DNA of 64,000 bases from Streptomyces sp. P3 (GTDB taxonomy: Bacteria > Actinomycetota > Actinomycetes > Streptomycetales > Streptomycetaceae): the NCBI RefSeq assembly GCF_003032475.1, contig NZ_CP028369.1:6572001-6636000 (forward strand), read 5' to 3'. The position numbers and the translations under genes were made by a program. Shown here piece after piece: positions 1 to 64,000 of this stretch. Within the stretch, counting starts at the first letter, position 1; each line of letters starts with the position of its first letter. Under the pieces are notes generated by a model. It saw only the letters and a program-made list of their open reading frames with translations. It was not told the origin of the DNA and made no database searches.

Positions 1-51
1 AGCGGCGCTGGACCAACAAGCGGCACCGCACACCGCTCGGCACTGGGGCCG

Positions 52-636
52 TCAGTCGGAGGCCGCCGGTTCCGGAGCCGCGCCGGTCTGGGCGCCGTCC
101 CGGGCCGCGACCCCGATGCTCGCGGCGGCGTGGGCCTGGGCCCTGGCCGCGGTGTCCGGCAGCAGACCGCTCAGGGCGGCGCACTGCTCGGGACCCATGA
201 CGTGGTCCAGCGCCGCGGTGACCGTCTCGGCGAGCGCCCCGGAGGCTTCCCGCAGCAGCCGGCGGGCCCTGTCGGTGAGGGCGACCTCGACCCCTCGCTT
301 GTCGCCGCAGACCGACTGGCGGGTGACGAGACCGGCGTGCTGCAGACAGGCGATCTGGTACGTCAGCCGGGTCTTGGGCCGTCCGAGCAGTTCGGCGATG
401 CGGGTCATGCGCAGGCCCTGTCCGGGCTGCTCGGCCAGCAGGCACAGGACCAGGAACTCGTCGTGCGAGACGTCCAGCCGGTCCTTGACCACCGTGCGCA
501 GCCGCTGCTCCACCGCTCCCGTCGCCGCCAGCAGCAGCATCCAGCCGCGCAGTTCGGGAGGCAGCAGTCCAGCGCCGGAGCCCTGCGCGGAGGGGCAGGC
601 GGGCAGGTCGGAAGGGTGCTCAGCGGGGTCTGCCAT
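52..636 (-). CDS. MarR-family transcriptional regulator
   Basis: A 194-residue winged-helix repressor-type protein. A dimerisation helix region at the N-terminal third (LLLAATGAVEQRLRTVV) is followed by the winged helix, with the recognition segment near MTRIAELLGRPKTRLTYQI and the wing in CGDKRGVEVALTD. This layout is standard for MarR regulators, which usually repress a divergent gene and lose DNA binding on ligand or oxidation. I chose the ATG at 636 (MADPAEHP); the frame stays open further upstream, but that stretch is the operator region and its translation (VQIWMT, VQIWTT) just reflects the operator repeats. It is divergent from the YceI-family gene at 757 and probably controls both. 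Family assignment is confident; the ligand is unknown. Confidence 0.9.
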   Translation of the reverse strand: MADPAEHPSDLPACPSAQGSGAGLLPPELRGWMLLLAATGAVEQRLRTVVKDRLDVSHDEFLVLCLLAEQPGQGLRMTRIAELLGRPKTRLTYQIACLQHAGLVTRQSVCGDKRGVEVALTDRARRLLREASGALAETVTAALDHVMGPEQCAALSGLLPDTAARAQAHAAASIGVAARDGAQTGAAPEPAASD

Positions 637-657
637 GGCGTCCAGTGTATCCGTAGT

Positions 658-727
658 CCAAATTTGCACGACTCTGTTGTTCAGATTTGGATTACCGGCT
701 AGCGTGGACCGCGTCATCCAAATTTGG
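658..727. promoter_or_regulatory. Three CCAAATTTGG-type operator sites in the MarR/YceI divergent promoter
   Basis: Seen: CCAAATTTG at 658-666, CAGATTTGG at 682-690 and the perfect palindrome CCAAATTTGG at 718-727. A candidate promoter for the YceI gene is TTGTTC at 677-682, a 17-nt spacer and TAGCGT at 700-705. The middle site would lie between -35 and -10, and the last just past the transcription start. This is the expected arrangement for autoregulated MarR repression. That MarR binds here is inferred. Confidence 0.65.
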
Positions 728-756
728 ACCACCGAGGACCATCAAGGAGTACCGCC

Positions 757-1272
757 ATGACCGTCGCCGTGGAAACCGGACTGTGGCAGCTCGACGCGGG
801 CGCCTCCACCGTCGTCCTCAGGCACCGGACGATGTGGGGCCTGGTCACCGTCAAGGGCGTGTTCACCGCCGTCGACGGCGGGGGCGAGGTGGCGGCCGAC
901 GGCACCGCGACCGGCACCCTGACCCTCCGGGCGGCGTCCCTCGACACGAAGAACGCCAAGCGGGACGCCCATCTGCGCGGCGCGGACTTCTTCGACGCCG
1001 ACAACCACCCCGAGATCACCTTCGCGGTGCGCTCCGCCGTACCGGGTGCCGACGGGTCGGTCGCGGTGTCCGGTCAGCTCACCGTGCGCGGCATCAGCCG
1101 ACCGCAGTCCCTCACCGCACGGGTGAGCGCAGCGGACTTTGACGCCGTCACCCTGGACACGCAGTTCGCCGTGGACCGCGGCGAGTTCGGCCTGGGCTGG
1201 AACCAGCTGGGCATGATCCGCGGGACGGCCGCCGTCACCGCCACCCTCCGCTTCACGCGCAAGCCGGCCTGA
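757..1272 (+). CDS. YceI-family lipocalin-like protein
   Basis: A 171-residue protein of the YceI family: a beta-barrel that binds long isoprenoid or fatty-acid-like ligands in characterised members. The typical start (LDAGASTVVLRHRTMWGLVTVKGVF) and the middle block (DAHLRGADFFDADNHPEITF) are clear, as is the closing GLTWNQ-like GLGWNQLGMIRG. There is no signal peptide, so it should be cytoplasmic. The ATG at 757 follows AAGGAG at 744-749. It is divergent from the MarR gene and shares its operator region, so it is probably induced by the MarR ligand or by redox stress (inference). Confidence 0.9.
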   Translation: MTVAVETGLWQLDAGASTVVLRHRTMWGLVTVKGVFTAVDGGGEVAADGTATGTLTLRAASLDTKNAKRDAHLRGADFFDADNHPEITFAVRSAVPGADGSVAVSGQLTVRGISRPQSLTARVSAADFDAVTLDTQFAVDRGEFGLGWNQLGMIRGTAAVTATLRFTRKPA

Positions 1273-1421
1273 CGCGGGCCGGTTCCCGGCGGTGGCGAGC
1301 GAGCGGGCGCCGCCTGGAACCGGTGCCGTGGCGGTCCGTGTCGCTGTTGGGCCGAACGGGTGACTTGGCGTAAGAATTGACTGGTGCATGCATTGAAGGC
1401 GAGTCAGTTCTGGGGGTACCG

Positions 1422-1811
1422 GTGAACCGTTACGACGTCACCGATGAACAGTGGGAAGGGCTCGCTCAGGTCGTTCCGCTGCGCGGCCGGGACGCATGGC
1501 CCTCGGCGGTGGACCACCGCTCGCTCCCGGACGCCGAGACGGAGACCCGACGCCGATTCGTCGTCCTGCGGGTCAACGTCTTCGCGGACGCCCGTGAGGT
1601 CGCCGAGACGCTGATGGCGGGCATCCCGGTACTGCTCGACCTGACCGGGGCGGAGACCGACACCGCCAAACGGGTGCTGGACTTCTCCACCGGGGTCGTC
1701 TTCGGCCTGGCCAGCGGTATGCACCGGGTCGACCGCAACGTCTTCCTGCTCACCCCGCCGGGCACCGAGGTGGGCGGGATCATGGAGGGGGCGGGCGCAC
1801 CGGGGCTCTGA
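1422..1811 (+). CDS. SepF-like cell-division protein paralogue
   Basis: A 129-residue protein matching the SepF C-terminal domain. SepF anchors FtsZ to the membrane in many Gram-positive bacteria, and Streptomyces carries several paralogues. Here the core runs VVLRVNVFADAREVAETLMAG, then IPVLLDLTGAETDTAKRVLDFSTGVVFGLASGM and VFLLTPPGTEV, the usual order of strands and helices. The N-terminal membrane amphipathic helix of true SepF is not obvious, so this is more likely an accessory SepF3-type paralogue. The GTG at 1422 (VNRYDVTDEQ) is preferred because a G-rich ribosome-binding stretch precedes it at 1411-1416; an upstream in-frame start at 1377 is possible. Confidence 0.8.
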   Translation: MNRYDVTDEQWEGLAQVVPLRGRDAWPSAVDHRSLPDAETETRRRFVVLRVNVFADAREVAETLMAGIPVLLDLTGAETDTAKRVLDFSTGVVFGLASGMHRVDRNVFLLTPPGTEVGGIMEGAGAPGL

Positions 1812-1893
1812 GGGTGCGGGCCACGTCGCTCGATGGTGGGAAGCTTGTCGGGGCGTAACGGTTCGGCTGACAGCGGAGTCCTACCGTCCGGAC

Positions 1894-3273
1894 ATGCCCT
1901 CGTCGCTTTCCTCCCCCACCCCCCTGCCGCAGACCACCTCGCTGCCGCACACCACGCACGACGGAGCGCCCGCCGAGGACGCGCCCCCCACCGTGCCCCC
2001 GCAGGCGCAGGCGCAGGCGCAGGCGCACTGCGGGGCGGAGCAGCAGGCTGCGCCCCGTGGCGGCGTGCGGACGGCGACCGTCGTACCGCTCGCGGCACCG
2101 CGCGTCCGCCCGGCGTCCGAGCCGGCCGACACGGCGCCCGCACCCGCGCGGTACCCGCGGTCGTGCGTCACCGAGTTGCGGCTCTCCGCTTTCGCGGGGC
2201 ATCGCCGCGCGCGGTTCCTGCTGGGAGCCGTCACCTTGTTCACCGGGGCCAGCGGCAGCGGCAAGAGCACGGCGCTGCGGGCGTACGAGGCGCTGGCGCG
2301 GCTCGGGGGAGGGGCGCGGCTGGCCGAGGTGTTCGCCGATCCGGTCGCGTGCGTGCCGCAGGGGGCGCGGCCCGACGCGCAGCGACGCCGGGGGTTCCGT
2401 ATCGGCTGCACGGCCGACGGCCCCGCAGGGCCGGTCCGGCTCGACATCGCCGTGCAGGCCGAGCCGGAACTGCGCATCGTGGGTGAGCGGCTCAGCGCGG
2501 GCGGTGTCGTGCTGCTGGAGACGGCCCTGCGTGATCCCGGACGGCGCACGGTGCAGGCCGCCTGGCACACCGGCGGCTCCGCGCCGGTGACGCGCGCCCC
2601 GCTGCCCGACGACCGGCTCGGCACCGCCCTGCTGCCGCTGCGCGTGGCGGGCAGGACCGACGGCCAGCGACAGGTGCTGGCCGCCGCCGAGCAGATGGTG
2701 GTCGCCCTGCGGTCCGTCTTCGCCTGCGACCCGCAGCCCGACTGGATGGGCGTCCCCGTCCCCACCGGCTCCGGCCGCCTGCTGACCGGCTGCGACAACC
2801 TCGCCGACGTCCTGTGGCGCACCCGCGAGGAGTGCGGACGACGGCATGCGGCCCTGGTGGCCGCGCTGTCCGCCGGATCCGCCGGACCCGCGGGGCCGGT
2901 GGTGGACCTGCGCGCCGAACCGCTGGCCGACGGCACGGTCCGCGCGGTGCTCGACCGCGCTGCCGGCGGACCCACGGAACTCGCCCGGCTGGGATACGGC
3001 GAACTGCGCTACCTCGCCCTCGCCCTGGTGCTGCTCACCGGGCCGGGCGTCCTCGACGTGGATCCGGCCGGAGAGGTTCCGGCCGCGACGCAGACCCTCA
3101 CCCTGCTCGCCGACGGCCTGGACCGCGGCCTCGACGTCCGCCAGCGCGCCGAACTGCTGCGCCTGGCGGTGCGGATGGCCGAACGCGGGCACATCCGCTG
3201 CGTCGCGGCGGTGGGCGACGGCTCCTGGGTCGCCCGTACCGACGGGGTGACGGTGGTAGACCTGGGTCCGTGA
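1894..3273 (+). CDS. AAA-type ATP-binding protein
   Basis: A 459-residue protein. Residues 1 to about 85 are low-complexity and include a short QA repeat coded by a repeated CAGGCG unit. A compact ATPase domain follows, with Walker A GASGSGKST at residues 118-126, a signature-like LGYGELRYLALALVLL and a Walker-B-like stretch GPGVLDVDPAGEV near the C-terminus. The domain order resembles the RecF/SMC-like AAA ATPases often encoded near nucleases or nucleotide hydrolases. The stop overlaps the GTG of the MazG-like gene (GTGA at 3270-3273), so the two are translationally coupled. No substrate can be assigned. The ATG at 1894 has no strong ribosome-binding site, and a later start within the low-complexity region cannot be excluded. 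Confidence 0.75.
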   Translation: MPSSLSSPTPLPQTTSLPHTTHDGAPAEDAPPTVPPQAQAQAQAHCGAEQQAAPRGGVRTATVVPLAAPRVRPASEPADTAPAPARYPRSCVTELRLSAFAGHRRARFLLGAVTLFTGASGSGKSTALRAYEALARLGGGARLAEVFADPVACVPQGARPDAQRRRGFRIGCTADGPAGPVRLDIAVQAEPELRIVGERLSAGGVVLLETALRDPGRRTVQAAWHTGGSAPVTRAPLPDDRLGTALLPLRVAGRTDGQRQVLAAAEQMVVALRSVFACDPQPDWMGVPVPTGSGRLLTGCDNLADVLWRTREECGRRHAALVAALSAGSAGPAGPVVDLRAEPLADGTVRAVLDRAAGGPTELARLGYGELRYLALALVLLTGPGVLDVDPAGEVPAATQTLTLLADGLDRGLDVRQRAELLRLAVRMAERGHIRCVAAVGDGSWVARTDGVTVVDLGP

Positions 3274-3599
3274 CAGAACGACACCTTGATGTGGCGAAAC
3301 TGCAGCGCAGACTGGCCGACTTCGCGGCCGCGCGGAACTGGCAGCCCTTCCACACGCCCAAGAACCTCGTCGCCGCGCTCAGCGTGGAGGCGTCCGAACT
3401 CGTCGAGATCTTCCAGTGGCTGACGCCGGAGGAGTCGGCCCGGGTGATGGACGACCCGGACACCGCCCACCGGGTGATGGACGAGGTCGCCGACGTGCTC
3501 GCGTATCTGCTGCAACTGTGCGAGGTGCTCGGGATCGACCCGCTGGCGGCGCTGGACGCGAAGATCGACCGCAACGAGCGCAGATTTCCGGCTCCCTAG
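3270..3599 (+). CDS. MazG-like nucleotide pyrophosphohydrolase
   Basis: A 109-residue all-alpha protein. The metal-binding pattern of MazG/RS21-C6-type NTP pyrophosphatases is visible as EASELVEIFQW followed about 25 residues later by DEVADVLAYLL (the ExxE...ExxD arrangement). These enzymes cleave (d)NTPs to NMP and pyrophosphate, often as house-cleaning of abnormal nucleotides. The length fits the single-domain dCTPase-like group rather than full-length MazG. It starts at the GTG overlapping the stop of the ATPase gene, so stoichiometric expression with that ATPase is likely. Confidence 0.87.
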   Translation: MTERHLDVAKLQRRLADFAAARNWQPFHTPKNLVAALSVEASELVEIFQWLTPEESARVMDDPDTAHRVMDEVADVLAYLLQLCEVLGIDPLAALDAKIDRNERRFPAP

Positions 3600-3810
3600 C
3601 GGCACTCCGCAGCGGCGACCGGGCGACTCCGGCGGAGCAGCCAAGTCCACTTTCACTCTCCGCAGTCGACCGGCGGACCGAAATCGATTTGTTGTCCACA
3701 AATTTCCGTCATCCTCTGGCTTTTCGCCCCTCACGCCTTCACTCTGGGTAGTGAACAAGGGTGTTCGGGCGGACGTGCGAACCAGCACGTCGGGACAGAC
3801 GGGGCGGCGT

Positions 3811-4290
3811 ATGGACGCGGTGCGGCTCATCTGGACGAGCAGACGCGAGTTGGCGGGCAGCGGCGAGGGCGCGGAGATCCTCACGCAGGTATGGCAGGCG
3901 CAGGCCCTGGCGCAGGCGATCGGCAGCCGCCTCGCCGTCTCGGGCCCGCCCGAACTGCGCGGCGAGGCACTGGGCCTGACCGAACTGGCCGGCCGGGGCT
4001 GCGGCGTGCTGGGCGCTCCGGACCTCGATCCGGGCGATCTGCTCGCCGCCCGGCTGACCGAACTGGAGGATGCCCGCCGGGCGCTGCTCGATCTGGCCGG
4101 CCTGCTCGGCGAGGTCGGCATCGCCCTGGTCGGCCTGGCGAGCTCGGCGGACGACCAGGGCACGTACTGGAAGTGCATGGAGGCCATCGACGCGGCGGAC
4201 GAGTCCAGGGACCGGGTCCTGGAGATGCTGCGCAAACTGACGGCGCGCGAGGAACGCGAGGAGCGGGAGGCCGCCTTACCGGAGCGATGA
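3811..4290 (+). CDS. DUF6099-family protein with a TTA codon
   Basis: A 159-residue helical protein starting MDAVRLIWTSRRELAGS, which I recognise as the start of the Streptomyces DUF6099 family. No function is known. The body is Ala/Leu/Glu-rich, with no signal peptide or membrane segment. A GTG at 3751 would add 20 residues that do not look like the family. The codon at 4276-4278, four codons before the stop, is TTA, which in Streptomyces is read by the developmentally regulated bldA tRNA. The upstream 210 bases (3600-3810) include an A/T-rich stretch near 3680-3720 that may hold the promoter. Confidence 0.75.
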   Translation: MDAVRLIWTSRRELAGSGEGAEILTQVWQAQALAQAIGSRLAVSGPPELRGEALGLTELAGRGCGVLGAPDLDPGDLLAARLTELEDARRALLDLAGLLGEVGIALVGLASSADDQGTYWKCMEAIDAADESRDRVLEMLRKLTAREEREEREAALPER

Positions 4291-4443
4291 GCACCCCGGC
4301 GGCGCGACGGCAGACGATGAGCACTCGCCGACGCGACGGGAGCGAGGGAGCGACGGGGACCCTGTCCGACGACGAGAACCCGGGTCCGGTGGCGGCCGGG
4401 GTCCGGTGGGGTCGACAGGCCGGCCGGCGTGCAGGATGGAGAC

Positions 4444-5367
4444 ATGGATCTTCGCATCTTCACCGAGCCCCAGCAGGGGGCGACCTACGACACCCTCCTC
4501 ACCGTGGCGAAAGCCACCGAGGACCTCGGGTTCGACGCCTTCTTCCGGTCCGATCACTACCTGAAGATGGGCGACGTGAGCGGCCTACCGGGCCCCACGG
4601 ACGCCTGGATCACCCTCGCCGGTCTCGCCCGGGAGACCAAGCGCATCCGCCTCGGCACCCTGATGACCGCCGGCACCTTCCGGCTGCCCGGCGTGCTCGC
4701 CATCCAGGTCGCCCAGGTGGACCAGATGTCCGGTGGGCGCATCGAACTGGGTCTCGGCGCGGGCTGGTTCGAGGAGGAGCACACGGCGTACGGCATCCCC
4801 TTCCCGAAGGAGAAGATCGGCCGGCTGGAGGAGCAGCTGGAGATCGTCACGGGCCTGTGGGCCACCGAGCCCGGCAAGACCTTCGACTTCCACGGCACGT
4901 ACTACGAGCTCACCGCCTCGCCCGCACTGCCCAAGCCCGCCCAGGCGAAGGTTCCCGTGCTGATCGGCGGCAACGGCGCGACCCGCACCCCGCGCCTCGC
5001 CGCCCGGTTCGCCGACGAGTTCAACATGCCGTTCGGCACGGTCGAGGACAGCGAGCGGCAGTTCGGCCGGGTACGGGCGGCCGCCGAGGAGATCGGACGT
5101 GACGCGGACGCGATCACCCTGTCCAACGCCCTCGTCGTCTGCGTCGGCAAGGACGAGCAGGAACTCGCCCGGCGGGCTGCCGCGATCGGCCGCAAGGTCG
5201 ACGAGCTGCGCACCAACGGGCTGGCCGGTTCCCCGGCGGAGGTCGTCGACAAGATCGGCCGCTTCGCCGAGGCCGGCTCCCGGCGGATGTACCTCCAGGT
5301 CCTGGACCTGCACGACCTGGACCACCTGGAACTGATCTCCACGCAGGTGCAGACGCAGCTGCCGTAG
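4444..5367 (+). CDS. LLM-class F420-dependent oxidoreductase
   Basis: A 307-residue luciferase-like TIM-barrel protein. The family features are DLRIFTEPQQGATYDTLLTVAK at the start, FDAFFRSDHYL, RLGTLMTAGTFRLPG, the GGRIELGLGAGWFEEEH block that contacts the deazaflavin, and PVLIGGNGATRTPRLAARFADEFN near the middle. Members use F420 (or FMN) to reduce or oxidise small metabolites; the substrate cannot be told here. The ATG at 4444 is preceded by GGATGGAG. It stands alone between DUF6099 and a lipoprotein gene. The subgroup is a confident LLM F420 type and the biological role is unknown. Confidence 0.9.
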   Translation: MDLRIFTEPQQGATYDTLLTVAKATEDLGFDAFFRSDHYLKMGDVSGLPGPTDAWITLAGLARETKRIRLGTLMTAGTFRLPGVLAIQVAQVDQMSGGRIELGLGAGWFEEEHTAYGIPFPKEKIGRLEEQLEIVTGLWATEPGKTFDFHGTYYELTASPALPKPAQAKVPVLIGGNGATRTPRLAARFADEFNMPFGTVEDSERQFGRVRAAAEEIGRDADAITLSNALVVCVGKDEQELARRAAAIGRKVDELRTNGLAGSPAEVVDKIGRFAEAGSRRMYLQVLDLHDLDHLELISTQVQTQLP

Positions 5368-5507
5368 TCCCGGGAGGGCGGGACGCGAGAGGAACGGCGG
5401 GGTGCGCGCCCACCTGAAGGGTGCCGTCCGGTGACTGTGACACGGCTGTGACCGGAGGAGTGGCCTCCGTCACGGCCGGCCCTGCGCGGCCCTGATGGGG
5501 TTGCCGG

Positions 5508-6509
5508 ATGCGCAGACCCGCCCTCCTCCTTCCGGCCGTGGCCGCCGCAGTGCTGCTCACGGCGTGCGGATCGGAGCACGCCGGTACGCAGAGCCCCGGC
5601 GCGGGCTCGGGCGGTCCGACGTCGCCCTCCCCCGTCGACCAGCCGGCGGTCGACGGGGTGCGGATCACCTCGGTGACCATCCCTTCCGGGTCCCGCTCCA
5701 CTTCTCCTTCCGCTGCCGCCTCCGCCTCCGCTTCCACCTCGCCCGCCGAGACCGGCGGAGGCGTCCGGGCCGAGCGGCTCCCCGACGGGCTTCCCGCCGA
5801 CCCGGGCGTCTCGGCCGCCTACGAGGTGGTCAACTCCACCGCCGGTGCGCTGACGTACACCGTCATCTTCGGCTTCACGACGAGCACGGGCGGGGCCGTA
5901 AGCAACCAGAAGGTGACCGTGCGCTCGGTCGGAGCCGGCCGTACGGTCACCGGGACCGTACGGCTGGGGACGCTCGCACCGGGAGCGCCACCGGTGACGA
6001 GGGTGAAGGTCGCCGAGGTGACCAGGGTTCCCGCCGCCGAGGCGCCGTCCGAACCGGGAGTCTGCCCGCCCTCCGGCATCCGGATCACCGCCGACGACGG
6101 CGACTCCGCCATGGGACTGCGGGTCGTGGGACTGCTCCTGGAGAACTGCGGGACCGAGGTCCGCACCCTCGACGGCTACCCGCGACTGAGCCTGCTGGAC
6201 GACGATCTCCAGCCGGTCCGTGGCGTCGAGGTGATGAAGGGCAGCGGCGGCATCGCCACCGTCGCGGGATTCGACGACCCGCCCCGGGCCGTCACCCTGA
6301 AGCCCGGCGAGCGGGCGAGCGCCGGGCTGATGTGGCGCAACACCACCGGCTTCGGCGAGGCCGTAGACGTCCCGTACGTCAGGGTGCTCGCCACGGCCGG
6401 CGCCGCACCGGTCACGGTCACCCCCCACCTGGACCTCGGCACCACGGGGAAACTGGGCGTCAGCCCGTGGCGAAGGACGGCGGAGCAGACCGGCGTCCCC
6501 GGCTCCTGA
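5508..6509 (+). CDS. DUF4232-type lipoprotein
   Basis: A 333-residue secreted lipoprotein. The N-terminus has a short basic start, a hydrophobic core and the lipobox LLTAC with the lipidated cysteine at residue 20. A Ser/Ala/Thr-rich linker follows (about residues 25-85), then a first beta-rich region and a second that starts near CPPSGIRITADDGDSAMGLR and continues GLLLENCGTEVRTLDGYPRLSLL, the DUF4232 pattern. DUF4232 proteins are abundant surface lipoproteins of Streptomyces with no established function. The paired cysteines in the C-terminal domain probably form a disulphide. Confidence 0.85.
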   Translation: MRRPALLLPAVAAAVLLTACGSEHAGTQSPGAGSGGPTSPSPVDQPAVDGVRITSVTIPSGSRSTSPSAAASASASTSPAETGGGVRAERLPDGLPADPGVSAAYEVVNSTAGALTYTVIFGFTTSTGGAVSNQKVTVRSVGAGRTVTGTVRLGTLAPGAPPVTRVKVAEVTRVPAAEAPSEPGVCPPSGIRITADDGDSAMGLRVVGLLLENCGTEVRTLDGYPRLSLLDDDLQPVRGVEVMKGSGGIATVAGFDDPPRAVTLKPGERASAGLMWRNTTGFGEAVDVPYVRVLATAGAAPVTVTPHLDLGTTGKLGVSPWRRTAEQTGVPGS

Positions 6510-6699
6510 GCGCTGTCCCGTATGTGGACGGCGTCTCCTTGCCGATCCCGACCTCGCCGAGGTGTTCGGGCTCGACGAGAGACCGCGATGCGCCAAGCGG
6601 ACTCCGTGCGGGCACTGCTGCAACTAACAGCCGACCACTCGGCATCGCCATCGGGAAAAGAACTTGGCCGGGATCAACGGGACTCGAAGAAATACGGCC
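6510..6699. other. Intergenic stretch, probably degenerate coding
   Basis: 190 bases with no supportable gene. Base composition is less G+C-biased than the flanks and codon bias fades, consistent with decayed sequence at the edge of the accessory patch that runs to about 7850. Confidence 0.4.
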
Positions 6700-7149
6700 A
6701 TGCAGACTCGACAGGCATGGCCTGATGACGCATCAGCGGTCGCCGGTGTCTACGTGCGCTCCTGGCAGGCAGCCTTTGCCGGTCTTGTTCCACAGCACCA
6801 CCTCGACGCCATGGACCCAAGCCACGAAGAGTCCGAGTGGAAGACACGCATCGCGGAGACACAATGGCCTTCATCGGGAGTGCCGGTAGCCGAAACCGAG
6901 GCGGGGATCGTCGGATTCATGGTCGCGAGTTGGAACCGAACTCACGGAATCAGCTCAGTGGAGCACGACGACGGCCCCTTGGGTTCCCACGGAGATCTCT
7001 CCAGTTGGCATGGACCGACGGCACTCCCGGGGGCTGGTACTGGTGGGCTCGCGTATTCAACTGTCGCCAGTGCTCGGCCTGGGCTGGGGGTGGGTGACGC
7101 TCCGTGGCCGAAAAGGGCTACTTCCTGGGAAGGCGCCTCGACGGCGTGA
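6700..7149 (+). pseudogene. GNAT-family N-acetyltransferase, frameshifted
   Basis: The first 75 or so residues read as a normal GNAT N-terminus (WPDDASAVAGVYVRSWQAAF, then GLVPQHHLDAMDP and a strand VAETEAGIVGFMVASWN). After that the acetyl-CoA loop expected as an RGxGxG/A motif is absent in this frame. Pieces of it appear scattered in two frames, for example WHG and PGAGTGG around 7000-7050. The last third has no recognisable fold and poor codon bias. I read this as a pseudogene with at least two indels. It lies in the low-bias patch between the lipoprotein and hen1. Confidence 0.6.
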
Positions 7150-7247
7150 GCGCTGCTGTTTAGGATCATGCGCACGCATCGCGTGTCGGTCACCGGCTGG
7201 GTGAGGCATGGAGGTGCCGTGAGGTGCCTTGCGGAGGCATTCCACAC

Positions 7248-7652
7248 ATGTCAGTCGAGTTGAATCACACCATCATCCATGCCCGGGACAGCCGGGAGTC
7301 GGCCGAGTTCCTGGCGCACATCCTGGGGCTTGAGGTCGGGACCGAGTGGGGCCCGTTCATTCCCGTGGCCACCAGTAACGGGGTCACCCTGGACTTCGCC
7401 GCCATCCCGGCGGAGTCGATCGTCATGCAGCACTACGCGTTCTTGGTCTCCGACGAGGAGTTCGACGCGGCCTTCGACCGTATCCAGCAGGCCGGGATCA
7501 CGTACTACGCCGATCCGCATCTGAAGCAGCCTGGAGAGATCAACCACCACCACGGTGGACGCGGCCTGTACTTCATGGATCCGGCCGGGCACGGCATGGA
7601 GATCATCACGCGGCCCTACGGCAGCCACGAGCAGACACCGACGGCTTCGTGA
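7248..7652 (+). CDS. VOC-superfamily (glyoxalase-like) protein
   Basis: A 134-residue single vicinal-oxygen-chelate module pair: beta-alpha-beta-beta-beta units with ELNHTIIHARDSRESAEFLAHILGLEV at the start and RGLYFMDPAGHGMEIITRPYG at the end. The conserved His near the start, a mid-protein His (MQHYAFLVS) and the final Glu (MEIIT) are candidate metal ligands. VOC proteins include glyoxalases, dioxygenases and antibiotic-binding proteins; this short form could be any of them. The ATG at 7248 was chosen over an in-frame upstream start because MSVELNHT begins the fold. It is intact although both neighbours are broken genes. Confidence 0.82.
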   Translation: MSVELNHTIIHARDSRESAEFLAHILGLEVGTEWGPFIPVATSNGVTLDFAAIPAESIVMQHYAFLVSDEEFDAAFDRIQQAGITYYADPHLKQPGEINHHHGGRGLYFMDPAGHGMEIITRPYGSHEQTPTAS

Positions 7653-7654
7653 GG

Positions 7655-7839
7655 CAGTGGCAGGTCAGGCCGCGCTGACTGTGGCCAAGGCGCGTAAGGC
7701 CAAGGGGGAGAGCGTCACCGCCATCGCCAACACTCTTGGAGTCTCCCGCGCGACTCTCTACCGGCACATCGGACAGCCCCTCACGCTGTCCAACGGGACC
7801 CCTGCCGAAACGGCGGGGGTCTTCTGCTGTCCGAGGTAA
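7655..7839 (+). pseudogene. Serine-recombinase (resolvase/invertase) C-terminal fragment
   Basis: The frame reads KARKAKGESVTAIANTLG then VSRATLYRHIG, the helix-turn-helix that ends Hin/Tn3-type resolvases. The catalytic N-terminal domain with its serine is missing upstream, where the intact VOC gene sits instead. It is a remnant of a mobile element or integrated plasmid and gives the only direct sign of past recombination in the 6.5-7.85 kb patch. Confidence 0.65.
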
Positions 7840-7843
7840 TCCA

Positions 7844-7873
7844 TTACCGGCATGGCCCGGCGGCACCCATACT
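7844..7873 (+). promoter_or_regulatory. Candidate leaderless promoter of hen1
   Basis: TTACCG at 7844-7849, an 18-nt spacer and CATACT at 7868-7873. Only seven bases separate the -10 from the GTG start at 7881 and no ribosome-binding site is present, so transcription probably starts at or next to the start codon. This is inferred from spacing only. Confidence 0.4.
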
Positions 7874-7880
7874 CGGACCT

Positions 7881-9410
7881 GTGTTTCTGACGATCTCCAC
7901 CACCGGCAACGAGCAGCACCCGGCTACTGACCTGGGGTTCTTGCTCCACAAGCATCCGGATCGTGCCTTCTCGGCCAACCTGTCCCACGGCACGGCCCAT
8001 GTCTTCTACTCGCAGGCCGACGCCGAGCGCTGCACCGCGGCGCTGCTGCTGGAGGTCGACGCCGTGGCGCTGGTCCGGCGCGGCAAGGGCAAGGGCCGCG
8101 GCGGCGCCCCCGACGCGGCCCTCGCCCAGTACGTCAACGACCGCCCCTACGCGGCCTCCTCGCTGCTCGCGGTCGCGCTCAGCGGGGTGTTCTCCAGCGC
8201 GATGCGCGGCGTCTGCGCAGCGAAGCCCGAACTGCCCGCACAGGCACGGCAGTTGCGCGTCGAGGTGCCGGCGCTGCCCGCCCGCGGCGGCCCCGGCCTG
8301 GTCCGCGCCCTGTTCGAGCCGCTCGGCTGGACGGTGAGCGCCGAACCGGTCGCCCTCGACACGGAGTTCCCGCAGTGGGGCGACTCCCGGTACGTGAGCC
8401 TGGTCCTGGAGTCGCAGACGCTGACCCTCGCCGAGGCACTGCGCCACCTGTATGTCCTGCTGCCCGTCCTCGACGACGCCAAGCACTACTGGGTGTCCTC
8501 CGACGAGGTCGACAAACTGCTGCGCGCCGGCGAGGGCTGGCTGCCCGACCACCCCGAGCAGAAGCTGATCACCAGCCGCTACCTGTCCCGCCGCTGGTCG
8601 CTGACCCGGCAGGCGATGGAGCGGCTGGAACTGGTCCGGCTCGCCGAGGCCGACGACAGTGAGATCGAGGAGATCGACAACGCGGTCGAGGCGGAGACCG
8701 AGACGGAGGACCGGCCCACCCCGCTGGCCGTGCAGCGCCGCGACGCGATCGTCGCCGTGCTGACCGAGGCGGGCGCCGCCCGGGTCCTCGACCTCGGCTG
8801 CGGCCAGGGCCAGCTGGTGCAGGCGTTGCTCAAGAATCCGCGGTTCACCGAGATCGTCGGCGTCGACGTGTCGATGCGCGCGCTCACCATCGCCTCCCGT
8901 CGGCTGAAACTCGACCGCATGGGAGAGCGGCAGGCCTCGCGTGTGCGGCTCCTGCAGGGCTCCCTCGCGTACACCGACACCCGCCTCAAGGGCTATGACG
9001 CCGCCGTCCTCAGCGAGGTGATCGAACACCTCGACCTGCCACGGCTGCCCGCCCTGGAGTACGCGGTGTTCGGCTCGGCCCGCCCGCGCACGGTCCTCGT
9101 GACCACCCCGAACGTCGAGTACAACGTGCGCTGGGAGAGCCTGCCGGCCGGTCACGTCCGGCACGGCGACCACCGCTTCGAGTGGACCCGCGAGGAGTTC
9201 CGCGGCTGGGCGTCCCAGGTCGCCGAGCGTCACGGATACGACGTCCGGTTCACCCCCGTCGGACCGGACGACCCGGAGGTCGGCCCGCCCACCCAGATGG
9301 CCGTCTTCGAGCTGACCACCGCATCCGCATCCGCGACCGCATCCGAGACCGAATCCGCCGGCGCCACCGCCGGAGCCGGCACCGAGAAGAAGGAGGCGAA
9401 GGCCGTATGA
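7881..9410 (+). CDS. hen1: Hen1: 3'-terminal RNA ribose 2'-O-methyltransferase
   Basis: A 509-residue bacterial Hen1. The N-terminal half (1 to about 250) is the bacterial-specific region that binds Pnkp. The C-terminal half is an AdoMet methyltransferase with VLDLGCGQGQLV (motif I) and the Hen1 metal site E379, E382 and H383 (SEVIEH) plus H431 (GDHRFEW). Bacterial Hen1 methylates the 2'-OH at the 3' end of cleaved RNA during repair by Pnkp, protecting the repaired site from renewed ribotoxin cleavage. The stop overlaps the ATG of pnkp (ATGA at 9407-9410). The GTG start lacks a Shine-Dalgarno sequence and is probably leaderless. Confidence 0.95.
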   Translation: MFLTISTTGNEQHPATDLGFLLHKHPDRAFSANLSHGTAHVFYSQADAERCTAALLLEVDAVALVRRGKGKGRGGAPDAALAQYVNDRPYAASSLLAVALSGVFSSAMRGVCAAKPELPAQARQLRVEVPALPARGGPGLVRALFEPLGWTVSAEPVALDTEFPQWGDSRYVSLVLESQTLTLAEALRHLYVLLPVLDDAKHYWVSSDEVDKLLRAGEGWLPDHPEQKLITSRYLSRRWSLTRQAMERLELVRLAEADDSEIEEIDNAVEAETETEDRPTPLAVQRRDAIVAVLTEAGAARVLDLGCGQGQLVQALLKNPRFTEIVGVDVSMRALTIASRRLKLDRMGERQASRVRLLQGSLAYTDTRLKGYDAAVLSEVIEHLDLPRLPALEYAVFGSARPRTVLVTTPNVEYNVRWESLPAGHVRHGDHRFEWTREEFRGWASQVAERHGYDVRFTPVGPDDPEVGPPTQMAVFELTTASASATASETESAGATAGAGTEKKEAKAV

Positions 9411-11977
9411 CCGTCGCCGAGGTTCCCCTGCAGCGAGGCCGTGTGCTGCCCGTCACCGACCTCTCCCTCGTCGTGCTCGTCGGCGCGTCCGGGGCCGGCA
9501 AGTCCACCTTCGCCCGCCGCCACTTCAAGCCCACCGAGATCATCTCCTCCGACTTCTGCCGAGGCCTCGTCTCCGACGACGAGAACGACCAGAGCGCCAC
9601 CCGGGACGCCTTCGACGTCCTGCACTACATCGCCGGCAAACGGCTCGCTGCCGGCCGCCGCACGGTCGTCGACGCGACCAGCGTGCAGCCCGAGTCCCGA
9701 CGCCAACTCGTCGAGCTGGCACGCCGGCACGACGTGCTGCCCATCGCCGTCGTGCTGGACGTGCCGGAAGAGGTGTGCGCCGAACGCAACGCCGTCCGCA
9801 CCGACCGCGCCGACATGCCGCGCCGCGTCATCCAGCGCCACATCCGTGAACTGCGGCGCTCCCTGCGCGGGCTGGAGCGCGAAGGCTTCCGCAAGGTGCA
9901 CATCCTGCGGGGCGTCGAGGACGTCGAGAACGCCACCATCGTCACCGAGAAACGCTTCAACGACCTGACCCACCTCACCGGTCCCTTCGACATCATCGGC
10001 GACATCCACGGCTGCGCTTTTGAACTCGAGTCGCTGCTCGGCAAGTTGGGGTACGCCGACGGCGTCCACCCGGAGGGCCGGCAGGCCGTGTTCGTCGGCG
10101 ACCTCGTCGACCGGGGCCCGGACAGCCCGGCCGTGCTGCGCCGCGTGATGTCCATGGTCAAGTCGGGCAACGCCCTGTGCGTCCCCGGCAACCACGAGAA
10201 CAAGTACGGCCGCTTCCTCAAGGGCCGCAACGTCCAGCACACCCACGGACTCGCCGAGACCATCGAGCAGATGGAGGGCGAGAGCGACGAGTTCCGCGCC
10301 GAGGTGCGGGAGTTCATCGACAAACTGGTCAGCCACTACGTCCTCGACGGCGGCCGGCTGGTGGTCTGCCACGCGGGTCTGCCCGAGAAATACCACGGCC
10401 GCACCTCCGGTCGTGTCCGCTCGCACGCGCTCTACGGGGAAACCACCGGCGAGACCGACGAGTTCGGCCTGCCGGTGCGCTACCCGTGGGCGGAGGACTA
10501 CCGGGGCCGTGCGGCCGTGGTGTACGGCCACACGCCCGTGCCCGAGGCCACCTGGCTGAACAACACCATCTGCCTGGACACCGGCGCCGTCTTCGGCGGC
10601 AAGCTGACCGCGCTGCGCTGGCCGGAGCGCGAACTCGTCGACGTCCCGGCGGAGCAGGTCTGGTACGAGCCGGTGAAACCGCTGAGGTCCGAGGCTCCGG
10701 GCGGCAACGACGGCCGCCCGCTGGACCTGGCGGACGTCCACGGCCGACGCATCGTCGAAACCCGTTACGACGGCCAGCGCCGCATCTCGATCCGGGAGGA
10801 GAACGCCGCCGCGGCCCTCGAGGTCATGAGCCGGTTCGCCGTCGACCCACGCCTGCTGCCGTACCTCCCGCCGACCATGGCCCCGACCGCCACCAGCTCG
10901 GTGGACGGCTACCTGGAGCACCCGGCGGAGGCGTTCGCGCAGTACGCACGCGACGGCGTCGCGCGGGTCGTGTGCGAGGAGAAGCACATGGGCTCGCGCG
11001 CGGTGGCCCTGGTCTGCCGGGACGCGGAAACGGCCCGCAAGCGTTTCGGAACCGTCGGCGGCGACCAAGGCCCGACCGGGTCCCTCTACACCCGCACCGG
11101 CCGCCCGTTCTTCGACGACGCGAAGGTCACCGAAAAGATCCTCGGCCGGATACGCGCGGCGGCGGACGAGGCCGGCCTCTGGGCGGAGCTGGACACCGAC
11201 TGGCTGCTGCTGGACGCGGAGCTGATGCCGTGGTCGCTGAAGGCGTCGGGCCTGCTGCGCTCGCAGTACGCCGCCGTGGGCGCCGCGTCCGGCGCCGTCT
11301 TCCCGGCGGCGCTCACCGCCCTGGACGGTGCTGCGGCCCGGGGCGTCGACGTCACGGACCTTCTCGCCCGCCAGCGTGAACGCGCCTCGGACGCGGCTGC
11401 GTTCACCGAGGCCTACCGCCGCTACTGCTGGACGACGGACGGTCTGGACGGCGTGCGCCTCGCCCCGTTCCAGATCCTCGCCGTGCAGGGCCGCAGCCTC
11501 GCCGCCCTGCCGCACGACGAACAGCTGTCGCTCCTCGACCGGCTGGTGGAGCACGACACCACCGGCCTGCTCCGGACCACCCGCCGCCTGTACGTCGACA
11601 CGGCCGACCCCGAATCGGTCCGGGCCGGCGTCGACTGGTGGCTGGAGATGACAGGACGCGGCGGTGAGGGCATGGTCGTCAAGCCGCTGGGCGCGCTGTG
11701 CCGGGACGAGGAGGGCCGCCTGGTCCAGCCCGGCATCAAGTGCCGGGGCCGCGAGTACCTCCGGATCATCTACGGCCCGGAGTACACCCGCCCGGACAAC
11801 CTCGCCCGGCTGCGCGGCCGCTTCCTCAACCACAAGCGGTCGCTGGCGATCCGTGAGTACGCCCTCGGCCTGGAGTCCCTGTCCCGGCTGGCGGAGGGCG
11901 AGCCGCTGTGGCGCGTCCACGAGGCGGTCTTCGGAGTCCTGGCCCTGGAATCGGAACCGGTGGACCCCCGGCTGTGA
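9407..11977 (+). CDS. pnkp: Pnkp: polynucleotide kinase-phosphatase-ligase
   Basis: An 856-residue three-module RNA end-healing and sealing enzyme. The kinase module has the P-loop GASGAGKST at residues 26-34. The central metallophosphoesterase has GDIHGC at 198-203, then GDLVDRGPDS and GNHENK. The C-terminal adenylyltransferase (ligase) has EEKHMGSR, with K526 the likely adenylylated lysine. Together with Hen1 it repairs transfer RNAs cut by ribotoxins: 5'-OH phosphorylation, 2',3'-cyclic phosphate removal, 2'-O-methylation and ligation. The ATG follows AGGAGG at 9391-9396 and overlaps the hen1 stop, as usual for this pair. The length fits the family. Confidence 0.95.
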   Translation: MTVAEVPLQRGRVLPVTDLSLVVLVGASGAGKSTFARRHFKPTEIISSDFCRGLVSDDENDQSATRDAFDVLHYIAGKRLAAGRRTVVDATSVQPESRRQLVELARRHDVLPIAVVLDVPEEVCAERNAVRTDRADMPRRVIQRHIRELRRSLRGLEREGFRKVHILRGVEDVENATIVTEKRFNDLTHLTGPFDIIGDIHGCAFELESLLGKLGYADGVHPEGRQAVFVGDLVDRGPDSPAVLRRVMSMVKSGNALCVPGNHENKYGRFLKGRNVQHTHGLAETIEQMEGESDEFRAEVREFIDKLVSHYVLDGGRLVVCHAGLPEKYHGRTSGRVRSHALYGETTGETDEFGLPVRYPWAEDYRGRAAVVYGHTPVPEATWLNNTICLDTGAVFGGKLTALRWPERELVDVPAEQVWYEPVKPLRSEAPGGNDGRPLDLADVHGRRIVETRYDGQRRISIREENAAAALEVMSRFAVDPRLLPYLPPTMAPTATSSVDGYLEHPAEAFAQYARDGVARVVCEEKHMGSRAVALVCRDAETARKRFGTVGGDQGPTGSLYTRTGRPFFDDAKVTEKILGRIRAAADEAGLWAELDTDWLLLDAELMPWSLKASGLLRSQYAAVGAASGAVFPAALTALDGAAARGVDVTDLLARQRERASDAAAFTEAYRRYCWTTDGLDGVRLAPFQILAVQGRSLAALPHDEQLSLLDRLVEHDTTGLLRTTRRLYVDTADPESVRAGVDWWLEMTGRGGEGMVVKPLGALCRDEEGRLVQPGIKCRGREYLRIIYGPEYTRPDNLARLRGRFLNHKRSLAIREYALGLESLSRLAEGEPLWRVHEAVFGVLALESEPVDPRL

Positions 11978-12005
11978 AGCCGTAGCCGACGACGCTCGGC
12001 CCCTG

Positions 12006-12059
12006 CCCCGTCCGGCGGGGGTCCGACCCGTCCCACGGCGGGGGTCCGACCCGTCCCAC
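12006..12059. repeat. Tandem 23-bp repeat and weak hairpins downstream of pnkp
   Basis: Two exact copies of a 23-bp unit, 12014-12036 and 12037-12059, beginning GGCGGGGGTCCGACCCG. A short hairpin CCCCG-TCCGG-CGGGG lies at 12006-12020. They sit between the convergent ends of pnkp and the NAD-kinase-like gene and may act as a bidirectional terminator. Confidence 0.6.
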
Positions 12060-12087
12060 ACCGGCGCCGGTGGAACATCGGCGCCGT

Positions 12088-13002
12088 TCACCCCGCCAGC
12101 CGCAGCCGCTCCCCGCACACCCCCACCCGGACCCGTTGCCCCCACGTCAGTTCCAGAGCGTCGCTCTCGATGCCGTCGCCGAAGGCGATGAGGCGCTCCG
12201 ACTCGACCGTCAGCGTCAGCCGGCCGCCGGCCGCGAGCTCCCCCGCGACCAGGGACGTTCCGGTCGCCGGGGACGGCCAGGCCTCCCGGACGAACCACAC
12301 CAGCCGGTCCTCCGTCGGCCCCGGCAGCCGCAGGCGGCCCTCGCTTCCGGCCCCGCCCCGCTCCTGCCACACCGACCGGAGCCAGCCGGTCGCCCCCGTG
12401 CCGGTGCCCACCAGTACTCCGGAGGAGGCCTGGGCCTCGACGGCACCCCCGTCGTCGTCGAGGCCCAGGCGGTAGCGGGCGGTCTGATGACCGGCCGCAC
12501 CCAGATAGATCTCGTTGAGGGCCAGCAGTCGCTGGGTGTCGTCCGCGACCGCCTCCACCATGGTCAGCTCGTCCGCACCGACGCCGGCCGCGAGGACGGA
12601 GGGCAGGAGCGTCGCGGCGTCCTGCGGCCGGTGACGGACCAGGACGCCCGGGTTGCGCCCGGGGTCGGTGTCGATGCCCACCACCGGCTGCCCGGTGAGG
12701 TACTTGGCGACGTTCGCCACCAGACCGTCCTGCCCGACCACCACCACCACGTCCTCGGGCGCGAAGAGGAACCGGTCCAAGTCGGCTCTCTCCACCTGGG
12801 TCTGACGCCAGGTCAGCGGAATCGCGGCGGTCACCTCCGCCAGCGCCCGCCGGGTGCGTCGATGGCGTTCGGCGACCTCCTCGATGTCCCGGCCCCGCGA
12901 GGAGAGGAAGAAGGCGGCCTGGCCGTGCGTGCCGTGCCGGGCCGTCAACTCCTCGTACTCCGTGGTGCGATGGACCAGCACGGCCCGCGGGGCGAGGCTC
13001 AC
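12088..13002 (-). CDS. NAD(+)-kinase-like protein
   Basis: A 304-residue protein with the NAD-kinase/diacylglycerol-kinase layout: VVVVVGQDGLVANVAKYL in place of the GGDGT loop, PVVGIDTDPGR, then NEIYLG and SSGVLVGTGTGATGW, equivalent to the conserved TPTGSTAY block. The first glycine-rich motif reads GQDG instead of GGDG, so activity or substrate may differ from true NAD kinase. It starts with the GTG that overlaps the stop of the SPFH gene (12999-13002). The two therefore form one operon, and the kinase-like protein may act with the membrane-scaffold protein. Confidence 0.75.
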   Translation of the reverse strand: MSLAPRAVLVHRTTEYEELTARHGTHGQAAFFLSSRGRDIEEVAERHRRTRRALAEVTAAIPLTWRQTQVERADLDRFLFAPEDVVVVVGQDGLVANVAKYLTGQPVVGIDTDPGRNPGVLVRHRPQDAATLLPSVLAAGVGADELTMVEAVADDTQRLLALNEIYLGAAGHQTARYRLGLDDDGGAVEAQASSGVLVGTGTGATGWLRSVWQERGGAGSEGRLRLPGPTEDRLVWFVREAWPSPATGTSLVAGELAAGGRLTLTVESERLIAFGDGIESDALELTWGQRVRVGVCGERLRLAG

Positions 13003-14162
13003 TCCCGGGCTCCCAGTTTGGCGAGCAGCCCCGTCAGCACGTCCGGCGAGATCGTCACGCTGTCGATGTGCGGCAGGTTCTCCGCGAGCCGCGTCCCGGT
13101 GAGGGCGTGCAGCGTCGCCACGTCGACGTCCCCGTGCACCCGCAGCCAGGCGGCCTGCGCCTGGGCCCGCGCCTCGCCGACCTCGCGCGCCGCCTCCGCC
13201 TCGGCTCGGGCGAGCTGGACCGAGCGCGCCGCCTCCGCCTCGGAGAGCCGGACCAGTCGTACCGCCTCCGCCTGCGCCAGCCGCTCGGTGCGCAGCGCCT
13301 CGGCGTCCGCCAGCTGTATCTGCTTCGCTGCCTCCGCCTCAGCGAGCTTCACCGACCGGGCGGCCTCCGCCTCCGCGAGCCGCACGGTCCGCGTCGCCTC
13401 GGCCTCGGCCCGCACCTTGTCCGCGGCGGCGCTCTCCTCCGCCTCGCGGCGGGTGTTCGTGCCGCGCTGCTCGACCAGCTGCTCCTCGCGTCGGGCCAGC
13501 TCGATCTTGCTGGCCAGCTCGTTCTCGGCGATCGCCCGCTCGCGTTCGACGGCCACCGCCCGCCGCTCGTACGTCGCCCGGTCGGCCTCCTGCTGGATCA
13601 GCTCGCGTGCCGGCGTCCGCAGTGCCCGCTCCACCTCGGGCTCCGGGCGGAGCGCCACCACCCGGACGGCCACGATCTCGATGCCGGTGGCCGGCAGCCG
13701 GGGCTCCGCCGCCAGACCCGCCGCGACCCGCTCCCGCACGGCCGTCACACCGTCCACCAGCGCCGACGACAAGGAGGTGCGGGCGAGGACGTCCAGCGCG
13801 TGCTGCTGCGCCGTCTCCGTCAGCAGAGTGCCGAGCTGTTCGAGCGGCGCGCCGCGCCACGCTCCGGTGTCCGGGTCGACGGAGAAGTCCAGACGGGCGG
13901 CCGCCACCGCCGGGTCGCTGATCCGGTACGTCACCGTCGCCTGAACCGCCACGTCCTGGAAGTCGACGGTGCGGGCGTGGAACGTCATCGCCAACTCACG
14001 GTCGTCGACCGGCACTTCGGAGAGCGCGGCGCTCAGCGCGCGGAACCAGAAGCTGAGCCCCGGCCCGTCGTGCGCCAGCTTGCCGGAACGGTGGTGGCGG
14101 ATGTGCGCGGTCGGCGCGCCGCGCAGATGGCGCCAGCCCAGGCGCCGGGTGATGTCGGCCAT
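12999..14162 (-). CDS. SPFH (band 7/flotillin-like) protein
   Basis: A 387-residue protein. The SPFH domain spans about residues 25-185 (ELAMTFHARTVDFQDVAVQATVTYRI...). From about 190 to 340 a long charged helix carries an 11-residue-like repeat of the form RxVRLAEAEAARS, predicted as a coiled coil, followed by a short C-terminal domain. SPFH proteins oligomerise into membrane-associated scaffolds. No clear N-terminal membrane segment is present, so attachment may be peripheral. The ATG at 14162 is preceded on this strand by a GAGGGGGG ribosome-binding stretch. It is co-transcribed with the NAD-kinase-like gene. Confidence 0.85.
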   Translation of the reverse strand: MADITRRLGWRHLRGAPTAHIRHHRSGKLAHDGPGLSFWFRALSAALSEVPVDDRELAMTFHARTVDFQDVAVQATVTYRISDPAVAAARLDFSVDPDTGAWRGAPLEQLGTLLTETAQQHALDVLARTSLSSALVDGVTAVRERVAAGLAAEPRLPATGIEIVAVRVVALRPEPEVERALRTPARELIQQEADRATYERRAVAVERERAIAENELASKIELARREEQLVEQRGTNTRREAEESAAADKVRAEAEATRTVRLAEAEAARSVKLAEAEAAKQIQLADAEALRTERLAQAEAVRLVRLSEAEAARSVQLARAEAEAAREVGEARAQAQAAWLRVHGDVDVATLHALTGTRLAENLPHIDSVTISPDVLTGLLAKLGARE

Positions 14163-14187
14163 GAGTGACCCCCCTCGGTCTCGATTC

Positions 14188-14246
14188 TCGTCAAAGCGAC
14201 GATAAGAAAACGATAGCCCGACCTCCCCTTGTCGTCAAGAGGACGA
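14188..14246 (-). promoter_or_regulatory. SPFH-operon promoter flanked by twin TCGTC-N5-GACGA operators
   Basis: Seen: TCGTCAAAGCGACGA at 14188-14202 and TCGTCAAGAGGACGA at 14232-14246, 44 bp apart. On the minus strand TTGACG (14238-14233), a 17-nt spacer and TATCGT (14215-14210) form a good promoter. One site overlaps the -35 and the other begins about at the transcription start. The regulator is unknown; arcA lies on the other side and could also be affected. Confidence 0.65.
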
Positions 14247-14347
14247 AAACCGGAGCGGAGCAGGTCCGTGCGGGAGGAGCAGAACAGGTCCGTGCGGAAA
14301 CGGTCCAGGAGCGGGTGAAGGCGGTCCCCGGTGGTCAGGATGGAGAC

Positions 14348-15571
14348 ATGGGACTCCATGTCGACTCCGAGGCCGGGCGCCTGCGCCGCGTCATCCTGCA
14401 CCGGCCGGATCTCGAGCTCAAAAGGCTCACACCCAGCAACAAGGACGCGCTCCTCTTCGACGACGTGCTCTGGGTGCGCCGGGCGCGCGCCGAGCACGAC
14501 GGGTTCGCCGACGTGCTGCGCGACCGCGGCGTCGCCGTCCATCTCTTCGGCGACCTGCTCACCGAGGCCCTGGCGATCCCGGCGGCCCGAGCGCTCGTCC
14601 TGGACCGCGTCTTCGACGAGAAGGAGTACGGGGTGCTCGCCACCGACCACCTCCGCGCCGCCTTCGAGGACCTGCCCGCCCCGCAGCTGGTGGAGGCCCT
14701 TGTCGGCGGCATGACCAAGCGGGAGTTCCTGGAAGCGCATCCGGAACCGACCTCCGTGCGCTTCCACGTCATGGAGCTCGACGACTTCCTCCTCGACCCG
14801 CTCCCCAACCACCTCTTCACCCGCGACACCTCGGCCTGGATCTACGACGGCGTCGCCATCAACGCCATGCGCTGGCCGGCCCGGCAGCGCGAGACCGTCC
14901 ACTTCGAGGCCATCTACCGGCACCACCCCCTCTTCCGCGGCGAGACGTTCCGCGTCTGGTCCGAGGGGCAGGCCGACTACCCGTCCACCATCGAGGGCGG
15001 GGACGTCCTCGTCATCGGAAACGGCGCCGTGCTGATCGGCATGAGTGAGCGCACCACCCCGCAGGCCGTCGAGATGCTCGCCCACAAGCTGTTCGCCGCC
15101 GGCTCGGCGGAGACGATCGTGGCACTCGACATGCCCAAGCGGCGAGCCTTCATGCACCTCGACACCGTGATGACGATGGTCGACGGCGACACCTTCACCC
15201 AGTACGCGGGCCTCGGCATGCTCCGCTCGTACACCATCGAACCGGGCGTCGGCGAGAAGGAGCTGAAGGTCACCGACCATCCGCCGGAGCACATGCACCG
15301 CGCCGTCGCCGCGGCCCTCGGCCTCAGCGAGATCCGTGTGCTCACCGCCACCCAGGACGTCCATGCGGCCGAACGCGAGCAGTGGGACGACGGCTGCAAC
15401 GTGCTCGCCGTGGAACCGGGCGTCGTCATCGCCTACGAGCGCAATGTCACCACCAACACCCACCTGCGCAAACAGGGCATCGAAGTGATAGAGATCCCCG
15501 GCAGCGAGCTGGGCCGGGGGAGAGGGGGCCCGCGCTGCATGAGCTGCCCGGTCGAACGCAGCCCTGTATAG
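14348..15571 (+). CDS. arcA: Arginine deiminase
   Basis: A 407-residue arginine deiminase: L-arginine to L-citrulline and ammonia. Family motifs are visible in order: [15 protein letters not shown] near the start, [40 protein letters not shown] with the active-site histidine, and GGPRCMSCP at the end with the nucleophile C397. The ATG at 14348 ([10 protein letters not shown]) follows GGATGGAGAC. It is followed 59 bp later by argF, giving the first two steps of the deiminase pathway; a carbamate kinase and an arginine/ornithine antiporter are not in the window. Confidence 0.96.
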
Positions 15572-15592
15572 AAATGCTAATCTTCGTATAGA
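15566..15592 (+). promoter_or_regulatory. A/T-rich arcA-argF junction with a 20-bp-spaced GTATAGA repeat
   Basis: GTATAGA occurs at 15566-15572 (including the arcA stop TAG) and again at 15586-15592. The stretch is strikingly A/T-rich for this genome and could be a promoter -10 or regulator site for argF. No match to a known ARG box is claimed. Confidence 0.3.
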
Positions 15593-15630
15593 GTTCCAGT
15601 GTCTTGTTCTCGTACCTCTGGAGCGCCCCC

Positions 15631-16656
15631 ATGGCGACTGTCCCGACCGCCCTCGCCGGCCGCCACTTCCTCAAGGAGCTGGACTTCACGGGGGAGGAGT
15701 TCCGCGGCCTGATCGAGCTGGCCGCCGAGCTGAAGGCCGCCAAGAAGGCCGGGGCCGAGGTGCAGCACCTCCGCGGCAGGAACATCGCCCTCATCTTCGA
15801 GAAGACCTCGACGCGCACCCGCTGCGCGTTCGAGGTCGCCGCCGCCGACCAGGGCGCCTCGACCACCTACCTGGACCCGGCCGGCTCCCAGATCGGTCAC
15901 AAGGAGTCCGTGAAGGACACCGCGCGCGTGCTGGGCCGGATGTACGACGGCATCGAGTACCGCGGCGACAGTCAGCGCAAGGTCGAGGAACTCGCCGCCC
16001 ACGCGGGCGTGCCGGTCTTCAACGGCCTCACCGACGACTGGCATCCCACCCAGATGCTCGCCGACGTGCTGACGATGACCGAGCACTGCGCCAAGGGCCT
16101 GGACGGCGGGATCGTCTTCGCCTACCTCGGCGACGCACGCTTCAACATGGGCAACTCCTACCTGATCACCGGGGCCCTGCTCGGCATGGACGTCCGTATC
16201 GTCGCGCCGAAGGAGTACTGGCCCGCCGACGAGGTCGTCGCGAAGGCCCGCGAACTCGCCGCGGACAGCGGGGCCGCGGTCCTGCTCACCGAGGACATCG
16301 CCGAGGGCGTGCGGGGCGCCGACTTCGTCGCCACCGACGTCTGGGTCTCCATGGGTGAGCCCAAGGAGGTCTGGGACGAGCGGATCGCCGCCCTCGGCCC
16401 CTACGCCGTCACCATGGACGTCCTGCGCGCCACCGGCAACCCGGACGTCCGCTTCCTGCACTGCCTGCCGGCCTTCCACGACCTGGGCACCGCGGTCGGC
16501 CAGGGGATATTCGAGAGCCACGGCCTCGAAAGCCTCGAGGTGACCGACGAGGTCTTCGAGTCGTCCCACTCCGTCGTCTTCGACGAGGCGGAGAACCGTC
16601 TGCACACCATCAAGGCCGTCTTGGTCGCCACCCTCGCCGGAAACCCGCGGGGCTGA
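15631..16656 (+). CDS. argF: Ornithine carbamoyltransferase
   Basis: A 341-residue ornithine carbamoyltransferase, which interconverts ornithine plus carbamoyl phosphate and citrulline. The carbamoyl-phosphate loop STRTR is at residues 60-64. HPTQ appears in [11 protein letters not shown], the ornithine-binding SMG block in [11 protein letters not shown], and HCLPAFHD at 277-284. The ATG at 15631 follows GGAG at 15620-15623. Placement behind arcA suggests use in the catabolic direction (citrulline phosphorolysis), although the enzyme family also serves arginine synthesis. A strong terminator starts at its stop codon. Confidence 0.96.
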
Positions 16657-16679
16657 CCGGGCCCCGGGCCGGCCCGGTC
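16655..16679 (+). terminator. Hairpin terminator of argF
   Basis: A perfect 9-bp stem, GACCGGGCC (16655-16663) and GGCCCGGTC (16671-16679), with a 7-nt loop, beginning within the argF stop codon. No U-tract follows, as is usual in Streptomyces. Confidence 0.75.
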
Positions 16680-16720
16680 GGCGTCGTTCAGGTCGCGGGC
16701 GGCGTCTGCGGGGGCTGCGG

Positions 16721-16829
16721 GTCTGCGGGTGCTTCGCCGGTCCGGTCGCGGGCCGCGGTCACGGGTGCCTAGTCGGTCCGTGCGCGGGCCGCGCCTGCGG
16801 GTACCTCGCCGGTCCGCTCGCCGGTTCGC
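16721..16829. repeat. Degenerate 36-37-bp tandem repeat, three units
   Basis: Units at about 16721-16757, 16758-16793 and 16794-16829 share the pattern GGGTGCCTCGCCGGTCCG followed by GCGCGGGCCGCG. They lie between the convergent argF and ATPase genes; no coding frame is supported. Confidence 0.5.
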
Positions 16830-16914
16830 TCGTCGGTCAGGCCTGATCAGGGATCACTGGGGTGGGGGCGGGCGGGCGTGTGGGTGGGCTCGGGGCGGGC
16901 CCGGGGCGCGATGC

Positions 16915-17400
16915 TCACGCGGGACGCGGACCGCGCTGCGGGGGGACCGAGGACAACCGGAACCACACCGCCTTGCCCTGCTCGGTGGGCCGGTGCCCGC
17001 AGGACGAGCTGAGGGCGCGGATCAGCAGCAGCCCGCGGCCGTGCTCCTGCCAGGGGTCGGGCTCCCGGCCGGACGGACGGGTGAGGTCCCCGGGCGGCGC
17101 CGGGTCGCCGTCGTGCACCTCGACCTGGCATCCACCCGGATGCAGTTCCACGACCAGCTCTATCGGCGCGTCCCCGGTGGTGTGCTCCACGGCGTTCGCC
17201 ACCAGCTCCGCCGTGAGCAGCTCCGCCGTGTCGCTGTCCGCCCCGTGCTTCAGCTCGGCCAGCGCCGTACGGACCAGCGCACGGGCCACCGGCACGGCCG
17301 CGGCAGAGTGCGGCAGTGCGATTCGCCAGGAGGCGGCGGAGTCGGAGGGGCGTTCGTGCAAGGCGAGTCCGTTCATGGCGCAGGTTCCCGTGATCGACAT
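16915..17400 (-). CDS. Anti-sigma-factor-like ATP-binding (HATPase) protein
   Basis: A 161-residue single-domain GHKL ATPase of the RsbW/SpoIIAB-like type that is very abundant in Streptomyces. It has the N-box ELVANAVEHT, the G1 box VEVHDGDPAPP and the G2 box EHGRGLLLIRALSSSCGHR. Members bind anti-anti-sigma factors or sigma factors, or simply bind ATP in signalling circuits; no partner is encoded here. I prefer the ATG at 17400 (MSITGT), preceded on this strand by AGGAC. It is an orphan regulator next to the aromatic-CoA cluster, with no obvious link to it. Confidence 0.85.
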   Translation of the reverse strand: MSITGTCAMNGLALHERPSDSAASWRIALPHSAAAVPVARALVRTALAELKHGADSDTAELLTAELVANAVEHTTGDAPIELVVELHPGGCQVEVHDGDPAPPGDLTRPSGREPDPWQEHGRGLLLIRALSSSCGHRPTEQGKAVWFRLSSVPPQRGPRPA

Positions 17401-17630
17401 CAGGCGTCCTGCCTTCAACTTTCAGGAATGGTACGGCGACCTCCGGCAGAGGCGCTCGGTGGGCACCGCGCGGGACGTTCCGACCCCGCTGTCGGGCGGC
17501 TTACCCGCGTCAACGGTCGCCCTCGCGCACCTGATCCGGTTGTTACCGCCTTATCGACGACCGGTGACGTGTGTGACGGGCGCATGCCGTGCGGTGACAC
17601 GGCGATACAGGGCGATTCTGCCCTCGCCGT

Positions 17631-17657
17631 ATATCGCGTACTCATGACGACAGTCAC
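17631..17657 (+). promoter_or_regulatory. Putative PaaX-type operator, copy 1 (hydratase operon)
   Basis: ATATCGCGTAC-N3-TGAC-N4-GTCAC. The same element in the same geometry occurs on the other strand at 23921-23895, upstream of the CoA-ligase gene. The central TGAC-N4-GTCA is a palindrome. TGATAA at 17664-17669 may be the -10 element, which would place the operator over the -35. Confidence 0.65.
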
Positions 17658-17702
17658 GAGAGAGTGATAACTTCGAAGGCGACTGTCGAGGAGGCCGCCC
17701 TC

Positions 17703-18530
17703 ATGAGTCCCTTCACCGGCTCCGCCGCCCGCACCCCCGACTGGCGCCATCTGCGCGTCGAGCACACCGACGGCGTCGCCACCGTCACCCTCGCCCGCCC
17801 GGAAAAGCTCAACGCCCTCACCTTCGGCGCCTACGCCGACCTGCGCGACCTGCTCGCCGAGTTGTCCAGGGAGCGGTCGGTCCGCGCCCTGGTGCTGGCC
17901 GGCGAAGGCCGGGGCTTCTGCTCCGGCGGCGACGTCGACGAGATCATCGGCGCCACCCTCGGCATGGACACCGCCCAGCTCCTGGACTTCAACCGGATGA
18001 CCGGCCAGGTCGTACGGGCCCTGCGGGAGTGCCCGTTCCCGGTGATCGCCGCCGTGCACGGAGTGGCGGCCGGCGCCGGCGCGGTCCTCGCCCTGGCCGC
18101 CGACTTCCGGGTCGCCGACCCCGGTGCCCGCTTCGCCTTCCTCTTCACCCGCGTCGGCCTCTCCGGCGGCGACATGGGCGCCGCCTACCTGCTGCCCCGG
18201 ATCGTCGGACTCGGCCACGCCACCCGGCTGCTCATGCTCGGCGAACCCGTCCGCGCCCCCGAGGCCGAGCGGATCGGCCTGATCAGCGAACTGACCGAGG
18301 AAGGACAGGCCGACGCGGCCGCCCACACCCTGGCCCGCCGCCTGGCCGACGGCCCGGCCCTCGCCCACGCCCAGACGAAGGCTCTGCTGACCGCCGAACT
18401 GGACATGCCGCTCGCGGCCTCCGTGGAACTCGACGCCGCCACTCAGGCCCTTTTGATGAACGGCGAGGACTACGCCGAGTTCCACGAGGCGTTCACGCAG
18501 AAGCGTGCCCCGAAATGGCGAGGCCGATGA
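17703..18530 (+). CDS. Enoyl-CoA hydratase/isomerase family protein
   Basis: A 275-residue crotonase-fold protein. Features: VTLARPEKLNALTFGAYADL, the oxyanion-hole segment GEGRGFCSGGDVDEIIGA, the second oxyanion strand AAVHGVAAGAGAVLALAADF, and GGDMGAAYLLPRIVG at the usual catalytic loop. In this context it probably hydrates a ring-derived unsaturated CoA ester after ring hydroxylation and reduction. The ATG at 17703 is preceded by GAGGAGG with good spacing; an upstream GTG at 17664 is less likely. The stop overlaps the ATG of the next gene (ATGA at 18527-18530). Confidence 0.9.
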   Translation: MSPFTGSAARTPDWRHLRVEHTDGVATVTLARPEKLNALTFGAYADLRDLLAELSRERSVRALVLAGEGRGFCSGGDVDEIIGATLGMDTAQLLDFNRMTGQVVRALRECPFPVIAAVHGVAAGAGAVLALAADFRVADPGARFAFLFTRVGLSGGDMGAAYLLPRIVGLGHATRLLMLGEPVRAPEAERIGLISELTEEGQADAAAHTLARRLADGPALAHAQTKALLTAELDMPLAASVELDAATQALLMNGEDYAEFHEAFTQKRAPKWRGR

Positions 18531-21247
18531 AGCCGATGAAACCGTCTTCGAGAACAACGTCTTCCAGGACACCGGTTTCCGAGACGGCAAGCTCTGTGAC
18601 ACCGATTGCTGGGGCTGGGGCTTCGGGGGCGCCAGCAGCGGATATCGAGAAACCGGTTGCCGAAACGGAACCTCAGAGGACAGCGGCCGCCGACGCGACA
18701 ACGGCAAGGACACCGGTTTCGGAAACGGCAACTCTTGTGACACCGCTTTCCCGGACAGCGGCGTCAAGGACGCCGGTTTCCCAAACGGCCCCCCGTGTGC
18801 CACCGCTTTCCGGGACCCGGTTTTCCGAGACCAGACCTTCCGGGACCCGGTCTTCCGGGACCTCTGGCTCTGCGGCGACGGCCTCCGAGTTCCGGGACGA
18901 CATCGGTGCAAGGGGCCGCCGCGGTCCCCGACCAGTGCCGTCCGGCCACCCAGAGCCGCCCGCCCCGGCCGGCCGCCCCCGGCGTATCGCGATCATCGGC
19001 GGCGGACCCGGCGGCCTCTACGCCGCAGCCCTGCTCAAACGCCTCGACCCCGCCCGCGAGATCACCCTCTGGGAACGCAACGCCCCCGAGGACACCTTCG
19101 GCTTCGGCGTCGTCCTCTCCGACGAGACCCTGGGCGGCATCGAACACGCCGACCCGGTCGTGTACCGGTCCCTGCGGGAGGACTTCGTCCGGTGGGACGA
19201 CATAGACATCGTCCACCGCGGCATCCGGCACACCTCCGGCGGGCACGGTTTCGCCGCCCTCGGCCGCCGCAGACTGCTGGAGATCCTGCACGAGCGCTGC
19301 CGCTCCCTCGGCGTCGACCTGCGCTTTTGCACGCAGGCGCCCGCCCCCGCCCGCCTGGCGCGGGAGTACGACCTCGTCATCGCCGCGGACGGGGTGCACA
19401 GCGCCACCCGGGAAACGTACGCGGAGGTTTTTGGGCCCCGGGTGACCGGCCACCGCTGCCGTTACATCTGGCTCGCCGCGGACTTCGCCTTCGACGCCTT
19501 CCGCTTCGAGATCGCCGAGACCGAGCACGGCGTGATGCAACTGCACGGCTACCCCTACGCGGCCGAAGCCTCGACCGTGATCGTCGAGATGCGCGAGGAG
19601 GTATGGCGAGCAAGCGGTTTCGACGAACTCGACGAGCAGGAGTCCGTCGCGCACTGCGCCAAGATCTTCGCCGACGCGCTCGGCGGCCGTGCCCTGCAGT
19701 CCAACAACTCCGCCTGGACCACCTTCCGCACGGTCGTCAACGCACGCTGGTCGCACGGCAACGTGGTCCTCCTGGGCGACGCGGCGCACACCGCCCACTT
19801 CTCCATCGGTTCCGGCACCAAGCTGGCCGTCGAGGACGCGCTGGCGCTCGCCGCCTGCCTGGAGGAACACCCCGACCTCGGTACGGCGTCGACCGCCTAC
19901 GAGGAGGAGCGCCGACCCGTCGTCGCCTCCACCCAGCGGGCCGCCCGCGCCAGCCTGGAATGGTTCGAGAACATCGGGCTCTACCTCGGCCAGCCGCCCC
20001 GCAGGTTCGCCTTCAACCTGCTCACCCGCAGTCGTCGAGTGACCCATGACAACCTGCGGCTGCGCGACTCCCGCTTCACCGCCGCCGTGGAGCGCGAGTT
20101 CGGGTGCCCGCCCGGAACGCCCCCGATGTTCACGCCGTTCCGGCTGCGCGGCCTGACCCTGCGCAACCGGGTCGTCGTGTCGCCCATGGACATGTACTCG
20201 GCGGTGGACGGTCTCCCCGGCGACCTCCACCTCGTCCACCTCGGCGCCCGTGCCCTCGGCGGAGCCGGACTGGTGATGACGGAGATGGTGTGCGTGTCCC
20301 CGGAGGGCCGCATCACACCCGGCTGCACCGGTCTCTACACCGACCGGCAGGCCGACGGCTGGCGGCGGGTCACCGACTTCGTGCACGAGCACGCACCGGG
20401 AGCCGCCATCGGCGTGCAACTCGGCCACTCGGGACGCAAGGGCTCGACGAGGCTCATGTGGGAGGGCATGGACGAACCGCTGCCGGACGGCAACTGGCCG
20501 CTCGTGGCCGCGTCCCCTCTGCCGTACAAGCCGGGCAGTCAGACACCGCGCGAACTCGATCACGACCAACTCGCAGATCTGCGCGCCCAGTTCAAGGCCG
20601 CCGCTCGTCGGGCTGCGAGAGCCGGCTTCGACCTCCTCGAACTGCACTGTGCGCACGGCTACCTGCTGTCCGGCTTCCTCTCCCCGCTCACCAACCGCCG
20701 CACGGACGCCTACGGAGGCTCTCTCGCCGGACGGCTGCGGTTCCCGCTCGAGGTCTTCGACGCGGTCCGCGAGGCGTGGCCGGCGCAGCGACCGATGACG
20801 GTCCGTATCTCGGCCGTCGACTGGGCCGAGGGCGGCACGTCGGCCGACGACGCCGTCCGCATCGCCCGCGCGTTCGCCGAGCACGGCGCCGACGCCGTCG
20901 ACGTCTCCACGGGACAGGTGGTGGCCGAGGAACGTCCCGACTACGGACGCTCGTACCAGACGCCGTTCGCCGACCGCATCCGCCACGAGGCGGGCGTCCC
21001 GGTGATCGCGGTCGGCGCGATCTCCTCCTGGGACGACGTCAACTCACTGATCCTGGCGGGCCGTACCGACCTCTGCGCCCTCGCACGGCCCCACCTCTAC
21101 GACCCGAACTGGACCCTGCACGCGGCCGCCGAGCAGGGCTACTCCGGCCCGGGCGCCGAATGGCCCGCACCGTACCGCGCGGGCAGCAGACCCCCGCGCA
21201 CCGGCCGCGCCGACGCGCCCAAACCCCGCCTGACCCTCGGAGGATGA
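18527..21247 (+). CDS. Bifunctional aryl-CoA hydroxylase / old-yellow-enzyme reductase (anthraniloyl- or salicylyl-CoA type)
   Basis: A 906-residue fusion. Residues from about 153 to 530 are a class-A FAD monooxygenase: RIAIIGGGPGGLYAAAL, an internal VIAADGVHSATRE (the DG motif) and GNVVLLGDAAHTAHFSIGSG. From about 540 to 890 is an old-yellow-enzyme FMN barrel: FTPFRLRGLTLRNRVVVSPM, GVQLGHSGRKGS and ELHCAHGYLLSGFLSPLTN. This domain order is that of 2-aminobenzoyl-CoA monooxygenase/reductase and of proteins annotated as salicylyl-CoA 5-hydroxylase/oxidoreductase. The first 150 residues are a repetitive Thr/Pro/Ser/Glu/Ala stretch absent from the family. I kept the ATGA-coupled start; a GTG at 18935 is an alternative that removes the extension. 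Substrate is inferred from the neighbouring ligase and RidA. Confidence 0.85.
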   Translation: MKPMKPSSRTTSSRTPVSETASSVTPIAGAGASGAPAADIEKPVAETEPQRTAAADATTARTPVSETATLVTPLSRTAASRTPVSQTAPRVPPLSGTRFSETRPSGTRSSGTSGSAATASEFRDDIGARGRRGPRPVPSGHPEPPAPAGRPRRIAIIGGGPGGLYAAALLKRLDPAREITLWERNAPEDTFGFGVVLSDETLGGIEHADPVVYRSLREDFVRWDDIDIVHRGIRHTSGGHGFAALGRRRLLEILHERCRSLGVDLRFCTQAPAPARLAREYDLVIAADGVHSATRETYAEVFGPRVTGHRCRYIWLAADFAFDAFRFEIAETEHGVMQLHGYPYAAEASTVIVEMREEVWRASGFDELDEQESVAHCAKIFADALGGRALQSNNSAWTTFRTVVNARWSHGNVVLLGDAAHTAHFSIGSGTKLAVEDALALAACLEEHPDLGTASTAYEEERRPVVASTQRAARASLEWFENIGLYLGQPPRRFAFNLLTRSRRVTHDNLRLRDSRFTAAVEREFGCPPGTPPMFTPFRLRGLTLRNRVVVSPMDMYSAVDGLPGDLHLVHLGARALGGAGLVMTEMVCVSPEGRITPGCTGLYTDRQADGWRRVTDFVHEHAPGAAIGVQLGHSGRKGSTRLMWEGMDEPLPDGNWPLVAASPLPYKPGSQTPRELDHDQLADLRAQFKAAARRAARAGFDLLELHCAHGYLLSGFLSPLTNRRTDAYGGSLAGRLRFPLEVFDAVREAWPAQRPMTVRISAVDWAEGGTSADDAVRIARAFAEHGADAVDVSTGQVVAEERPDYGRSYQTPFADRIRHEAGVPVIAVGAISSWDDVNSLILAGRTDLCALARPHLYDPNWTLHAAAEQGYSGPGAEWPAPYRAGSRPPRTGRADAPKPRLTLGG
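18551..18850. repeat. Threefold 20-codon repeat region at the start of the hydroxylase gene
   Basis: In the hydroxylase frame the pattern SRTPVSETA...VTPLS recurs three times, at roughly 18560-18615, 18705-18765 and 18765-18825. The DNA core GGACACCGGTTTC is repeated with an unusually A/T-rich third codon position. A second forward frame is also open and has higher G+C third positions, so its coding status is ambiguous. Confidence 0.6.
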
Positions 21248-21306
21248 GGCCGTCGTCCTGTCCCAGGCGGGGCTGGTCGGTGCGGGTCCCGGTCGGACAC
21301 GACCCG

Positions 21307-21332
21307 GGCCCGGTGCCGGGCTGCACCGGGCC
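21307..21332. terminator. Bidirectional hairpin between hydroxylase and paaX-like genes
   Basis: A 9-bp stem, GGCCCGGTG (21307-21315) and CACCGGGCC (21324-21332), with an 8-nt loop, lies midway between two convergent genes. Confidence 0.65.
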
Positions 21333-21365
21333 GCCGATGCGAACCGGGCAGAACGGCGCCCGGCC

Positions 21366-22178
21366 TCACACTCCGACGAACTCCGCTCCCGCGTCGCGCA
21401 GCCGCTCGTGCAGCCCCTGGAAGACGGCCGCGGACCGTGTGCCCGGCCAGTCCCGCGGCAGCAGGCGGGCGGGCAGGCCGGGGTCGACGTAGGGCAGATG
21501 CCGCCAGGAGTCCAGCGCGAGGAGGTAGTCGCGGTAGGCCTCCTCGGGCGGAGTGTCCGGCCGTTGCCGCCAGTCCCGCAGCACGCTCGCGTGGCGGTCG
21601 AGGAAGGTCTCGTGCTCCTTGGCGATGGCGGCCAGGTCCCACCAGCGGGCCACGGCGTCGACGGTCGGCGCGAAGCCGAGATGCTCGCCCCGGAACAGAT
21701 CGACGTACGAGTCCAGGTGCAGCCGGCGGAGCGTGTGCCGGGTCTCGTCGTACAGGCGTGCCGGGGCGATCCAGACCCCCGGGGTCGCCGTGCCGAACCC
21801 CAGCCCCGCCAGTCGCGACCGCAGCACATGCCGCTTCTGCCGCTCCGACTCGGGCACCGAGAACACCGCCAGCACCCAGCCCTCGTCCTCGGGAGACGCC
21901 GTGGCGTAGACGCGTCGGTCGCCGTCCTCGAGCAACTGACGTGCCTCTGCGGACAGTTCGTAGCCCGCCGCACCCTGCGAGGTGCGCGCCGGCAACAGCA
22001 GTCCCCGGCGTTTCAGCCGGGAGACCGAGGAGCGCACGGAGGGCGCGTCGACGCCGACCGCGGCGAGCAGCCGGATCAGCTCGGCGACGGGCACGGGCCC
22101 TGGGACGAAGCGGCCGTACGCGCCGTAGAGCGTGACGATGAGAGACCGAGGTGCGGGCTGGTCGGACACGTTGATCAT
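21366..22178 (-). CDS. PaaX-family transcriptional repressor
   Basis: A 270-residue PaaX-type regulator. The N-terminal winged helix (SLIVTLYGAYGRF, then DAPSVRSSVSRLKRRGLL) is followed by the central domain (WVLAVFSVPESERQKRHVLRSRL) and the C-terminal domain characteristic of the family (PPEEAYRDYLLALDSWR). PaaX senses phenylacetyl-CoA in Escherichia coli; paralogues sense other aryl-CoA esters. Its position directly downstream (15 bp) of the CoA-ligase gene, and the shared 27-bp element at both catabolic promoters, suggest it senses the aryl-CoA made by that ligase and represses both units (inference). Confidence 0.9.
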   Translation of the reverse strand: MINVSDQPAPRSLIVTLYGAYGRFVPGPVPVAELIRLLAAVGVDAPSVRSSVSRLKRRGLLLPARTSQGAAGYELSAEARQLLEDGDRRVYATASPEDEGWVLAVFSVPESERQKRHVLRSRLAGLGFGTATPGVWIAPARLYDETRHTLRRLHLDSYVDLFRGEHLGFAPTVDAVARWWDLAAIAKEHETFLDRHASVLRDWRQRPDTPPEEAYRDYLLALDSWRHLPYVDPGLPARLLPRDWPGTRSAAVFQGLHERLRDAGAEFVGV

Positions 22179-22193
22179 CTTAGGTCTTCGGCA

Positions 22194-23798
22194 TCACGGC
22201 TGGTCACCTTCGGTGCAACCGCTTACGCGCAGCCTGAACCGCTGAAGCTTGCCGGTCGCCGTGCGCGGCAGCGCCTCCAGGAAGACCACCTCGCGCGGGC
22301 ACTTGTAGGGGGCGAGCTCCTCCTTGAGGAAGGCGCGCAGGGTCTCGGCGTCGCGCCGCGCGCCCTCCCGCAGGACGGTGAACGCGACCACCGCCTGCCC
22401 ACGGCGTTCGTCGGGTCGTCCCACGACCGCCGCCTCGAGCACGTCGGGATGACGCAGCAGCGCCTCCTCGACCTCGGGCCCGGAGATGTTGTACCCGGCC
22501 GAGATGATCATGTCGTCCGCGCGGGCGACGTACCGGAAGTAGCCGTCGGGCTCGCGGACGTAGGTGTCACCGGTGACGTTCCAGCCGTCCCGCACGTACT
22601 GCTGCTGGCGTGGGTCGGCCAGGTACCGGCAGCCCACCGGGCCGCGCACGGCGAGCAGTCCGGGCTCGCCGTCAGGCACGGGCGCACCGGACGCGTCCTG
22701 TACACGCGCGTGCCAGCCGGGCACCGGAACGCCGGTGGTGCCGGGCCGGATCCGCTCGTCCGCGGCGGAGATGAAGATGTGCAGCAGCTCCGTGGCCCCG
22801 ATGCCGTTGATCAGCCGCAGACCGGTCCGCTCGTGCCAGGCGTGCCAGGTGGCCGCGGGCAGGTTCTCGCCGGCGGAGACGCAGCGCCGCAGGGACGACA
22901 CGTCGTGGTCGTCGAGATCGTCGAGCATCGCCCGATAGGCGGTGGGCGCGGTGAACAGCACGGACACGCGGTGCGCGGCGATCGCCGGCAACAGCTGCCG
23001 GGGGCCCGCCTGTTCCAGCAGCAGCGCGCTCGCCCCGGCCCGCATCGGAAAGACGACGAGGCCGCCGAGCCCGAAGGTGAAGCCGAGCGGCGGACTGCCC
23101 GCGAAGACATCGTCCGCAAGCGGTTTCAGAACGTGTTCCGAGAACGTGTCGGCTATCGCCAGGACGTCCCGGTGGAAATGCAGACAGCCCTTGGGGCGAC
23201 CGGTGGTGCCGGAGGTGAACGCAATCAGCGCAATGTCGTCGGAAGCGGTTTCGACAGCCCGAAAGGGTTCTGTCGACGACGGCCGGTTCAACAGGTCGTC
23301 GGGGCCGTCACCGCCGTACGTGGTGATCCGCAGACCGGGAGTTTCCGCCTTGACGAGGTCGTCGACCGCCCGGATGTCGCACAGCGCGTGCCCGACCCGG
23401 GCGATCTCGCACATGGTGCGCAGTTCGTGCGGACGCTGCTGGGCGAGGACGGTAACCGCGATTGCACCCGCTTTCAGCACGGCCAGCCAGCAGGCCGCCA
23501 GCCAGGGCGTGGTGGGCCCGCGCAGCAGCACCCGGTTGCCGGGGACGACCCCCAGGTCGGCGGTGAGCACATGCGCGATTCGGTCGACACGGGCACGCAA
23601 CTCGCCGTACGTCCACGACGGCCCGGACGCGGTGTGGAACACGGGCCGCTCCGGTGTGGCCCCGTCGAGCAGCGCGGCGGCGCAGTTCACCCGCCCGGGG
23701 TAGTTCAGCGCGGGCAGCTCGAAGCGCAGCTCGGGCCGGTGGCCGGGCGGCGGGAGGTGGTCGCGCGCGAAGGTGTCGACGTGGGCCGAGACGTTCAT
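22194..23798 (-). CDS. Aryl-CoA ligase (2-aminobenzoate/benzoate-CoA ligase type)
   Basis: A 534-residue acyl-adenylate-forming enzyme. It has the P-loop-like FTSGTTGRPKGCLHFH, the A5-type INGIGATELLH, the hinge YRYVARADDMIISAGYNI-like segment YFRYVARADDMIISAGYN, and the terminal lysine in PRTATGKLQRFRL. The N-terminus and LHFHRDVL are typical of benzoate- and 2-aminobenzoate-CoA ligases rather than long-chain acyl-CoA synthetases. The reaction is aromatic acid + ATP + CoA to aryl-CoA + AMP + PPi. It should start the pathway carried out by the fused hydroxylase. It is transcribed ahead of the PaaX-like gene. Confidence 0.88.
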   Translation of the reverse strand: MNVSAHVDTFARDHLPPPGHRPELRFELPALNYPGRVNCAAALLDGATPERPVFHTASGPSWTYGELRARVDRIAHVLTADLGVVPGNRVLLRGPTTPWLAACWLAVLKAGAIAVTVLAQQRPHELRTMCEIARVGHALCDIRAVDDLVKAETPGLRITTYGGDGPDDLLNRPSSTEPFRAVETASDDIALIAFTSGTTGRPKGCLHFHRDVLAIADTFSEHVLKPLADDVFAGSPPLGFTFGLGGLVVFPMRAGASALLLEQAGPRQLLPAIAAHRVSVLFTAPTAYRAMLDDLDDHDVSSLRRCVSAGENLPAATWHAWHERTGLRLINGIGATELLHIFISAADERIRPGTTGVPVPGWHARVQDASGAPVPDGEPGLLAVRGPVGCRYLADPRQQQYVRDGWNVTGDTYVREPDGYFRYVARADDMIISAGYNISGPEVEEALLRHPDVLEAAVVGRPDERRGQAVVAFTVLREGARRDAETLRAFLKEELAPYKCPREVVFLEALPRTATGKLQRFRLRVSGCTEGDQP

Positions 23799-23894
23799 GG
23801 GTGTTCGCCCCCTTGCCTGGATGGACTGTCCGGCTGGGCTGCCCGGGAGGGCGTCGTCATCGTCGTGGGATCGCGCAAGGAGCGTATCGCGTTG

Positions 23895-23921
23895 GTGACG
23901 ACAGTCAACGGTACGCGATAT
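23895..23921 (-). promoter_or_regulatory. Putative PaaX-type operator, copy 2 (CoA-ligase promoter)
   Basis: Read on the minus strand: ATATCGCGTAC-N3-TGAC-N4-GTCAC, from 23921 to 23895, identical in layout to 17631-17657. TTGACT inside it (23908-23903) could be the -35 of the ligase promoter. The site lies 96 bp before the ligase start, and also upstream of the divergent acyl-CoA dehydrogenase. Confidence 0.65.
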
Positions 23922-24212
23922 CGTCGAGGGAGGGTACGGCCGGCGTGACCGTGCGGACGAACCGGGAGGAGGGCGCGAGGGGCGCGGCCGTGCGGACCAA
24001 CCCCGAGCACCGCGCGGACGAGCGACAGACCGCACCGGCGCCTCCCGGACGCGGGGCCGGGCCGCGCGAGCAAGCCGCCGGAACATGACCGACACGCGGG
24101 AGGACAGGCTGCACGAACCGGCTGCACGAACCGGCTGCACGGGCCGGCAGCTGACGGCCGCGACGGCCGTGCCGCGACCGGGCGGATCATTCACGGCAGA
24201 GGGGATTAGGCG

Positions 24213-25604
24213 ATGCCCGCAGCGATGCCCGCGTTCTCGATCGATCCGGCGCGGACGGCTTGGTGCGCCGAACTGCGCGCACTGGCCGCCGACCGGCTGC
24301 GCCCACTCGCGGAGAAGGGCGAACCCGGCCGGGTCAACCGCCCGCTCGTCGCCGAACTCGGCCGCCTGGGGCTGCTGTCCCGGCTGTTCACCTCCGGCGC
24401 GGTCGACCTCTGCCTGATGCGGGAATCCCTCGCGTACGCCTGCACCGAGGCCGAGACGGCTCTCGCGCTGCAAGGGCTGGGCGCCCACCCGGTCCACGCC
24501 CACGGCACCCCCGCCCAGCGCCGCCGCTGGCTGCCCGACGTCGCCGAGGGCACCGCGCTGGCCGCGTTCGCGTTGAGCGAGGCCGGCGCCGGTTCGGACG
24601 CGGCCGCGCTGTCCCTGGCCGCCGAGCGCGACGGAGCGAACGGCTGGCGGCTCACCGGCGAGAAGTGCTGGATCTCCAACGCGCCCGAAGCCGATTTCTA
24701 TACGGTTTTCGCGCGCACCACCCCGGGGGCGGGCGCGCGGGGCGTCACCGCCTTCCTGCTCCCCGCCGACCGTCCCGGCCTCACCGGATCCGCCCTCGAC
24801 ATGCTCTCCCCGCACCCCATCGGCGCCCTCCGCCTCGACGCCGTCCCGGTCACCGCGGACGACGTGCTCGGCGAGCCCGACAGAGGCTTCCGCGTCGCCA
24901 TGGGCACCCTCGACCTGTTCCGCCCGAGCGTCGGCGCGTTCGCCGTCGGCATGGCGCAGGCCGCGCTCGACGCCACCCTCGCCCACACCGCCCGCCGAGA
25001 CGCGTTCGGCGGCAAGCTGCGGGATCTGCAAGCGGTTTCCCATCAGGTAGCCGAGATGGCGCTGCGCACGGAGGCGGCCCGGCTGATGGTCCACGCGGCG
25101 GCGACGTCGTACGACGCCGCCGCCCCGGACGTCCCCCGGCGCGCCGCGATGGCCAAGCTGCTCGCCACCGAGACGGCCCAGTACGTCGTCGACGCGGCCG
25201 TCCAACTCCATGGCGCGTGTGCCCTGCGCCGCGGCCACCTCCTCGAGCACCTCTACCGGGAGGTGCGCGCACCACGGATCTACGAGGGAGCCAGCGAGGT
25301 GCAACGCGGCATCATCGCGCGGGAGTTGTACGCCGAGCACGCGAGGCGGGCGGACCACGTGGAAGGGGCCGGGCACGCCGAGCCGACGAGAGGGGACGTC
25401 CCCGCCGATCCGCCGGACCGGATCGGGCAGGCCGACCGGATCGGGCAGGCGCAACAGACCGTGCAGGCCGGACAGACCGTGCGAGATGAAGGGGCGACCG
25501 TGCGGACCGAACGGTCACCACACGTCGCACAGGGCGGGCGAGTCGACCGAGAGGCCGGACGAGTCGAGCGGCAGGCCGAACGAGCCGACCGGGAGGCCGA
25601 GTGA
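24213..25604 (+). CDS. Acyl-CoA dehydrogenase with a repetitive C-terminal tail
   Basis: A 463-residue protein. Residues 1 to about 380 are an acyl-CoA dehydrogenase: FALSEAGAGSDAAA, GEKCWISNAPEADFYTVFA, RRDAFGGKLRDLQAVSHQVAEM and the C-terminal YREVRAPRIYEGASEVQRGIIAREL, where Glu of YEGASE is the usual catalytic base. The last 80 residues are a low-complexity tail with repeated DRIGQA and TVQAGQTV-like units that does not belong to the fold. The tail keeps the frame up to a GTGA overlap with the RidA-like gene. It probably oxidises a ring-derived CoA ester and passes electrons to ETF. Confidence 0.87.
   Translation: MPAAMPAFSIDPARTAWCAELRALAADRLRPLAEKGEPGRVNRPLVAELGRLGLLSRLFTSGAVDLCLMRESLAYACTEAETALALQGLGAHPVHAHGTPAQRRRWLPDVAEGTALAAFALSEAGAGSDAAALSLAAERDGANGWRLTGEKCWISNAPEADFYTVFARTTPGAGARGVTAFLLPADRPGLTGSALDMLSPHPIGALRLDAVPVTADDVLGEPDRGFRVAMGTLDLFRPSVGAFAVGMAQAALDATLAHTARRDAFGGKLRDLQAVSHQVAEMALRTEAARLMVHAAATSYDAAAPDVPRRAAMAKLLATETAQYVVDAAVQLHGACALRRGHLLEHLYREVRAPRIYEGASEVQRGIIARELYAEHARRADHVEGAGHAEPTRGDVPADPPDRIGQADRIGQAQQTVQAGQTVRDEGATVRTERSPHVAQGGRVDREAGRVERQAERADREAE
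25400..25600. repeat. Low-complexity repeats in the acyl-CoA dehydrogenase 3' end
   Basis: Short repeated words built on GACCGGATCGGGCAGG, CAGACCGTGCAGG and GTCGACCGAGAGGCC are strung together here. Related words (GACCGTGCGGAC) also fill the leader at 23940-24190. It resembles replication-slippage expansion within and around this operon. Confidence 0.5.
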
Positions 25605-26002
25605 CCGTCGAGCGCATCAACCCGCCAGGGCTCTCGCCGCCCACCGGCTTCTCACACGCCGTCGTCGCCACCGGCGATCGCATCGTCTTCCTGGCCGGCC
25701 AGACCGCGCTGGACGCCGACGGGAACATCGTGGGGGAGTCGTTGCCGGAGCAGTTCGCGAGGGCGCTCACGAACCTGCTGGCCGCGCTGACCGCGGCCGG
25801 CGCAACGGCGTCCGACCTGGCGCGCGTCACCGTCTACGTCACGGACGTCGCCGCCTATCGTGAGCACGCCGCCGAACTGGGCGCGATCTGGCGGCGGTCG
25901 GCCGGCCGCGACTACCCGGCGATGGCGGTCGTCGAAATCGTCCGGCTCTGGGACGAGCAGGCACTCGTCGAACTGGACGGGTTCGCGGTGCTGGACCACT
26001 GA
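25601..26002 (+). CDS. RidA/YjgF-family protein (enamine/imine deaminase type)
   Basis: A 133-residue Rid-superfamily protein: INPPGLSPPTGFSHAVVATGDRIVFLAGQTALD, then FARALTNLLAALTAAGATASDLARVTVYVTD and a C-terminal VEIVRLWDEQALVELD. The arginine of VRL matches the position of the conserved RidA arginine. Rid proteins hydrolyse enamines and imines to release ammonia. In a 2-aminobenzoyl-CoA pathway a Rid protein would remove the ring amino group after dearomatisation, which supports anthranilate rather than salicylate as the substrate (inference). The GTG overlaps the stop of the acyl-CoA dehydrogenase. Confidence 0.88.
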   Translation: MTVERINPPGLSPPTGFSHAVVATGDRIVFLAGQTALDADGNIVGESLPEQFARALTNLLAALTAAGATASDLARVTVYVTDVAAYREHAAELGAIWRRSAGRDYPAMAVVEIVRLWDEQALVELDGFAVLDH

Positions 26003-26058
26003 CCGCGCACACGACCGGCACCCGGAGCGCTGAGAAAAGCGGTCGCAGTGCGTGATCT

Positions 26059-26072
26059 GATTCTCCAGAATC
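26059..26072. promoter_or_regulatory. Perfect inverted repeat just before the nucleotidyltransferase start
   Basis: GATTCT-CC-AGAATC at 26059-26072 ends six bases before the GTG start at 26079, occupying the place of a ribosome-binding site, which is otherwise absent. It could be an operator or a translation-blocking hairpin. Confidence 0.4.
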
Positions 26073-26078
26073 TGGCTC

Positions 26079-26894
26079 GTGGATCGACTGGTGGGTATCG
26101 CGGATCGGCTGACCGATGTCGACGGAGTGGTCGGCGTGTGTCTGGGAGGCAGCAGAGCGAGGGGAACGCATCGCCCTGATTCTGATGTCGATCTCGGCCT
26201 GTACTACCGGCCGCCGCTGGACACGGCTGCCTTGCGTCTTCTCGCGTCCGAGCTGACGGGCGAGTCGGTCGACGTGACGGAACCGGGCGACTGGGGGCCG
26301 TGGGTGGACGGTGGGGCGTGGCTGACCGTTGACGGCTGGCGTGTCGACTGGATCTACCGCGATCTGGACCGCGTGCACCGGATCTGGGAAGAGTGCCAGG
26401 CAGGGCGCTTCGAAGTAGGTGTGCAGGCCGGTCACCCGTTGGGTGTGTACTCCCATTCCTATGCAGGCGAGGTGGCCGTGGGGCGCGTTCTCGCCGATCC
26501 CGGTGGCGAACTGCGGGCCCTGCGGCAGGAGACTCGCCGCTATCCGGAGCCGTTGCGCGAGGCGCTGATCGCCAACACCCGGTGGGAAGCTCCCTTCACC
26601 CTGGCCAACGCCCGCAAAGGAGCGGCCGGCGGAGACGCTTTCTATGTCGCCGGCTGCGTCTTTCGCGCGGTAGGGCTTCTCGTGCAGGGCCTGCATGCCC
26701 ACGCGGGTTGCTGGGTGCTGAACGAAAAGGGAGCCGTTCGGGCGGCGCAAGCGCTGCCCGCTGCTCCCGCGGATTTCTCCGTGCGGGCTCACGAGTTGTT
26801 TGCCGTGCCGGGCACGGACCCGCAGGCGCTGTCCGCGGCGCTCGACTCCGCTGACCGGCTGACTGCCGAGGTGTGCGGGCAGCTCACGTCCTGA
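26079..26894 (+). CDS. Nucleotidyltransferase-domain protein
   Basis: A 271-residue protein with the minimal nucleotidyltransferase signature GGSRARGTHRPDSDVDLG at residues 25-42 (the GS-X10-DXD type metal site). A second acidic residue is in WRVDWIYRDLD, and the C-terminal helical half resembles the kanamycin-nucleotidyltransferase group. Such proteins adenylylate small molecules or proteins or act as antitoxin-like MNT domains. No HEPN partner is adjacent. Base bias is slightly weaker than in the neighbours, suggesting an accessory gene. The GTG start has no ribosome-binding site. Confidence 0.8.
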   Translation: MDRLVGIADRLTDVDGVVGVCLGGSRARGTHRPDSDVDLGLYYRPPLDTAALRLLASELTGESVDVTEPGDWGPWVDGGAWLTVDGWRVDWIYRDLDRVHRIWEECQAGRFEVGVQAGHPLGVYSHSYAGEVAVGRVLADPGGELRALRQETRRYPEPLREALIANTRWEAPFTLANARKGAAGGDAFYVAGCVFRAVGLLVQGLHAHAGCWVLNEKGAVRAAQALPAAPADFSVRAHELFAVPGTDPQALSAALDSADRLTAEVCGQLTS

Positions 26895-27000
26895 GGGAAG
26901 CCAGGGTGACGTGGTCGATCACCTGGCCACCGCCGAGAACGGCCCGGTGCCGTCCGGTCGGCCCGCTCGGGCCGACCGCGTGCCCGGAATCATCGCCGGG

Positions 27001-27049
27001 GCCCGCCGGGAAGCGTGGCGGAATCAGGGCCCGCCGGGAAACGTGGCGG
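27001..27049. repeat. Near-perfect 21-bp direct repeat
   Basis: Copies at 27001-27021 and 27029-27049, 28 bp apart, differ at one base and begin GCCCGCCGGGAA. They lie in the non-coding gap before the DUF6299 gene. Confidence 0.5.
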
Positions 27050-27114
27050 CACCAGGACGACTGCGACTCGTACCGTACGTCGACGGCGGGACGGACTCGC
27101 CGCCGAAGGAGTGA

Positions 27115-27603
<489 letters not shown>

Positions 27604-28244
27604 TCCCCGCAGGCCCCGCGCGGCGGTCCACCGTGCAGGTCCACGGTGCCGGCGACCGACCGGGACTGCCGAAAGCGGGTGGTGACGACGACGGCCGCGG
27701 CGAGAAGACGAAGGCGACGGCGGACGCCCGCGGGCCGGCCTGGTGCATGGGTGTCCGCTGTCGCCCGGCCCCTCGGCGGCGCGGCCGACGCCCCGGTGTG
27801 CCGACGGAGATGACCCCAGGCCCCTCTGCGACTCCCGCCCCAGCGCGAACTGCCGTGTCGTCGAGTTCCGCGAGATCCGCCGGTGTCCGCCGCCGTCGGT
27901 ATCCCCGTGACCTCCGTGACCTCCGTGACCCCCGCGTCCCGCTCGACCTGCGCGCCCGCTCGACCCGCGCGCCCGGTCGACGCGGTCGAGGCTCGAGAGG
28001 GGTCTCACCGGGTGACGTGCTCGTCGGCTCCCTGGCCCTGACCTGCGGCCGTGACCCCTGGGACCCGAAGCCGAGGGTAGTGCCGGGAAACCCTTTCCGA
28101 CCTCGGTCGACGGCGCGTTTTCCGCGCACAAACCTGCGTCAGCTCGTCGTTGACCGGCGATCCGCGGAGGGTCAGGGTGAGGGGGACGGGCAGGACATTC
28201 CGATCGCCTGTTTCCGGTCACCGAACCGAGTCCAGGAGGCCGCG
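27604..28244. other. 640-bp gap without a supported gene
   Basis: Frames are open because of high G+C, but none shows a start with ribosome-binding site or a recognisable fold. It contains a 9-bp tandem repeat CGTGACCTC at 27906-27932 and Arg/Pro-rich nonsense in all frames. It probably holds the promoter of the DUF35 gene. Confidence 0.4.
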
Positions 28245-28709
28245 GTGCTCCAGACGCAAACCCGTGAACACGACGAACTCGTGGACGACCCCGAAACGGT
28301 CGCCGTCGAGGCGACACCGGCGGACATGCCTGCGGACACGCCGGCGGACATGCCCGCCGCACCGGCCACCGGCCGCGAACTCTTCTTCCAGCGCTGCAGG
28401 TGGTGTGGCACCCCGGGGTACCGGCGCGCCTTCTGCCGCGCCTGCGGATCGGTGGCCTTCGCCCTGGAGCGCAGCGCGGGCGTCGGAGTCGTCGTCCGCC
28501 GAAACGGCCACGCCCAGCACAACACCTGGTGCGTCGCCATGGACGAAGGCTTCAACCTGCTGTGCCGGATCGTCGGCACGGCGCCGTTCGTCGTGGCGGT
28601 GGGGGCACGGGTGACCGCCGTACGGGCCGTCGCGCCCGTCGGCCGGGGCCTTCCCACCGTCGAACTCACGCACCCGGTCCCGGTCCAGCCGTCGGACGTC
28701 TGGTGGTGA
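28245..28709 (+). CDS. DUF35-type zinc-ribbon OB-fold protein
   Basis: A 154-residue protein. Residues 20-45 are a short repeat of PADMPADT type. The rubredoxin-like zinc ribbon CRWCGTPGYRRAFCRAC comes next, then the OB-fold. These proteins partner thiolases, HMG-CoA synthase-like enzymes or acyl-CoA dehydrogenases and are thought to bind CoA thioesters. The GTG at 28245 (VLQTQTREH) follows AGGAGG at 28234-28239. It stands 55 bp upstream of the CoA-transferase gene and is probably the first gene of that operon. Confidence 0.82.
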   Translation: MLQTQTREHDELVDDPETVAVEATPADMPADTPADMPAAPATGRELFFQRCRWCGTPGYRRAFCRACGSVAFALERSAGVGVVVRRNGHAQHNTWCVAMDEGFNLLCRIVGTAPFVVAVGARVTAVRAVAPVGRGLPTVELTHPVPVQPSDVWW

Positions 28710-28764
28710 GGGCATGCAGCGCCGGTGACGGCAGGTCGGGATACATGAACGGAGAGGAGGGTGC

Positions 28765-30027
28765 GTGAGCACCCAGCATGACGTGCCGGACGGTCGGGAC
28801 GGTCGGGATGGCCCGGACAGCCGAACCGACGGCCGCCGAGGAGCAGGGCGGGGCGCGCTGGACGGTCTGCGCATCGCGGACTTCTCCCGGGTCCTCGCGG
28901 GCCCCTACGCCACCATGCTCCTCGGCGACCTGGGCGCCGACGTGGTCAAGGTGGAGCGGCCGGGCATCGGGGACGAGACCCGGGCCTGGCACCCTCCGGC
29001 GGACAGCGACGGTACGTCCACCTATTTCCTGAGCGTCAACCGGAACAAGCGGTCGGTCGTTCTTGACCTGGCCACGGAGTCCGGCCGTGAACAGGCCCGC
29101 GCCCTTGTCGCCGAGTGTGACGTGGTGGTGGAGAACTTCCGTCCCGGCACGATGGAGCGACTGGGCCTCGGGTACGAGGAACTTCGTTCCCGGAAGCCGG
29201 AGTTGGTCTACTGCTCGATCAGCGGTTTCGGTAGCGGCGCGGGTGCCGCGATCCCCGGGTACGACCTGTTGGTGCAGGCCGCCGGCGGTCTGATGAGCGT
29301 GACCGGCGCCGCGGACGGTGAGCCGGTGAAGGCGGGCGTCGCCCTGGTCGACGTCATCACCGGCCTGCACGCGTGTCTCGGTGTGCTCGCAGCCCTCCGG
29401 CACCGCGACGCCACCGGGCAGGGCCAGCGGGTGGAGGTGAACCTGCTCGGCTCGCTGCTGTCCGCGATGGTCAACCAGGCGTCGGCGTTCGCCGTCGCGG
29501 GCGTGGTGCCGGGCCGTATGGGCAACGCGCATCCGAGCATCGCCCCGTACGAGACCTTCCCGACCGCGGATCGTCCCATCGCGCTCGCCGTGGGCAACGA
29601 CCGGCAGTTCGCGGCGCTCGCCGAGGCCACCGGGGATGCCGGTCTCGCTCTCGACGACCGCTTCCGCACCAACGCCGACCGGGTCGCCCACCGCTCCGAA
29701 CTGCGGGACATCCTGACCGAGCGGCTCAGCACCGCAGGCGCCGACGACTGGTCGACCGTCCTGCTGGCCGCCGGGGTGCCCGCCGGACCCGTCAACACCC
29801 TCGACGACGCCTTCGCCTTCGCCGGCCGGCTCGGCCTTCCCGGCATCGTCGACATCCCCGCCGATCCTGCCGACGGGGAGGAGTGCAGGCCGTCCCGCCA
29901 GGTCGCACACCCCATCGCACTGAGCGGGACACCCGCGCAGTACCGCCTGCCCCCACCCCGTCTGGGCCGGCACACCACGCAGATCCTCCACGGCCGGGCG
30001 GACGGGCCCGACCGTGCCTCCGGGTGA
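28765..30027 (+). CDS. CaiB/BaiF family CoA-transferase
   Basis: A 420-residue family III CoA-transferase. The N-terminal 30 residues are a Gly/Arg/Asp repeat; the fold then starts GLRIADFSRVLAGPYATMLLGDLGADVVKVE. The catalytic aspartate is expected in PGYDLLVQAAGG. Next to a glutaryl-CoA-dehydrogenase-like enzyme and ETF, a succinyl-CoA:glutarate (or related dicarboxylate) CoA-transferase role is plausible, because the eukaryotic SUGCT enzyme belongs to this family (inference). The GTG at 28765 follows GGAGAGGAGG. Confidence 0.88.
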   Translation: MSTQHDVPDGRDGRDGPDSRTDGRRGAGRGALDGLRIADFSRVLAGPYATMLLGDLGADVVKVERPGIGDETRAWHPPADSDGTSTYFLSVNRNKRSVVLDLATESGREQARALVAECDVVVENFRPGTMERLGLGYEELRSRKPELVYCSISGFGSGAGAAIPGYDLLVQAAGGLMSVTGAADGEPVKAGVALVDVITGLHACLGVLAALRHRDATGQGQRVEVNLLGSLLSAMVNQASAFAVAGVVPGRMGNAHPSIAPYETFPTADRPIALAVGNDRQFAALAEATGDAGLALDDRFRTNADRVAHRSELRDILTERLSTAGADDWSTVLLAAGVPAGPVNTLDDAFAFAGRLGLPGIVDIPADPADGEECRPSRQVAHPIALSGTPAQYRLPPPRLGRHTTQILHGRADGPDRASG

Positions 30028-30114
30028 CCCGGAGCACTCGACCGACCGCCGGCGGCATCGGCGCCCCGGTCGAACCGACCACCCCTATTCCACCCACGTG
30101 ACAAGGAGCCCCTC

Positions 30115-31290
30115 ATGAGCGGCAAGCCGCTGACGGACCCTCTCGACCTGCTCGACATCGCCGCCACCCTCACCGACGAGGAGCGCGAGATCCAGGCCAC
30201 CGTGGCCAAGTTCCTCGCCGACCGTGTGCGACCGCACGTCGGGGAATGGTTCGAGAACGCCCATTTCGCCCGCGAACTCGCCCCTGAACTGGGCAAGTTG
30301 GGGGTGCTGGGCATGCACCTCGAAGGCTACGGCTGCGCCGGCACCAACGCCGTGTCCTACGGCCTGGCCTGCCTGGAGCTGGAGGCGGCGGACTCCGGCT
30401 TCCGCAGCTTCGTCTCCGTACAGGGCTCGCTGTCGATGTTCTCCATCTGGAAGTGGGGCTCGGAGGAGCAGAAGCAGGAGTGGCTGCCCCGGCTCGCCGC
30501 GGGAGAGGCGATCGGCTGCTTCGGTCTGACCGAGCCCGACTTCGGCAGCGACCCCGCCGGGATGCGCACCCGGGCCGTGCGCGACGGCGGTGACTGGATC
30601 CTGAACGGCTCCAAGATGTGGATCACCAACGGGGGCATCGCCGACGTGGCCACCGTGTGGGCGCAGACCGAGGACGGCATCCGCGGATTCCTCGTGCCGC
30701 GCGGCACACCGGGCTTCACCACGCAGGACATCAAGCAGAAGATGTCGCTGCGCGCGTCCGTCACCTCGGAGCTGTACTTCGACGACGTGCGGCTGCCCGA
30801 CTCGGCGCGGCTGCCCCTGGCGCAGGGGCTGCGCGGTCCCCTGTCCTGCCTGAACGAGGCCCGCTTCGGCATCCTGTTCGGCGTCGTCGGCGCGGCCCGC
30901 GACAGCCTGCAGGCGGTCATCGACTACGCCGACTCACGCGTGCAGTTCGGCAAGCCGATCAGCGCCTTCCAGCTCACCCAGAAGAAGCTCGCCGACATGA
31001 CCGTGTCCCTGGGCGGCGCGGCCCTGCTCGCCCTGCACCTGGGCCGGCTGAAGGACCAGCACCGCATCCGGCCCGAGCAGATCAGCGTGGGCAAGCTCAA
31101 CAACGTGCGGGAGGCCATCGCGATCGCGCGGGAGTGCCGCACCGTCCTGGGCGCCAACGGCATCTCCCTGGAGTATTCGCCGCTGCGCCACGCCAACAAC
31201 CTGGAGTCCGTCCTCACGTACGAGGGCACCAACGAGATGCACACGCTGGTCGTCGGCCAGGCGATCACCGGCTACCCGGCCTTCCGCTGA
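30115..31290 (+). CDS. Acyl-CoA dehydrogenase, glutaryl-CoA-dehydrogenase type
   Basis: A 391-residue flavoprotein. FRSFVSVQGSLSM carries the arginine-serine motif that binds the second carboxylate in glutaryl-CoA dehydrogenase. The FAD/substrate segments GLTEPDFGSDPAGM and NGSKMWITNGGIADVATVWAQ are present, and the catalytic glutamate sits in TYEGTNEMHTL. The reaction would be glutaryl-CoA to crotonyl-CoA and CO2 with electrons to ETF. The two ETF genes follow directly. ATG at 30115 after AAGGAG. The family is certain and the substrate probable. Confidence 0.88.
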   Translation: MSGKPLTDPLDLLDIAATLTDEEREIQATVAKFLADRVRPHVGEWFENAHFARELAPELGKLGVLGMHLEGYGCAGTNAVSYGLACLELEAADSGFRSFVSVQGSLSMFSIWKWGSEEQKQEWLPRLAAGEAIGCFGLTEPDFGSDPAGMRTRAVRDGGDWILNGSKMWITNGGIADVATVWAQTEDGIRGFLVPRGTPGFTTQDIKQKMSLRASVTSELYFDDVRLPDSARLPLAQGLRGPLSCLNEARFGILFGVVGAARDSLQAVIDYADSRVQFGKPISAFQLTQKKLADMTVSLGGAALLALHLGRLKDQHRIRPEQISVGKLNNVREAIAIARECRTVLGANGISLEYSPLRHANNLESVLTYEGTNEMHTLVVGQAITGYPAFR

Positions 31291-31316
31291 CCACCCGCGC
31301 CTGAAGGAAGACGACC

Positions 31317-32099
31317 GTGAACATCGTCGTACTCGTCAAGCAGGTCCCGGACACCGCTGCCGAACGCACCCTGTCCGAGGCCGATCACTCCCTCGACCGC
31401 GAGAGCGCCGATCTCGTCCTGGACGAGATCAACGAGCGCGCCGCGGAGGAGGCGCTGACCCTGAAGGAGGCGGTGGGCGCCGAGGTCACCGTCGTGTCCA
31501 TGGGACCTGACTCCGCGCTCGACGCCATCCGCAAGGTCCTGGCGATGGGCGCCGACCGCGGCATCCACGTCTGCGACGACAGACTCCGGGGCGCCGATGT
31601 CGTGACCACCGCACAGGTGCTGGCAGCCGCCGTGCGGACCGTGGCGGACGTCGACCTGGTCCTCGCGGGCGACGCGACGACCGACGGACAGGCGAGCGTG
31701 GTCCCCGCCGTCGTCGCGGACCTGCTCGGCCTGCCCTCGCTGACCCATGCGCGGGAGGTGACCGTGGAAGCGGGAGGGGTCCGCGCGGAGCGGGCGACGG
31801 AGCACGGCGAGGCGACGCTCGGCGCGCCGCTGCCCGCGCTGGTCAGCGTCACCGAGAAGATCAACGAACCCCGCTACCCCTCCTTCAAGGGGATCATGGC
31901 CGCCAAGAAGAAGCCGGTGGCGACGGTCGACCTCGACGACCTGTTCCCCGACGCGGACGACACCGGGTTCCTCGTGACCCGCACCCGCGTGGTGAAGGCC
32001 GTCCCGCGCCCGGCATGGACCGCCGGAATCCGCGTCACCGACGACGGATCGGCCGGCCGGCGGCTGGTCGACCACCTGATCGCCCAGAAGCTCGTCTGA
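31317..32099 (+). CDS. etfB: Electron-transfer flavoprotein beta subunit
   Basis: A 260-residue ETF-beta. It starts MNIVVLVKQVPDTAAERTLS, has LDEINERAAEEALTL and the AMP/FAD-interacting AGDATTDGQASVVP, and ends with the recognition-loop region KINEPRYPSFKGIMAAKKKP that contacts partner dehydrogenases. It transfers electrons from acyl-CoA dehydrogenases to the quinone pool through ETF:quinone oxidoreductase. It lies 26 bp after the dehydrogenase gene and 27 bp before etfA, so all three are one operon. Confidence 0.95.
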   Translation: MNIVVLVKQVPDTAAERTLSEADHSLDRESADLVLDEINERAAEEALTLKEAVGAEVTVVSMGPDSALDAIRKVLAMGADRGIHVCDDRLRGADVVTTAQVLAAAVRTVADVDLVLAGDATTDGQASVVPAVVADLLGLPSLTHAREVTVEAGGVRAERATEHGEATLGAPLPALVSVTEKINEPRYPSFKGIMAAKKKPVATVDLDDLFPDADDTGFLVTRTRVVKAVPRPAWTAGIRVTDDGSAGRRLVDHLIAQKLV

Positions 32100-32126
32100 A
32101 CCGCTCCGAACACGAAGCAGGAACCC

Positions 32127-33092
32127 ATGCCCGATGTCCTCGTCCTCGTCGACCACGACGGGGAGCACGTCCACAAGACCACGAACGAACTCCTTTCCGC
32201 CGCAAGGCGGTTGGGCACCCCTGCCGCGGTCGTCGTGGGGACCCCCGGCACCGCGGCACGCCTCGAGGAGACCCTCGCCCGCCACGGCGCCGTCCGCGTC
32301 CACGCGGCCGAATCCACCGAAGCGGACGAGTTCCTCGCCACGCCGGCCGTGGACGCGCTGGAGCTCGCGGTCCGGGAATCCGCCCCTGCGGCAGTTCTGG
32401 TCTCCGCCACGGCGGACGGCAAGGAGGTGGCAGGGCGGCTGGCCGCACGGCTGGACGCCGGGCTGCTGATCGACGCGGTCGACCTGGACTCCTCCGGCGT
32501 GGCCACCCAGATCGTCTTCGGCGGGTCGTACACCGTACGCTCCCAAGTCACCCACGGCATACCGGTCATCGCCGTCCGGCCCGGGTCCTTCGAGCCGCAG
32601 GAGCACCCCGAGGAGGCGGAGGAGCGCAGACTCGTCCCGCCGCCGATCGACCCCACGGCGTCGGCCCGCGTCACCGCCCGTCGTGCAGCGCTCGCGGGTG
32701 ACCGTCCCGAACTCACCGAGGCGAGCGTCGTCGTGTCCGGCGGACGCGGTGTCGCAGGAGCGGACGGCTTCAGGGTGGTCGAGGAACTGGCCGACGCCCT
32801 GGGAGGCGCGGTGGGCGCCTCGCGCGCCGCGGTCGACGCCGGCTACTACCCGCACCAGTACCAGGTCGGACAGACCGGAAAGTCCGTCTCACCCCAGCTG
32901 TACATCGCCCTGGGAATCTCCGGGGCCATCCAGCACCTCGCCGGGATGCAGACCTCCAAGACGATCGTCGCGGTCAACAAGGATCCCGAGGCGCCGATCC
33001 TCGGTATCGCCGACTACGCGGTCGAGGGAGACCTGTTCGAGGTGGCTCCCTCCCTGACGCGGGAAGTGGTCGCCCGCCGTACCGGCGGCTGA
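32127..33092 (+). CDS. etfA: Electron-transfer flavoprotein alpha subunit
   Basis: A 321-residue ETF-alpha. The N-terminal domain ([20 protein letters not shown]) is followed by the FAD-binding C-terminal domain with [65 protein letters not shown] and [12 protein letters not shown]. It forms the heterodimer with EtfB. Streptomyces usually has another etfBA pair elsewhere, so this set may be dedicated to the local dehydrogenases (inference). A hairpin follows 30 bp after the stop. Confidence 0.95.
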
Positions 33093-33121
33093 CGCGGACG
33101 CCCGGGAGTCGCCGCTCGCGA

Positions 33122-33140
33122 GGCCCGGGTCGTCCGGGCC
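33122..33140 (+). terminator. Hairpin after etfA
   Basis: GGCCCGG (33122-33128), a 5-nt loop and CCGGGCC (33134-33140), 29 bp downstream of the etfA stop. Confidence 0.55.
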
Positions 33141-33553
33141 GGGCCGGGCCTGGGGGCGAGACCCCGTCCGGTCTGCCTATGAGCCACCGGAGGCAGGCTG
33201 TGACGTTGCTTCGGGAGCGGAGCCTTCGCCCGCCTGGCGTCCGGTGACGGACACCGGTCCGCCCGCCCGTCCGCCCGCAGATCCGGGCGGGCGCGCGACC
33301 GACCGTACTCAGGAACGGGGGGAGGTGAGCGCGGCATTCCGCCTCGCCGGACTCCCGGTCGCCGGACTCCCACTCCGCGCGGCCGGCGAAGCCGGCCCTG
33401 CCCACTCCACGCGGCTGTCGAAGCCGGCCCTGCCCGGCATCAAGACGCCTGCCGGGGGAGCCCGTTGAGGCGCCGCCCCCGAGTCCCACGACCCCGGAGC
33501 CCCGCCCCGTTCCGGACCAGCCGACAACACCTCGACGAAGCGGTGATCCACCC
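33141..33553. other. Intergenic gap with direct repeats
   Basis: No gene supported. CGAAGCCGGCCCTGCCC occurs at 33387-33403 and 33419-33435, and GTCGCCGGACTCCC-like words recur at about 33340-33375. Frames are open only through G+C bias. Confidence 0.4.
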
Positions 33554-34174
33554 GTGCCCACCGAACACGCGTGCCAGTCCGCGGCTGAAATCGCCGCAGA
33601 GCACCTCGACTCGCTGCGCCCCTTCCTGCAATCCGGTCATCCGCACGGAGGAGGGAGGGGCGGCGTCGGCGACTGGCCGCTCGGCGCATCGGCCCTGCTC
33701 GTCGTCCTCGCCGGCCTCCAGGCCGACCGGCCGGATGGGCCTCCGCTGTGGGACGCCCAGGCCGGCGACCGGATCCGGGAAGCCCTGGGCCTGCCCGTCG
33801 CCGGGGCCGAGGGACTCCCGCCGCGGCGCCGACCACGAGGGTGGGAGGCTCTGGCCGTCGTGCAGCACACGGCACAGGAACTGCTCACCGGCCTGGCTGC
33901 CGACAGCGGCCCGGGCCGGTCCGGTGAGTTGTCGGGACAGCTGGCCCGGGTGGAGGGCGCGCTCGTCGTGACCCTGCGGCGGATGGGGGTGCCGGCCGAG
34001 GCGTCGACGCGTTGCGCCGCGGGTCTTGCGGAAGCCACCGGTTCGCTGTTCGGCCTGCGCCCGTCCGCACCCCCGGCCGCCCCGCCCCACCCCACCACTC
34101 CACCCCTGCCGTCGACCCGGCCGGCCACGAACCCTCCGCTCCCGCCCGACTTGACCGCAAGTATCCTCTTCTAG
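33554..34174 (+). CDS. Hypothetical helical protein
   Basis: A 206-residue protein I do not recognise. Residues 40-170 look like a genuine helical fold (WPLGASALLVVLAGLQADR, then WEALAVVQHTAQELLTGLA and LARVEGALVVTLRRMG) with Streptomyces-like codon bias. The last 40 residues are Pro/Ser/Thr-rich. The GTG at 33554 is the most upstream plausible start, without a clear ribosome-binding site. A long open frame on the opposite strand looks like a shadow. It is flanked by unrelated genes, so no function can be suggested. Confidence 0.5.
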   Translation: MPTEHACQSAAEIAAEHLDSLRPFLQSGHPHGGGRGGVGDWPLGASALLVVLAGLQADRPDGPPLWDAQAGDRIREALGLPVAGAEGLPPRRRPRGWEALAVVQHTAQELLTGLAADSGPGRSGELSGQLARVEGALVVTLRRMGVPAEASTRCAAGLAEATGSLFGLRPSAPPAAPPHPTTPPLPSTRPATNPPLPPDLTASILF

Positions 34175-34359
34175 CCTGGACTTCGATGCGGCCGTGCTGT
34201 CATCAGGCGGCCGCGACGAATCCACGCTGTTCGTAGGGTCTGCGGTCGGAGCCAACAGGATCTGACCACGGTGGTGTGAAAGCTGGAGCCAACCGCCTGC
34301 CCGACGTGTCGCCTCGCAGGCTCTTGTACTGTGGTGTCGTCCAGGGCGGCTCGGCATCC

Positions 34360-34947
34360 ATGGAGCGGATCATTACTACCGACAATGCCTCGCAATCCCA
34401 GCCCGAGACCGCGACGCGTGCTGCTGGCAAGCGCACACTGGCTCTGACCGCTCTGCTGACGGCGGCCGTTCTCACCTATGCCTTGGATCTCGCCAGCAAG
34501 CTTGTGGCTGTCTCGCGGTTGGAAGGCCAGGAGCCCGTTGACATAGCGGGCCACGTGCTTACGCTGCAAGTGTTCCGTAACTCGGGTGCGGCTTTCAGTA
34601 GGGGCCAGGCCTTCACTGCTGTGTTCACGGCGATTGCGATCGCGGTTGTCGTGGTCATCACGCGTGCCGTGCGTAGGCTTCAGAGCCTTCCCTGGGCTGT
34701 CGCCCTGGGTCTGCTGCTTGGGGGCGCGCTCGGCAATCTGACCGACCGGATCTTCCGGGCGCCCGCGGTCTTTCGCGGGCACGTCGTCGATTTCATCTCC
34801 GTCGAGCACTTCGCGGTGTTCAACCTCGCCGACTCAGCCATTGTCTGCGGCGGTGCCTTGATGGTCCTCATGTCGATCCGGGGCACTTCCCTGGACGGCT
34901 CAGTCCCGCAAGATCGGCAGGGTCGGAGGATTCTCTCCCCGCGTTGA
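34360..34947 (+). CDS. lspA: Signal peptidase II (LspA) paralogue
   Basis: A 195-residue membrane protease with four transmembrane segments. The family blocks are [29 protein letters not shown] with catalytic D129, and [11 protein letters not shown] with catalytic D158. It cleaves prolipoprotein signal peptides after diacylglyceryl modification. Codon use is clearly less G+C-rich than in the neighbours (many CTT, GTT, TCT-type codons), so it looks acquired and is probably a second copy beside the housekeeping lspA. ATG at 34360; the upstream in-frame extension has no family similarity. No lipoprotein gene is adjacent. Confidence 0.88.
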
Positions 34948-35183
34948 GATGCTCCAGAACCGAGAGCTCGACCGCCGCGCAGGGCTCGGTATCGCCTGCG
35001 TCTCCTGATGTCGTCGGCGCGACCTGGCGCGTGCGACGGACGGATGCGCCGGTGCCGTGACGCGACGGCCCCGGTCAGCGGTCCCGCCCCTCCTGCGCCG
35101 ATCGGCGGGAGACGGAGCACCTGGAGGTCTGCTGCACCCCCGCGCGCGCCGACAGCGTCTTCGACCTGCCCGGCAGCGCTGCT

Positions 35184-35246
35184 CGCGGTCCATGTCGACA
35201 TGGACCGCGGCCCCTGGCAGGAGTCCCCTGACATGGACCGCGGCCC
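35184..35246. promoter_or_regulatory. 26-bp perfect palindrome plus a third half-site
   Basis: A perfect palindrome at 35184-35209, arms CGCGGTCCATGTC around the centre 35196/35197. The segment GACATGGACCGCGGCCC at 35197-35213 is repeated exactly at 35230-35246, 33 bp later (about three helical turns). It lies in the convergent gap between lspA and the 3-hydroxyacyl-CoA dehydrogenase. It could be a regulator-binding cluster, a recombination site or a cruciform terminator. Confidence 0.6.
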
Positions 35247-35340
35247 ACGGCGAGGGCCCCAGGGAGGCGCGCACGCGGGGTGGCGACGACGGCGGCCGGA
35301 CGCGGCGGCGTACCCGCGTGCGAGGGCTTCCGGCGCGAAC

Positions 35341-36207
35341 TCAGGCCGCCGGGTAGTCGAAGAATCCCTGCCCCGACTTACGGCCCAGCAGGCCTGCTTC
35401 GACCATGCGGCGCAGCAGCGGGGGCGGGGCGTACAGCGGTTCCCGGTACTCCTCGTAGAGCGCCTCGCCTATCGCCGCCACGGTGTCCAGCCCTATGAGG
35501 TCAGCCAGGTGGAGTGGCCCCATGGGGTGGGCGCAGCCGGCCGTCATGCCGGTGTCGATGTCCTGCGCCGTCGCCGTGCCGGAGCCGACCATCCGCACCG
35601 CCGCCAGCAGAAAGGGAATCAGCAGGGAGTTGACCACGAAGCCCGCGCGGTCCTGCGCGACGATCGTCTTCTTGCCCAGAATCTCGCCGGCGAAGGCCCG
35701 CACCCGCCGTTCCGTGGCCTTCGAGGTGTGCAGCGAGGGGATGACCTCGACCAGGGGCATGACGGGAACGGGGTTGAAGAAGTGCAGGCCGACGACGGTG
35801 TCCGGACGTCCGGCCGCGGCGGCGAGCCGGGCAATCGGGATCGAGGAGGTGTTGGTCGCCAGCACCGTGGCCGGGTCCGTGACCACCTCGCCCAGCTGCC
35901 GGAACAGCGCCGTCTTGGCCCGCTCGTCCTCGACGGCGGCCTCGATGATCAGATCGGCCCCGGCGAGGCGGGAGACGTCGCCCGTGACGGAGACACCGGC
36001 CAGGGCGTGCGCGCGGTCCTCGGACCTGAGGGCACCGCGCTTCTCCGCCTTCAGCAGGGAGTCCGCCACACCGGCGAGGCCCGCCCGGGCCCTGTCCTCG
36101 CTCACGTCGCACAAGGTGACGTGCAGGCCCGCCCGGGCACAGACCTCGGTGATGCCCCGGCCCATCTGGCCGGCGCCTACGACGCCCACGTGCCTGATCG
36201 TTGTCAT
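35341..36207 (-). CDS. 3-hydroxyacyl-CoA (3-hydroxybutyryl-CoA) dehydrogenase
   Basis: A 288-residue NAD-dependent dehydrogenase. The N-terminal Rossmann motif is GVVGAGQMGRGI, the substrate/catalytic segment is NTSSIPIARLAAAAGRP and GLHFFNPVPVMPLVEVI with the active-site histidine, and the C-terminal helical domain includes GFVVNSLLIPFLLAAVRM and a CAHPMGPLHLADLIGLD block. Length and motifs fit the Hbd/FadB2 type. It could supply the step after enoyl-CoA hydratase in the aryl-CoA or glutaryl-CoA route upstream, or act with the LacI-controlled island. ATG at 36207. Confidence 0.92.
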   Translation of the reverse strand: MTTIRHVGVVGAGQMGRGITEVCARAGLHVTLCDVSEDRARAGLAGVADSLLKAEKRGALRSEDRAHALAGVSVTGDVSRLAGADLIIEAAVEDERAKTALFRQLGEVVTDPATVLATNTSSIPIARLAAAAGRPDTVVGLHFFNPVPVMPLVEVIPSLHTSKATERRVRAFAGEILGKKTIVAQDRAGFVVNSLLIPFLLAAVRMVGSGTATAQDIDTGMTAGCAHPMGPLHLADLIGLDTVAAIGEALYEEYREPLYAPPPLLRRMVEAGLLGRKSGQGFFDYPAA

Positions 36208-36367
36208 GTGTGTTCCTCCGCCTGTTCCGGGCCGGGCGGCGGTCGACGGACCCCGCCACGGTGTGTGCTGCCGTGTTGAGCGTAGGTCGGTAACACCCCC
36301 TCTGACCTGCTCGGACGGTGCGTCATCCGCGTACAAACGTGCGCCGCTTCGACGATGTCCGAAGGCT

Positions 36368-36417
36368 GCGACGGACGGTTCGACCGCACGCCGCGACGGA
36401 CGGTCGGACCGCATGCC
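36368..36417. repeat. Tandem 25-bp repeat
   Basis: Two 25-bp units, 36368-36392 and 36393-36417, begin GCGACGGACGGT and differ at a few bases. They lie between the 3-hydroxyacyl-CoA dehydrogenase and LysR genes, near the likely promoter of the former. Confidence 0.5.
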
Positions 36418-36463
36418 CATGAGGCGTCGGGCGGGTGCCCGACGCCTGCTGTGGACCCCCGTT

Positions 36464-37384
36464 TCAGGCGGTGGCGGCGGTGACGGAGGTCGTGGCGGCG
36501 GCGGCCTCCCGCAGCCGGCGGATCACCCCGCGGACCGCGGGCGAGGTCTCCCCCCTGCGGTAGGCGCCGACCAGCCGGGTGGTGAGCGCCACGTCCGCCA
36601 GCGGACGGTACGCCACCCCCGGGATCTGCACGCGACGCAGTGAATCCGGCACCAGGGCCACCGCGAGACCACCGCCGACCAGTGTCAGGGCCGCGATGAA
36701 GTCCCGCACCGGGGGAGACCACCGCGGACTGAACCCCCCGCGCTGCGCCACTTCGAGGATCTGGTCACGGCAGCCGTACTCCTCGTCGAAGTGCGGGGCC
36801 ACGAAGTTCTCGTCACACAGCTTCGCCGCCGGTATCGCCTCGTACGCCGCGAGCGGCGCGGCGGCCGGCAGCGCCAGGACGACCCGCTCGGTGAGCAGGC
36901 AGGTGGCCGTGACCTCCGGCGGGTATTCCGGCCGCCAGCGCAGGAAGCCGACGTCGACGTCCCCGCACGCCAGCGCCTCCAGCTGGGCAGGGGTTTCCAA
37001 CTCGCGTACTTGCACGGTGAGTTCGGTGCCGGGGGCCGTGCAGCGGGTGAGGACGTCGGTCAGCACCCCGGAGAACGCGGCGGAGGCGACGTACGCGAAC
37101 TGGGCGTGTCCCAGCTCCCCGCGGCCGGCGCGACGGCCCACCGCCTCGGCACGTGCCACCTGGTCGAGCGTCAGCCGCGCCTCGTCGAGGAACAGCCGCC
37201 CGGCGCTGGTCAGGGCCGGGCGGGTGCGCCGTCCACGGTCGATCAGCCGTACGCCCAGGTGCGACTCGAGCGCTCTGACCTGTGCGCTGAGTGCCGACGG
37301 AGCCAGGTGCAGGCGATCGGCCGCCCGAGCGAAGTGCAACTCGTCCGCGACGACGACGAACGATTCCAGCCAGCGTAGTTCCAT
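36464..37384 (-). CDS. LysR-family transcriptional regulator
   Basis: A 306-residue LysR protein. The helix-turn-helix is in LHFARAADRLHLAPSALSAQVRALESHLGVRLI, followed by the linker helix and a two-lobed effector domain starting about residue 90 (GHAQFAYVASAAFSGVLTDVLTR). The ATG at 37384 (MELRWLESF) is preceded on this strand by GGAGG with correct spacing; the frame extends ten residues further. LysR proteins usually act on neighbouring genes, here the 3-hydroxyacyl-CoA dehydrogenase or the alcohol dehydrogenase. Its operator is not obvious. Confidence 0.9.
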   Translation of the reverse strand: MELRWLESFVVVADELHFARAADRLHLAPSALSAQVRALESHLGVRLIDRGRRTRPALTSAGRLFLDEARLTLDQVARAEAVGRRAGRGELGHAQFAYVASAAFSGVLTDVLTRCTAPGTELTVQVRELETPAQLEALACGDVDVGFLRWRPEYPPEVTATCLLTERVVLALPAAAPLAAYEAIPAAKLCDENFVAPHFDEEYGCRDQILEVAQRGGFSPRWSPPVRDFIAALTLVGGGLAVALVPDSLRRVQIPGVAYRPLADVALTTRLVGAYRRGETSPAVRGVIRRLREAAAATTSVTAATA

Positions 37385-37479
37385 CGGTTCCTCCATCCCG
37401 CCGGGAATGCACACCCCGCGGCGGCGTCAGGGCAGGACAGGACCGCCGCGGGGTGAGTTCGGTGGATTGCGGCTCGGGT

Positions 37480-38589
37480 TCAGGGGATCACGACGTAGTT
37501 GCTGAATCCGCCGTCGAGATCCGCGGCACGTCCGGAGATCGCCTCGTTGACCTCCGACAGCGGGAAGGGCTTGCTGATCAGGTAGGACAGGTCCAGGGCA
37601 CCGGTGGCCACCATGTCGGCGACCTCCTGGCCCTGCGCGGTGGTGAACCAGTTGGAGCCGATCAGCTGGACCTGCTCGTCCATCAGCCACTTCACGTCCA
37701 CGGGCAGCCGGTCCGCCACGCCGCCGACATTGACGACCCTGCCGCCGCGGCGGACGCCCTGCATGGAGTCGAGCATCGTCTCCACCGGGGCCTTCGCGCC
37801 GAGTGCGCTGATGACGAAGTCCGCGCCCTCGCCGCCGGTCCGGGACTTCGCCCACGCGCCGGTGGAGCCCTCGCCCAGCCGCATGACCTCGATCCGGTCC
37901 GGGGCCAGCCCCTTGACCCGCTCGAGGAGCTCCTCGTTGCGGCCGGTCCCGAGGACCCTGGAGACACCCGAGGCCAGCGCCAGGAGAGTGGAGGCGACGC
38001 CGAGGGTGCCGGTGATGCCGTCGATCAGCGCGACCTGGCCGGGACCGGCCGCGGCGTGTCTCAGGGCGCCGTAGGAGGTGCCGATGTAGCCCAGCTTGCC
38101 GGCCTGCTCGAACGTCATCGAGTCCGGAATGTTGACGATCGCGTGCTGTGGCGCCGTCATGTACTCGCAGAAGCCGCCGTAGGGATAGAGGTCGAAGATC
38201 CGCTGGCCGTCGCGGGAGGTGCTGAAGTAGCCGTTCAGCGTGAAGTAGCGGCAGCGGCTGAGTTCACCTCCGCGGCACACCTGGCAGCTGCCGCAGGACC
38301 GCAGCGGGCTGACGTAGACCCGGTCACCGGGCCTGGTGTTCAGCACCGCCTCGCCGACCGCCTCGACCACGCCGGCGGGGTCCAGGCCGAAGATCGCGGG
38401 CAGTTCGGGCAGGGGCTGGTGCGGATACCAGGTGGGCCAGTTGTTGATCACGTTGGCCATGTTCGGCACGATTCCGCACGCCTTGACGCGCACCAGCACG
38501 TCGGTCGGCCGCGGGGTGGGCACGTCGACCGTGTCCACGGACATCGGCTCACCGAGTGCGTGCAGTCGTGCCGCGAGCATCTTCGCCAT
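37480..38589 (-). CDS. Zinc-dependent medium-chain alcohol dehydrogenase
   Basis: A 369-residue MDR protein. The structural-zinc loop is RSCGSCQVCRGGELSRC, the nucleotide fold is around GITGTLGVASTLLALASG, and the catalytic-zinc region lies in VKACGIVPNMANVINNW, which is altered relative to the common CGTD-H pattern. NAD(P)-dependent alcohol or aldehyde oxidoreduction is expected. The second ATG, at 38589 (MAKMLAARL), has the right spacing from AAGGAG, better than the first at 38595. It is the last gene of the minus-strand operon that begins with the enolase paralogue. Confidence 0.88.
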   Translation of the reverse strand: MAKMLAARLHALGEPMSVDTVDVPTPRPTDVLVRVKACGIVPNMANVINNWPTWYPHQPLPELPAIFGLDPAGVVEAVGEAVLNTRPGDRVYVSPLRSCGSCQVCRGGELSRCRYFTLNGYFSTSRDGQRIFDLYPYGGFCEYMTAPQHAIVNIPDSMTFEQAGKLGYIGTSYGALRHAAAGPGQVALIDGITGTLGVASTLLALASGVSRVLGTGRNEELLERVKGLAPDRIEVMRLGEGSTGAWAKSRTGGEGADFVISALGAKAPVETMLDSMQGVRRGGRVVNVGGVADRLPVDVKWLMDEQVQLIGSNWFTTAQGQEVADMVATGALDLSYLISKPFPLSEVNEAISGRAADLDGGFSNYVVIP

Positions 38590-38718
38590 TGACATACTCC
38601 TTGGAACTGTTCCGTCCCGACGGTCGAGGGCCGGAGGTCTTCTCTTCGCGACCGAGGCGGTGGAACTGCGGCGCGGAATTCACATGCGATGTGGTGCTGG
38701 GCCGTTCGGCGCCGGGTG

Positions 38719-39270
38719 CTACGAATTCCCGAACGGATTCGCGTAGCCGTCCTCGAGATCGATGTCCAGCAGACCCATGATGCGGACGCCGGAGTTGTAC
38801 CAGGCGATGGACAGGGACAGTTCGACCATCTGCCGGACCGACAGGTGTTCTGCGGCGGCGCGCCATGTCTCCTCGGAGACGTCGACGTGGAGCGTGGACT
38901 CCCTGGCGAGCCGCATCACCGCCTTCTCCGTCTCGTCGAACAGGGCGGACGACTCGAAGTCGGCGACGGCCGCGAGCTGTTCGCCGGTGAGGCCCGCCGC
39001 GAGTCCGTGCGACTGGTGGTGTGCGACCTCGTAGGAGGACCGGGTCGCATGGCCGACGGTCAGGATGGCCAGCTCACGCAGTTTCGGGCTGAGGTCGGCG
39101 GCCCGCAGCGAGTTGGCGTAGGTCAGGAAGGCGTCCAGCTGTGCCGGCGCGTGGGTGAGGGCGAGGAAGATGTTCGCCGTCGGTACCTTGCGTTCGGCCT
39201 CCAGCCGGTCGTACAGCGGCTTCAGCGAGGCGTCCGCGTCCTCGCGGCGAACATAGGGAACTCGTGCCAT
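38719..39270 (-). CDS. Carboxymuconolactone-decarboxylase-family protein
   Basis: A 183-residue AhpD/CMD-like helical protein. The family core is LRELAILTVGHATRSSYEVAHHQSHGLAAGLTGEQLAAVADFE, with Glu and His of YEVAHH at the conserved positions but without the CxxC pair of peroxidase-type AhpD. It could be a decarboxylase, lactonase-like or protective enzyme for ring-cleavage products. It lies 34 bp downstream of the dioxygenase gene in the same operon. Substrate unknown. Confidence 0.85.
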   Translation of the reverse strand: MARVPYVRREDADASLKPLYDRLEAERKVPTANIFLALTHAPAQLDAFLTYANSLRAADLSPKLRELAILTVGHATRSSYEVAHHQSHGLAAGLTGEQLAAVADFESSALFDETEKAVMRLARESTLHVDVSEETWRAAAEHLSVRQMVELSLSIAWYNSGVRIMGLLDIDLEDGYANPFGNS

Positions 39271-39304
39271 GGCGTCTCCTTGAGGGACGGTCGTGGAAAA
39301 AGGA

Positions 39305-40309
39305 TCAGGGGAGGGGCTGTTCGAGCAGGAACCGCTCCAGCGACATCGGATTCGGCGGTTCGGCCGGCTCGGTCCGGGGTGCGCCGACGAACGGCGACGC
39401 CTCGAAGTACCACTTCTCCAGGGCCGGCAGACCCCAGCGGGCGTTGGTGCTCAGGGAGGCCGCGTCCCAGCGCACGGGTTCGATCTCGGTGTCGATGGTC
39501 TGGTAGTGGCTGTTGAAGACCTCCACCCGGTGACCGTCGGGGTCGCGGAGGTAGGCGAAGAGCATCCCGCCCGGACCGTGTCGTCCGGGGCCGCGCTCCA
39601 CACCGTCGCCGTAGCCGAGGATGCCCGCCCAGTCGCAGGCGCTGAAGATGTCGTGGCTCTCGGAGACGGTGTAGGCGAAGTGGTGCAGCGCGGGCCCGGT
39701 GTTCTCGACGATCGCGAGGTCGAGACAGGTGCCCTTGCGGTACATGAACGCACCCAGCAGCTTGTCGCCGTGCTCCAGGTACTCCGAGTTGCGGAAGCCG
39801 AGTTCGCTGTAGAAGGCGCACAGCTCGTAGGTGTCGGGCGCGAAGATCTGGTAGTGGTCCAGCCGCTGCGCGTGAGCACCCCTGTACTGCTCGAAGTCGA
39901 TGTGCAGCCGGGGCCGGGTCTCCATGTGCGCGCACAGTTCGAGGGGCGTGCCGATGGGGTCGGCGACGTGCAGGGTACGCCCCTGATGGGGGACGTCGAC
40001 CCACTCGGCGGGCAGCCCACGCTCACGGAACCAGGCGTACGCCAGGTCGAGGTCCTCGTCGAAGAACACCCGGAAGCCGATCCTCCTGCAACTGCCCGCG
40101 CCTTCCTCGTCGAGCTCCAGGACGAGGCTGTGGTGGCAGGCTTCCGCCAGCCCGCGCAGGTAGCAGGTGCGGTCGTCCTCGTCGCTGACGACGAGCCCCA
40201 GCGCTTTCGTGTAGAAGTCCCGGCTCGCGGCCAGGTCGGCCACGGTGAGCCGGACGTGGCTGGAGCGGGTGATGTTGAAACGCGGGCGCAGGTTGACGGG
40301 TGGCAGCAT
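39305..40309 (-). CDS. Extradiol-type dioxygenase (VOC superfamily)
   Basis: A 334-residue two-domain VOC protein of the type I extradiol dioxygenase class. The predicted metal ligands are H152 (LDHYQIF), H209 or H210 (ALHHFAYT) and E263 (HRVEVFN), matching the His-His-Glu triad of homoprotocatechuate 2,3-dioxygenase. The reaction would be meta-cleavage of a catechol-type ring using Fe(II) or Mn(II). It is 66 bp downstream of the enolase paralogue and 34 bp upstream of the CMD-family gene. A fumarylacetoacetate-hydrolase-family gene under the same operator could process the product. Confidence 0.87.
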   Translation of the reverse strand: MLPPVNLRPRFNITRSSHVRLTVADLAASRDFYTKALGLVVSDEDDRTCYLRGLAEACHHSLVLELDEEGAGSCRRIGFRVFFDEDLDLAYAWFRERGLPAEWVDVPHQGRTLHVADPIGTPLELCAHMETRPRLHIDFEQYRGAHAQRLDHYQIFAPDTYELCAFYSELGFRNSEYLEHGDKLLGAFMYRKGTCLDLAIVENTGPALHHFAYTVSESHDIFSACDWAGILGYGDGVERGPGRHGPGGMLFAYLRDPDGHRVEVFNSHYQTIDTEIEPVRWDAASLSTNARWGLPALEKWYFEASPFVGAPRTEPAEPPNPMSLERFLLEQPLP

Positions 40310-40375
40310 GCTGGTCTCCGTGCTCCGATCGGCTCTTGCTCTCGATTTCGATGACTGTAATTCTTCGAAGCGTTT

Positions 40376-41686
40376 TCACGGCTTGGCCGTGAGAGCCCCG
40401 GTCCGGGCGAAAGTGAATGCGGACCAGCCGCTGAATTCCGCGGAGTCGCCGAGGGACTCCTCGATGCGCAGGACCTCGTTCCACTTGGCCATGCGTTCGG
40501 AGCGCGTGAACGAGCCGACCTTCAGCTGGCCGGCGTCCCAGCCGACGCTCAGATGCGCGATGGTCACGTCCTCGCTCTCGCCGGAGCGGGCCGACACGAT
40601 GGTGCCGAAGCCGGCAGCCTTCCCGGCGCGCAGGGCTCGGTACGCCTCGGTGACCGTGCCCGCCTGGTTGGGTTTGACGAGGACGGCATTCGCCGCGCCG
40701 TCGATGGCCGCCGCCTCGACGCGTTCGGCGTTCGTGACCAGGTAGTCGTCGCCGATGACCTGGCAGCGGCTCCCGTAGCGGCGGGTGAACTCCCTCATGC
40801 CCTCGTGGTCGTCCTCGCCCACCGGGTCCTCGACGGACAGGACGGGGTACTGCTCGATCCAGCCGCCCAGCATGTCGATCAGTGCCGCCGTGTCCAGCGT
40901 GCGCTCGTCGAGCGCCAGCGTGTACCGGCCGGCGCCGCCGAACTGCGAGGCGGCGACGTCGAGCGAGATGCCGACCTCGGTCGAGGGGGTGAAGCCGGCG
41001 CTCTCGATCGCCCGGGTCAGCGTCTCCAGGGCCTCCTCGTTGGAGTCGAACGCCGGCCAGAAGCCGCCCTCGTCGGCCACCCCCTGGGCCTTCCCCGCCT
41101 TCCGCATCAGGCTCCCGGCGGCCCGGTAGATCTCCGCCGTCCAGTCCAGTGCGTCGGAGAAGCTGCCTGCCGCGGGACAGACGACCATGAAGTCCTGCAC
41201 GTCCACCCGACGGTCCGCGTGGGCGCCGCCGCCGAAGATCTGGATCTCGGGCAGCGGGATGCGCACCGGCCGCCCGCCGGCCAGGTGCTGCCACAGCGGT
41301 ACGCCCTGCGACGCGGCGGCGGCGTGCAGAACGGCCATGGAGGTGGCCACGATCGCGTTGCCGCCGAGACGGCTGCGGTCGGGGGTCCCGTCGAGGTCGA
41401 TCAGGAGCCGGTCGACGGTCTCCTGGTCGCTGCTGTCCAGGCCCAGGAGGGCAGGCGCGATCTCGCCGTTCACCGAGCCGACCGCGCGACGGACGTCCAG
41501 ACCGCCGAAGCGGTTCCCGCCGTCGCGCAGGTCGAGCGCTTCGCCCCGGCCGGTCGAGGCCCCGGCAGGTGCGATGGCCCGTCCGGTCGCGCCGTTCGCG
41601 AGGTGTGCCTCGACCTCCACGGTCGGCCGACCGCGTGAGTCCCACACCCTGCGGCCGTGGAGCTTGGCGATCCGCGCGTCTGTCAT
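40376..41686 (-). CDS. Enolase-superfamily paralogue with altered active site
   Basis: A 436-residue protein with the full enolase fold and length. Metal ligands D243, E286 and D313 are present, as are the catalytic-type lysines K338 (LVKPNQ) and K389 (GQLKVG) and E206 (ADEGG). Three positions differ from glycolytic enolase: the mobile-loop serine of SGASTG is A41 (PAGASTG), the acid of QEFM is D165 (QDFM), and the histidine of SHRSGE is A367 (SARSGE). It is clearly not the housekeeping enolase and lies first in a catabolic operon with a LacI-type operator at its promoter. A 2-phospho-acid-like dehydratase on another substrate is likely. Confidence 0.88.
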   Translation of the reverse strand: MTDARIAKLHGRRVWDSRGRPTVEVEAHLANGATGRAIAPAGASTGRGEALDLRDGGNRFGGLDVRRAVGSVNGEIAPALLGLDSSDQETVDRLLIDLDGTPDRSRLGGNAIVATSMAVLHAAAASQGVPLWQHLAGGRPVRIPLPEIQIFGGGAHADRRVDVQDFMVVCPAAGSFSDALDWTAEIYRAAGSLMRKAGKAQGVADEGGFWPAFDSNEEALETLTRAIESAGFTPSTEVGISLDVAASQFGGAGRYTLALDERTLDTAALIDMLGGWIEQYPVLSVEDPVGEDDHEGMREFTRRYGSRCQVIGDDYLVTNAERVEAAAIDGAANAVLVKPNQAGTVTEAYRALRAGKAAGFGTIVSARSGESEDVTIAHLSVGWDAGQLKVGSFTRSERMAKWNEVLRIEESLGDSAEFSGWSAFTFARTGALTAKP

Positions 41687-41843
41687 GGCGGTGCGACCTT
41701 TCGGAGTCGGGGTGGTGAGGGTGGTGAGCGGTCCGCGGGGGCTGTCGTCGGACGAGAGCCGTGTCCGTCGTGGCGCAGGACCGTGGCCGGCGGTGCCGGA
41801 CCGGGCGAAGGACGCTCAGGGCGGCAGCCCGCCGCGCTCACTG

Positions 41844-41888
41844 TGCTAACGATAGCGCAATCGTGCGAGGCGTTGTCGATTGTGTCAA
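41844..41888 (-). promoter_or_regulatory. Enolase-paralogue promoter with LacI-type operator
   Basis: Operator TGCTAACGATAGCG at 41844-41857. On the minus strand TTGACA (41888-41883), a 17-nt spacer and CACGAT (41865-41860) form a promoter whose start point falls on the operator. This is one of five related sites, consensus TGCTAACGTTAGCA. Confidence 0.72.
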
Positions 41889-41966
41889 GAGTCCGGCAGC
41901 AAGAGGATGTCGAGGGGTGCGTGCACTCCCGGCGGATCTCGGCGATCGCACCTTCGGCAACCGCAG

Positions 41967-41980
41967 TGCTATCGTTCGCA
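41967..41980 (+). promoter_or_regulatory. LacI-type operator upstream of the FMN reductase
   Basis: TGCTATCGTTCGCA at 41967-41980, 123 bp from the operator of the divergent enolase paralogue. The pair could support DNA looping. It lies 116 bp before the reductase start. Confidence 0.68.
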
Positions 41981-42095
41981 TAGCCGGGGTGTCCCGGCCG
42001 AAATCCCGGCGGACCCGCTGTTCCTGGACGGACGGACAGCACAGGCGCGCGGGTCCGCCGGACCGGATCACGGCACTCAGGAAAGCGAGCCCGAC

Positions 42096-42689
42096 ATGGC
42101 GTCCGAACCCCCCGCGACACCCATGACCCTCACCACCGTGGTGGCCAGCACGCGTCCCGGACGCGTGGGCAGGTCCGTCGCGGACTGGTTCACCGCCCGA
42201 GCCGCGGAGTGCGAGCACTTCGAGTCGCACACCGTCGACCTCCGGGAACTCGCCCTGCCCTTCTTCGACGAGCCGCATCCGCCCGCGCTGCGGCGGTACA
42301 CCAGGAGCCACACCCTCGCCTGGAGCCGGATCGTCGAGGCGTCGGACGCGTTCGTCTTCGTCACCCCGGAGTACAACGGGAGCTTCCCGGCCCCGCTGAA
42401 GAACGCCTGGGACTACCTGGTCGTGGAGTGGCAGCACAAGCCGGCCGCGTTCGTCGGCTACGGAGGAGTGTCGGCGGGCACCCGGGCGGTGCAGATGGGC
42501 AAGCAGGTCGTGGCGAATCTCAGAATGCTGCCGATCGGTCCGACGGTGAGCATTCCCTTCATCGGCGAACGCGTCGAGGACGGTGCTTTCCGGCCCGGCA
42601 AGATCCACGAGGCGGCGGCCGAGCAGGTGCTCGACGAACTGGCGCGTACGTCACGTGTCATGCGGCGCCTGCGCAACGGGACGTACTGA
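42096..42689 (+). CDS. NADPH-dependent FMN reductase family protein
   Basis: A 197-residue flavodoxin-fold protein: VVASTRPGRVGRSVADWF at the FMN-phosphate loop, FVFVTPEYNGSFPAPLKNAWDYL for the isoalloxazine site, and GYGGVSAGTRAVQM. It could reduce FMN or quinone-like ring intermediates with NADPH, or supply reduced flavin to an oxygenase. It is divergent from the enolase-paralogue operon and carries a LacI-type operator. The ATG at 42096 has a weak ribosome-binding site. A strong hairpin ends the gene. Confidence 0.87.
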   Translation: MASEPPATPMTLTTVVASTRPGRVGRSVADWFTARAAECEHFESHTVDLRELALPFFDEPHPPALRRYTRSHTLAWSRIVEASDAFVFVTPEYNGSFPAPLKNAWDYLVVEWQHKPAAFVGYGGVSAGTRAVQMGKQVVANLRMLPIGPTVSIPFIGERVEDGAFRPGKIHEAAAEQVLDELARTSRVMRRLRNGTY

Positions 42690-42779
42690 GCCGGACCCGA
42701 CCGGCATGACTCGCCGAAGAAGGTCCCGAACGAGGTTCCGCACGAGGTCCGGAACGAGGCAGCGCATGACGCCCGGCAG

Positions 42780-42818
42780 GCGAAGGCGCCCGGAGTGCAT
42801 CGCTCCGGGCGCCTTCGC
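42780..42818. terminator. 16-bp hairpin terminator between FMN reductase and LacI genes
   Basis: A perfect 16-bp stem, GCGAAGGCGCCCGGAG (42780-42795) and its complement (42803-42818), with a 7-nt loop, lies between convergent genes and should stop transcription both ways. Confidence 0.85.
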
Positions 42819-42850
42819 CGTGCCGCGTTGCGGGCCTTCGCCGGGTCGGG

Positions 42851-43900
42851 TCAGTCGCCCGCCGCCGCTCGGGCGACCCCGGACGGGCCGCTGCCGCCGG
42901 GGGGCGCCGTGCTGCCGCGCAGGATCAGGGATCCGGGCGAGACCGAGGTGTACGGGCCGTCGTTGCCCGCCCCCGTCTTGAGCCGGCGCATCAGCCACAG
43001 CGCGCAGCCGGTGGCCATCTCCTGGATCGGCATGCCGATGGTGGTGAGTCCGGGGCCCCACCAGGAGAAGCCGGGCTCGTCCCCGAACCCGACCACGGAC
43101 AGTTCGCCGGGCACCTTCGGTCCCCGCTCGGACAACTCCTCCAGGACCCCCAGGGTGAGCTGGATCGATCCGAGGACGAGCGCGGTGGGCGCGTCGGGTC
43201 CGCTCAGCAGCCGGCGCACCGCCCGGCGCCCGTGGTCCACGGAGGACGGCGGCCCCAGCTCCGTGCGCCGGGCGTCGTCCGGCAGCCCCCCGTCCCGCAG
43301 GGCGGTGCGGAAGCCGCGCAGACGGTCCGCGCCTGTCGGCAGCTCCTCGGGTCCGCCCAGGTAGGCGATGTCGGTGTGGCCCAACGCCACCAGGTGGGCC
43401 GTGGCCCGGCGCAGCGCCTCGTGGTCGTCCACGCCGAACCACTGGGAGCCGAGCGAGGGGTGGCGGCGCAACAGTTGCAGGTGCGGCAGGGTGCGCAGCA
43501 GCTTGACGGACTCGTTGTGCGGGCGGGCGGTGGGCACGATGATGACGCCGGCCACGCGGGTCGCGGACAGCTCCCGCAGATGGCGCAGCTCCACCATCCG
43601 GTCGTCGTCGGTCTCCGAGAGCATCAGCTGGTAGCCCTCGGCCTCCATGTTCTTGGACAGTTCGTGGGCGATGGTCGAGTAGAAGCTGTTGCGGATGTCC
43701 GGGATCACCAGCGCGACCACGTTGCTGGACGCGCCCCGCATCATCCGCGCCGCGCGGTTGCCGACGTACCCCATCTCCGAAGCGACCTGCCGTACCCGGA
43801 ACTTGGTCTCCTCGCTGATCCGCGCGTCGTCGGCGAGCGCCCGGCCGACGGTCGAGACGGAGACCCCGAGACGCTCGGCGATGTCCTTGGTCGTGACCAC
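42851..43900 (-). CDS. LacI-family repressor of the catabolic island
   Basis: A 349-residue LacI/GalR protein. The DNA-binding domain is TTKDIAERLGVSVSTVGRAL, then the hinge (GYVGNRAARMMRGASS) and a periplasmic-binding-protein-like effector domain starting VVALVIPDIRNSFYS. The GTG at 43900 follows a G-rich stretch; upstream in-frame starts have no support. A site of its own consensus lies at 43948-43961 before it, consistent with autoregulation. The effector is unknown but should be a substrate or intermediate of the pathway it controls. Confidence 0.92.
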   Translation of the reverse strand: MVTTKDIAERLGVSVSTVGRALADDARISEETKFRVRQVASEMGYVGNRAARMMRGASSNVVALVIPDIRNSFYSTIAHELSKNMEAEGYQLMLSETDDDRMVELRHLRELSATRVAGVIIVPTARPHNESVKLLRTLPHLQLLRRHPSLGSQWFGVDDHEALRRATAHLVALGHTDIAYLGGPEELPTGADRLRGFRTALRDGGLPDDARRTELGPPSSVDHGRRAVRRLLSGPDAPTALVLGSIQLTLGVLEELSERGPKVPGELSVVGFGDEPGFSWWGPGLTTIGMPIQEMATGCALWLMRRLKTGAGNDGPYTSVSPGSLILRGSTAPPGGSGPSGVARAAAGD

Positions 43901-43947
43901 GTAAAGGATCCCCCTCGACTCGCTGACCCGTGCTGTCACTTTCCGTG

Positions 43948-43961
43948 TGCCAACGATAGCG
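43948..43961 (-). promoter_or_regulatory. LacI-type operator upstream of the lacI-like gene
   Basis: TGCCAACGATAGCG at 43948-43961, 48 bp before the LacI start, one of five related sites. Confidence 0.65.
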
Positions 43962-44020
43962 CTCGTCGTCGCGCTCCGTGGTCGGACGGGGTGACGTCTC
44001 CTTGTTGATCATTCCGATCG

Positions 44021-44034
44021 TGCTAACGTTAGCA
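44021..44034 (+). promoter_or_regulatory. Perfect LacI-type operator upstream of the FAH-family gene
   Basis: TGCTAACGTTAGCA, a perfect 14-bp palindrome at 44021-44034, 73 bp from the LacI-gene site. It has the best match among the five copies and defines the consensus. Confidence 0.75.
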
Positions 44035-44086
44035 TTGTTGGTCGGATCGTGCAGCCGCCTGTGGCTGCCCAGTTGCGGAGGTGTCC

Positions 44087-44866
44087 GTGCGGATCGTCAG
44101 ATACGCCGTCGACGGCGTGCGTCACTACGGGGAACTCGAAGCGGGCGACATGGGGATCGCGCGATGCGAAGGTGATCCCTATACCGGGCTGGCGCCCACG
44201 GGGCACGTCGACAACGTCGGTGATGTCACGGTTCTTTCGCCGCTCGACCGGCCCCGTATCTTCGGATTCGCCTACAACTACGCCGCGCACGTCGACGAGA
44301 CCGACCACGAGATCCCGGACGTTCCCGTGTGTTTCATGAAGCCGAGCACCGCGGTCGTCGGTCCGGGAGATGCCATCGTCTATCCGGCGGATGGCGAACT
44401 GATTCATTTCGAGGGCGAGTTGGTTGTCGTCATCGGAAAGGAAGCCCGGCATGTGAAGCCTTCCGAGGCTCATGAATACATCCTCGGTTACACGTGCGGA
44501 AATGACGTCAGCGATCGCATCGTCCAGCGCAGGGAAAGCGCGTACGGGACGCTTCTCATCGGGAAGGGCCAGGACACGTTCGCACCCCTGGGGCCCGTCA
44601 TCGCCACCGGGCTCGACCCCGCGAGGCTCTCCCTGACGACCCGGGTGAACGGCGCCGTCGTGCAGTCGGCGAGCACGGCCGACCTGCTGCTCACCGTCCC
44701 CGACCTCGTCGGCTATCTCAGCCGCCATCTGACGTTGCTCCCCGGGGACGCGATCATGACCGGCACGCCGTCCGGTGTGGGGCCGATCCGCCCCGGGGAC
44801 GAGGTCGAGGTCGAGATCGAGGGAATCGGGGTCCTGCGCAACCCGGTCGTGGCCGGGACCCGCTGA
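44087..44866 (+). CDS. Fumarylacetoacetate-hydrolase-family enzyme
   Basis: A 259-residue FAH-fold protein. The metal ligands are expected in HFEGELVVVIG (two acidic positions) and CGNDVSDR, with substrate contacts in FGFAYNYAAH and the C-terminal TGTPSGVGPI. The family includes HpaG-type isomerases/decarboxylases and acylpyruvases that act on ring-cleavage products. It fits a step after the extradiol dioxygenase of the same regulon. The GTG at 44087 (VRIVRYAVDG) has GGAGG five bases upstream, better than the GTG at 44081. Confidence 0.88.
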   Translation: MRIVRYAVDGVRHYGELEAGDMGIARCEGDPYTGLAPTGHVDNVGDVTVLSPLDRPRIFGFAYNYAAHVDETDHEIPDVPVCFMKPSTAVVGPGDAIVYPADGELIHFEGELVVVIGKEARHVKPSEAHEYILGYTCGNDVSDRIVQRRESAYGTLLIGKGQDTFAPLGPVIATGLDPARLSLTTRVNGAVVQSASTADLLLTVPDLVGYLSRHLTLLPGDAIMTGTPSGVGPIRPGDEVEVEIEGIGVLRNPVVAGTR

Positions 44867-44887
44867 CCCCGGTCGTTCGCGGGGAGC

Positions 44888-44950
44888 CCGCCCGCACGCG
44901 CCGGGGGCCGGCACCGTCAGACGGTGCCGGCCCCCGGCGCGTGCGGGCGG
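44888..44950. terminator. Very long perfect hairpin between FAH and MFS genes
   Basis: A perfect inverted repeat of about 30 bp per arm (left arm begins CCGCCCGCACGCGCCGGGGG at 44888; right arm ends at 44950) around a 3-5-nt loop at 44917-44921. It separates convergent genes and should end both transcripts. Confidence 0.85.
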
Positions 44951-44960
44951 TGCGCGGTGC

Positions 44961-46229
44961 CTAGCGGACCGCGTTGTTGAACTGCGCGGGGCGGACGAAG
45001 GCCAGGGCGGCGACACCCACCAGGGGCAGCAGTGTCACCTGCAGCAACCCCGCTCCGCTCCAGCCGAAGGAGTCCACCAGGGCGGCGAAGAGCAGGCCCG
45101 AGAAGGCCGCCGTCCCGTAGTAGCTGGTGACGAAGAGACCGGAGGCGCGGCCGATCTGCTCAGGACGGACGGCCCGCTGCATCGCGCTGTTGCTGTTGGG
45201 ATAGATGAAACCCAGACCGAAGGCGCCCATGAGGAAGGCGAACAGGCACTGCAGCCCGACCCCGGCATGCGTCTCGTAGATGCACGCGGCGATGGCCGAG
45301 ACGGCGAGCAGGCTTGCGATCAGCAGGTTCCGCTGGTTGATCCGGTCGCCGAGCCAGCCGCCGAGAACAGCCGTCATCCCGCCGAATCCGAGCAGGCTCA
45401 TCGCCAGCGCCGCCTGCTCGGAGGTGTAGTGCAGCGAGGTGATGAGGTACGTCGGGTAGAGGCCGAGGAAGCCGTAGATGGCCACGCCGCTGACCACCGA
45501 GTGGATCGCCAGCGCGACGGTGTTCCGGTTGTAGGCGGAGGCCGGCATGTACTCGTAGGTCCTGCTCGAGGCGGCTTTCTCGACGCGGTGTTCGGTCAGG
45601 CCGGCCCTGACGAGGAAGAGGGAGGCGGCGGCGATCAGCAGACCGGCCGCGCCGAACAGGTAGAACGGCGCATGCCAGGTGCCGTGCGTGCTCATGAGCC
45701 GCACCCCGATGAGCGGGGCGATGAACACGCCGACGGAGTAACCCACCCCGATGATCCCGAAGGCCAGGCCCCGCCGGTGGGTGAAGAAGGCGCCGATCGC
45801 GGCGAAGATCGCCGCGGACTGCATGCCCTCGCCGAAGCCCGAGACGACGCGGTACACCGTCATGTCGGCGAGGCCGGTCGCCAGCGGAGTGGCCATCGTG
45901 CCCAGGGAGTAGATCACGATGCTGACCAGGAGCACCGTCTTGCGCCGGAAGCGGTCCAGGAGGTAGCCCGCGGGCAGGCCGGCCAGGGCCATGCCGAGCG
46001 TGAAGTTCGTCGCCAGCAGCCCGCCCTGTTCCAGCGAGAAGCCGTACTCCTGACGAATGTCGGGCAGCAGCGGCGGGAAGACCTGGCGGTCCATGGCGTT
46101 GATCATGTAGGAGAGGACGACCAGCAGGAAGCCCACTGCGATCATGGCCCGGGAAATGGGCGCGCGGTTGTCTTCCCGGGCGCCGTCGGCGGACACGGCA
46201 GGGGTGTCGACTTGGGCTGCGTGAGTCAT
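44961..46229 (-). CDS. MFS transporter (aromatic-acid/organic-acid type)
   Basis: A 422-residue major facilitator with twelve predicted membrane segments. The first helix region reads AVGFLLVVLSYMINAMDRQVFPPLLPDI, with the acidic residue of MDRQ typical of anion:H+ symporters, and the conserved loop-2/3 motif GYLLDRFRRK follows. It resembles MhpT/PcaK-like and ACS-family uptake systems. Located between the FAH-family and hydroxyacid-dehydrogenase genes, it probably imports the substrate of the island. No operator of the local consensus lies immediately before it, but the divergent promoter region is shared. Confidence 0.88.
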   Translation of the reverse strand: MTHAAQVDTPAVSADGAREDNRAPISRAMIAVGFLLVVLSYMINAMDRQVFPPLLPDIRQEYGFSLEQGGLLATNFTLGMALAGLPAGYLLDRFRRKTVLLVSIVIYSLGTMATPLATGLADMTVYRVVSGFGEGMQSAAIFAAIGAFFTHRRGLAFGIIGVGYSVGVFIAPLIGVRLMSTHGTWHAPFYLFGAAGLLIAAASLFLVRAGLTEHRVEKAASSRTYEYMPASAYNRNTVALAIHSVVSGVAIYGFLGLYPTYLITSLHYTSEQAALAMSLLGFGGMTAVLGGWLGDRINQRNLLIASLLAVSAIAACIYETHAGVGLQCLFAFLMGAFGLGFIYPNSNSAMQRAVRPEQIGRASGLFVTSYYGTAAFSGLLFAALVDSFGWSGAGLLQVTLLPLVGVAALAFVRPAQFNNAVR

Positions 46230-46611
46230 TGCGGCTCCAGAGGAGGGATGGGTCGCGGCAGGCCGCGGCCGATTCATCGCGGGTACGGTCCCGTACGGCG
46301 ACGACGAGAGACGGTGAGCCGAACACCGATACGTTCGGCCGGAGGCGTCGACGCGCCGCAGGCGGCGGAAAGCGGCGACAGGGCTGACGCGCGGTCGGAC
46401 GCCGCATGTGGAATTCAGCCGTTGATCGCCTGTCGGGGGACGTCCGTGGCTATGGAGTCTTCGACGGCTCGGCCCTGTTCGGACATGTGCCGGAAACAGG
46501 GCGGCGATGGCAGAAACCATGCGGGCAAGTCCGTGGTGCGTCAAGACGTGAACGCCGCTTTTCTCTGATTGCGCTCGTATTTCCGGTGACGACGGGGTTC
46601 GCCGGGGGGTC

Positions 46612-46723
46612 GGAAGGAGTTCGGACGGGGGTTCGCAGGGGGCCGGAAGGAGTTCGGGCAGCGTCCGTCCGCAGGGGGCGGAAGGGGTTTCGGCAGCGTC
46701 CGCAGCGGGCGGAAGGAGTTCCG
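46612..46723. repeat. Four-unit ~33-bp repeat with GGAAGGAGTTCGG core
   Basis: The core occurs at 46612-46624, 46645-46657, 46680-46693 (variant GGAAGGGGTTTCGG) and 46711-46723, spaced 33, 35 and 31 bp. It lies in the 858-bp divergent region between the MFS and hydroxyacid-dehydrogenase genes (46230-47087), which holds no supported gene. Confidence 0.6.
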
Positions 46724-46775
46724 TGGCGGCTCCGGACGAGCTGCCGCGGCAGGCGGTCGGTCCGCACCCGCACTC

Positions 46776-46811
46776 TTGACGCCTCGAAGGCCGTCAGTGC
46801 TATCGTTAGCA
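46776..46811 (+). promoter_or_regulatory. Promoter and LacI-type operator of the hydroxyacid-dehydrogenase operon
   Basis: TTGACG at 46776-46781 and the operator TGCTATCGTTAGCA at 46798-46811, which overlaps the expected -10 position (TGCTAT after a 16-nt spacer). The dehydrogenase start is 277 bp downstream, implying a long leader or a second promoter. Confidence 0.68.
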
Positions 46812-47087
46812 TCGCGTGGCTGTGACAGAGTGATCCGACATGCCCCTTCAGACGTGTGACCCGTTCCGGGGGCGTACCGCGAGGCCTTCGCCGACCACAA
46901 GCCGGCGGGAGCCGGCGTTCGACCCGAGCCCAGCGACCCTCTCCACCTCGCCCGCGGCGACCGTCGGCGTCATCGGACGATGCCGGCGTTCGCCCTCCGG
47001 GCGACGATCAACCCGCTGACCGAAAGCGACCGGGCGCCACGCCCGGCCATCCGCATCGGCCGCACGATTCCGCGAGGACGACCTGCC

Positions 47088-48092
47088 ATGAAACCACCGA
47101 GCCGCCCCGGCACCGTGCTGCTCACCGACTACGCCTGGCCCGACGACGCCGTCGAGCGATCGGTTCTCGAAAAGGCCGGCCACACCCTCGTGACCGGACC
47201 CGCCGAACCCGCCTCCGCCGAAGTGATCGACGACCTGGTCGCCGAACACCGGCCCGCCGGCATCCTCACCTGCTGGGCGCCCGTCTCCGCCACCGCCGTC
47301 CAGACGTCGCCGGACCTGAGGATCGTCGCCAGACTCGGCGTCGGTCTCGACAACATCGCCGTGGACAGAGCCACCGAACGCGGCGTGTGGGTCACCAATG
47401 TGCCTGACTACTGCGTCGAGGAGGTCTCCGACCACGCGGTGGGCATGGTGCTGGCCTGGACCCGCGGCCTGGCCGTGTTCGACCGCGACGTCCGGGCCGG
47501 CCACTGGAACCCCGCGAGCGCCAAGCTGCGCCGACTGTCCACGCTGACCTGCGGCGTCGTCGGATACGGGCGCATTGGGCGCGCCACCGCCCGCAAACTC
47601 GGCGCGTTCGGCTGCCGTATCCTCGCGCACGACCCGTACCCGCCGAAAGACGCACCCGGAGTGGAACTGGTGGGCCTGGACGAGCTGCTGCGCCGCAGTG
47701 ACGCGGTGATCCTCCACGTACCGCTCACCCCCGGCACCCGCCACATCATCGGCACCGAACAGCTGGCCCTGATGAAGCCGGGCGGCCTGCTGGTCAACGT
47801 CAGCCGGGGAGGTCTCGTCGACACCGACGCGGTCGTCAGGGCACTGGACGCCGGACAGCTGGACGGGGCCGCCCTCGACGTGTTGGAGAGCGAACCCCAC
47901 GTCCCGGCCGGACTGCTCCGCCAGCCCGGAGCACTGATCACCCCGCACGTCGCGTTCTCCTCGGACGCCTCGGTCGCGGAACTGCGCCGCCGCGCCGCGG
48001 AGGACGTCGTACGCGTTCTGGCGGGCGAGGCACCCGCCCACGCCTGCAACAGTCCCCGCGGCCTGACGACCGAGCCGGCGGGACGGCGATGA
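47088..48092 (+). CDS. D-2-hydroxyacid dehydrogenase (SerA/phosphoglycerate-dehydrogenase type)
   Basis: A 334-residue NAD-dependent dehydrogenase. It has VARLGVGLDNIAVDRATE, the Rossmann motif GVVGYGRIGRATARKLG, the catalytic arginine in NVSRGGLVDTDA, the glutamate in LDVLESEPHVP and the histidine in LITPHVAFSSD. It interconverts 2-oxo and D-2-hydroxy acids; the group includes 3-phosphoglycerate dehydrogenases. ATG at 47088 after GAGGA. The stop overlaps the kinase start (ATGA at 48089-48092), and the operon has a LacI-type operator. Confidence 0.9.
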   Translation: MKPPSRPGTVLLTDYAWPDDAVERSVLEKAGHTLVTGPAEPASAEVIDDLVAEHRPAGILTCWAPVSATAVQTSPDLRIVARLGVGLDNIAVDRATERGVWVTNVPDYCVEEVSDHAVGMVLAWTRGLAVFDRDVRAGHWNPASAKLRRLSTLTCGVVGYGRIGRATARKLGAFGCRILAHDPYPPKDAPGVELVGLDELLRRSDAVILHVPLTPGTRHIIGTEQLALMKPGGLLVNVSRGGLVDTDAVVRALDAGQLDGAALDVLESEPHVPAGLLRQPGALITPHVAFSSDASVAELRRRAAEDVVRVLAGEAPAHACNSPRGLTTEPAGRR

Positions 48093-49114
48093 GCGCCACC
48101 GGCTCCGCGTATCCGGCTCCGGACTCCGCGCTGACCGACTTCCTGATCGCGCACCGGCTCGCCCGCCCCGGTGAGACCGCCCGCTGGACACCGCTGGCCG
48201 GGGGCGTCTCCTCCGACCTGTGGATGGTGGACCTCCCGGGACGCTCCCTCTGCGTCAAACGCGCGCTGGCCAGGCTCAAGGTCGCGGCCGACTGGCAGGC
48301 GCCCATCTCGCGCAACGCCTACGAATGGGCGTGGATGCGGTTCGCCTCCCGGCACCGGCCCGACAGCGTGCCCGGACTGCTGGCCCACGATGCCGAAGCC
48401 GGCCTCTTCGCGATGGCGTACCTGCCGCCCGAGCACTACCCGGTGTGGAAGGCGCGACTCCTGGCCGGAGAGGTGCGGCCGCAGACCGCGGCGGCCGTCG
48501 GGGAACTGCTCGGCACCCTGCACGCGAGGAGCGCGGGCGACGCCGGCCTTGCCGCGGAATTCGCCACCGACGACAACTTCCACGCGCTGCGGATCGAGCC
48601 GTACCTGCTGGCGACCGCCGCCGAGCACCCCGATCTGAGCGATGTCCTCGAGCGGCTCGCCGACCGCACGGCCACCACCCATCTGGCCCTGGTCCACGGC
48701 GACGTCAGCCCCAAGAACATCCTCGTCGGCCCGTCGGGACCCGTGCTGCTGGACGCCGAGTGCGCCTGGTACGGAGACCCTGCCTTCGACCTCGCCTTCT
48801 GCGTCAACCACCTGCTGCTCAAGAGCCTGGTCGTACAAGGGCGGCGCGCCGAACTGCTGCGGTCCGCCCGCGTGCTGGCCGAGGCGTACGCACGGTGCGT
48901 CGACTGGGAGGACCCGGCCGGCCTCGCGTCCCGAGCAGCCTCGCTGCTGCCGGCCCTGCTGCTCGCGCGCGTGGACGGCAAGTCCCCGGTGGAGTACCTC
49001 ACCGACGACCGGCACCGGGACTTCGTCCGCACCGTGGCCTCGGTGCTGCTGCGGGCGCCCGCGCACACGGTGGCCGAGATCCTGGACGCCTGGGCCACGG
49101 CACTGCAGACCTAG
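48089..49114 (+). CDS. Aminoglycoside-phosphotransferase-fold small-molecule kinase
   Basis: A 341-residue kinase. The catalytic loop is LVHGDVSPKNILVG and the metal-binding loop LLDAECAWYGDPAFDLAF, as in APH/choline/methylthioribose kinases; an ATP-lysine lies in SLCVKRALARLK. It is translationally coupled to the hydroxyacid dehydrogenase and followed by a cupin, so it most likely phosphorylates a pathway intermediate or substrate rather than an antibiotic (inference). A phosphorylated intermediate would also give the enolase paralogue a natural substrate. Confidence 0.87.
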   Translation: MSATGSAYPAPDSALTDFLIAHRLARPGETARWTPLAGGVSSDLWMVDLPGRSLCVKRALARLKVAADWQAPISRNAYEWAWMRFASRHRPDSVPGLLAHDAEAGLFAMAYLPPEHYPVWKARLLAGEVRPQTAAAVGELLGTLHARSAGDAGLAAEFATDDNFHALRIEPYLLATAAEHPDLSDVLERLADRTATTHLALVHGDVSPKNILVGPSGPVLLDAECAWYGDPAFDLAFCVNHLLLKSLVVQGRRAELLRSARVLAEAYARCVDWEDPAGLASRAASLLPALLLARVDGKSPVEYLTDDRHRDFVRTVASVLLRAPAHTVAEILDAWATALQT

Positions 49115-49260
49115 CCCGCACTGCCCGGCAACCGGTCCGCCCACCCCCTGGGCAGCCGGTCCGTCCGACCGCTCAGCACCCGACCCGACTGACCCCTCGG
49201 CAGTCGGCCGGACCGGCCCGCCGGATTCGACGTGCCACGGGTCCGACCAAGGAGAGAGAC

Positions 49261-49791
49261 ATGCGCAGAGTCGTCACCGGCCACGACGCGAACGGCAGGT
49301 CGGTCGTCATCAGCGACGGACCGATCCCGCGCAGCCGCGAGTTCACCAGCCTTCCGGGCTGGGTGTCCCGCCTGCCCTGGGCCACCGAACCCGGCGAACC
49401 GGTCAGCCGCGGGGGCGAGGACCCCACGCCGAGGATCACCAGCCTGCTCCCGGCGCCCGGCGGCACCCGGTTCATCGTGCTGACCTTCCCGCCGGACAGC
49501 GCCATGGCCGATCCGTCGTTCGATCCCGTCGCCTTCGATCAGGAGCAGCGCGCCGACTCGCCGGGCATCGCGGACCTCATGGAGCCCGACGGCATGCACA
49601 CGACGCCGACCGTCGACTACGGCCTCGTGCTGCAGGGCGAGATCGTCCTGGAACTGGACGACGGCCGGTGCACCCGGCTGTCGGCCGGTGACGTCGTGAT
49701 CCAGAACGGCACCAGGCACGCGTGGCGCAACCGCAGCGGCGAACCGGTCACCATGGCCTTCGTCCTCGTCGGCGCGCACCGCGACGACTGA
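49261..49791 (+). CDS. Cupin-domain protein
   Basis: A 176-residue single-cupin protein. The conserved double-stranded beta-helix motifs are in DYGLVLQGEIVLELDDGRCTRLSAGDVVIQNGTRHAWRNRSGEPV, with a histidine in GTRHAW and a Tyr/Asp-type first motif, so the metal site may be incomplete. Related proteins are isomerases, dioxygenases or sensors. ATG at 49261 after AAGGAG. It closes the operon of hydroxyacid dehydrogenase and kinase. The 145-bp gap before it holds short GC-rich repeats. Confidence 0.82.
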   Translation: MRRVVTGHDANGRSVVISDGPIPRSREFTSLPGWVSRLPWATEPGEPVSRGGEDPTPRITSLLPAPGGTRFIVLTFPPDSAMADPSFDPVAFDQEQRADSPGIADLMEPDGMHTTPTVDYGLVLQGEIVLELDDGRCTRLSAGDVVIQNGTRHAWRNRSGEPVTMAFVLVGAHRDD

Positions 49792-49909
49792 CCGAGCAGG
49801 CCGGCTCTCGTGCCGTGGTGTGCACCGGGATGTAGGCGAAGAAACAACTGTCGGACGTTGCTGTCGCCGGGATCGGTCGCTGTCCGGCGACGTGATTCAC
49901 CTGGCAATG

Positions 49910-50203
49910 TCATGCCGTGGGGTATTCGTTCGGCAGCGGAGCGCGTACCGACGCGGTGCGTCGCTCGTTGCTCGCTCCCAGAGCAAGGAAATTTTTTCGG
50001 GCTTCCGTGAGGCTGATCCGGCCGTTGGGGCCGCCTCGCACGCGGTCGGCATCGTCGTCGTCCTGGCCGTCGTCCTCCCAGAAGCACACGGGGCAGATCT
50101 CGAAGCAGTCGCGCTCCTCGAGCGTCAGGAAGCCGCAGCAGGGGCACGGGTACGGGCCGTCCTCGGCCTTCCCGTGGTCGTTGACGAACCGTGTGGTCAC
50201 CAT
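49910..50203 (-). CDS. CPCC-family cysteine-rich protein
   Basis: A 97-residue protein with the CPCC family signature: PYPCPCCGFLTLEE, then CFEICPVCFWEDDGQDD. The four cysteine pairs form a likely zinc-binding knuckle. Members are often found as orphan genes near toxin/immunity or phage-related loci; their role is unknown. ATG at 50203. It ends 118 bp from the cupin gene in convergent orientation. Confidence 0.85.
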   Translation of the reverse strand: MVTTRFVNDHGKAEDGPYPCPCCGFLTLEERDCFEICPVCFWEDDGQDDDDADRVRGGPNGRISLTEARKNFLALGASNERRTASVRAPLPNEYPTA

Positions 50204-50992
50204 GGCATCCTGCCCTGCCTCGCGGCCGACCGCGAGCGAGTTCCCCAGGCGCTGAACAGCTGCGAAAACGGATTGCGCGCGGCAACGTCCTTCCGGGGCG
50301 CCTCTCGGCGAGCCAGGTCAGGCGCCACCGGGCCGGCACTTTCGCCGGGTCGATCCGCAGTAGCGCCGCAGCAGTTCCGTGCGCTCAGCCGGAACCACGT
50401 CAACACCTCCGTGTGAAAGCCCGTCAGGCCGGGTCCGGCGTGATCGCCCCGCTGGAGGAGAGCGTCCCGGACGGCTTCCGGCCAGGGAGCCCTCCCGCGA
50501 CCACGGATATCACGCCCTGCGCCACTCCTGCGCCGCCGAGCAGGGGGAGGCGCGTACCTTCCTCACCGCGCGGCTTCACGCGGCAGCGCCGCCGTCGACG
50601 CGGCCTTCGCGCGGGCCGGACGACCGGCGGAAGCGCGGTCCTGGCCCAAAGTCCCCGAGAAGCCCCACGGAGGCCGCCGCACCCCCCTCCTGACGCACAT
50701 CCATGCGGGCCAGAAGGGGCGCGCCGCGTCCGCAACTCAGATGTCCCGGAAGAGACCACTGGGTTCGCTGACCTGGGGTGCTGTGTGCTTGTGGGTCGCT
50801 GACCTGTGTAAATGACCTTTCGGCTGTTTCGCGGTCGTACCCGGTGATGGAGCCGGAAGTCCCAGGAAAGTCCCAGAGGACTCCCACTGGCAGGAGTCGC
50901 TTCTTCGGCTCTATCCATGGCGTGCGAGTAGGGCTGGCTGGTGACCTGCATCGACGGTCTGCCCCGAACGAACCCACCAGGCCATCAGCCGA
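50204..50992. other. 789-bp gap without a supported gene
   Basis: Several open frames exist but none has a normal codon bias or family features. The 11-bp word TCGCTGACCTG is repeated at 50765 and 50797. It may be decayed accessory DNA. Confidence 0.4.
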
Positions 50993-51988
50993 CTACGTCG
51001 TTTCGCGCTGGACGACGGCGAGGATGTCGTCCGCGCCGGGCGCACTCGGCGCTGCCGGGGCCGGAGCGCCGGCCAGTGAGAGGATGCTTGTGGTGAGGTT
51101 GCCGGCCGCCACGGTGAGGTCCATCCGGATGGTGGTCAGGGCCGGGACGGCAAGTGAGCTGACCGGGAGGTCGTCGACGCCGATGAGGGCCAGGTCGTCC
51201 GGGACGTCGATGTGCTGCGTGCGGCAGCTCGCCAGGACGGCGAGGGCGATCAGGTCGTTGAAGGCGGCGACCGCTGTGACCGGGTTGGCGCCCTGGGTCC
51301 ACTGCGTGACGGCCTCCCGGGCACTGGCCCGCGAATAGCGCATGCTGATGACCTGCGGCAACGGCAGACCCAGGTCGACGCAGGCCCGGGTAGCCCCTTC
51401 CAGGCGGGGCGGGCAGAAGGGGCGCTCCCGGGGATCGTCCAGCGCGGCGTAACCGATGTGCCGGTGCCCGCGTGACGCGAGGTGCTCGATCTGCATGCGT
51501 CCGACCTTTTCCTGGCTCAGCCCGGTCAGGCCGGCACGGCCCGGCGTGAATACATCCTCCAGCAAAGGGATTTCAGCCCGAAGCAGTGACTGCGCATCGG
51601 TGGCCGGCAGACCACCGAACGCGACGACCACCGCCGGCTGGACGTGTTGCCAGAGCTCGGCCAGGGGCGTGGTCGTCCCGTCGTGGTGCAGGTACACACA
51701 GGTGTAGCCCGCCTCGCCCAGCGATCGGCCGAGGGCCAGCTTGAACTGCTCCATAGCCTCGGCGACGGGGAGATCCGGCACCACGCAGAGCACGACGTTG
51801 CTGCGGCCCTTGCGCAGTGCACGGCCGGCTCCCGACGGTACGTAACCGAGACGCTCCGCCGTCTCCAGCACGCGGCGACGGGTCTCCGCAGAGAGACCGT
51901 GCTCGTCCCTCCCGTTGAGCACGAAGCTCACGGTGGTCTGTGAGACCCCGGCCTCTCGCGCCACGTCCTTGCTGGTGACCCTCGGCAA
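50993..51988 (-). CDS. LacI-family transcriptional regulator (second)
   Basis: A 331-residue LacI/GalR protein: TSKDVAREAGVSQTTVSFVLNG for the helix-turn-helix, RALRKGRSNVVLCVVPD at the hinge, and an effector domain ending in DDLPVSSLAVPALTTI. It starts with TTG at 51988 after GGGAGGGG. It is divergent from the MFS-hydrolase operon and probably represses it through the perfect palindrome at 52049-52062. Confidence 0.9.
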   Translation of the reverse strand: MPRVTSKDVAREAGVSQTTVSFVLNGRDEHGLSAETRRRVLETAERLGYVPSGAGRALRKGRSNVVLCVVPDLPVAEAMEQFKLALGRSLGEAGYTCVYLHHDGTTTPLAELWQHVQPAVVVAFGGLPATDAQSLLRAEIPLLEDVFTPGRAGLTGLSQEKVGRMQIEHLASRGHRHIGYAALDDPRERPFCPPRLEGATRACVDLGLPLPQVISMRYSRASAREAVTQWTQGANPVTAVAAFNDLIALAVLASCRTQHIDVPDDLALIGVDDLPVSSLAVPALTTIRMDLTVAAGNLTTSILSLAGAPAPAAPSAPGADDILAVVQRETT

Positions 51989-52048
51989 CGCCCCTCCCGA
52001 CCTCTTGCCACACCCTCCGGCACAGGCTACGGTACGGCGATCAGCGAC

Positions 52049-52062
52049 CTAATACGTATTAG
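52049..52062. promoter_or_regulatory. Perfect operator palindrome of the second LacI
   Basis: CTAATACGTATTAG at 52049-52062, strikingly A/T-rich, between the LacI gene and the divergent MFS gene. It is different from the TGCTAACGTTAGCA type, so the two LacI circuits are separate. Confidence 0.72.
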
Positions 52063-52203
52063 AGCGTATGGGGACGCCGTTTCGGTAGCCGCAATGGCCT
52101 GTAGGGGGACGCCCCGCACCCGCTCTGCCCGAGCCGCCCATCCCCGTCGAACACCGTCCCCACGCGCGCCGACCGGGCGGAATCACACGAAGAGAGATCT
52201 GTC

Positions 52204-53490
52204 ATGGACGACACGATCCCCGTCAGCACCGACACGACGCCCGGCCGCCGGGTCGCCTCCTCCGCCGACCCGGTCCGCCTTAACCGTCTGCTCGCCTGCG
52301 TATTCCCGGCGACCACCGCGACGTACGCCCTGTTCAACGCCATCGGGGTGATCCTCCTCCCCGCCCAGGTGGCGCGAATCGCGCCTGACTCCAAGGTCGG
52401 TGTCCTGGCGCTGCTGACCACGCTGGCCGCGGTGGCCTCGATGATCGCCCTCCCCACCGGAGGAGCGCTGTCGGACCGCACGCGGTCCCGGTTCGGACGA
52501 CGCGCCCCCTGGCTGATGGTGATGGCCTGCGCCTCCGCGCCTCTGACGATCGCCATGGGCCTGAGCGAATCGCTGGTCGTCCTCGCGACCCTGCTCACGG
52601 TCCTGTGGTTCACCATGAACTTCTACGGAGGGGCGCTCGCGGCGATCCTGCCCGACCGCGTGCCCGTGGCCCGCCGTGGCATCGCCTCCGCGGTCATCGG
52701 CCTGGGCACGCCCGTGGGCATCCTCCTCGGCGTCAACCTGGCCAGCCGGGTCAGTCAGGTCTGGGCGTACACGGCTCTCGGGTTTGTGCTGCTCGTCACC
52801 ACGCTCGCCCTCGTCGCCGGTGCGCGCGAACCGTCTTCGCTCGACCTGGTCACGGAAAGACCGAAGGACCGGGGCAACGCGGCCGCGGCTGTCCGGGTGT
52901 TCTTCCGCGCGTTCGGCCACCGCGACTTCGCGCTGGCCTTCGCCAGCCGGTTCGGCCTGTTCCTGTCGTACTTCACGGTCTCCGGTTACCTGTTCTTCGC
53001 CGTCCAGGACTACGTCGGCGCCGAGAACGTCCCCGGCGGCAATGTCGCCGTCGCGGTGAGCACCCTCTCGACGGTGTCGTTCGGCACCTGGATCGGCGTC
53101 GCCACGCTCTGCGGCTGGCTCGCCGACAAGTTCGACCGGCGCAAACTGTTCATCGCGATCAGCGCCGTCGGGCTGGGACTGTCCCAGCTCATACCGATCG
53201 TCAGCCACAGCTGGGGCGCGATGCTCGCCTACTCCGCGGTTTCTGGTGCCGCCCTGGGCACGTACTTCGCGGTCGACCTCGCCGTCATGTCGCTGGTCCT
53301 GCCGGACAAGGAGAGCGAAGGGCGCGACTTCGCCATCCTCAACGTCGCCACCGGTCTGCCCCAACTCGCCGCCCCGGCCATCGCCGGCGCGCTCATCAGC
53401 CTCGGCGGCTACGGCTCACTGTTCATCGTCGGCAGCGCGTGCGCCCTGGTCGCCGGTGCGCTGGCCATGTGCATCCGCTCGATCCGCTAG
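52204..53490 (+). CDS. MFS transporter
   Basis: A 428-residue major facilitator with about twelve membrane segments. Segment 1 is YALFNAIGVILLPAQV, the loop motif GGALSDRTRSRFGRRAPW follows segment 2, and LADKFDRRKLFIAISAVGLGLS is the second-half equivalent. The layout (early GPH-like loop, long middle loop) suggests sugar or small-metabolite transport. It heads the operon with the hydrolases and is probably under the divergent LacI. ATG at 52204. Confidence 0.88.
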   Translation: MDDTIPVSTDTTPGRRVASSADPVRLNRLLACVFPATTATYALFNAIGVILLPAQVARIAPDSKVGVLALLTTLAAVASMIALPTGGALSDRTRSRFGRRAPWLMVMACASAPLTIAMGLSESLVVLATLLTVLWFTMNFYGGALAAILPDRVPVARRGIASAVIGLGTPVGILLGVNLASRVSQVWAYTALGFVLLVTTLALVAGAREPSSLDLVTERPKDRGNAAAAVRVFFRAFGHRDFALAFASRFGLFLSYFTVSGYLFFAVQDYVGAENVPGGNVAVAVSTLSTVSFGTWIGVATLCGWLADKFDRRKLFIAISAVGLGLSQLIPIVSHSWGAMLAYSAVSGAALGTYFAVDLAVMSLVLPDKESEGRDFAILNVATGLPQLAAPAIAGALISLGGYGSLFIVGSACALVAGALAMCIRSIR

Positions 53491-53505
53491 CCGACGGAGG
53501 CTTCC

Positions 53506-54360
53506 ATGATCATGATCACCACGCCCGCACGGGTGGCGCTCTGCTACGACACCTTCGGCGATCCCGGCCACCCCCCGCTGCTGCTGATCCAGGGCCTCGG
53601 GGCCCACATGCTCGGCTGGCACGCCGCTCTGTGCCGCCAACTCGCCGACGCGGGCTTCCATGTCGTCCGCTTCGACAACCGGGACGTCGGCCTCTCGCAG
53701 AAGTTCCCGCAGGGCGGCTACACCGTGGCCGACTTGGCGAACGATGCGGCGGGCCTCCTCACCGCTCTCGACATCCCCGCGGCGCACATCGTGGGCCAGT
53801 CGATGGGCGGCATGGTCGCCCAGCAGCTCGCCCTCGACCACCCCACCCGGGTGCTGAGCCTCGCCCTGATCTACACAGCGCCCAGCACCGACTTCATCGT
53901 CGGCCGCGACCTGGTCGACGAGCGCACCCAGCGCCCCCGGGCCCGCGACGAGGACGAGGCGATCGCGCTCTACCTCGACAACGAAGCGGCCTGCGCCTCA
54001 CCCGGATTCCCCCAGGACACGGCCTGGCTCCGCGAGCTCGGCGGTCGGATGTATCAGCGGAACTACGACCCCGACGGCGTGGTCCGCCAGGTGGAGGCAC
54101 TCGACAACTCCCCCGACCGCACGCCCCACCTGCACCGCATCACGGCACCCACCACGATCATGCACGGCGACGGCGACCGCCTGATCGATCCCGGCGCGTC
54201 CCGGGCCATGCACGAGCTGATCCCGGATTCGACGCTGACCATCCATCACGGGATGGGCCACGAGCTTCCCCGAGCGCTCTGGCCGCAGATCGTCACCCAG
54301 ATCCGGGACAACACCGCACGCACCCAGATCCGGGACAACACCGCACGAGGGAGCGCGTGA
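53506..54360 (+). CDS. Alpha/beta hydrolase
   Basis: A 284-residue alpha/beta hydrolase: LLLIQGLGAHMLGWHAALCRQLADAG (oxyanion HG-type region), RFDNRDVGLSQ, the nucleophile elbow GQSMGG with S99, and a C-terminal HGDGDRLIDP and HHGMGHELP that supply Asp and His. An ester or lactone substrate is likely. The C-terminus contains a 27-bp tandem duplication at 54295-54347 that repeats TQIRDNTAR. It starts 15 bp after the MFS stop and ends one base before the next gene. Confidence 0.88.
   Translation: MIMITTPARVALCYDTFGDPGHPPLLLIQGLGAHMLGWHAALCRQLADAGFHVVRFDNRDVGLSQKFPQGGYTVADLANDAAGLLTALDIPAAHIVGQSMGGMVAQQLALDHPTRVLSLALIYTAPSTDFIVGRDLVDERTQRPRARDEDEAIALYLDNEAACASPGFPQDTAWLRELGGRMYQRNYDPDGVVRQVEALDNSPDRTPHLHRITAPTTIMHGDGDRLIDPGASRAMHELIPDSTLTIHHGMGHELPRALWPQIVTQIRDNTARTQIRDNTARGSA
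54295..54347. repeat. 27-bp tandem duplication in the hydrolase 3' end
   Basis: ACCCAGATCCGGGACAACAC begins each copy (54295 and 54322); the nine extra residues are in frame, so the duplication is recent and tolerated. Confidence 0.7.
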
Positions 54361-54361
54361 C

Positions 54362-55435
54362 ATGGCCGAGGGAGCACATGTGGGCCGGGCCCGGCCCACG
54401 ACCCGGCGGATGGTGCTGATGCTCGCTTCGGCACTGGTCCTGTTCGTCGGCGTAGCAGCCCCGAGCCCGGCCTCGGCGGCTGACAGCCCGTTTTGCGTAG
54501 TCCGGACCGCCGAGCCCGAGGGCGGACTGACTCTGGTCTCGGTCGAGCGCATCGACGCCCGCACACGGATGTACGCGTTCCGTTCGAAGGCGGTCGGCGA
54601 CGCCATGTCCGACGGGCTTGTCCGGGTGCGCGTCATCCTGCCCGCCGACTACGACCGCTCGGCCGGCAAGCGCTACCCGGTCATGATGCACCTGCACGGC
54701 ACCAACGACTCGCCCACCACCTTCCCCGCCGGCGAGGTGGAGCAGGTGCTGGGCGACAACGATGTGATCTTCGTCGAGCCCGACGGAGGCCCTGCCGGCT
54801 TCTACGCCGACTGGTACGGCACTCCCGTCACCGGCCGCGATCTCTTCAACGGACCGGTGCCGTTCCCGCCCCCGGCGTGGGAGACCTTCCACATCCGCGA
54901 GCTGCTCCCGTGGCTGGACAAGACCTTCCGCACCACAGGCCGACGCGCGATCACCGGTACCTCGATGGGCGGCTTCGGCGCGATGGCGTACCCCGCCCGC
55001 AACCCGGGAGTCTTCGCCGCCGCCGGCTCCTTCTCGGGCGCCGTGGACCTCGACACGCTGTACCCGATCGGTCCTGCGCTGATCACCCTGGCCTGGGACC
55101 CGTGCATCTTCGGCGACCGAACGCTGCAGGCCGACAACTGGAAGGCGCACAATCCGGTCGACCTGGCTGCCGAGCTGCGCGGAGTGTCCCTGTTCGTCGC
55201 CAGCGGCAACGGGCTGCCCGGCCGCTACGACGACCCCGTGAGCGCCATCGCAGGAGCACCCATGGAGATCCTGGTGCGCCAGAGCGCCGAGAACCTCGTC
55301 GCCGCACTCGACCGGAACCAGGTGCCCGTCACCACCTGGTTCTACGGCAACGGTGCTCATGGCACGCGGTTCTACATCTACGACGATCTGCGCCGCTTCC
55401 TGCCCCAGGCGATGAGCGCACTCAACCGCAGGTAG
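54362..55435 (+). CDS. Secreted esterase-like alpha/beta hydrolase
   Basis: A 357-residue protein with a signal peptide over about residues 1-40 (twin-Arg-free, hydrophobic core VLMLASALVLFVGVAAP, cleavage after ASAA). The mature enzyme has VMMHLHGTNDSP, the elbow GTSMGG with S201, and a histidine in YGNGAHGTRFY near the end. It belongs to the esterase-D/Ag85-like group, so an extracellular ester or acyl-transfer role is likely. It starts one base after the preceding hydrolase stop. Confidence 0.85.
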   Translation: MAEGAHVGRARPTTRRMVLMLASALVLFVGVAAPSPASAADSPFCVVRTAEPEGGLTLVSVERIDARTRMYAFRSKAVGDAMSDGLVRVRVILPADYDRSAGKRYPVMMHLHGTNDSPTTFPAGEVEQVLGDNDVIFVEPDGGPAGFYADWYGTPVTGRDLFNGPVPFPPPAWETFHIRELLPWLDKTFRTTGRRAITGTSMGGFGAMAYPARNPGVFAAAGSFSGAVDLDTLYPIGPALITLAWDPCIFGDRTLQADNWKAHNPVDLAAELRGVSLFVASGNGLPGRYDDPVSAIAGAPMEILVRQSAENLVAALDRNQVPVTTWFYGNGAHGTRFYIYDDLRRFLPQAMSALNRR

Positions 55436-55486
55436 CCGATGTGAGAAGGCGAGGCGCACGCAGAGCAGTACCGCTGACTGACCGGT

Positions 55487-55555
55487 GAGCCCAGGCCCGT
55501 GCACGACCTGATCCCGGATGCGACGCCGACAACACCACACGAGGAAGTGCGTGAC
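55487..55555 (+). pseudogene. Scar of a duplicated, mostly deleted alpha/beta hydrolase
   Basis: 55488-55530 matches 54198-54240 of the upstream hydrolase gene (30 of 34 bases over the clearest part, e.g. CTGATCCCGGAT). 55528-55558 matches its very end, 54334-54364 (28 of 31, including GACAACACC and GCGTGACATG). The intervening coding part is missing. A tandem hydrolase copy apparently lost nearly all of its length just before the serine-hydrolase gene. Confidence 0.7.
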
Positions 55556-56701
55556 ATGACAGCAGTACAGGTGCAAGGCCGCGTGGACAGAGGTTTCGAA
55601 CCGATCGCGGACGCCTTCGCCGACAACTTCCGTCGGCGCGGCGACACAGCCGCCTCCTGCGTGGTGTACGCCCAGGGAGCCCCGGTCGTCGACATCTGGG
55701 CCGGACGGACCGCCCGGGGCACCTGGACACCCGACACTCGCACCGTCGTGTTCTCGGTGAGCAAGGGTGTCACCACCCTCTGCCTGCTGATGGCCGCCGA
55801 GCGCGGACTGATCGAACTCGACGCCCCGGTGGCGAAGTACTGGCCGGAGTTCGCCGAGAAAGGCAAGGAGACGACGACGGTACGGCAACTCCTCTCGCAC
55901 CAGACCGGCCTGGTGGCGCCCGAGGCGGATGTGACGGTGGAGAACCTGCGCGCCTGGAAGTCTGTGGCGGACGCGCTGGCCCGGCAGGCACCGACCTGGC
56001 CTCCGGGAACCGCCTACGCCTACCACACGCTCACGTTCGGCTGGCTGGTCGGCGAGGTGCTGCGCCGGACCACGGGGCTGCGCCCCGGCCAGTGGCTGCG
56101 CGAGCACGTGGAGGCTCCCCTGAACCTGACGATGACGTACGGCGCCGACCCCACGGCCGCCGATTTCCACCCCCTGGCAGACCCGCTGCCCCACACCGAC
56201 CCCGAAGCCGCCGCGTTGATGGCCAACGCTCTCGCCTCACCGTTGATCGAACGCTCGATGAGTCTGGGGGGCGTCTTCGACACCGCCGACCTCATCCAGA
56301 CCGCCAATGGGGAGGTGTGGCTGTCGGTCGAGATCGCTGCGGGCAATCTCGTGACCAGTGCCCGCAGCCTGGCACGGCTGTACGCGGCCACAGTGGGAGA
56401 GGTCGACGGAGTCAGGCTGCTGGGCCCGGACACCGTCCGTGATGCCCGCGTGCCGCGCTGCGAGGGCCGGCCGTTCGTGGGGCCCGACGAGGGCAACCGC
56501 TGGGGCACCGGCTTCATGATCAGCTCAGCGCACCGGCCGATGGCCGGCCCGGGCAGCTTCGGCCACGACGGCTTCGGCGGCGGCCTCGCTTTCGCACACC
56601 TGGAATCGGAGATCGCCTTCGCCTACCAGACCGCACAGCCCGGGGGCCTTCCCGACGACCGATCCGACGCCCTCTGCCGCGCGCTGCGCGCCTGCCTGTG
56701 A
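55556..56701 (+). CDS. Serine hydrolase (class C beta-lactamase/EstB fold)
   Basis: A 381-residue cytoplasmic serine hydrolase. The SxxK motif is SVSK at residues 67-70 (nucleophile S67). The second motif Tyr lies in YAYHTLTFGW and a C-terminal GHDGFGGGLAF resembles the HxG/KTG position. Members (EstB, LACTB-like) cleave esters rather than beta-lactams. It lacks a signal peptide. The ATG at 55556 is preceded by the remnant of the duplicated hydrolase. Confidence 0.88.
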   Translation: MTAVQVQGRVDRGFEPIADAFADNFRRRGDTAASCVVYAQGAPVVDIWAGRTARGTWTPDTRTVVFSVSKGVTTLCLLMAAERGLIELDAPVAKYWPEFAEKGKETTTVRQLLSHQTGLVAPEADVTVENLRAWKSVADALARQAPTWPPGTAYAYHTLTFGWLVGEVLRRTTGLRPGQWLREHVEAPLNLTMTYGADPTAADFHPLADPLPHTDPEAAALMANALASPLIERSMSLGGVFDTADLIQTANGEVWLSVEIAAGNLVTSARSLARLYAATVGEVDGVRLLGPDTVRDARVPRCEGRPFVGPDEGNRWGTGFMISSAHRPMAGPGSFGHDGFGGGLAFAHLESEIAFAYQTAQPGGLPDDRSDALCRALRACL

Positions 56702-56758
56702 ACCGACCCCGGCACCTCAGGTCCCGACCCCGCCCATGAAAGAACCGGAAAGCAGGCC

Positions 56759-58483
56759 ATGCCCACCACGCTCCCCCCGCCGGCGCCCCCGAGCCTGACC
56801 GCTCGCACGACGGACCGGATCCTGACCCGCCTGATGCGGCTGCCGGGCCCGCGATACGGCTACCGGGTCGAGCGGAACCTGCCAACACCCGCGCGCGACG
56901 GCGCCGTTCTGGTCACGGACCACTACGCCCCCGTCACCGACCGGCCGAAGGGCACCGTCCTGCTGCGCACACCGTACGGGCGCGGCTTGCCGCACGACCT
57001 GGAGGCCAGGGTCTACGCGGGCCACGGATTTCACGTCGTACTGCAAAGCTGCCGCGGCACGTTCGGCTCCACGGGAGACTTCTACCCGATGGCGAACGAG
57101 GCCGACGACGCCCAGGACGCGGTGGCCTGGCTGCGGACCCGGCCGTGGTTCGACGGGCGGCTCGCCACCGCCGGGGGGTCGTATGTGGGGTGGACCCAGT
57201 GGGCGCTGCTGATGGACCCGCCCCCCGAGCTGCGCACCTGCCTGATCGCCGTCGCCCCCCACAACATGCACGAGACGGTGTACGGCGCCGGAGCGTTCCA
57301 GCTCGGCGACTTCCTGTCCTGGGCGGCGATGATGGCCGGCCAGGAACGATTCACCGGGCTACGCGGTGTGGCCCGTGTGCTGACGATGAACCGGCGCCTG
57401 GCCCCGGTCTTCGGCTCTCTTCCGTTGGCCGATGCCGCCGACGCGGCGACAGAGCACCGCACCCCGTGGTTCCGCGAGTGGCTGACGACACCCGACCCCG
57501 ACGATCCCCTGTGGGACGGCCTCAAACTTGACGACGCCCTTCAGCGGGCGAACGTACCGGTGCGGCTCACCGCCGGCTGGCAGGACCTCTTCCTCGACCA
57601 GACCCTCCACCAGTACCGGACGCTGCGTACCCGTGGAGTCGACGTCTCGCTCACCGTCGGACCCTGGACCCACCAGGAACTGAGCCAGAAGGGTATGGGA
57701 CGCCTGCTCCGCAGTAATCTCGAATGGCTCCGGACACACCTCGCCGACGACGAGACACCGGCATCCCGACCGCCCGGCATCCGCGTCGAGGTGTACGTCA
57801 CGGGCCAGGGCGCATGGCGACGGCTTGAGGAATGGCCGCCTGCGGCCGCCGAAACCGTGCGCTACCTGCAGCCGGACGGGAAGCTCCTGGCCGATGAGCC
57901 GAGTGGCGGCGCGCCGTCCACGTTCGTCTACGACCCGGCGAACCCTACACCGACCCTCGGTGGCCCTCTGCTCACCCTCGACAGCGGCGTCAAGGACAAC
58001 GCCGACCTGCAGGACCGCCCCGATGTGCTCACCTTCACCACGCCCCCGCTGACCGCACCGCTGGAGATCATCGGAACACCCGTCGTCGAACTGGCGCATA
58101 CCAGGAGCAACCCGCACGCCGACGTCTTCGTGCGGCTCTGCGACGTCGACCCGAAAGGCATCGCCCGCAACTTCGCCGAAGGACTCCTGCGCCTCGATTC
58201 CACCTCGCCCATCGACCAGGTGCAGTACGTGCGTGTGCGGCTCGACGCCTGCGCACACGAGGTCAGGCCCGGACACCGGATACGTCTGCTGACAGCCGGC
58301 GGTTCCCACCCGCGTTACGCACGCAACGAGGGCACTGGTGCAGCGCCCGGCACCGGGCACGAATTGCGGCCGTGTACACACACCATCCACCACGACACCG
58401 GCGCGGTCTCCCGCGTGCTCCTTCCCACGCCCGCCCCCAACAGACCCGTCCGGCACGGCCTTACCGATTCGACGGTTTCGTAG
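56759..58483 (+). CDS. CocE/NonD-family hydrolase
   Basis: A 574-residue X-Pro-dipeptidyl-peptidase/cocaine-esterase family protein. The nucleophile is S141 in AGGSYVGW. The N-terminal part runs RDGAVLVTDHYAP then LLRTPYGRG and LQSCRGTFGSTGDFYPM, and the C-terminal jelly-roll domain starts about residue 340. It hydrolyses acyl or amide bonds of small esters or peptides. There is no signal peptide. It lies 57 bp behind the serine hydrolase, probably co-transcribed. Confidence 0.9.
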   Translation: MPTTLPPPAPPSLTARTTDRILTRLMRLPGPRYGYRVERNLPTPARDGAVLVTDHYAPVTDRPKGTVLLRTPYGRGLPHDLEARVYAGHGFHVVLQSCRGTFGSTGDFYPMANEADDAQDAVAWLRTRPWFDGRLATAGGSYVGWTQWALLMDPPPELRTCLIAVAPHNMHETVYGAGAFQLGDFLSWAAMMAGQERFTGLRGVARVLTMNRRLAPVFGSLPLADAADAATEHRTPWFREWLTTPDPDDPLWDGLKLDDALQRANVPVRLTAGWQDLFLDQTLHQYRTLRTRGVDVSLTVGPWTHQELSQKGMGRLLRSNLEWLRTHLADDETPASRPPGIRVEVYVTGQGAWRRLEEWPPAAAETVRYLQPDGKLLADEPSGGAPSTFVYDPANPTPTLGGPLLTLDSGVKDNADLQDRPDVLTFTTPPLTAPLEIIGTPVVELAHTRSNPHADVFVRLCDVDPKGIARNFAEGLLRLDSTSPIDQVQYVRVRLDACAHEVRPGHRIRLLTAGGSHPRYARNEGTGAAPGTGHELRPCTHTIHHDTGAVSRVLLPTPAPNRPVRHGLTDSTVS

Positions 58484-58519
58484 ACGCCACCCAGCACACC
58501 ATCAACCGCATGCCGAGTC

Positions 58520-58702
58520 ATGCACATCAAGCTAAACCCGGCCAGCCTGGCAGCCCGTGCACTCGGCGACTTGGAGCGCCTGCTCCGCAGGCCGCACATG
58601 GCGCTGTAGTACCGGGACAGCATTCTCAGCGGACTCTTCGCCAACACCGGCTTCGCACTCGACAGACCGAACGGACCCCAACTCGCAGTCAAGATCCATT
58701 GA
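58520..58702 (+). pseudogene. Short open stretch interrupted by an in-frame TAG
   Basis: From ATG 58520 to TGA 58702 the frame reads as plausible protein (HIKLNPASLAARALGDLERL, then after a stop YRDSILSGLFANTGFALDRP) with one in-frame TAG at 58607-58609. It may be a decayed gene end or two tiny peptides. Family unknown. Confidence 0.35.
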
Positions 58703-58736
58703 TTGCCTCCTCACTCCTCGATACTGGGCGCATCAC

Positions 58737-59618
58737 ATGACTGTCCTGACAGCGGCTCGATCAGCACGGTTCACCACCCTCCTGCACGACATGCGGCGCA
58801 TCACAGGCGTGGACGCGGTCATGGGGTCTCTGACCGTGGCCGATTCAGACCACTTCGTCATAGATCAGCTGGTCGGCGTCACCACAGAGGATTTGCGCAA
58901 CCTCCGCGTCGCCATCGGTACGGGACTGGGCGGCAAGGCGATGGCCCTGAAGAGGCCGATGCAGGTGCCGGACTACTGCCGGGCGGGCGGCATCAGCCAC
59001 GAGTACGACCCGGTCGTGCGCCGAGAGCAGATCCGTGCCGCGTTCGCCGTCCCGATCCGGGTTCCGGTCCCCGGCGGTCTCCGTGGCGTGGTCTACGGAG
59101 CAAGGCGCCACGAGTACGTCTTCGGCGACCGTGTCTTCGGCGACGTCACGGTCCTGGTGCGCGCCCTGGAACGGGAGCTCGCCGAGGATCTGGAATTGGA
59201 TCGCCGATGGGAACACCTGCGGGTGGCGGCCGGGGGCAGCACCTCTGTCGCGAGCACGGGGATGAGCGCGGCCGAGCGCCGGATGCTCGTCGACGTCTGC
59301 TCCGAACTCGTGCACATTGCGGCAGAGATGGCCGACGGCTCTCAGCGCCGGCAGATCGAGGCTCTCGTGCGCCGTCTGGCCGGTCGGACGGCAGAACTCC
59401 CCGGGGCGGCAGAGGTGACCCGAGGAGCCCTCACGGAGCGCGAACGGGAGATCCTGGCCAAGGTCGCCACGGGTGCGACGAACCGGGAGGTCGCTGCCGC
59501 GTTGGGTATCAGCGCCGAGACCGTGAAGTCGAGTCTCACTTCCAGTATGCGCAAGCTCGGCGCGCGCAACCGTGTCGCTCTCGTGGCCGCGGCACGTGCG
59601 CAGGGTTGTCTGCGTTGA
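58737..59618 (+). CDS. LuxR-type regulator with GAF-like sensor domain
   Basis: A 293-residue regulator. Residues 10 to 160 look like a GAF sensor (VGVTTEDLRNLRVAIGTGLGGKAMAL, then RAAFAVPIRVPVPGG). The C-terminus is a LuxR helix-turn-helix, LTEREREILAKVATGATNREVAAALGISAETVKSS. Such one-component regulators sense small ligands. The ATG at 58737 has no strong ribosome-binding site. It lies between the CocE-type and a membrane-anchored hydrolase and may control one of them. Confidence 0.87.
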   Translation: MTVLTAARSARFTTLLHDMRRITGVDAVMGSLTVADSDHFVIDQLVGVTTEDLRNLRVAIGTGLGGKAMALKRPMQVPDYCRAGGISHEYDPVVRREQIRAAFAVPIRVPVPGGLRGVVYGARRHEYVFGDRVFGDVTVLVRALERELAEDLELDRRWEHLRVAAGGSTSVASTGMSAAERRMLVDVCSELVHIAAEMADGSQRRQIEALVRRLAGRTAELPGAAEVTRGALTEREREILAKVATGATNREVAAALGISAETVKSSLTSSMRKLGARNRVALVAAARAQGCLR

Positions 59619-59765
59619 GGACATGGCAGCACAGGGCGTCCGCACCCCCCGAACGGGGGGCTTACGCCTCGCCGAGACGAGGTCTCGTCACGACCCATCC
59701 ATACTGACAATCCGATGGTGCGCGCCATTTCCCCCTTTCCCCACGTCTGACGGGACCCGCCGGCC

Positions 59766-61070
59766 ATGCGCAACGACCTCGAAGAACCAGGCCCCGACAT
59801 GCCCGCCGCGTCCCCCGACGTATCCGCCCCGGCGCCCGACCCGTCGGACGGTGGCGCGGGCACTGGCCCACGCCTCGTGCGCATCGTCCTGCTGGCGGTG
59901 ACCGTTCTCCTCGGCCTGTTGGTCCTTGTGAACCAGCTGCTGGCTGTGATGCCCGTTGGTTGGGTCTCCCCGGTGCTGCATGTCACGTGGCTGCAGGCGG
60001 TTGTGCTTGTCATAGGCGGCGTGCGCGACACGGTCGGCGTCTGGAACATCGTCCTCGCGGCCCTCGCCCTGACCACAGCCGTGTACGCCCTGCGCAGAAG
60101 TGGCGCACGCAGGCGTACGGCCCGCACCTTCGTGGTTGTGGGCGGCGTGGGCTTGGCGCTGGCCCTCCTCACCACCACGGTCCAGATCCTTGCCGTACAC
60201 GGAGCCACCGGCAGGTGGTTCCCCTTCGCGCCGACCACTCTCACCGCTGAGCTCGGGCGGGGCCCCGACAAGACCGTCACCTACGCCACGCTCGACGGCG
60301 AGAAGATGAAGGCGGACCTGTACCTGCCCGACCACGCTTCCGCCGCTTCGGCCGCCCCTCTGGTCGTCAGCATCCACGGCGGCGGCTTCGTACAGGGCAG
60401 CCGAGGCCGCACCCCCTACACGAGCTGGCTGGCCGACCGCGGGTACGTGGTACTGGACGTCGACTACCGCCTGTCCACCGCGACCGAACACCGCTGGAAC
60501 ACCCAGGACGCCGACGTCGCCTGCGCCATGACCTGGGCCACCGCTCACGCCGACGAATACCACTGGGACCTGGACCGGGTCGCCACCTTCGGCGGCTCGG
60601 CCGGCGGCAACCTGGCCATCAACGTCGCCTACAAGATCGATGCGGGCACCATGAAGCCCTCGTGCGGCACCGCCGCCGAACTGCCCCGCGTGAAAGCCGT
60701 CATCGCCTCGTTTCCCGCTGTCGACGTCACGGCCGGTGAGTCCGACAGTGCGCTGGGGCACCAGGTCGGCCAGTGGCACATAGGCGGTACCCCCGCCCAG
60801 CATCCAGACCGCTACCGCGCCACTGACTCCGCGACCCACATCACCGGGAGCGCCCCGCCCACGCTGATCCTCCACGGTGGCGCCGACCACCTCGTCTTCG
60901 CAGGGCACTCGAAAGCGTTCGCGGACAAGCTCACCGCTGCGGGCATCACCCACCGGTACGTCCAGTTGCCCTTCATGGAACACGGCTACGGCGGCTCCGT
61001 CGCCACCATAGGCATGCAGACCACCCGTGCCCTGGCTCTGCCCTGGCTGCGGGACCACCTCCGCGGCTGA
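59766..61070 (+). CDS. Membrane-anchored alpha/beta hydrolase (HSL-like)
   Basis: A 434-residue protein. Residues 1-35 are Pro/Asp-rich, then three to four membrane segments follow up to about residue 150 (IVLLAVTVLLGLLVLVNQLLAV, VLVIGGVRDTVGVWNIVLAALALTTAVYAL, VVVGGVGLALALLTTT). The catalytic domain comes last: HGGGFVQGSRG, GGSAGGNLAINVA as nucleophile elbow, and LHGGADHLV with C-terminal EHGYGG for the Asp and His. The active site is outside or inside depending on topology; with an even number of segments it would be cytoplasmic. Confidence 0.87.
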   Translation: MRNDLEEPGPDMPAASPDVSAPAPDPSDGGAGTGPRLVRIVLLAVTVLLGLLVLVNQLLAVMPVGWVSPVLHVTWLQAVVLVIGGVRDTVGVWNIVLAALALTTAVYALRRSGARRRTARTFVVVGGVGLALALLTTTVQILAVHGATGRWFPFAPTTLTAELGRGPDKTVTYATLDGEKMKADLYLPDHASAASAAPLVVSIHGGGFVQGSRGRTPYTSWLADRGYVVLDVDYRLSTATEHRWNTQDADVACAMTWATAHADEYHWDLDRVATFGGSAGGNLAINVAYKIDAGTMKPSCGTAAELPRVKAVIASFPAVDVTAGESDSALGHQVGQWHIGGTPAQHPDRYRATDSATHITGSAPPTLILHGGADHLVFAGHSKAFADKLTAAGITHRYVQLPFMEHGYGGSVATIGMQTTRALALPWLRDHLRG

Positions 61071-61403
61071 CTGCGGCGGGAGGTGGGATGGCCGACGGCC
61101 CGACACCCCACCTGGTCCGCAGCCGGCGCCGTACGTCAAGTCGTCGAGCAGTCGAGGGGAGTGCCCCTCGTCGACGTGATGGGCCGCTTCCTGGACCGAC
61201 TCGTCACCACTTCGACCGCAAGGTGCACCTTGTCGTGGACCGCTACCCGGGGACAGGCCCCGGTGTCCCCCGGCGATCGGTGCCCGTCCACGGCCTGGTG
61301 CTGGTGGCCGGTCGCGCGTACGGCCGGGCTCAGAGCGTCGTTCGGGGCGATGCGCAGTGTGCCGGCCCCTGCCTCCAACTGGCGTGGGCCCCGTGCATGT
61401 TCT
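61071..61403. other. Intergenic gap with a short hairpin
   Basis: 333 bases without a supported gene, between convergent hydrolase genes. CGAGGGG (61153-61159) and CCCCTCG (61164-61170) form a possible terminator stem. Confidence 0.4.
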
Positions 61404-62927
61404 TCACGGCTGGGCATGGCAGGTGATGTCGCCGCTGGGCAGGCGGCCTGTGACCAGGTAGGTGTTGACCGTGTTGGTGGCGCAGGCGGGAGTGCTGGGG
61501 ATGCCGTACACGCCGTGATCCCGTCCGCCCTGGACCTGGACGAGGCGCGAGCCGCGCAGGGCGCGGTGCATGGCCCGCCCGCTCGCCGCGGGTGTCTGGG
61601 AGTCCCACTGGTTCTGCAGGATGAGCGAGCCCACCGTGTTGTTGACCCGGGTGGCCGGTTCGGCGCCGCGCGGCCAGAAGGCGCAGGGTGTGATGTTGGA
61701 GGTGAAGTCCCCGTAGAGGGGGAGGCGAGCGCCGTCGCGGAGGGCGTCGTGCCGGTAGCGCGACGGGTCGCTCGGCCATGAGGCGGAGTTGTCGGCGCAG
61801 ACGACCGCCCAGTGGAGTGCCTGGAAGTTGGCGTCGAAGGGGTCCGCGGGTTCGTCGGAGGGCCGCGGATCCGGGCGGGTGGCCGGCGCCTTGCGGAGGC
61901 CGACGACATCGCGCGCGGCCTGGTAGGGGTCGTAGAAGAACATCGGCCGCAGCGACTCGCGGATGTCGGCACCGGTGACGGCGCGGTCCTCGAAGTCGGG
62001 GTCGCTGCCGTTGTACTTGAGTGGCGTGCGGTCGGCGCGGGCGAGCAGCCGGAAGAACGCGGCGCGAACCTTCGCGGGAGTGCCACCGAGGTGGTAGGTG
62101 CTGTCCCGGCGGGCGACCAGACGGGTCCAGTCCCGGAACGCGGGCTCGACGCCCTCGGCCATGGCCTGGTACACGCCCCGGCCGAAGCGGTTCGGGTCCA
62201 CCGAACTGTCGAGGACGACGCGGTCGCTGCGGGCCGGGAACATCTGGGTGAAGACGGCGCCGAGGTAGGTGCCGTAGGACACGCCCATGTACGAGATCCG
62301 CTTCTCGCCCAGGACGGCGCGGATGACGTCCATGTCCCGTGCGGTGTTACGGGTGGTGAGATGCGGCAGCCGGGTGCGGTCCCGGGCGACGCACTTCGCG
62401 GCGAAGCCGCGGGCGAAATCGGTGGTTTGGCGGAAGGACGCCGGCCGGTACACGCGCGGCCAGTCCATCTCGTTCGTGGTGAGGCCGCAGTTCAGGGGGC
62501 TGCTGGCACCCGTACCTCGCGGATCGAAGCCGATGAGGTCGTACCGGTCCAGGACGCTCTTGGGCATGACCTCCTTGTACGCCGAGGGATTCCCCAGCCC
62601 TCCGGCCCCCGGCCCTCCCGGGTTGGACAGCAGCACACCGCGCCGCTTGCCGGGCACGCTCGTGCGGAGCCGGGAGATCTCCATGCGCAGTGTGGGTCCG
62701 GCGGGCCGTGTGTAGTCGAGAGGTACTTTGAGGGTTGCGCACCGTAGGTCGGCGGGGTACTCGCCCTTGGTGCCGCAGCGGTGCCAGGCGGGGCGCTGGT
62801 CGTAGTAACGGTCGAGGGCGGGGGCGGGGGAGCGGTCGGCTCCGGCGGCTGTCGCCCGGGCGGTGGGAATGCACAGGCTGACGGTCAGTCCGGCCGCGAC
62901 GAGGGCGGCCATGCGTGCGGTAGGCAT
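61404..62927 (-). CDS. Secreted alpha/beta hydrolase (tripeptidyl aminopeptidase type)
   Basis: A 507-residue exported protease. A signal peptide covers about residues 1-28 (AALVAAGLTVSLCIPTARATA). The oxyanion region GVLLSNPGGPGAGG, RYDLIGFDPRGTGAS, the elbow YMGVSYGTYLG with the catalytic serine, and GGRDHGVYG at the end with the histidine match Streptomyces tripeptidyl aminopeptidases of the SlpD/Tap family. It removes tripeptides from protein N-termini or acts as an esterase outside the cell. The ATG at 62927 was chosen because it starts the signal peptide. Confidence 0.9.
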   Translation of the reverse strand: MPTARMAALVAAGLTVSLCIPTARATAAGADRSPAPALDRYYDQRPAWHRCGTKGEYPADLRCATLKVPLDYTRPAGPTLRMEISRLRTSVPGKRRGVLLSNPGGPGAGGLGNPSAYKEVMPKSVLDRYDLIGFDPRGTGASSPLNCGLTTNEMDWPRVYRPASFRQTTDFARGFAAKCVARDRTRLPHLTTRNTARDMDVIRAVLGEKRISYMGVSYGTYLGAVFTQMFPARSDRVVLDSSVDPNRFGRGVYQAMAEGVEPAFRDWTRLVARRDSTYHLGGTPAKVRAAFFRLLARADRTPLKYNGSDPDFEDRAVTGADIRESLRPMFFYDPYQAARDVVGLRKAPATRPDPRPSDEPADPFDANFQALHWAVVCADNSASWPSDPSRYRHDALRDGARLPLYGDFTSNITPCAFWPRGAEPATRVNNTVGSLILQNQWDSQTPAASGRAMHRALRGSRLVQVQGGRDHGVYGIPSTPACATNTVNTYLVTGRLPSGDITCHAQP

Positions 62928-63489
62928 GACAAGGACTCTGCTGGCCCAGCCGACCGGCCCGCCTCGGCCGAACGGCCAGAAGACGAAGGCGATCGCCGGC
63001 GGGCCCTCGGCCGAATGACAGCTGGAGCACATACGGGCCGTCATCGCCGGTTGTCGGCCATGGGGTCTTGTCCTCGACCGCTCGGGTCCACGACGAGTCG
63101 GCCGCTCCCGCGACCACAGCACGTCTCACCTGTGTGCGGTGATGGTGCTGATCATGCGGGACTGGACCTCGTCCTGTCTGGGTCGTGCACCTGCCGAGAC
63201 GGCGATGGAGCGGGCCTTGTCGGTATGAGATGCGGTGCGCTGTCATGAGGGGGCAGAGTCCACGGCAGCCTCGTCTCCCAGGCGCTTTCTCCAGGCCGTC
63301 AGCCTCAAAGTGGACGCGACGCCATACCTCAGGCTGACAAGGCCGGGCTCGGGCATCAGCCCCAGGGAGTCGGTCATTCGGCTGATCCGCAGGGGCCGCT
63401 GCGAATCCGACGATGAAGGAGTTGCCGGCCGGGCACGGATCTGGACCTGCGCCCGGCGCTGTCCGTGCCTTCGATCGGAGCAAGACCTC
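62928..63489. other. 562-bp divergent gap
   Basis: No gene supported. It must contain the promoters of the peptidase (minus) and of the ABC-transporter operon (plus). Fragments of frames on both strands have poor codon bias. Confidence 0.4.
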
Positions 63490-64000
63490 GTGACCATCCT
63501 GCCGTCCGTCTCCCGCACTCCCGCCGTGGCCGCCCGCGCCACCAAGCTCTCCAAGGTCTACGGAGAGGGTGACACCAAGGTGGTGGCGCTCGACCAGGTC
63601 AGTGTCGGCTTCGGACAGTCCCAGTTCACCGCGATCATGGGGCCCTCCGGCTCGGGCAAGTCCACGCTGATGCACTGCGTGGCCGGGCTGGACTCCTTCT
63701 CCTCCGGCTCGGTCCGCGTCGGTGACATCGAGTTGGGGTCCCTGACGGACAGGCAGCTCACCAAGCTCCGCAGGGACAGGATCGGCTTCATCTTCCAGGC
63801 GTTCAACCTGCTGCCGACCCTCACCGCGCTGGAGAACATCACGCTGCCCATCGACATCGCGGGCCGGACGCCGGACCAGGAGTGGCTGGACACCGTCATC
63901 CAGTTGGTCGGTCTGTCAGGCAGGCTCAGCCACCGCCCCGCCCAGCTCTCCGGCGGTCAGCAGCAGCGGGTCGCCGTCGCCCGGGCCCTCGCCTCCAAGC
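63490..64000 (+). CDS. ABC-transporter ATP-binding protein (partial)
   Basis: The first 170 residues of an ABC ATPase, cut by the window end. Walker A is MGPSGSGKST, the Q-loop is in FIFQAFNLLPTLTALENITLP and the signature LSGGQQQRVAVARAL is present. The sequence (TKLSKVYGEGDTKVVALDQVSV) is that of the MacB/LolD/FtsE-like group that works with FtsX-type permeases, so a permease gene probably follows outside the window. The GTG at 63490 follows GGAG at 63477-63480. Confidence 0.93.
   Translation, partial: MTILPSVSRTPAVAARATKLSKVYGEGDTKVVALDQVSVGFGQSQFTAIMGPSGSGKSTLMHCVAGLDSFSSGSVRVGDIELGSLTDRQLTKLRRDRIGFIFQAFNLLPTLTALENITLPIDIAGRTPDQEWLDTVIQLVGLSGRLSHRPAQLSGGQQQRVAVARALASK

Follow-up and report, generated by a model that had tools for sequence, protein, structure and literature searches.

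The locus considered here raises the question of whether the catabolic genes lying on both strands around a LacI/GalR-family repressor gene answer to that repressor as a single regulon and, if so, what pathway they would serve. The window, which is the whole stretch of DNA analysed, covers 64,000 nucleotides of the genome of Streptomyces sp. P3. A preliminary description had claimed five 14-bp sites in this DNA, one of them a perfect palindrome, and all five were found in place, the perfect palindrome being that at 44021:

41844..41857, no strand assigned: putative operator TGCTAACGATAGCG before the enolase operon; two mismatches to the palindrome; 0.994 identity, 11 orthologues
41967..41980, no strand assigned: putative operator TGCTATCGTTCGCA before the FMN reductase gene; two mismatches; identical in 11/11 orthologues aligned
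43948..43961, no strand assigned: putative operator TGCCAACGATAGCG before the LacI gene; three mismatches; 0.952 identity, 12 orthologues
44021..44034, no strand assigned: putative operator TGCTAACGTTAGCA before the FAH gene; perfect palindrome; identical in 12/12 orthologues aligned
46798..46811, no strand assigned: putative operator TGCTATCGTTAGCA before the dehydrogenase-kinase-cupin operon; one mismatch; identical in 13/13 orthologues aligned

The five-site LacI regulon of that description stands as regards the sites and their conservation, but the genes, which it had called scattered, form one contiguous block (37480-49791) read from both strands:

37480..38595, minus strand: zinc-dependent dehydrogenase (PF08240, PF00107)
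38719..39270, minus strand: carboxymuconolactone-decarboxylase-family (CMD) protein (PF02627)
39305..40309, minus strand: VOC extradiol-type dioxygenase of its own subfamily; nearest solved relative homoprotocatechuate 2,3-dioxygenase
40376..41686, minus strand: enolase paralogue carrying Asp for Glu168 and Ala for His373 (yeast numbering); TIGR01060 481 bits, cut-off 300
42096..42689, plus strand: NAD(P)H-dependent FMN reductase family (PF03358)
42851..43900, minus strand: LacI/GalR-family repressor (PF00356, PF13377 over cut-off)
44087..44866, plus strand: FAH-family hydrolase or decarboxylase (PF01557, 221 bits)
44961..46229, minus strand: MFS transporter, aromatic-acid symporter type (domain/family matches); assigned to the regulon by analogy with other genera
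47088..48092, plus strand: D-2-hydroxyacid dehydrogenase (PF02826); among solved proteins, nearest to a phosphoglycerate dehydrogenase (179 bits)
48089..49114, plus strand: APH-family small-molecule kinase (PF01636); family cut-offs all missed, weak solved relatives
49261..49791, plus strand: cupin (PF07883)

Within the window, five matches to the palindrome are found with at most three mismatches, against a mean of 0.40 in shuffled sequences, none of the 100 shuffles reaching five. The genome scan with the 14-bp pattern that the preliminary description had suggested returned, at two or fewer mismatches in the 9.85 Mb genome, only four cluster sites (0, 1, 2, and 2 mismatches) and nothing outside the cluster; at up to three mismatches it returned 21 places and the reversed control pattern 64, so this threshold is uninformative genome-wide. 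The site at 43948, with its three mismatches, is too weak by count alone; its case is one of conservation, for which it ranks 9th of 173 14-base windows (12 orthologues). The comparison of intergenic regions in related Streptomyces, suggested in the same place, found the motif conserved at the orthologous promoters, with sites 95-100% identical where the remainder of the intergenic regions reaches 54-70%. This comparison took in 11, 12, and 13 of 13 loci, depending on the region; L041 and L050 are each missing from one region, where the gene was not recognised, and both hold changed copies of a site, which for L041 (outside the 12/12 count) is one change in the perfect palindrome. Across 295 genomes of the genus, site and kinase orthologue occur together in 16, the kinase alone in 1, a site alone in 5, and neither in 273; the reversed control pattern has a match in 9 of the 295.

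Beyond the genus, the LacI orthologue and the operator recur jointly in Rhodococcus, Arthrobacter, Parafrankia, Variovorax, Rhizobium, and others. Sites with at most one mismatch are present in 14/14 grouped loci of other genera (46 sites), the full group of 15 loci consisting of these and L113 from the window's own genus (genome G014); identical sequences occur among the loci (L051/L137, L113/L139, and L046/L136), and L137 and L138 both come from genome G291, as separate contigs. The recognition helix SxSTVGRAL is common to the window protein and its orthologues, and by sequence comparison this DNA-reading helix and the operator are conserved jointly across phyla. We reject a chance motif on the genome-wide counts, the conservation among orthologues, and the recurrence in other genera. 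LacI-type operators have a common core, which would permit binding by a second LacI-type protein, and a gene for one lies at 50993-51988, ~4 kb from the last site; however, the sites accompany the first LacI gene's orthologues in other genera, and a decayed cluster that has lost this gene was found to have none. On these grounds we reject the operators as those of the second gene, and it is exceedingly improbable that they are shared with, or bound by, that or any other LacI-type protein.

The repressor combines a helix-turn-helix domain with a periplasmic-binding-protein-like ligand domain, and conserved palindromic operators stand before the regulator and its targets, as is characteristic of LacI/GalR regulons. 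Local LacI/GalR repressors of carbon catabolism are similar in their family domains, a palindromic operator with central CG, self-regulation, and clustered targets; they differ in that the targets here are an aromatic-type ring-cleavage set and a kinase-enolase module. The view that one LacI regulon marks out one pathway is well supported, at the level of sequence, by the conservation and exclusivity of the sites, by gene co-occurrence in the genus, and by the LacI orthologue accompanying the motif outside it; neither of the refuting outcomes that the preliminary description had named was observed. The open-access literature searched yielded no LacI pathway with such genes, in keeping with the preliminary statement that none is described, although absence is not thereby proven. 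From site centre to start codon, the distances are 165 bp for the enolase paralogue, 123 for the FMN reductase, 55 for LacI, 60 for the FAH gene, 284 for the hydroxyacid dehydrogenase, and 576 for the MFS gene. Since a promoter scan of 41650-47120 found no sigma-70-type promoter, overlap of an operator with a -10 box is not claimed. The MFS gene is probably a regulon member although its nearest site is this far off, by analogy with its homologues in Arthrobacter, Parafrankia, and Rhodococcus, where sites lie 163-346 bp away.

As to the pathway, we consider it rather probable, from comparison of sequences, that a single joint explanation holds, in which one LacI/GalR-type repressor would bind five putative 14-bp TGCTAWCGWTAGCA-like operators and regulate both itself and a ~12 kb catabolic cluster. 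The inducer would be an aromatic acid or a product thereof. The dioxygenase would open the aromatic ring, the zinc dehydrogenase, CMD-family protein, and cupin would act on the ring-opened product, and the FAH-family enzyme would cleave that product, releasing glutarate as a C5 acid together with a 3-substituted pyruvate. Reduction of the latter by the D-2-hydroxyacid dehydrogenase would give a glycerate-type acid, whose 2-hydroxyl the APH-family kinase would phosphorylate, and the enolase paralogue would eliminate the 3-substituent to give PEP. Glutarate would pass to glutaryl-CoA dehydrogenase, for which linked genes are available:

28765..30027, plus strand: class III CoA-transferase, linked, without site (PF02515)
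30115..31290, plus strand: second glutaryl-CoA dehydrogenase copy, linked, without site; scores 640 bits against a solved glutaryl-CoA dehydrogenase
32127..33092, plus strand: electron-transfer flavoprotein alpha subunit, linked, without site (PF00766, PF01012)
35341..36207, minus strand: 3-hydroxybutyryl-CoA dehydrogenase, linked, without site (NF005875 417.5 bits, cut-off 319)

Judged by synteny, the glutarate operon (28765-33092) is tied to the cluster though it has no site; the linked glutaryl-CoA dehydrogenase copy is present in 11/11 genomes tested, these being 11 of the 16 with site and kinase. The genome's ring-hydroxylase candidate lies ~0.9 Mb from the cluster and has no site.

The first step of the proposed pathway is itself qualified by the dioxygenase residues. 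The 2-His-1-Glu metal site (H155, H214, and E267) is kept in 31/31 sequences, and the equivalents of R292, R293, and H200 are Thr, Asn/Ser, and Leu in the same 31. In homoprotocatechuate dioxygenase, R292 and R293 are substrate-side residues and H200 is catalytic; with the H200 equivalent lost throughout, even ring cleavage is only putative. The dioxygenase and the FAH protein have their closest relatives in HpaD and HpaG of the Hpa (4-hydroxyphenylacetate) meta-cleavage pathway, which would speak for a variant of that pathway, yet both family cut-offs are missed (288.6 vs 321.4 bits for HpaD and 194.9 vs 276.4 for HpaG), the substrate and second-sphere residues of the dioxygenase are changed, including R292/R293, Pfam finds no aldehyde dehydrogenase among the cluster genes, and the cluster has in addition a dehydrogenase, a kinase, and an enolase, the last two of no use to Hpa. 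On the missed cut-offs and the changed dioxygenase residues we reject the homoprotocatechuate pathway as such, and a variant of it is very unlikely.

The kinase stands outside the described glycerate kinase families, with APH-type matches only in Pfam and every NCBIfam cut-off missed, and no description of an APH-type glycerate kinase was found in the open-access literature searched. It belongs to the same fold family as methylthioribose (MTR) kinase and other APH-fold small-molecule kinases; from MTR kinase it differs in score (58 bits vs a cut-off of 275) and in its partners. The same pair of kinase and enolase genes is met in haloarchaeal settings and in sugar-type ones that include FAH and SDR genes, so a single aromatic story cannot cover all cases. 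In Paracoccus and Roseibium an FAH gene adjoins the pair, a likeness to non-phosphorylating sugar-acid pathways of the 2,4-didehydro-3-deoxy-L-rhamnonate type with their FAH-type diketo-acid hydrolase; those described finish in pyruvate and lactate or glycolate and are not known to include a kinase-enolase pair. At loci L055, L066, and L087 the module's neighbours look housekeeping-like or uninformative, and three plasmid regions carry no annotation. PEP carboxylase genes occur at 9/94 loci: they adjoin the module in three genera and stand behind the operator in four Rhizobium loci; neither the window nor any Streptomyces locus examined has one. The Rhizobium arrangement and the linked glutaryl-CoA dehydrogenase copy count for the joint explanation; the loss of H200, the few loci with PEP carboxylase, the glutarate operon without a site, the distant ring-hydroxylase candidate, and the non-aromatic settings count against it.

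The most unusual element of the cluster, absent from the preliminary description, is the set of active-site changes in the enolase paralogue. Among kinase-linked loci (the best 80 of 573 confirmed stretches, not evenly sampled), the Glu168 equivalent is Asp in 78/80 with 2 gaps, and the His373 equivalent is Ala in 77/80 and Gly in 2/80 with 1 gap. Ser39 is kept in the window protein and in 76/80 of these loci (4 gaps), and the Lys345 base, the Glu211 acid, the metal ligands, and the phosphate-binding Arg374/Ser375 are kept in the window protein and, with single exceptions, nearly all of the 80. The Asp/Ala change is found in 67/68 kinase-linked paralogues (68 of the 80 ORFs passing a length filter) and 0/26 ordinary enolases, which are Glu/His in 26/26 and represent 26 of the 30 best-scoring matches, all of one phylum, 4 being missed by the motif filter; in a tree with these 26, the kinase-linked paralogues form one clade (support 0.995). 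In a study of E. coli enolase, Glu167, Lys392, and His369 bond the hydroxyl analogous to the C3-OH of 2-PGA (PMC6863902); both changed residues correspond to contacts of the leaving 3-hydroxyl. The paralogue accordingly has the fold, metal ligands, and base and acid residues of enolase (phosphopyruvate hydratase), and differs from it in these two replaced contacts, in its separate clade, and in its linked kinase gene.

On the residue changes and the clade we reject a plain housekeeping duplicate, and keep as a rival its weaker form, an isoenzyme. Here the pathway would yield plain hydroxypyruvate, the dehydrogenase would make D-glycerate, the kinase would represent a new fold class of glycerate 2-kinase, and the paralogue, as an ordinary isoenzyme, would turn 2-PG into PEP. 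Gene order and end product would be the same, the other checked catalytic residues are kept, and TIGR01060 is passed at 481 vs 300 bits; this reading is nevertheless doubtful, as the whole kinase-linked clade departs from ordinary enolases at Glu168 and His373 and the genome also encodes an ordinary enolase, so that a dedicated enolase for 2-PG would not be needed. Because the two leaving-hydroxyl contacts are replaced by smaller residues, the group expelled is probably something other than plain water. A widened pocket could equally house a C3 substituent, and the sugar-type settings, where FAH and SDR genes are present, would likewise suit a larger acid (at least C4, or the other C2 stereoisomer), phosphorylated by the kinase and dehydrated by the paralogue to an enol phosphate other than PEP; this is unlikely, since PEP carboxylase genes adjoin the module in three genera and, in Rhizobium, stand behind an operator.

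Within the preferred route to PEP, we tentatively propose as one possibility, from the sequences, that the kinase-enolase pair serves O-demethylation, in which 3-methoxypyruvate would be converted to 3-O-methylglycerate, phosphorylated at the 2-position, and cleaved to PEP and methanol, the altered enolase expelling methanol in place of water. The 3-methoxypyruvate would come from a cleaved methoxylated catechol-type acid or, in other bacteria, a methoxy sugar acid; no mention of the proposed methoxy intermediates was found in the open-access literature searched. Genes for VanA-type O-demethylases are found close to the module at two Pseudomonas loci and in one Streptomyces genome, which has a second module with a P450 and reductase alongside. 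The shrinkage of both contacts, these neighbouring genes, and the PEP carboxylase gene behind the Rhizobium operator are hints in this direction.

Relatives of the paralogue are annotated, perhaps wrongly, as phosphopyruvate hydratase, and it passes that model itself. With the shared operator the gene set can be delimited in unrelated bacteria, and a simple reporter built on it could serve an inducer search. Two leaving-group contacts consistently changed beside this kinase point to an undescribed route from a C3 fragment to PEP, and if the leaving group is methanol, soil bacteria would have a new means of stripping methoxyl groups from carbon of the lignin or methylated-sugar type. The cluster seems to break down an aromatic plant compound, and its altered enolase may perform a reaction not yet described.

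Five 14-bp, palindrome-like LacI-type sites had been placed in the preliminary description, and all were confirmed in the sequence, within a cluster (37480-49791) that occupies both strands:

41844, 41967, 43948, 44021 (the perfect palindrome) and 46798: putative LacI operators
Minus-strand operon: enolase paralogue (40376..41686), VOC dioxygenase, carboxymuconolactone decarboxylase (CMD)-family protein, zinc dehydrogenase
Single genes: FMN reductase, LacI (42851..43900, minus strand), FAH, MFS
Plus-strand operon: D-2-hydroxyacid dehydrogenase, APH-family kinase (48089..49114), cupin
Upstream in the window: class III CoA-transferase, glutaryl-CoA dehydrogenase and electron-transfer flavoprotein genes

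Shuffled versions of the window averaged 0.40 matches when up to three mismatches were allowed, and none of 100 shuffles reached five. Across the complete genome (9.85 Mb) this threshold is uninformative, since the motif occurs at 21 places and a reversed control pattern at 64; the genome-wide scan proposed earlier, run at up to two mismatches, returned four places, all inside the cluster. The window also carries a second LacI-type gene (50993-51988), after which an MFS gene and a series of hydrolases are encoded (52204-61070; alpha/beta hydrolase, esterase, beta-lactamase-fold, X-Pro peptidase-like and BD-FAE-type), and the window scan found no copy of the 14-bp motif in this region.

Conservation at orthologous promoters was assessed in alignments of three intergenic regions, for which 11, 12, and 13 of the 13 Streptomyces loci were used. 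The five sites are conserved, with identities to the window of 0.994, 1.0, 0.952, 1.0, and 1.0, and the remainder of the regions reaches only 0.535, 0.698, and 0.606. Ranked by conservation among all 14-base windows, the sites are second and first of 396, ninth and first of 173, and first of 374. It is on this conservation that the candidate fifth site at 43948, three mismatches from the palindrome, rests. Within the genus, 295 genomes were scanned: 21 contain a site with at most one mismatch (reversed control in 9, counted from the results table) and 17 a kinase orthologue (E up to 1e-60); 16 genomes have both, one the kinase alone, five the site alone, and 273 neither (one-sided Fisher p = 3e-21, a descriptive value rather than a true test, as the genomes are related). 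In the single genome with the kinase alone (G294) the cluster has decayed: across the 19 kb inspected (locus L136) the enolase, LacI orthologue, and FAH gene are missing, the dehydrogenase and zinc dehydrogenase are matched only in part, with the partial genes abutting each other, and no site is found at up to three mismatches. Genome G253 carries two oppositely oriented copies of the cluster, one close to each end of an 11.5 Mb contig (site positions 129620 and 11411200), an arrangement that terminal inverted repeats would produce. Outside the cluster, a perfect W-version site (L140, position 8778) lies about 80 bp upstream of a LysR gene that is 71% identical to the LysR gene of the window (36464-37414).

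Beyond the genus, the kinase was used as query, and the best 80 of 573 loci were fetched together with 11 annotated plasmid regions. LacI relatives with 54-80% identity, from Rhodococcus, Parafrankia, Arthrobacter, Variovorax, Ramlibacter, Burkholderia, Duganella, and Rhizobium, keep both the recognition-helix pattern SxSTVGRAL and the hinge AARMMRG, and a Sphingobium relative (47%) keeps the former. Sites with at most one mismatch were found in all 14 grouped loci of other genera that have a LacI orthologue (46 sites; 49 in 15 loci when L113, a Streptomyces locus, is added, and none in three shuffles), in all nine loci with the dioxygenase gene and no LacI gene in the stretch (22 sites), and in none of 25 kinase-enolase loci with neither gene. 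In other genera they precede LacI, dioxygenase, cupin, FAH, dehydrogenase, and MFS genes, in Rhodococcus also a two-component monooxygenase related to HsaA, and in part genes of no assigned type. Relatives (70-71%) of this monooxygenase and its flavin reductase occur in the window's own genome at about 7.536 Mb (L171, 7688-9378), where 18 kb holds no motif copy at up to three mismatches.

A kinase-linked enolase ORF was found in 78 of 91 kinase loci, with midpoints no more than 2.5 kb apart in 50. In 80 such ORFs, the position of yeast Glu168 holds Asp 78 times (two gaps) and that of His373 holds Ala 77 times and Gly twice (one gap); Ser39 is kept in 76 (four gaps), and the remaining catalytic positions are kept apart from single exceptions. 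Glu and His occupy the two positions in all 26 ordinary actinobacterial enolases used as a control. The 68 full-length proteins (Asp and Ala in 67, Asp and Gly in one) form one clade (support 0.995). Glu167, Lys392, and His369 of E. coli enolase bond the hydroxyl of SF2312 equivalent to the C3-OH of 2-phosphoglycerate (PMC6863902), and Glu165, Glu206, Lys338, Arg367, and Ser368 of the Chloroflexus enzyme contact that substrate (PMC4450660); residues were matched to yeast numbering here, not in those papers. Since the Glu168 and His373 equivalents correspond to the E. coli Glu167 and His369 contacts described there, two of the three leaving-hydroxyl contacts have given way to smaller residues, with no change at Lys392 (yeast Lys396) or at the residues that form the enolate. 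Because the genome also has an ordinary enolase, a dedicated variant would be best explained if the kinase product differs from plain 2-phosphoglycerate. Elsewhere, an Enterobacter plasmid (L126, 7193-16648) has a remote relative of the kinase together with an enolase-like ORF with Asp and Gly at the two positions, in a gene row that looks biosynthetic, and two haloarchaeal plasmids (L125, L127) carry consecutive kinase, enolase, and cupin genes adjoining mandelate-racemase-type genes and a ketol-acid reductoisomerase-like gene.

Of the 94 loci searched in addition to the window, nine have a phosphoenolpyruvate (PEP) carboxylase gene near the module (six from Rhizobium, two from Rhodococcus, and one from Pseudomonas). 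In four Rhizobium loci (L063, L064, L065, and L119) the gene is preceded by an operator, 24-27 bp upstream of the homology-inferred start (48 bp from the annotated start in L119); L070 has the same arrangement, and L060 has no site with at most one mismatch before the gene. The Rhodococcus gene has a site some 500 bp upstream. The occurrence of these genes near the module, some behind operators, points to PEP as its probable product, although the majority of loci have no PEP carboxylase gene.

The closest relative of the VOC dioxygenase is homoprotocatechuate 2,3-dioxygenase, but the protein is, judged by sequence, a subfamily of its own. Numbered on an alignment with a solved relative, H155, H214, E267, Y257, R243, and H248 are kept in all 31 proteins (30 loci and the window), and in all 31 H200 is changed to Leu, N157 to Gln, W192 to Phe, and R292 to Thr, with R293 replaced by Asn in 27 and Ser in four; homoprotocatechuate is therefore an unlikely substrate. 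H200 is an acid-base residue of the model enzyme, and with its equivalent lost, ring cleavage is no more than a prediction.

A copy of the linked glutaryl-CoA dehydrogenase, 92-97% identical, was found in each of 10 further genomes examined, at a distance of about 9-15 kb from the perfect site (11 of 11 when the window's genome is counted); these genomes have a separate copy (65-68%) elsewhere. Less similar relatives occur close to the module in loci of the Burkholderia type and of Rhizobium, Parafrankia, Rhodococcus, and Sphingobium (16 sources, window included). No site occurs at the upstream CoA-transferase, glutaryl-CoA dehydrogenase, or electron-transfer flavoprotein genes of the window. 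From this linkage we infer glutarate as one likely pathway product. On paper, the carbon count fits a phenylpropanoid ring with an oxygen substituent adjoining the cleaved diol, which would yield a C3 fragment, glutarate, and one lost carbon. Hints that the substituent may be a methoxyl come from VanA-type Rieske O-demethylase genes in the neighbourhood of the module. Two Pseudomonas loci have such genes alongside an FAD hydroxylase, a VOC protein, and two FAH genes, and searching found no operator copy there; one Streptomyces genome has them too, and a second module in this genome has a P450, a reductase, and an aromatic-ring hydroxylase as neighbours. However, haloarchaeal and Acidobacteria kinase-enolase pairs carry no methoxyl hint in the neighbourhoods inspected, and the nearest relative (72%) of the Rhodococcus ring hydroxylase in the window's genome is about 0.9 Mb distant and has no site. 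The methoxyl carbon of 4-O-methylglucuronate could likewise end in the C3 fragment, and such a route might, as paper chemistry, be the reason for sugar-type settings of the module.

The proposal that one LacI regulon defines one pathway agreed with every sequence-based test run, and no description of a LacI pathway with this gene content was found in the open-access literature searched. The novel part would be the kinase-enolase module, with its predicted remodelled leaving-group site.
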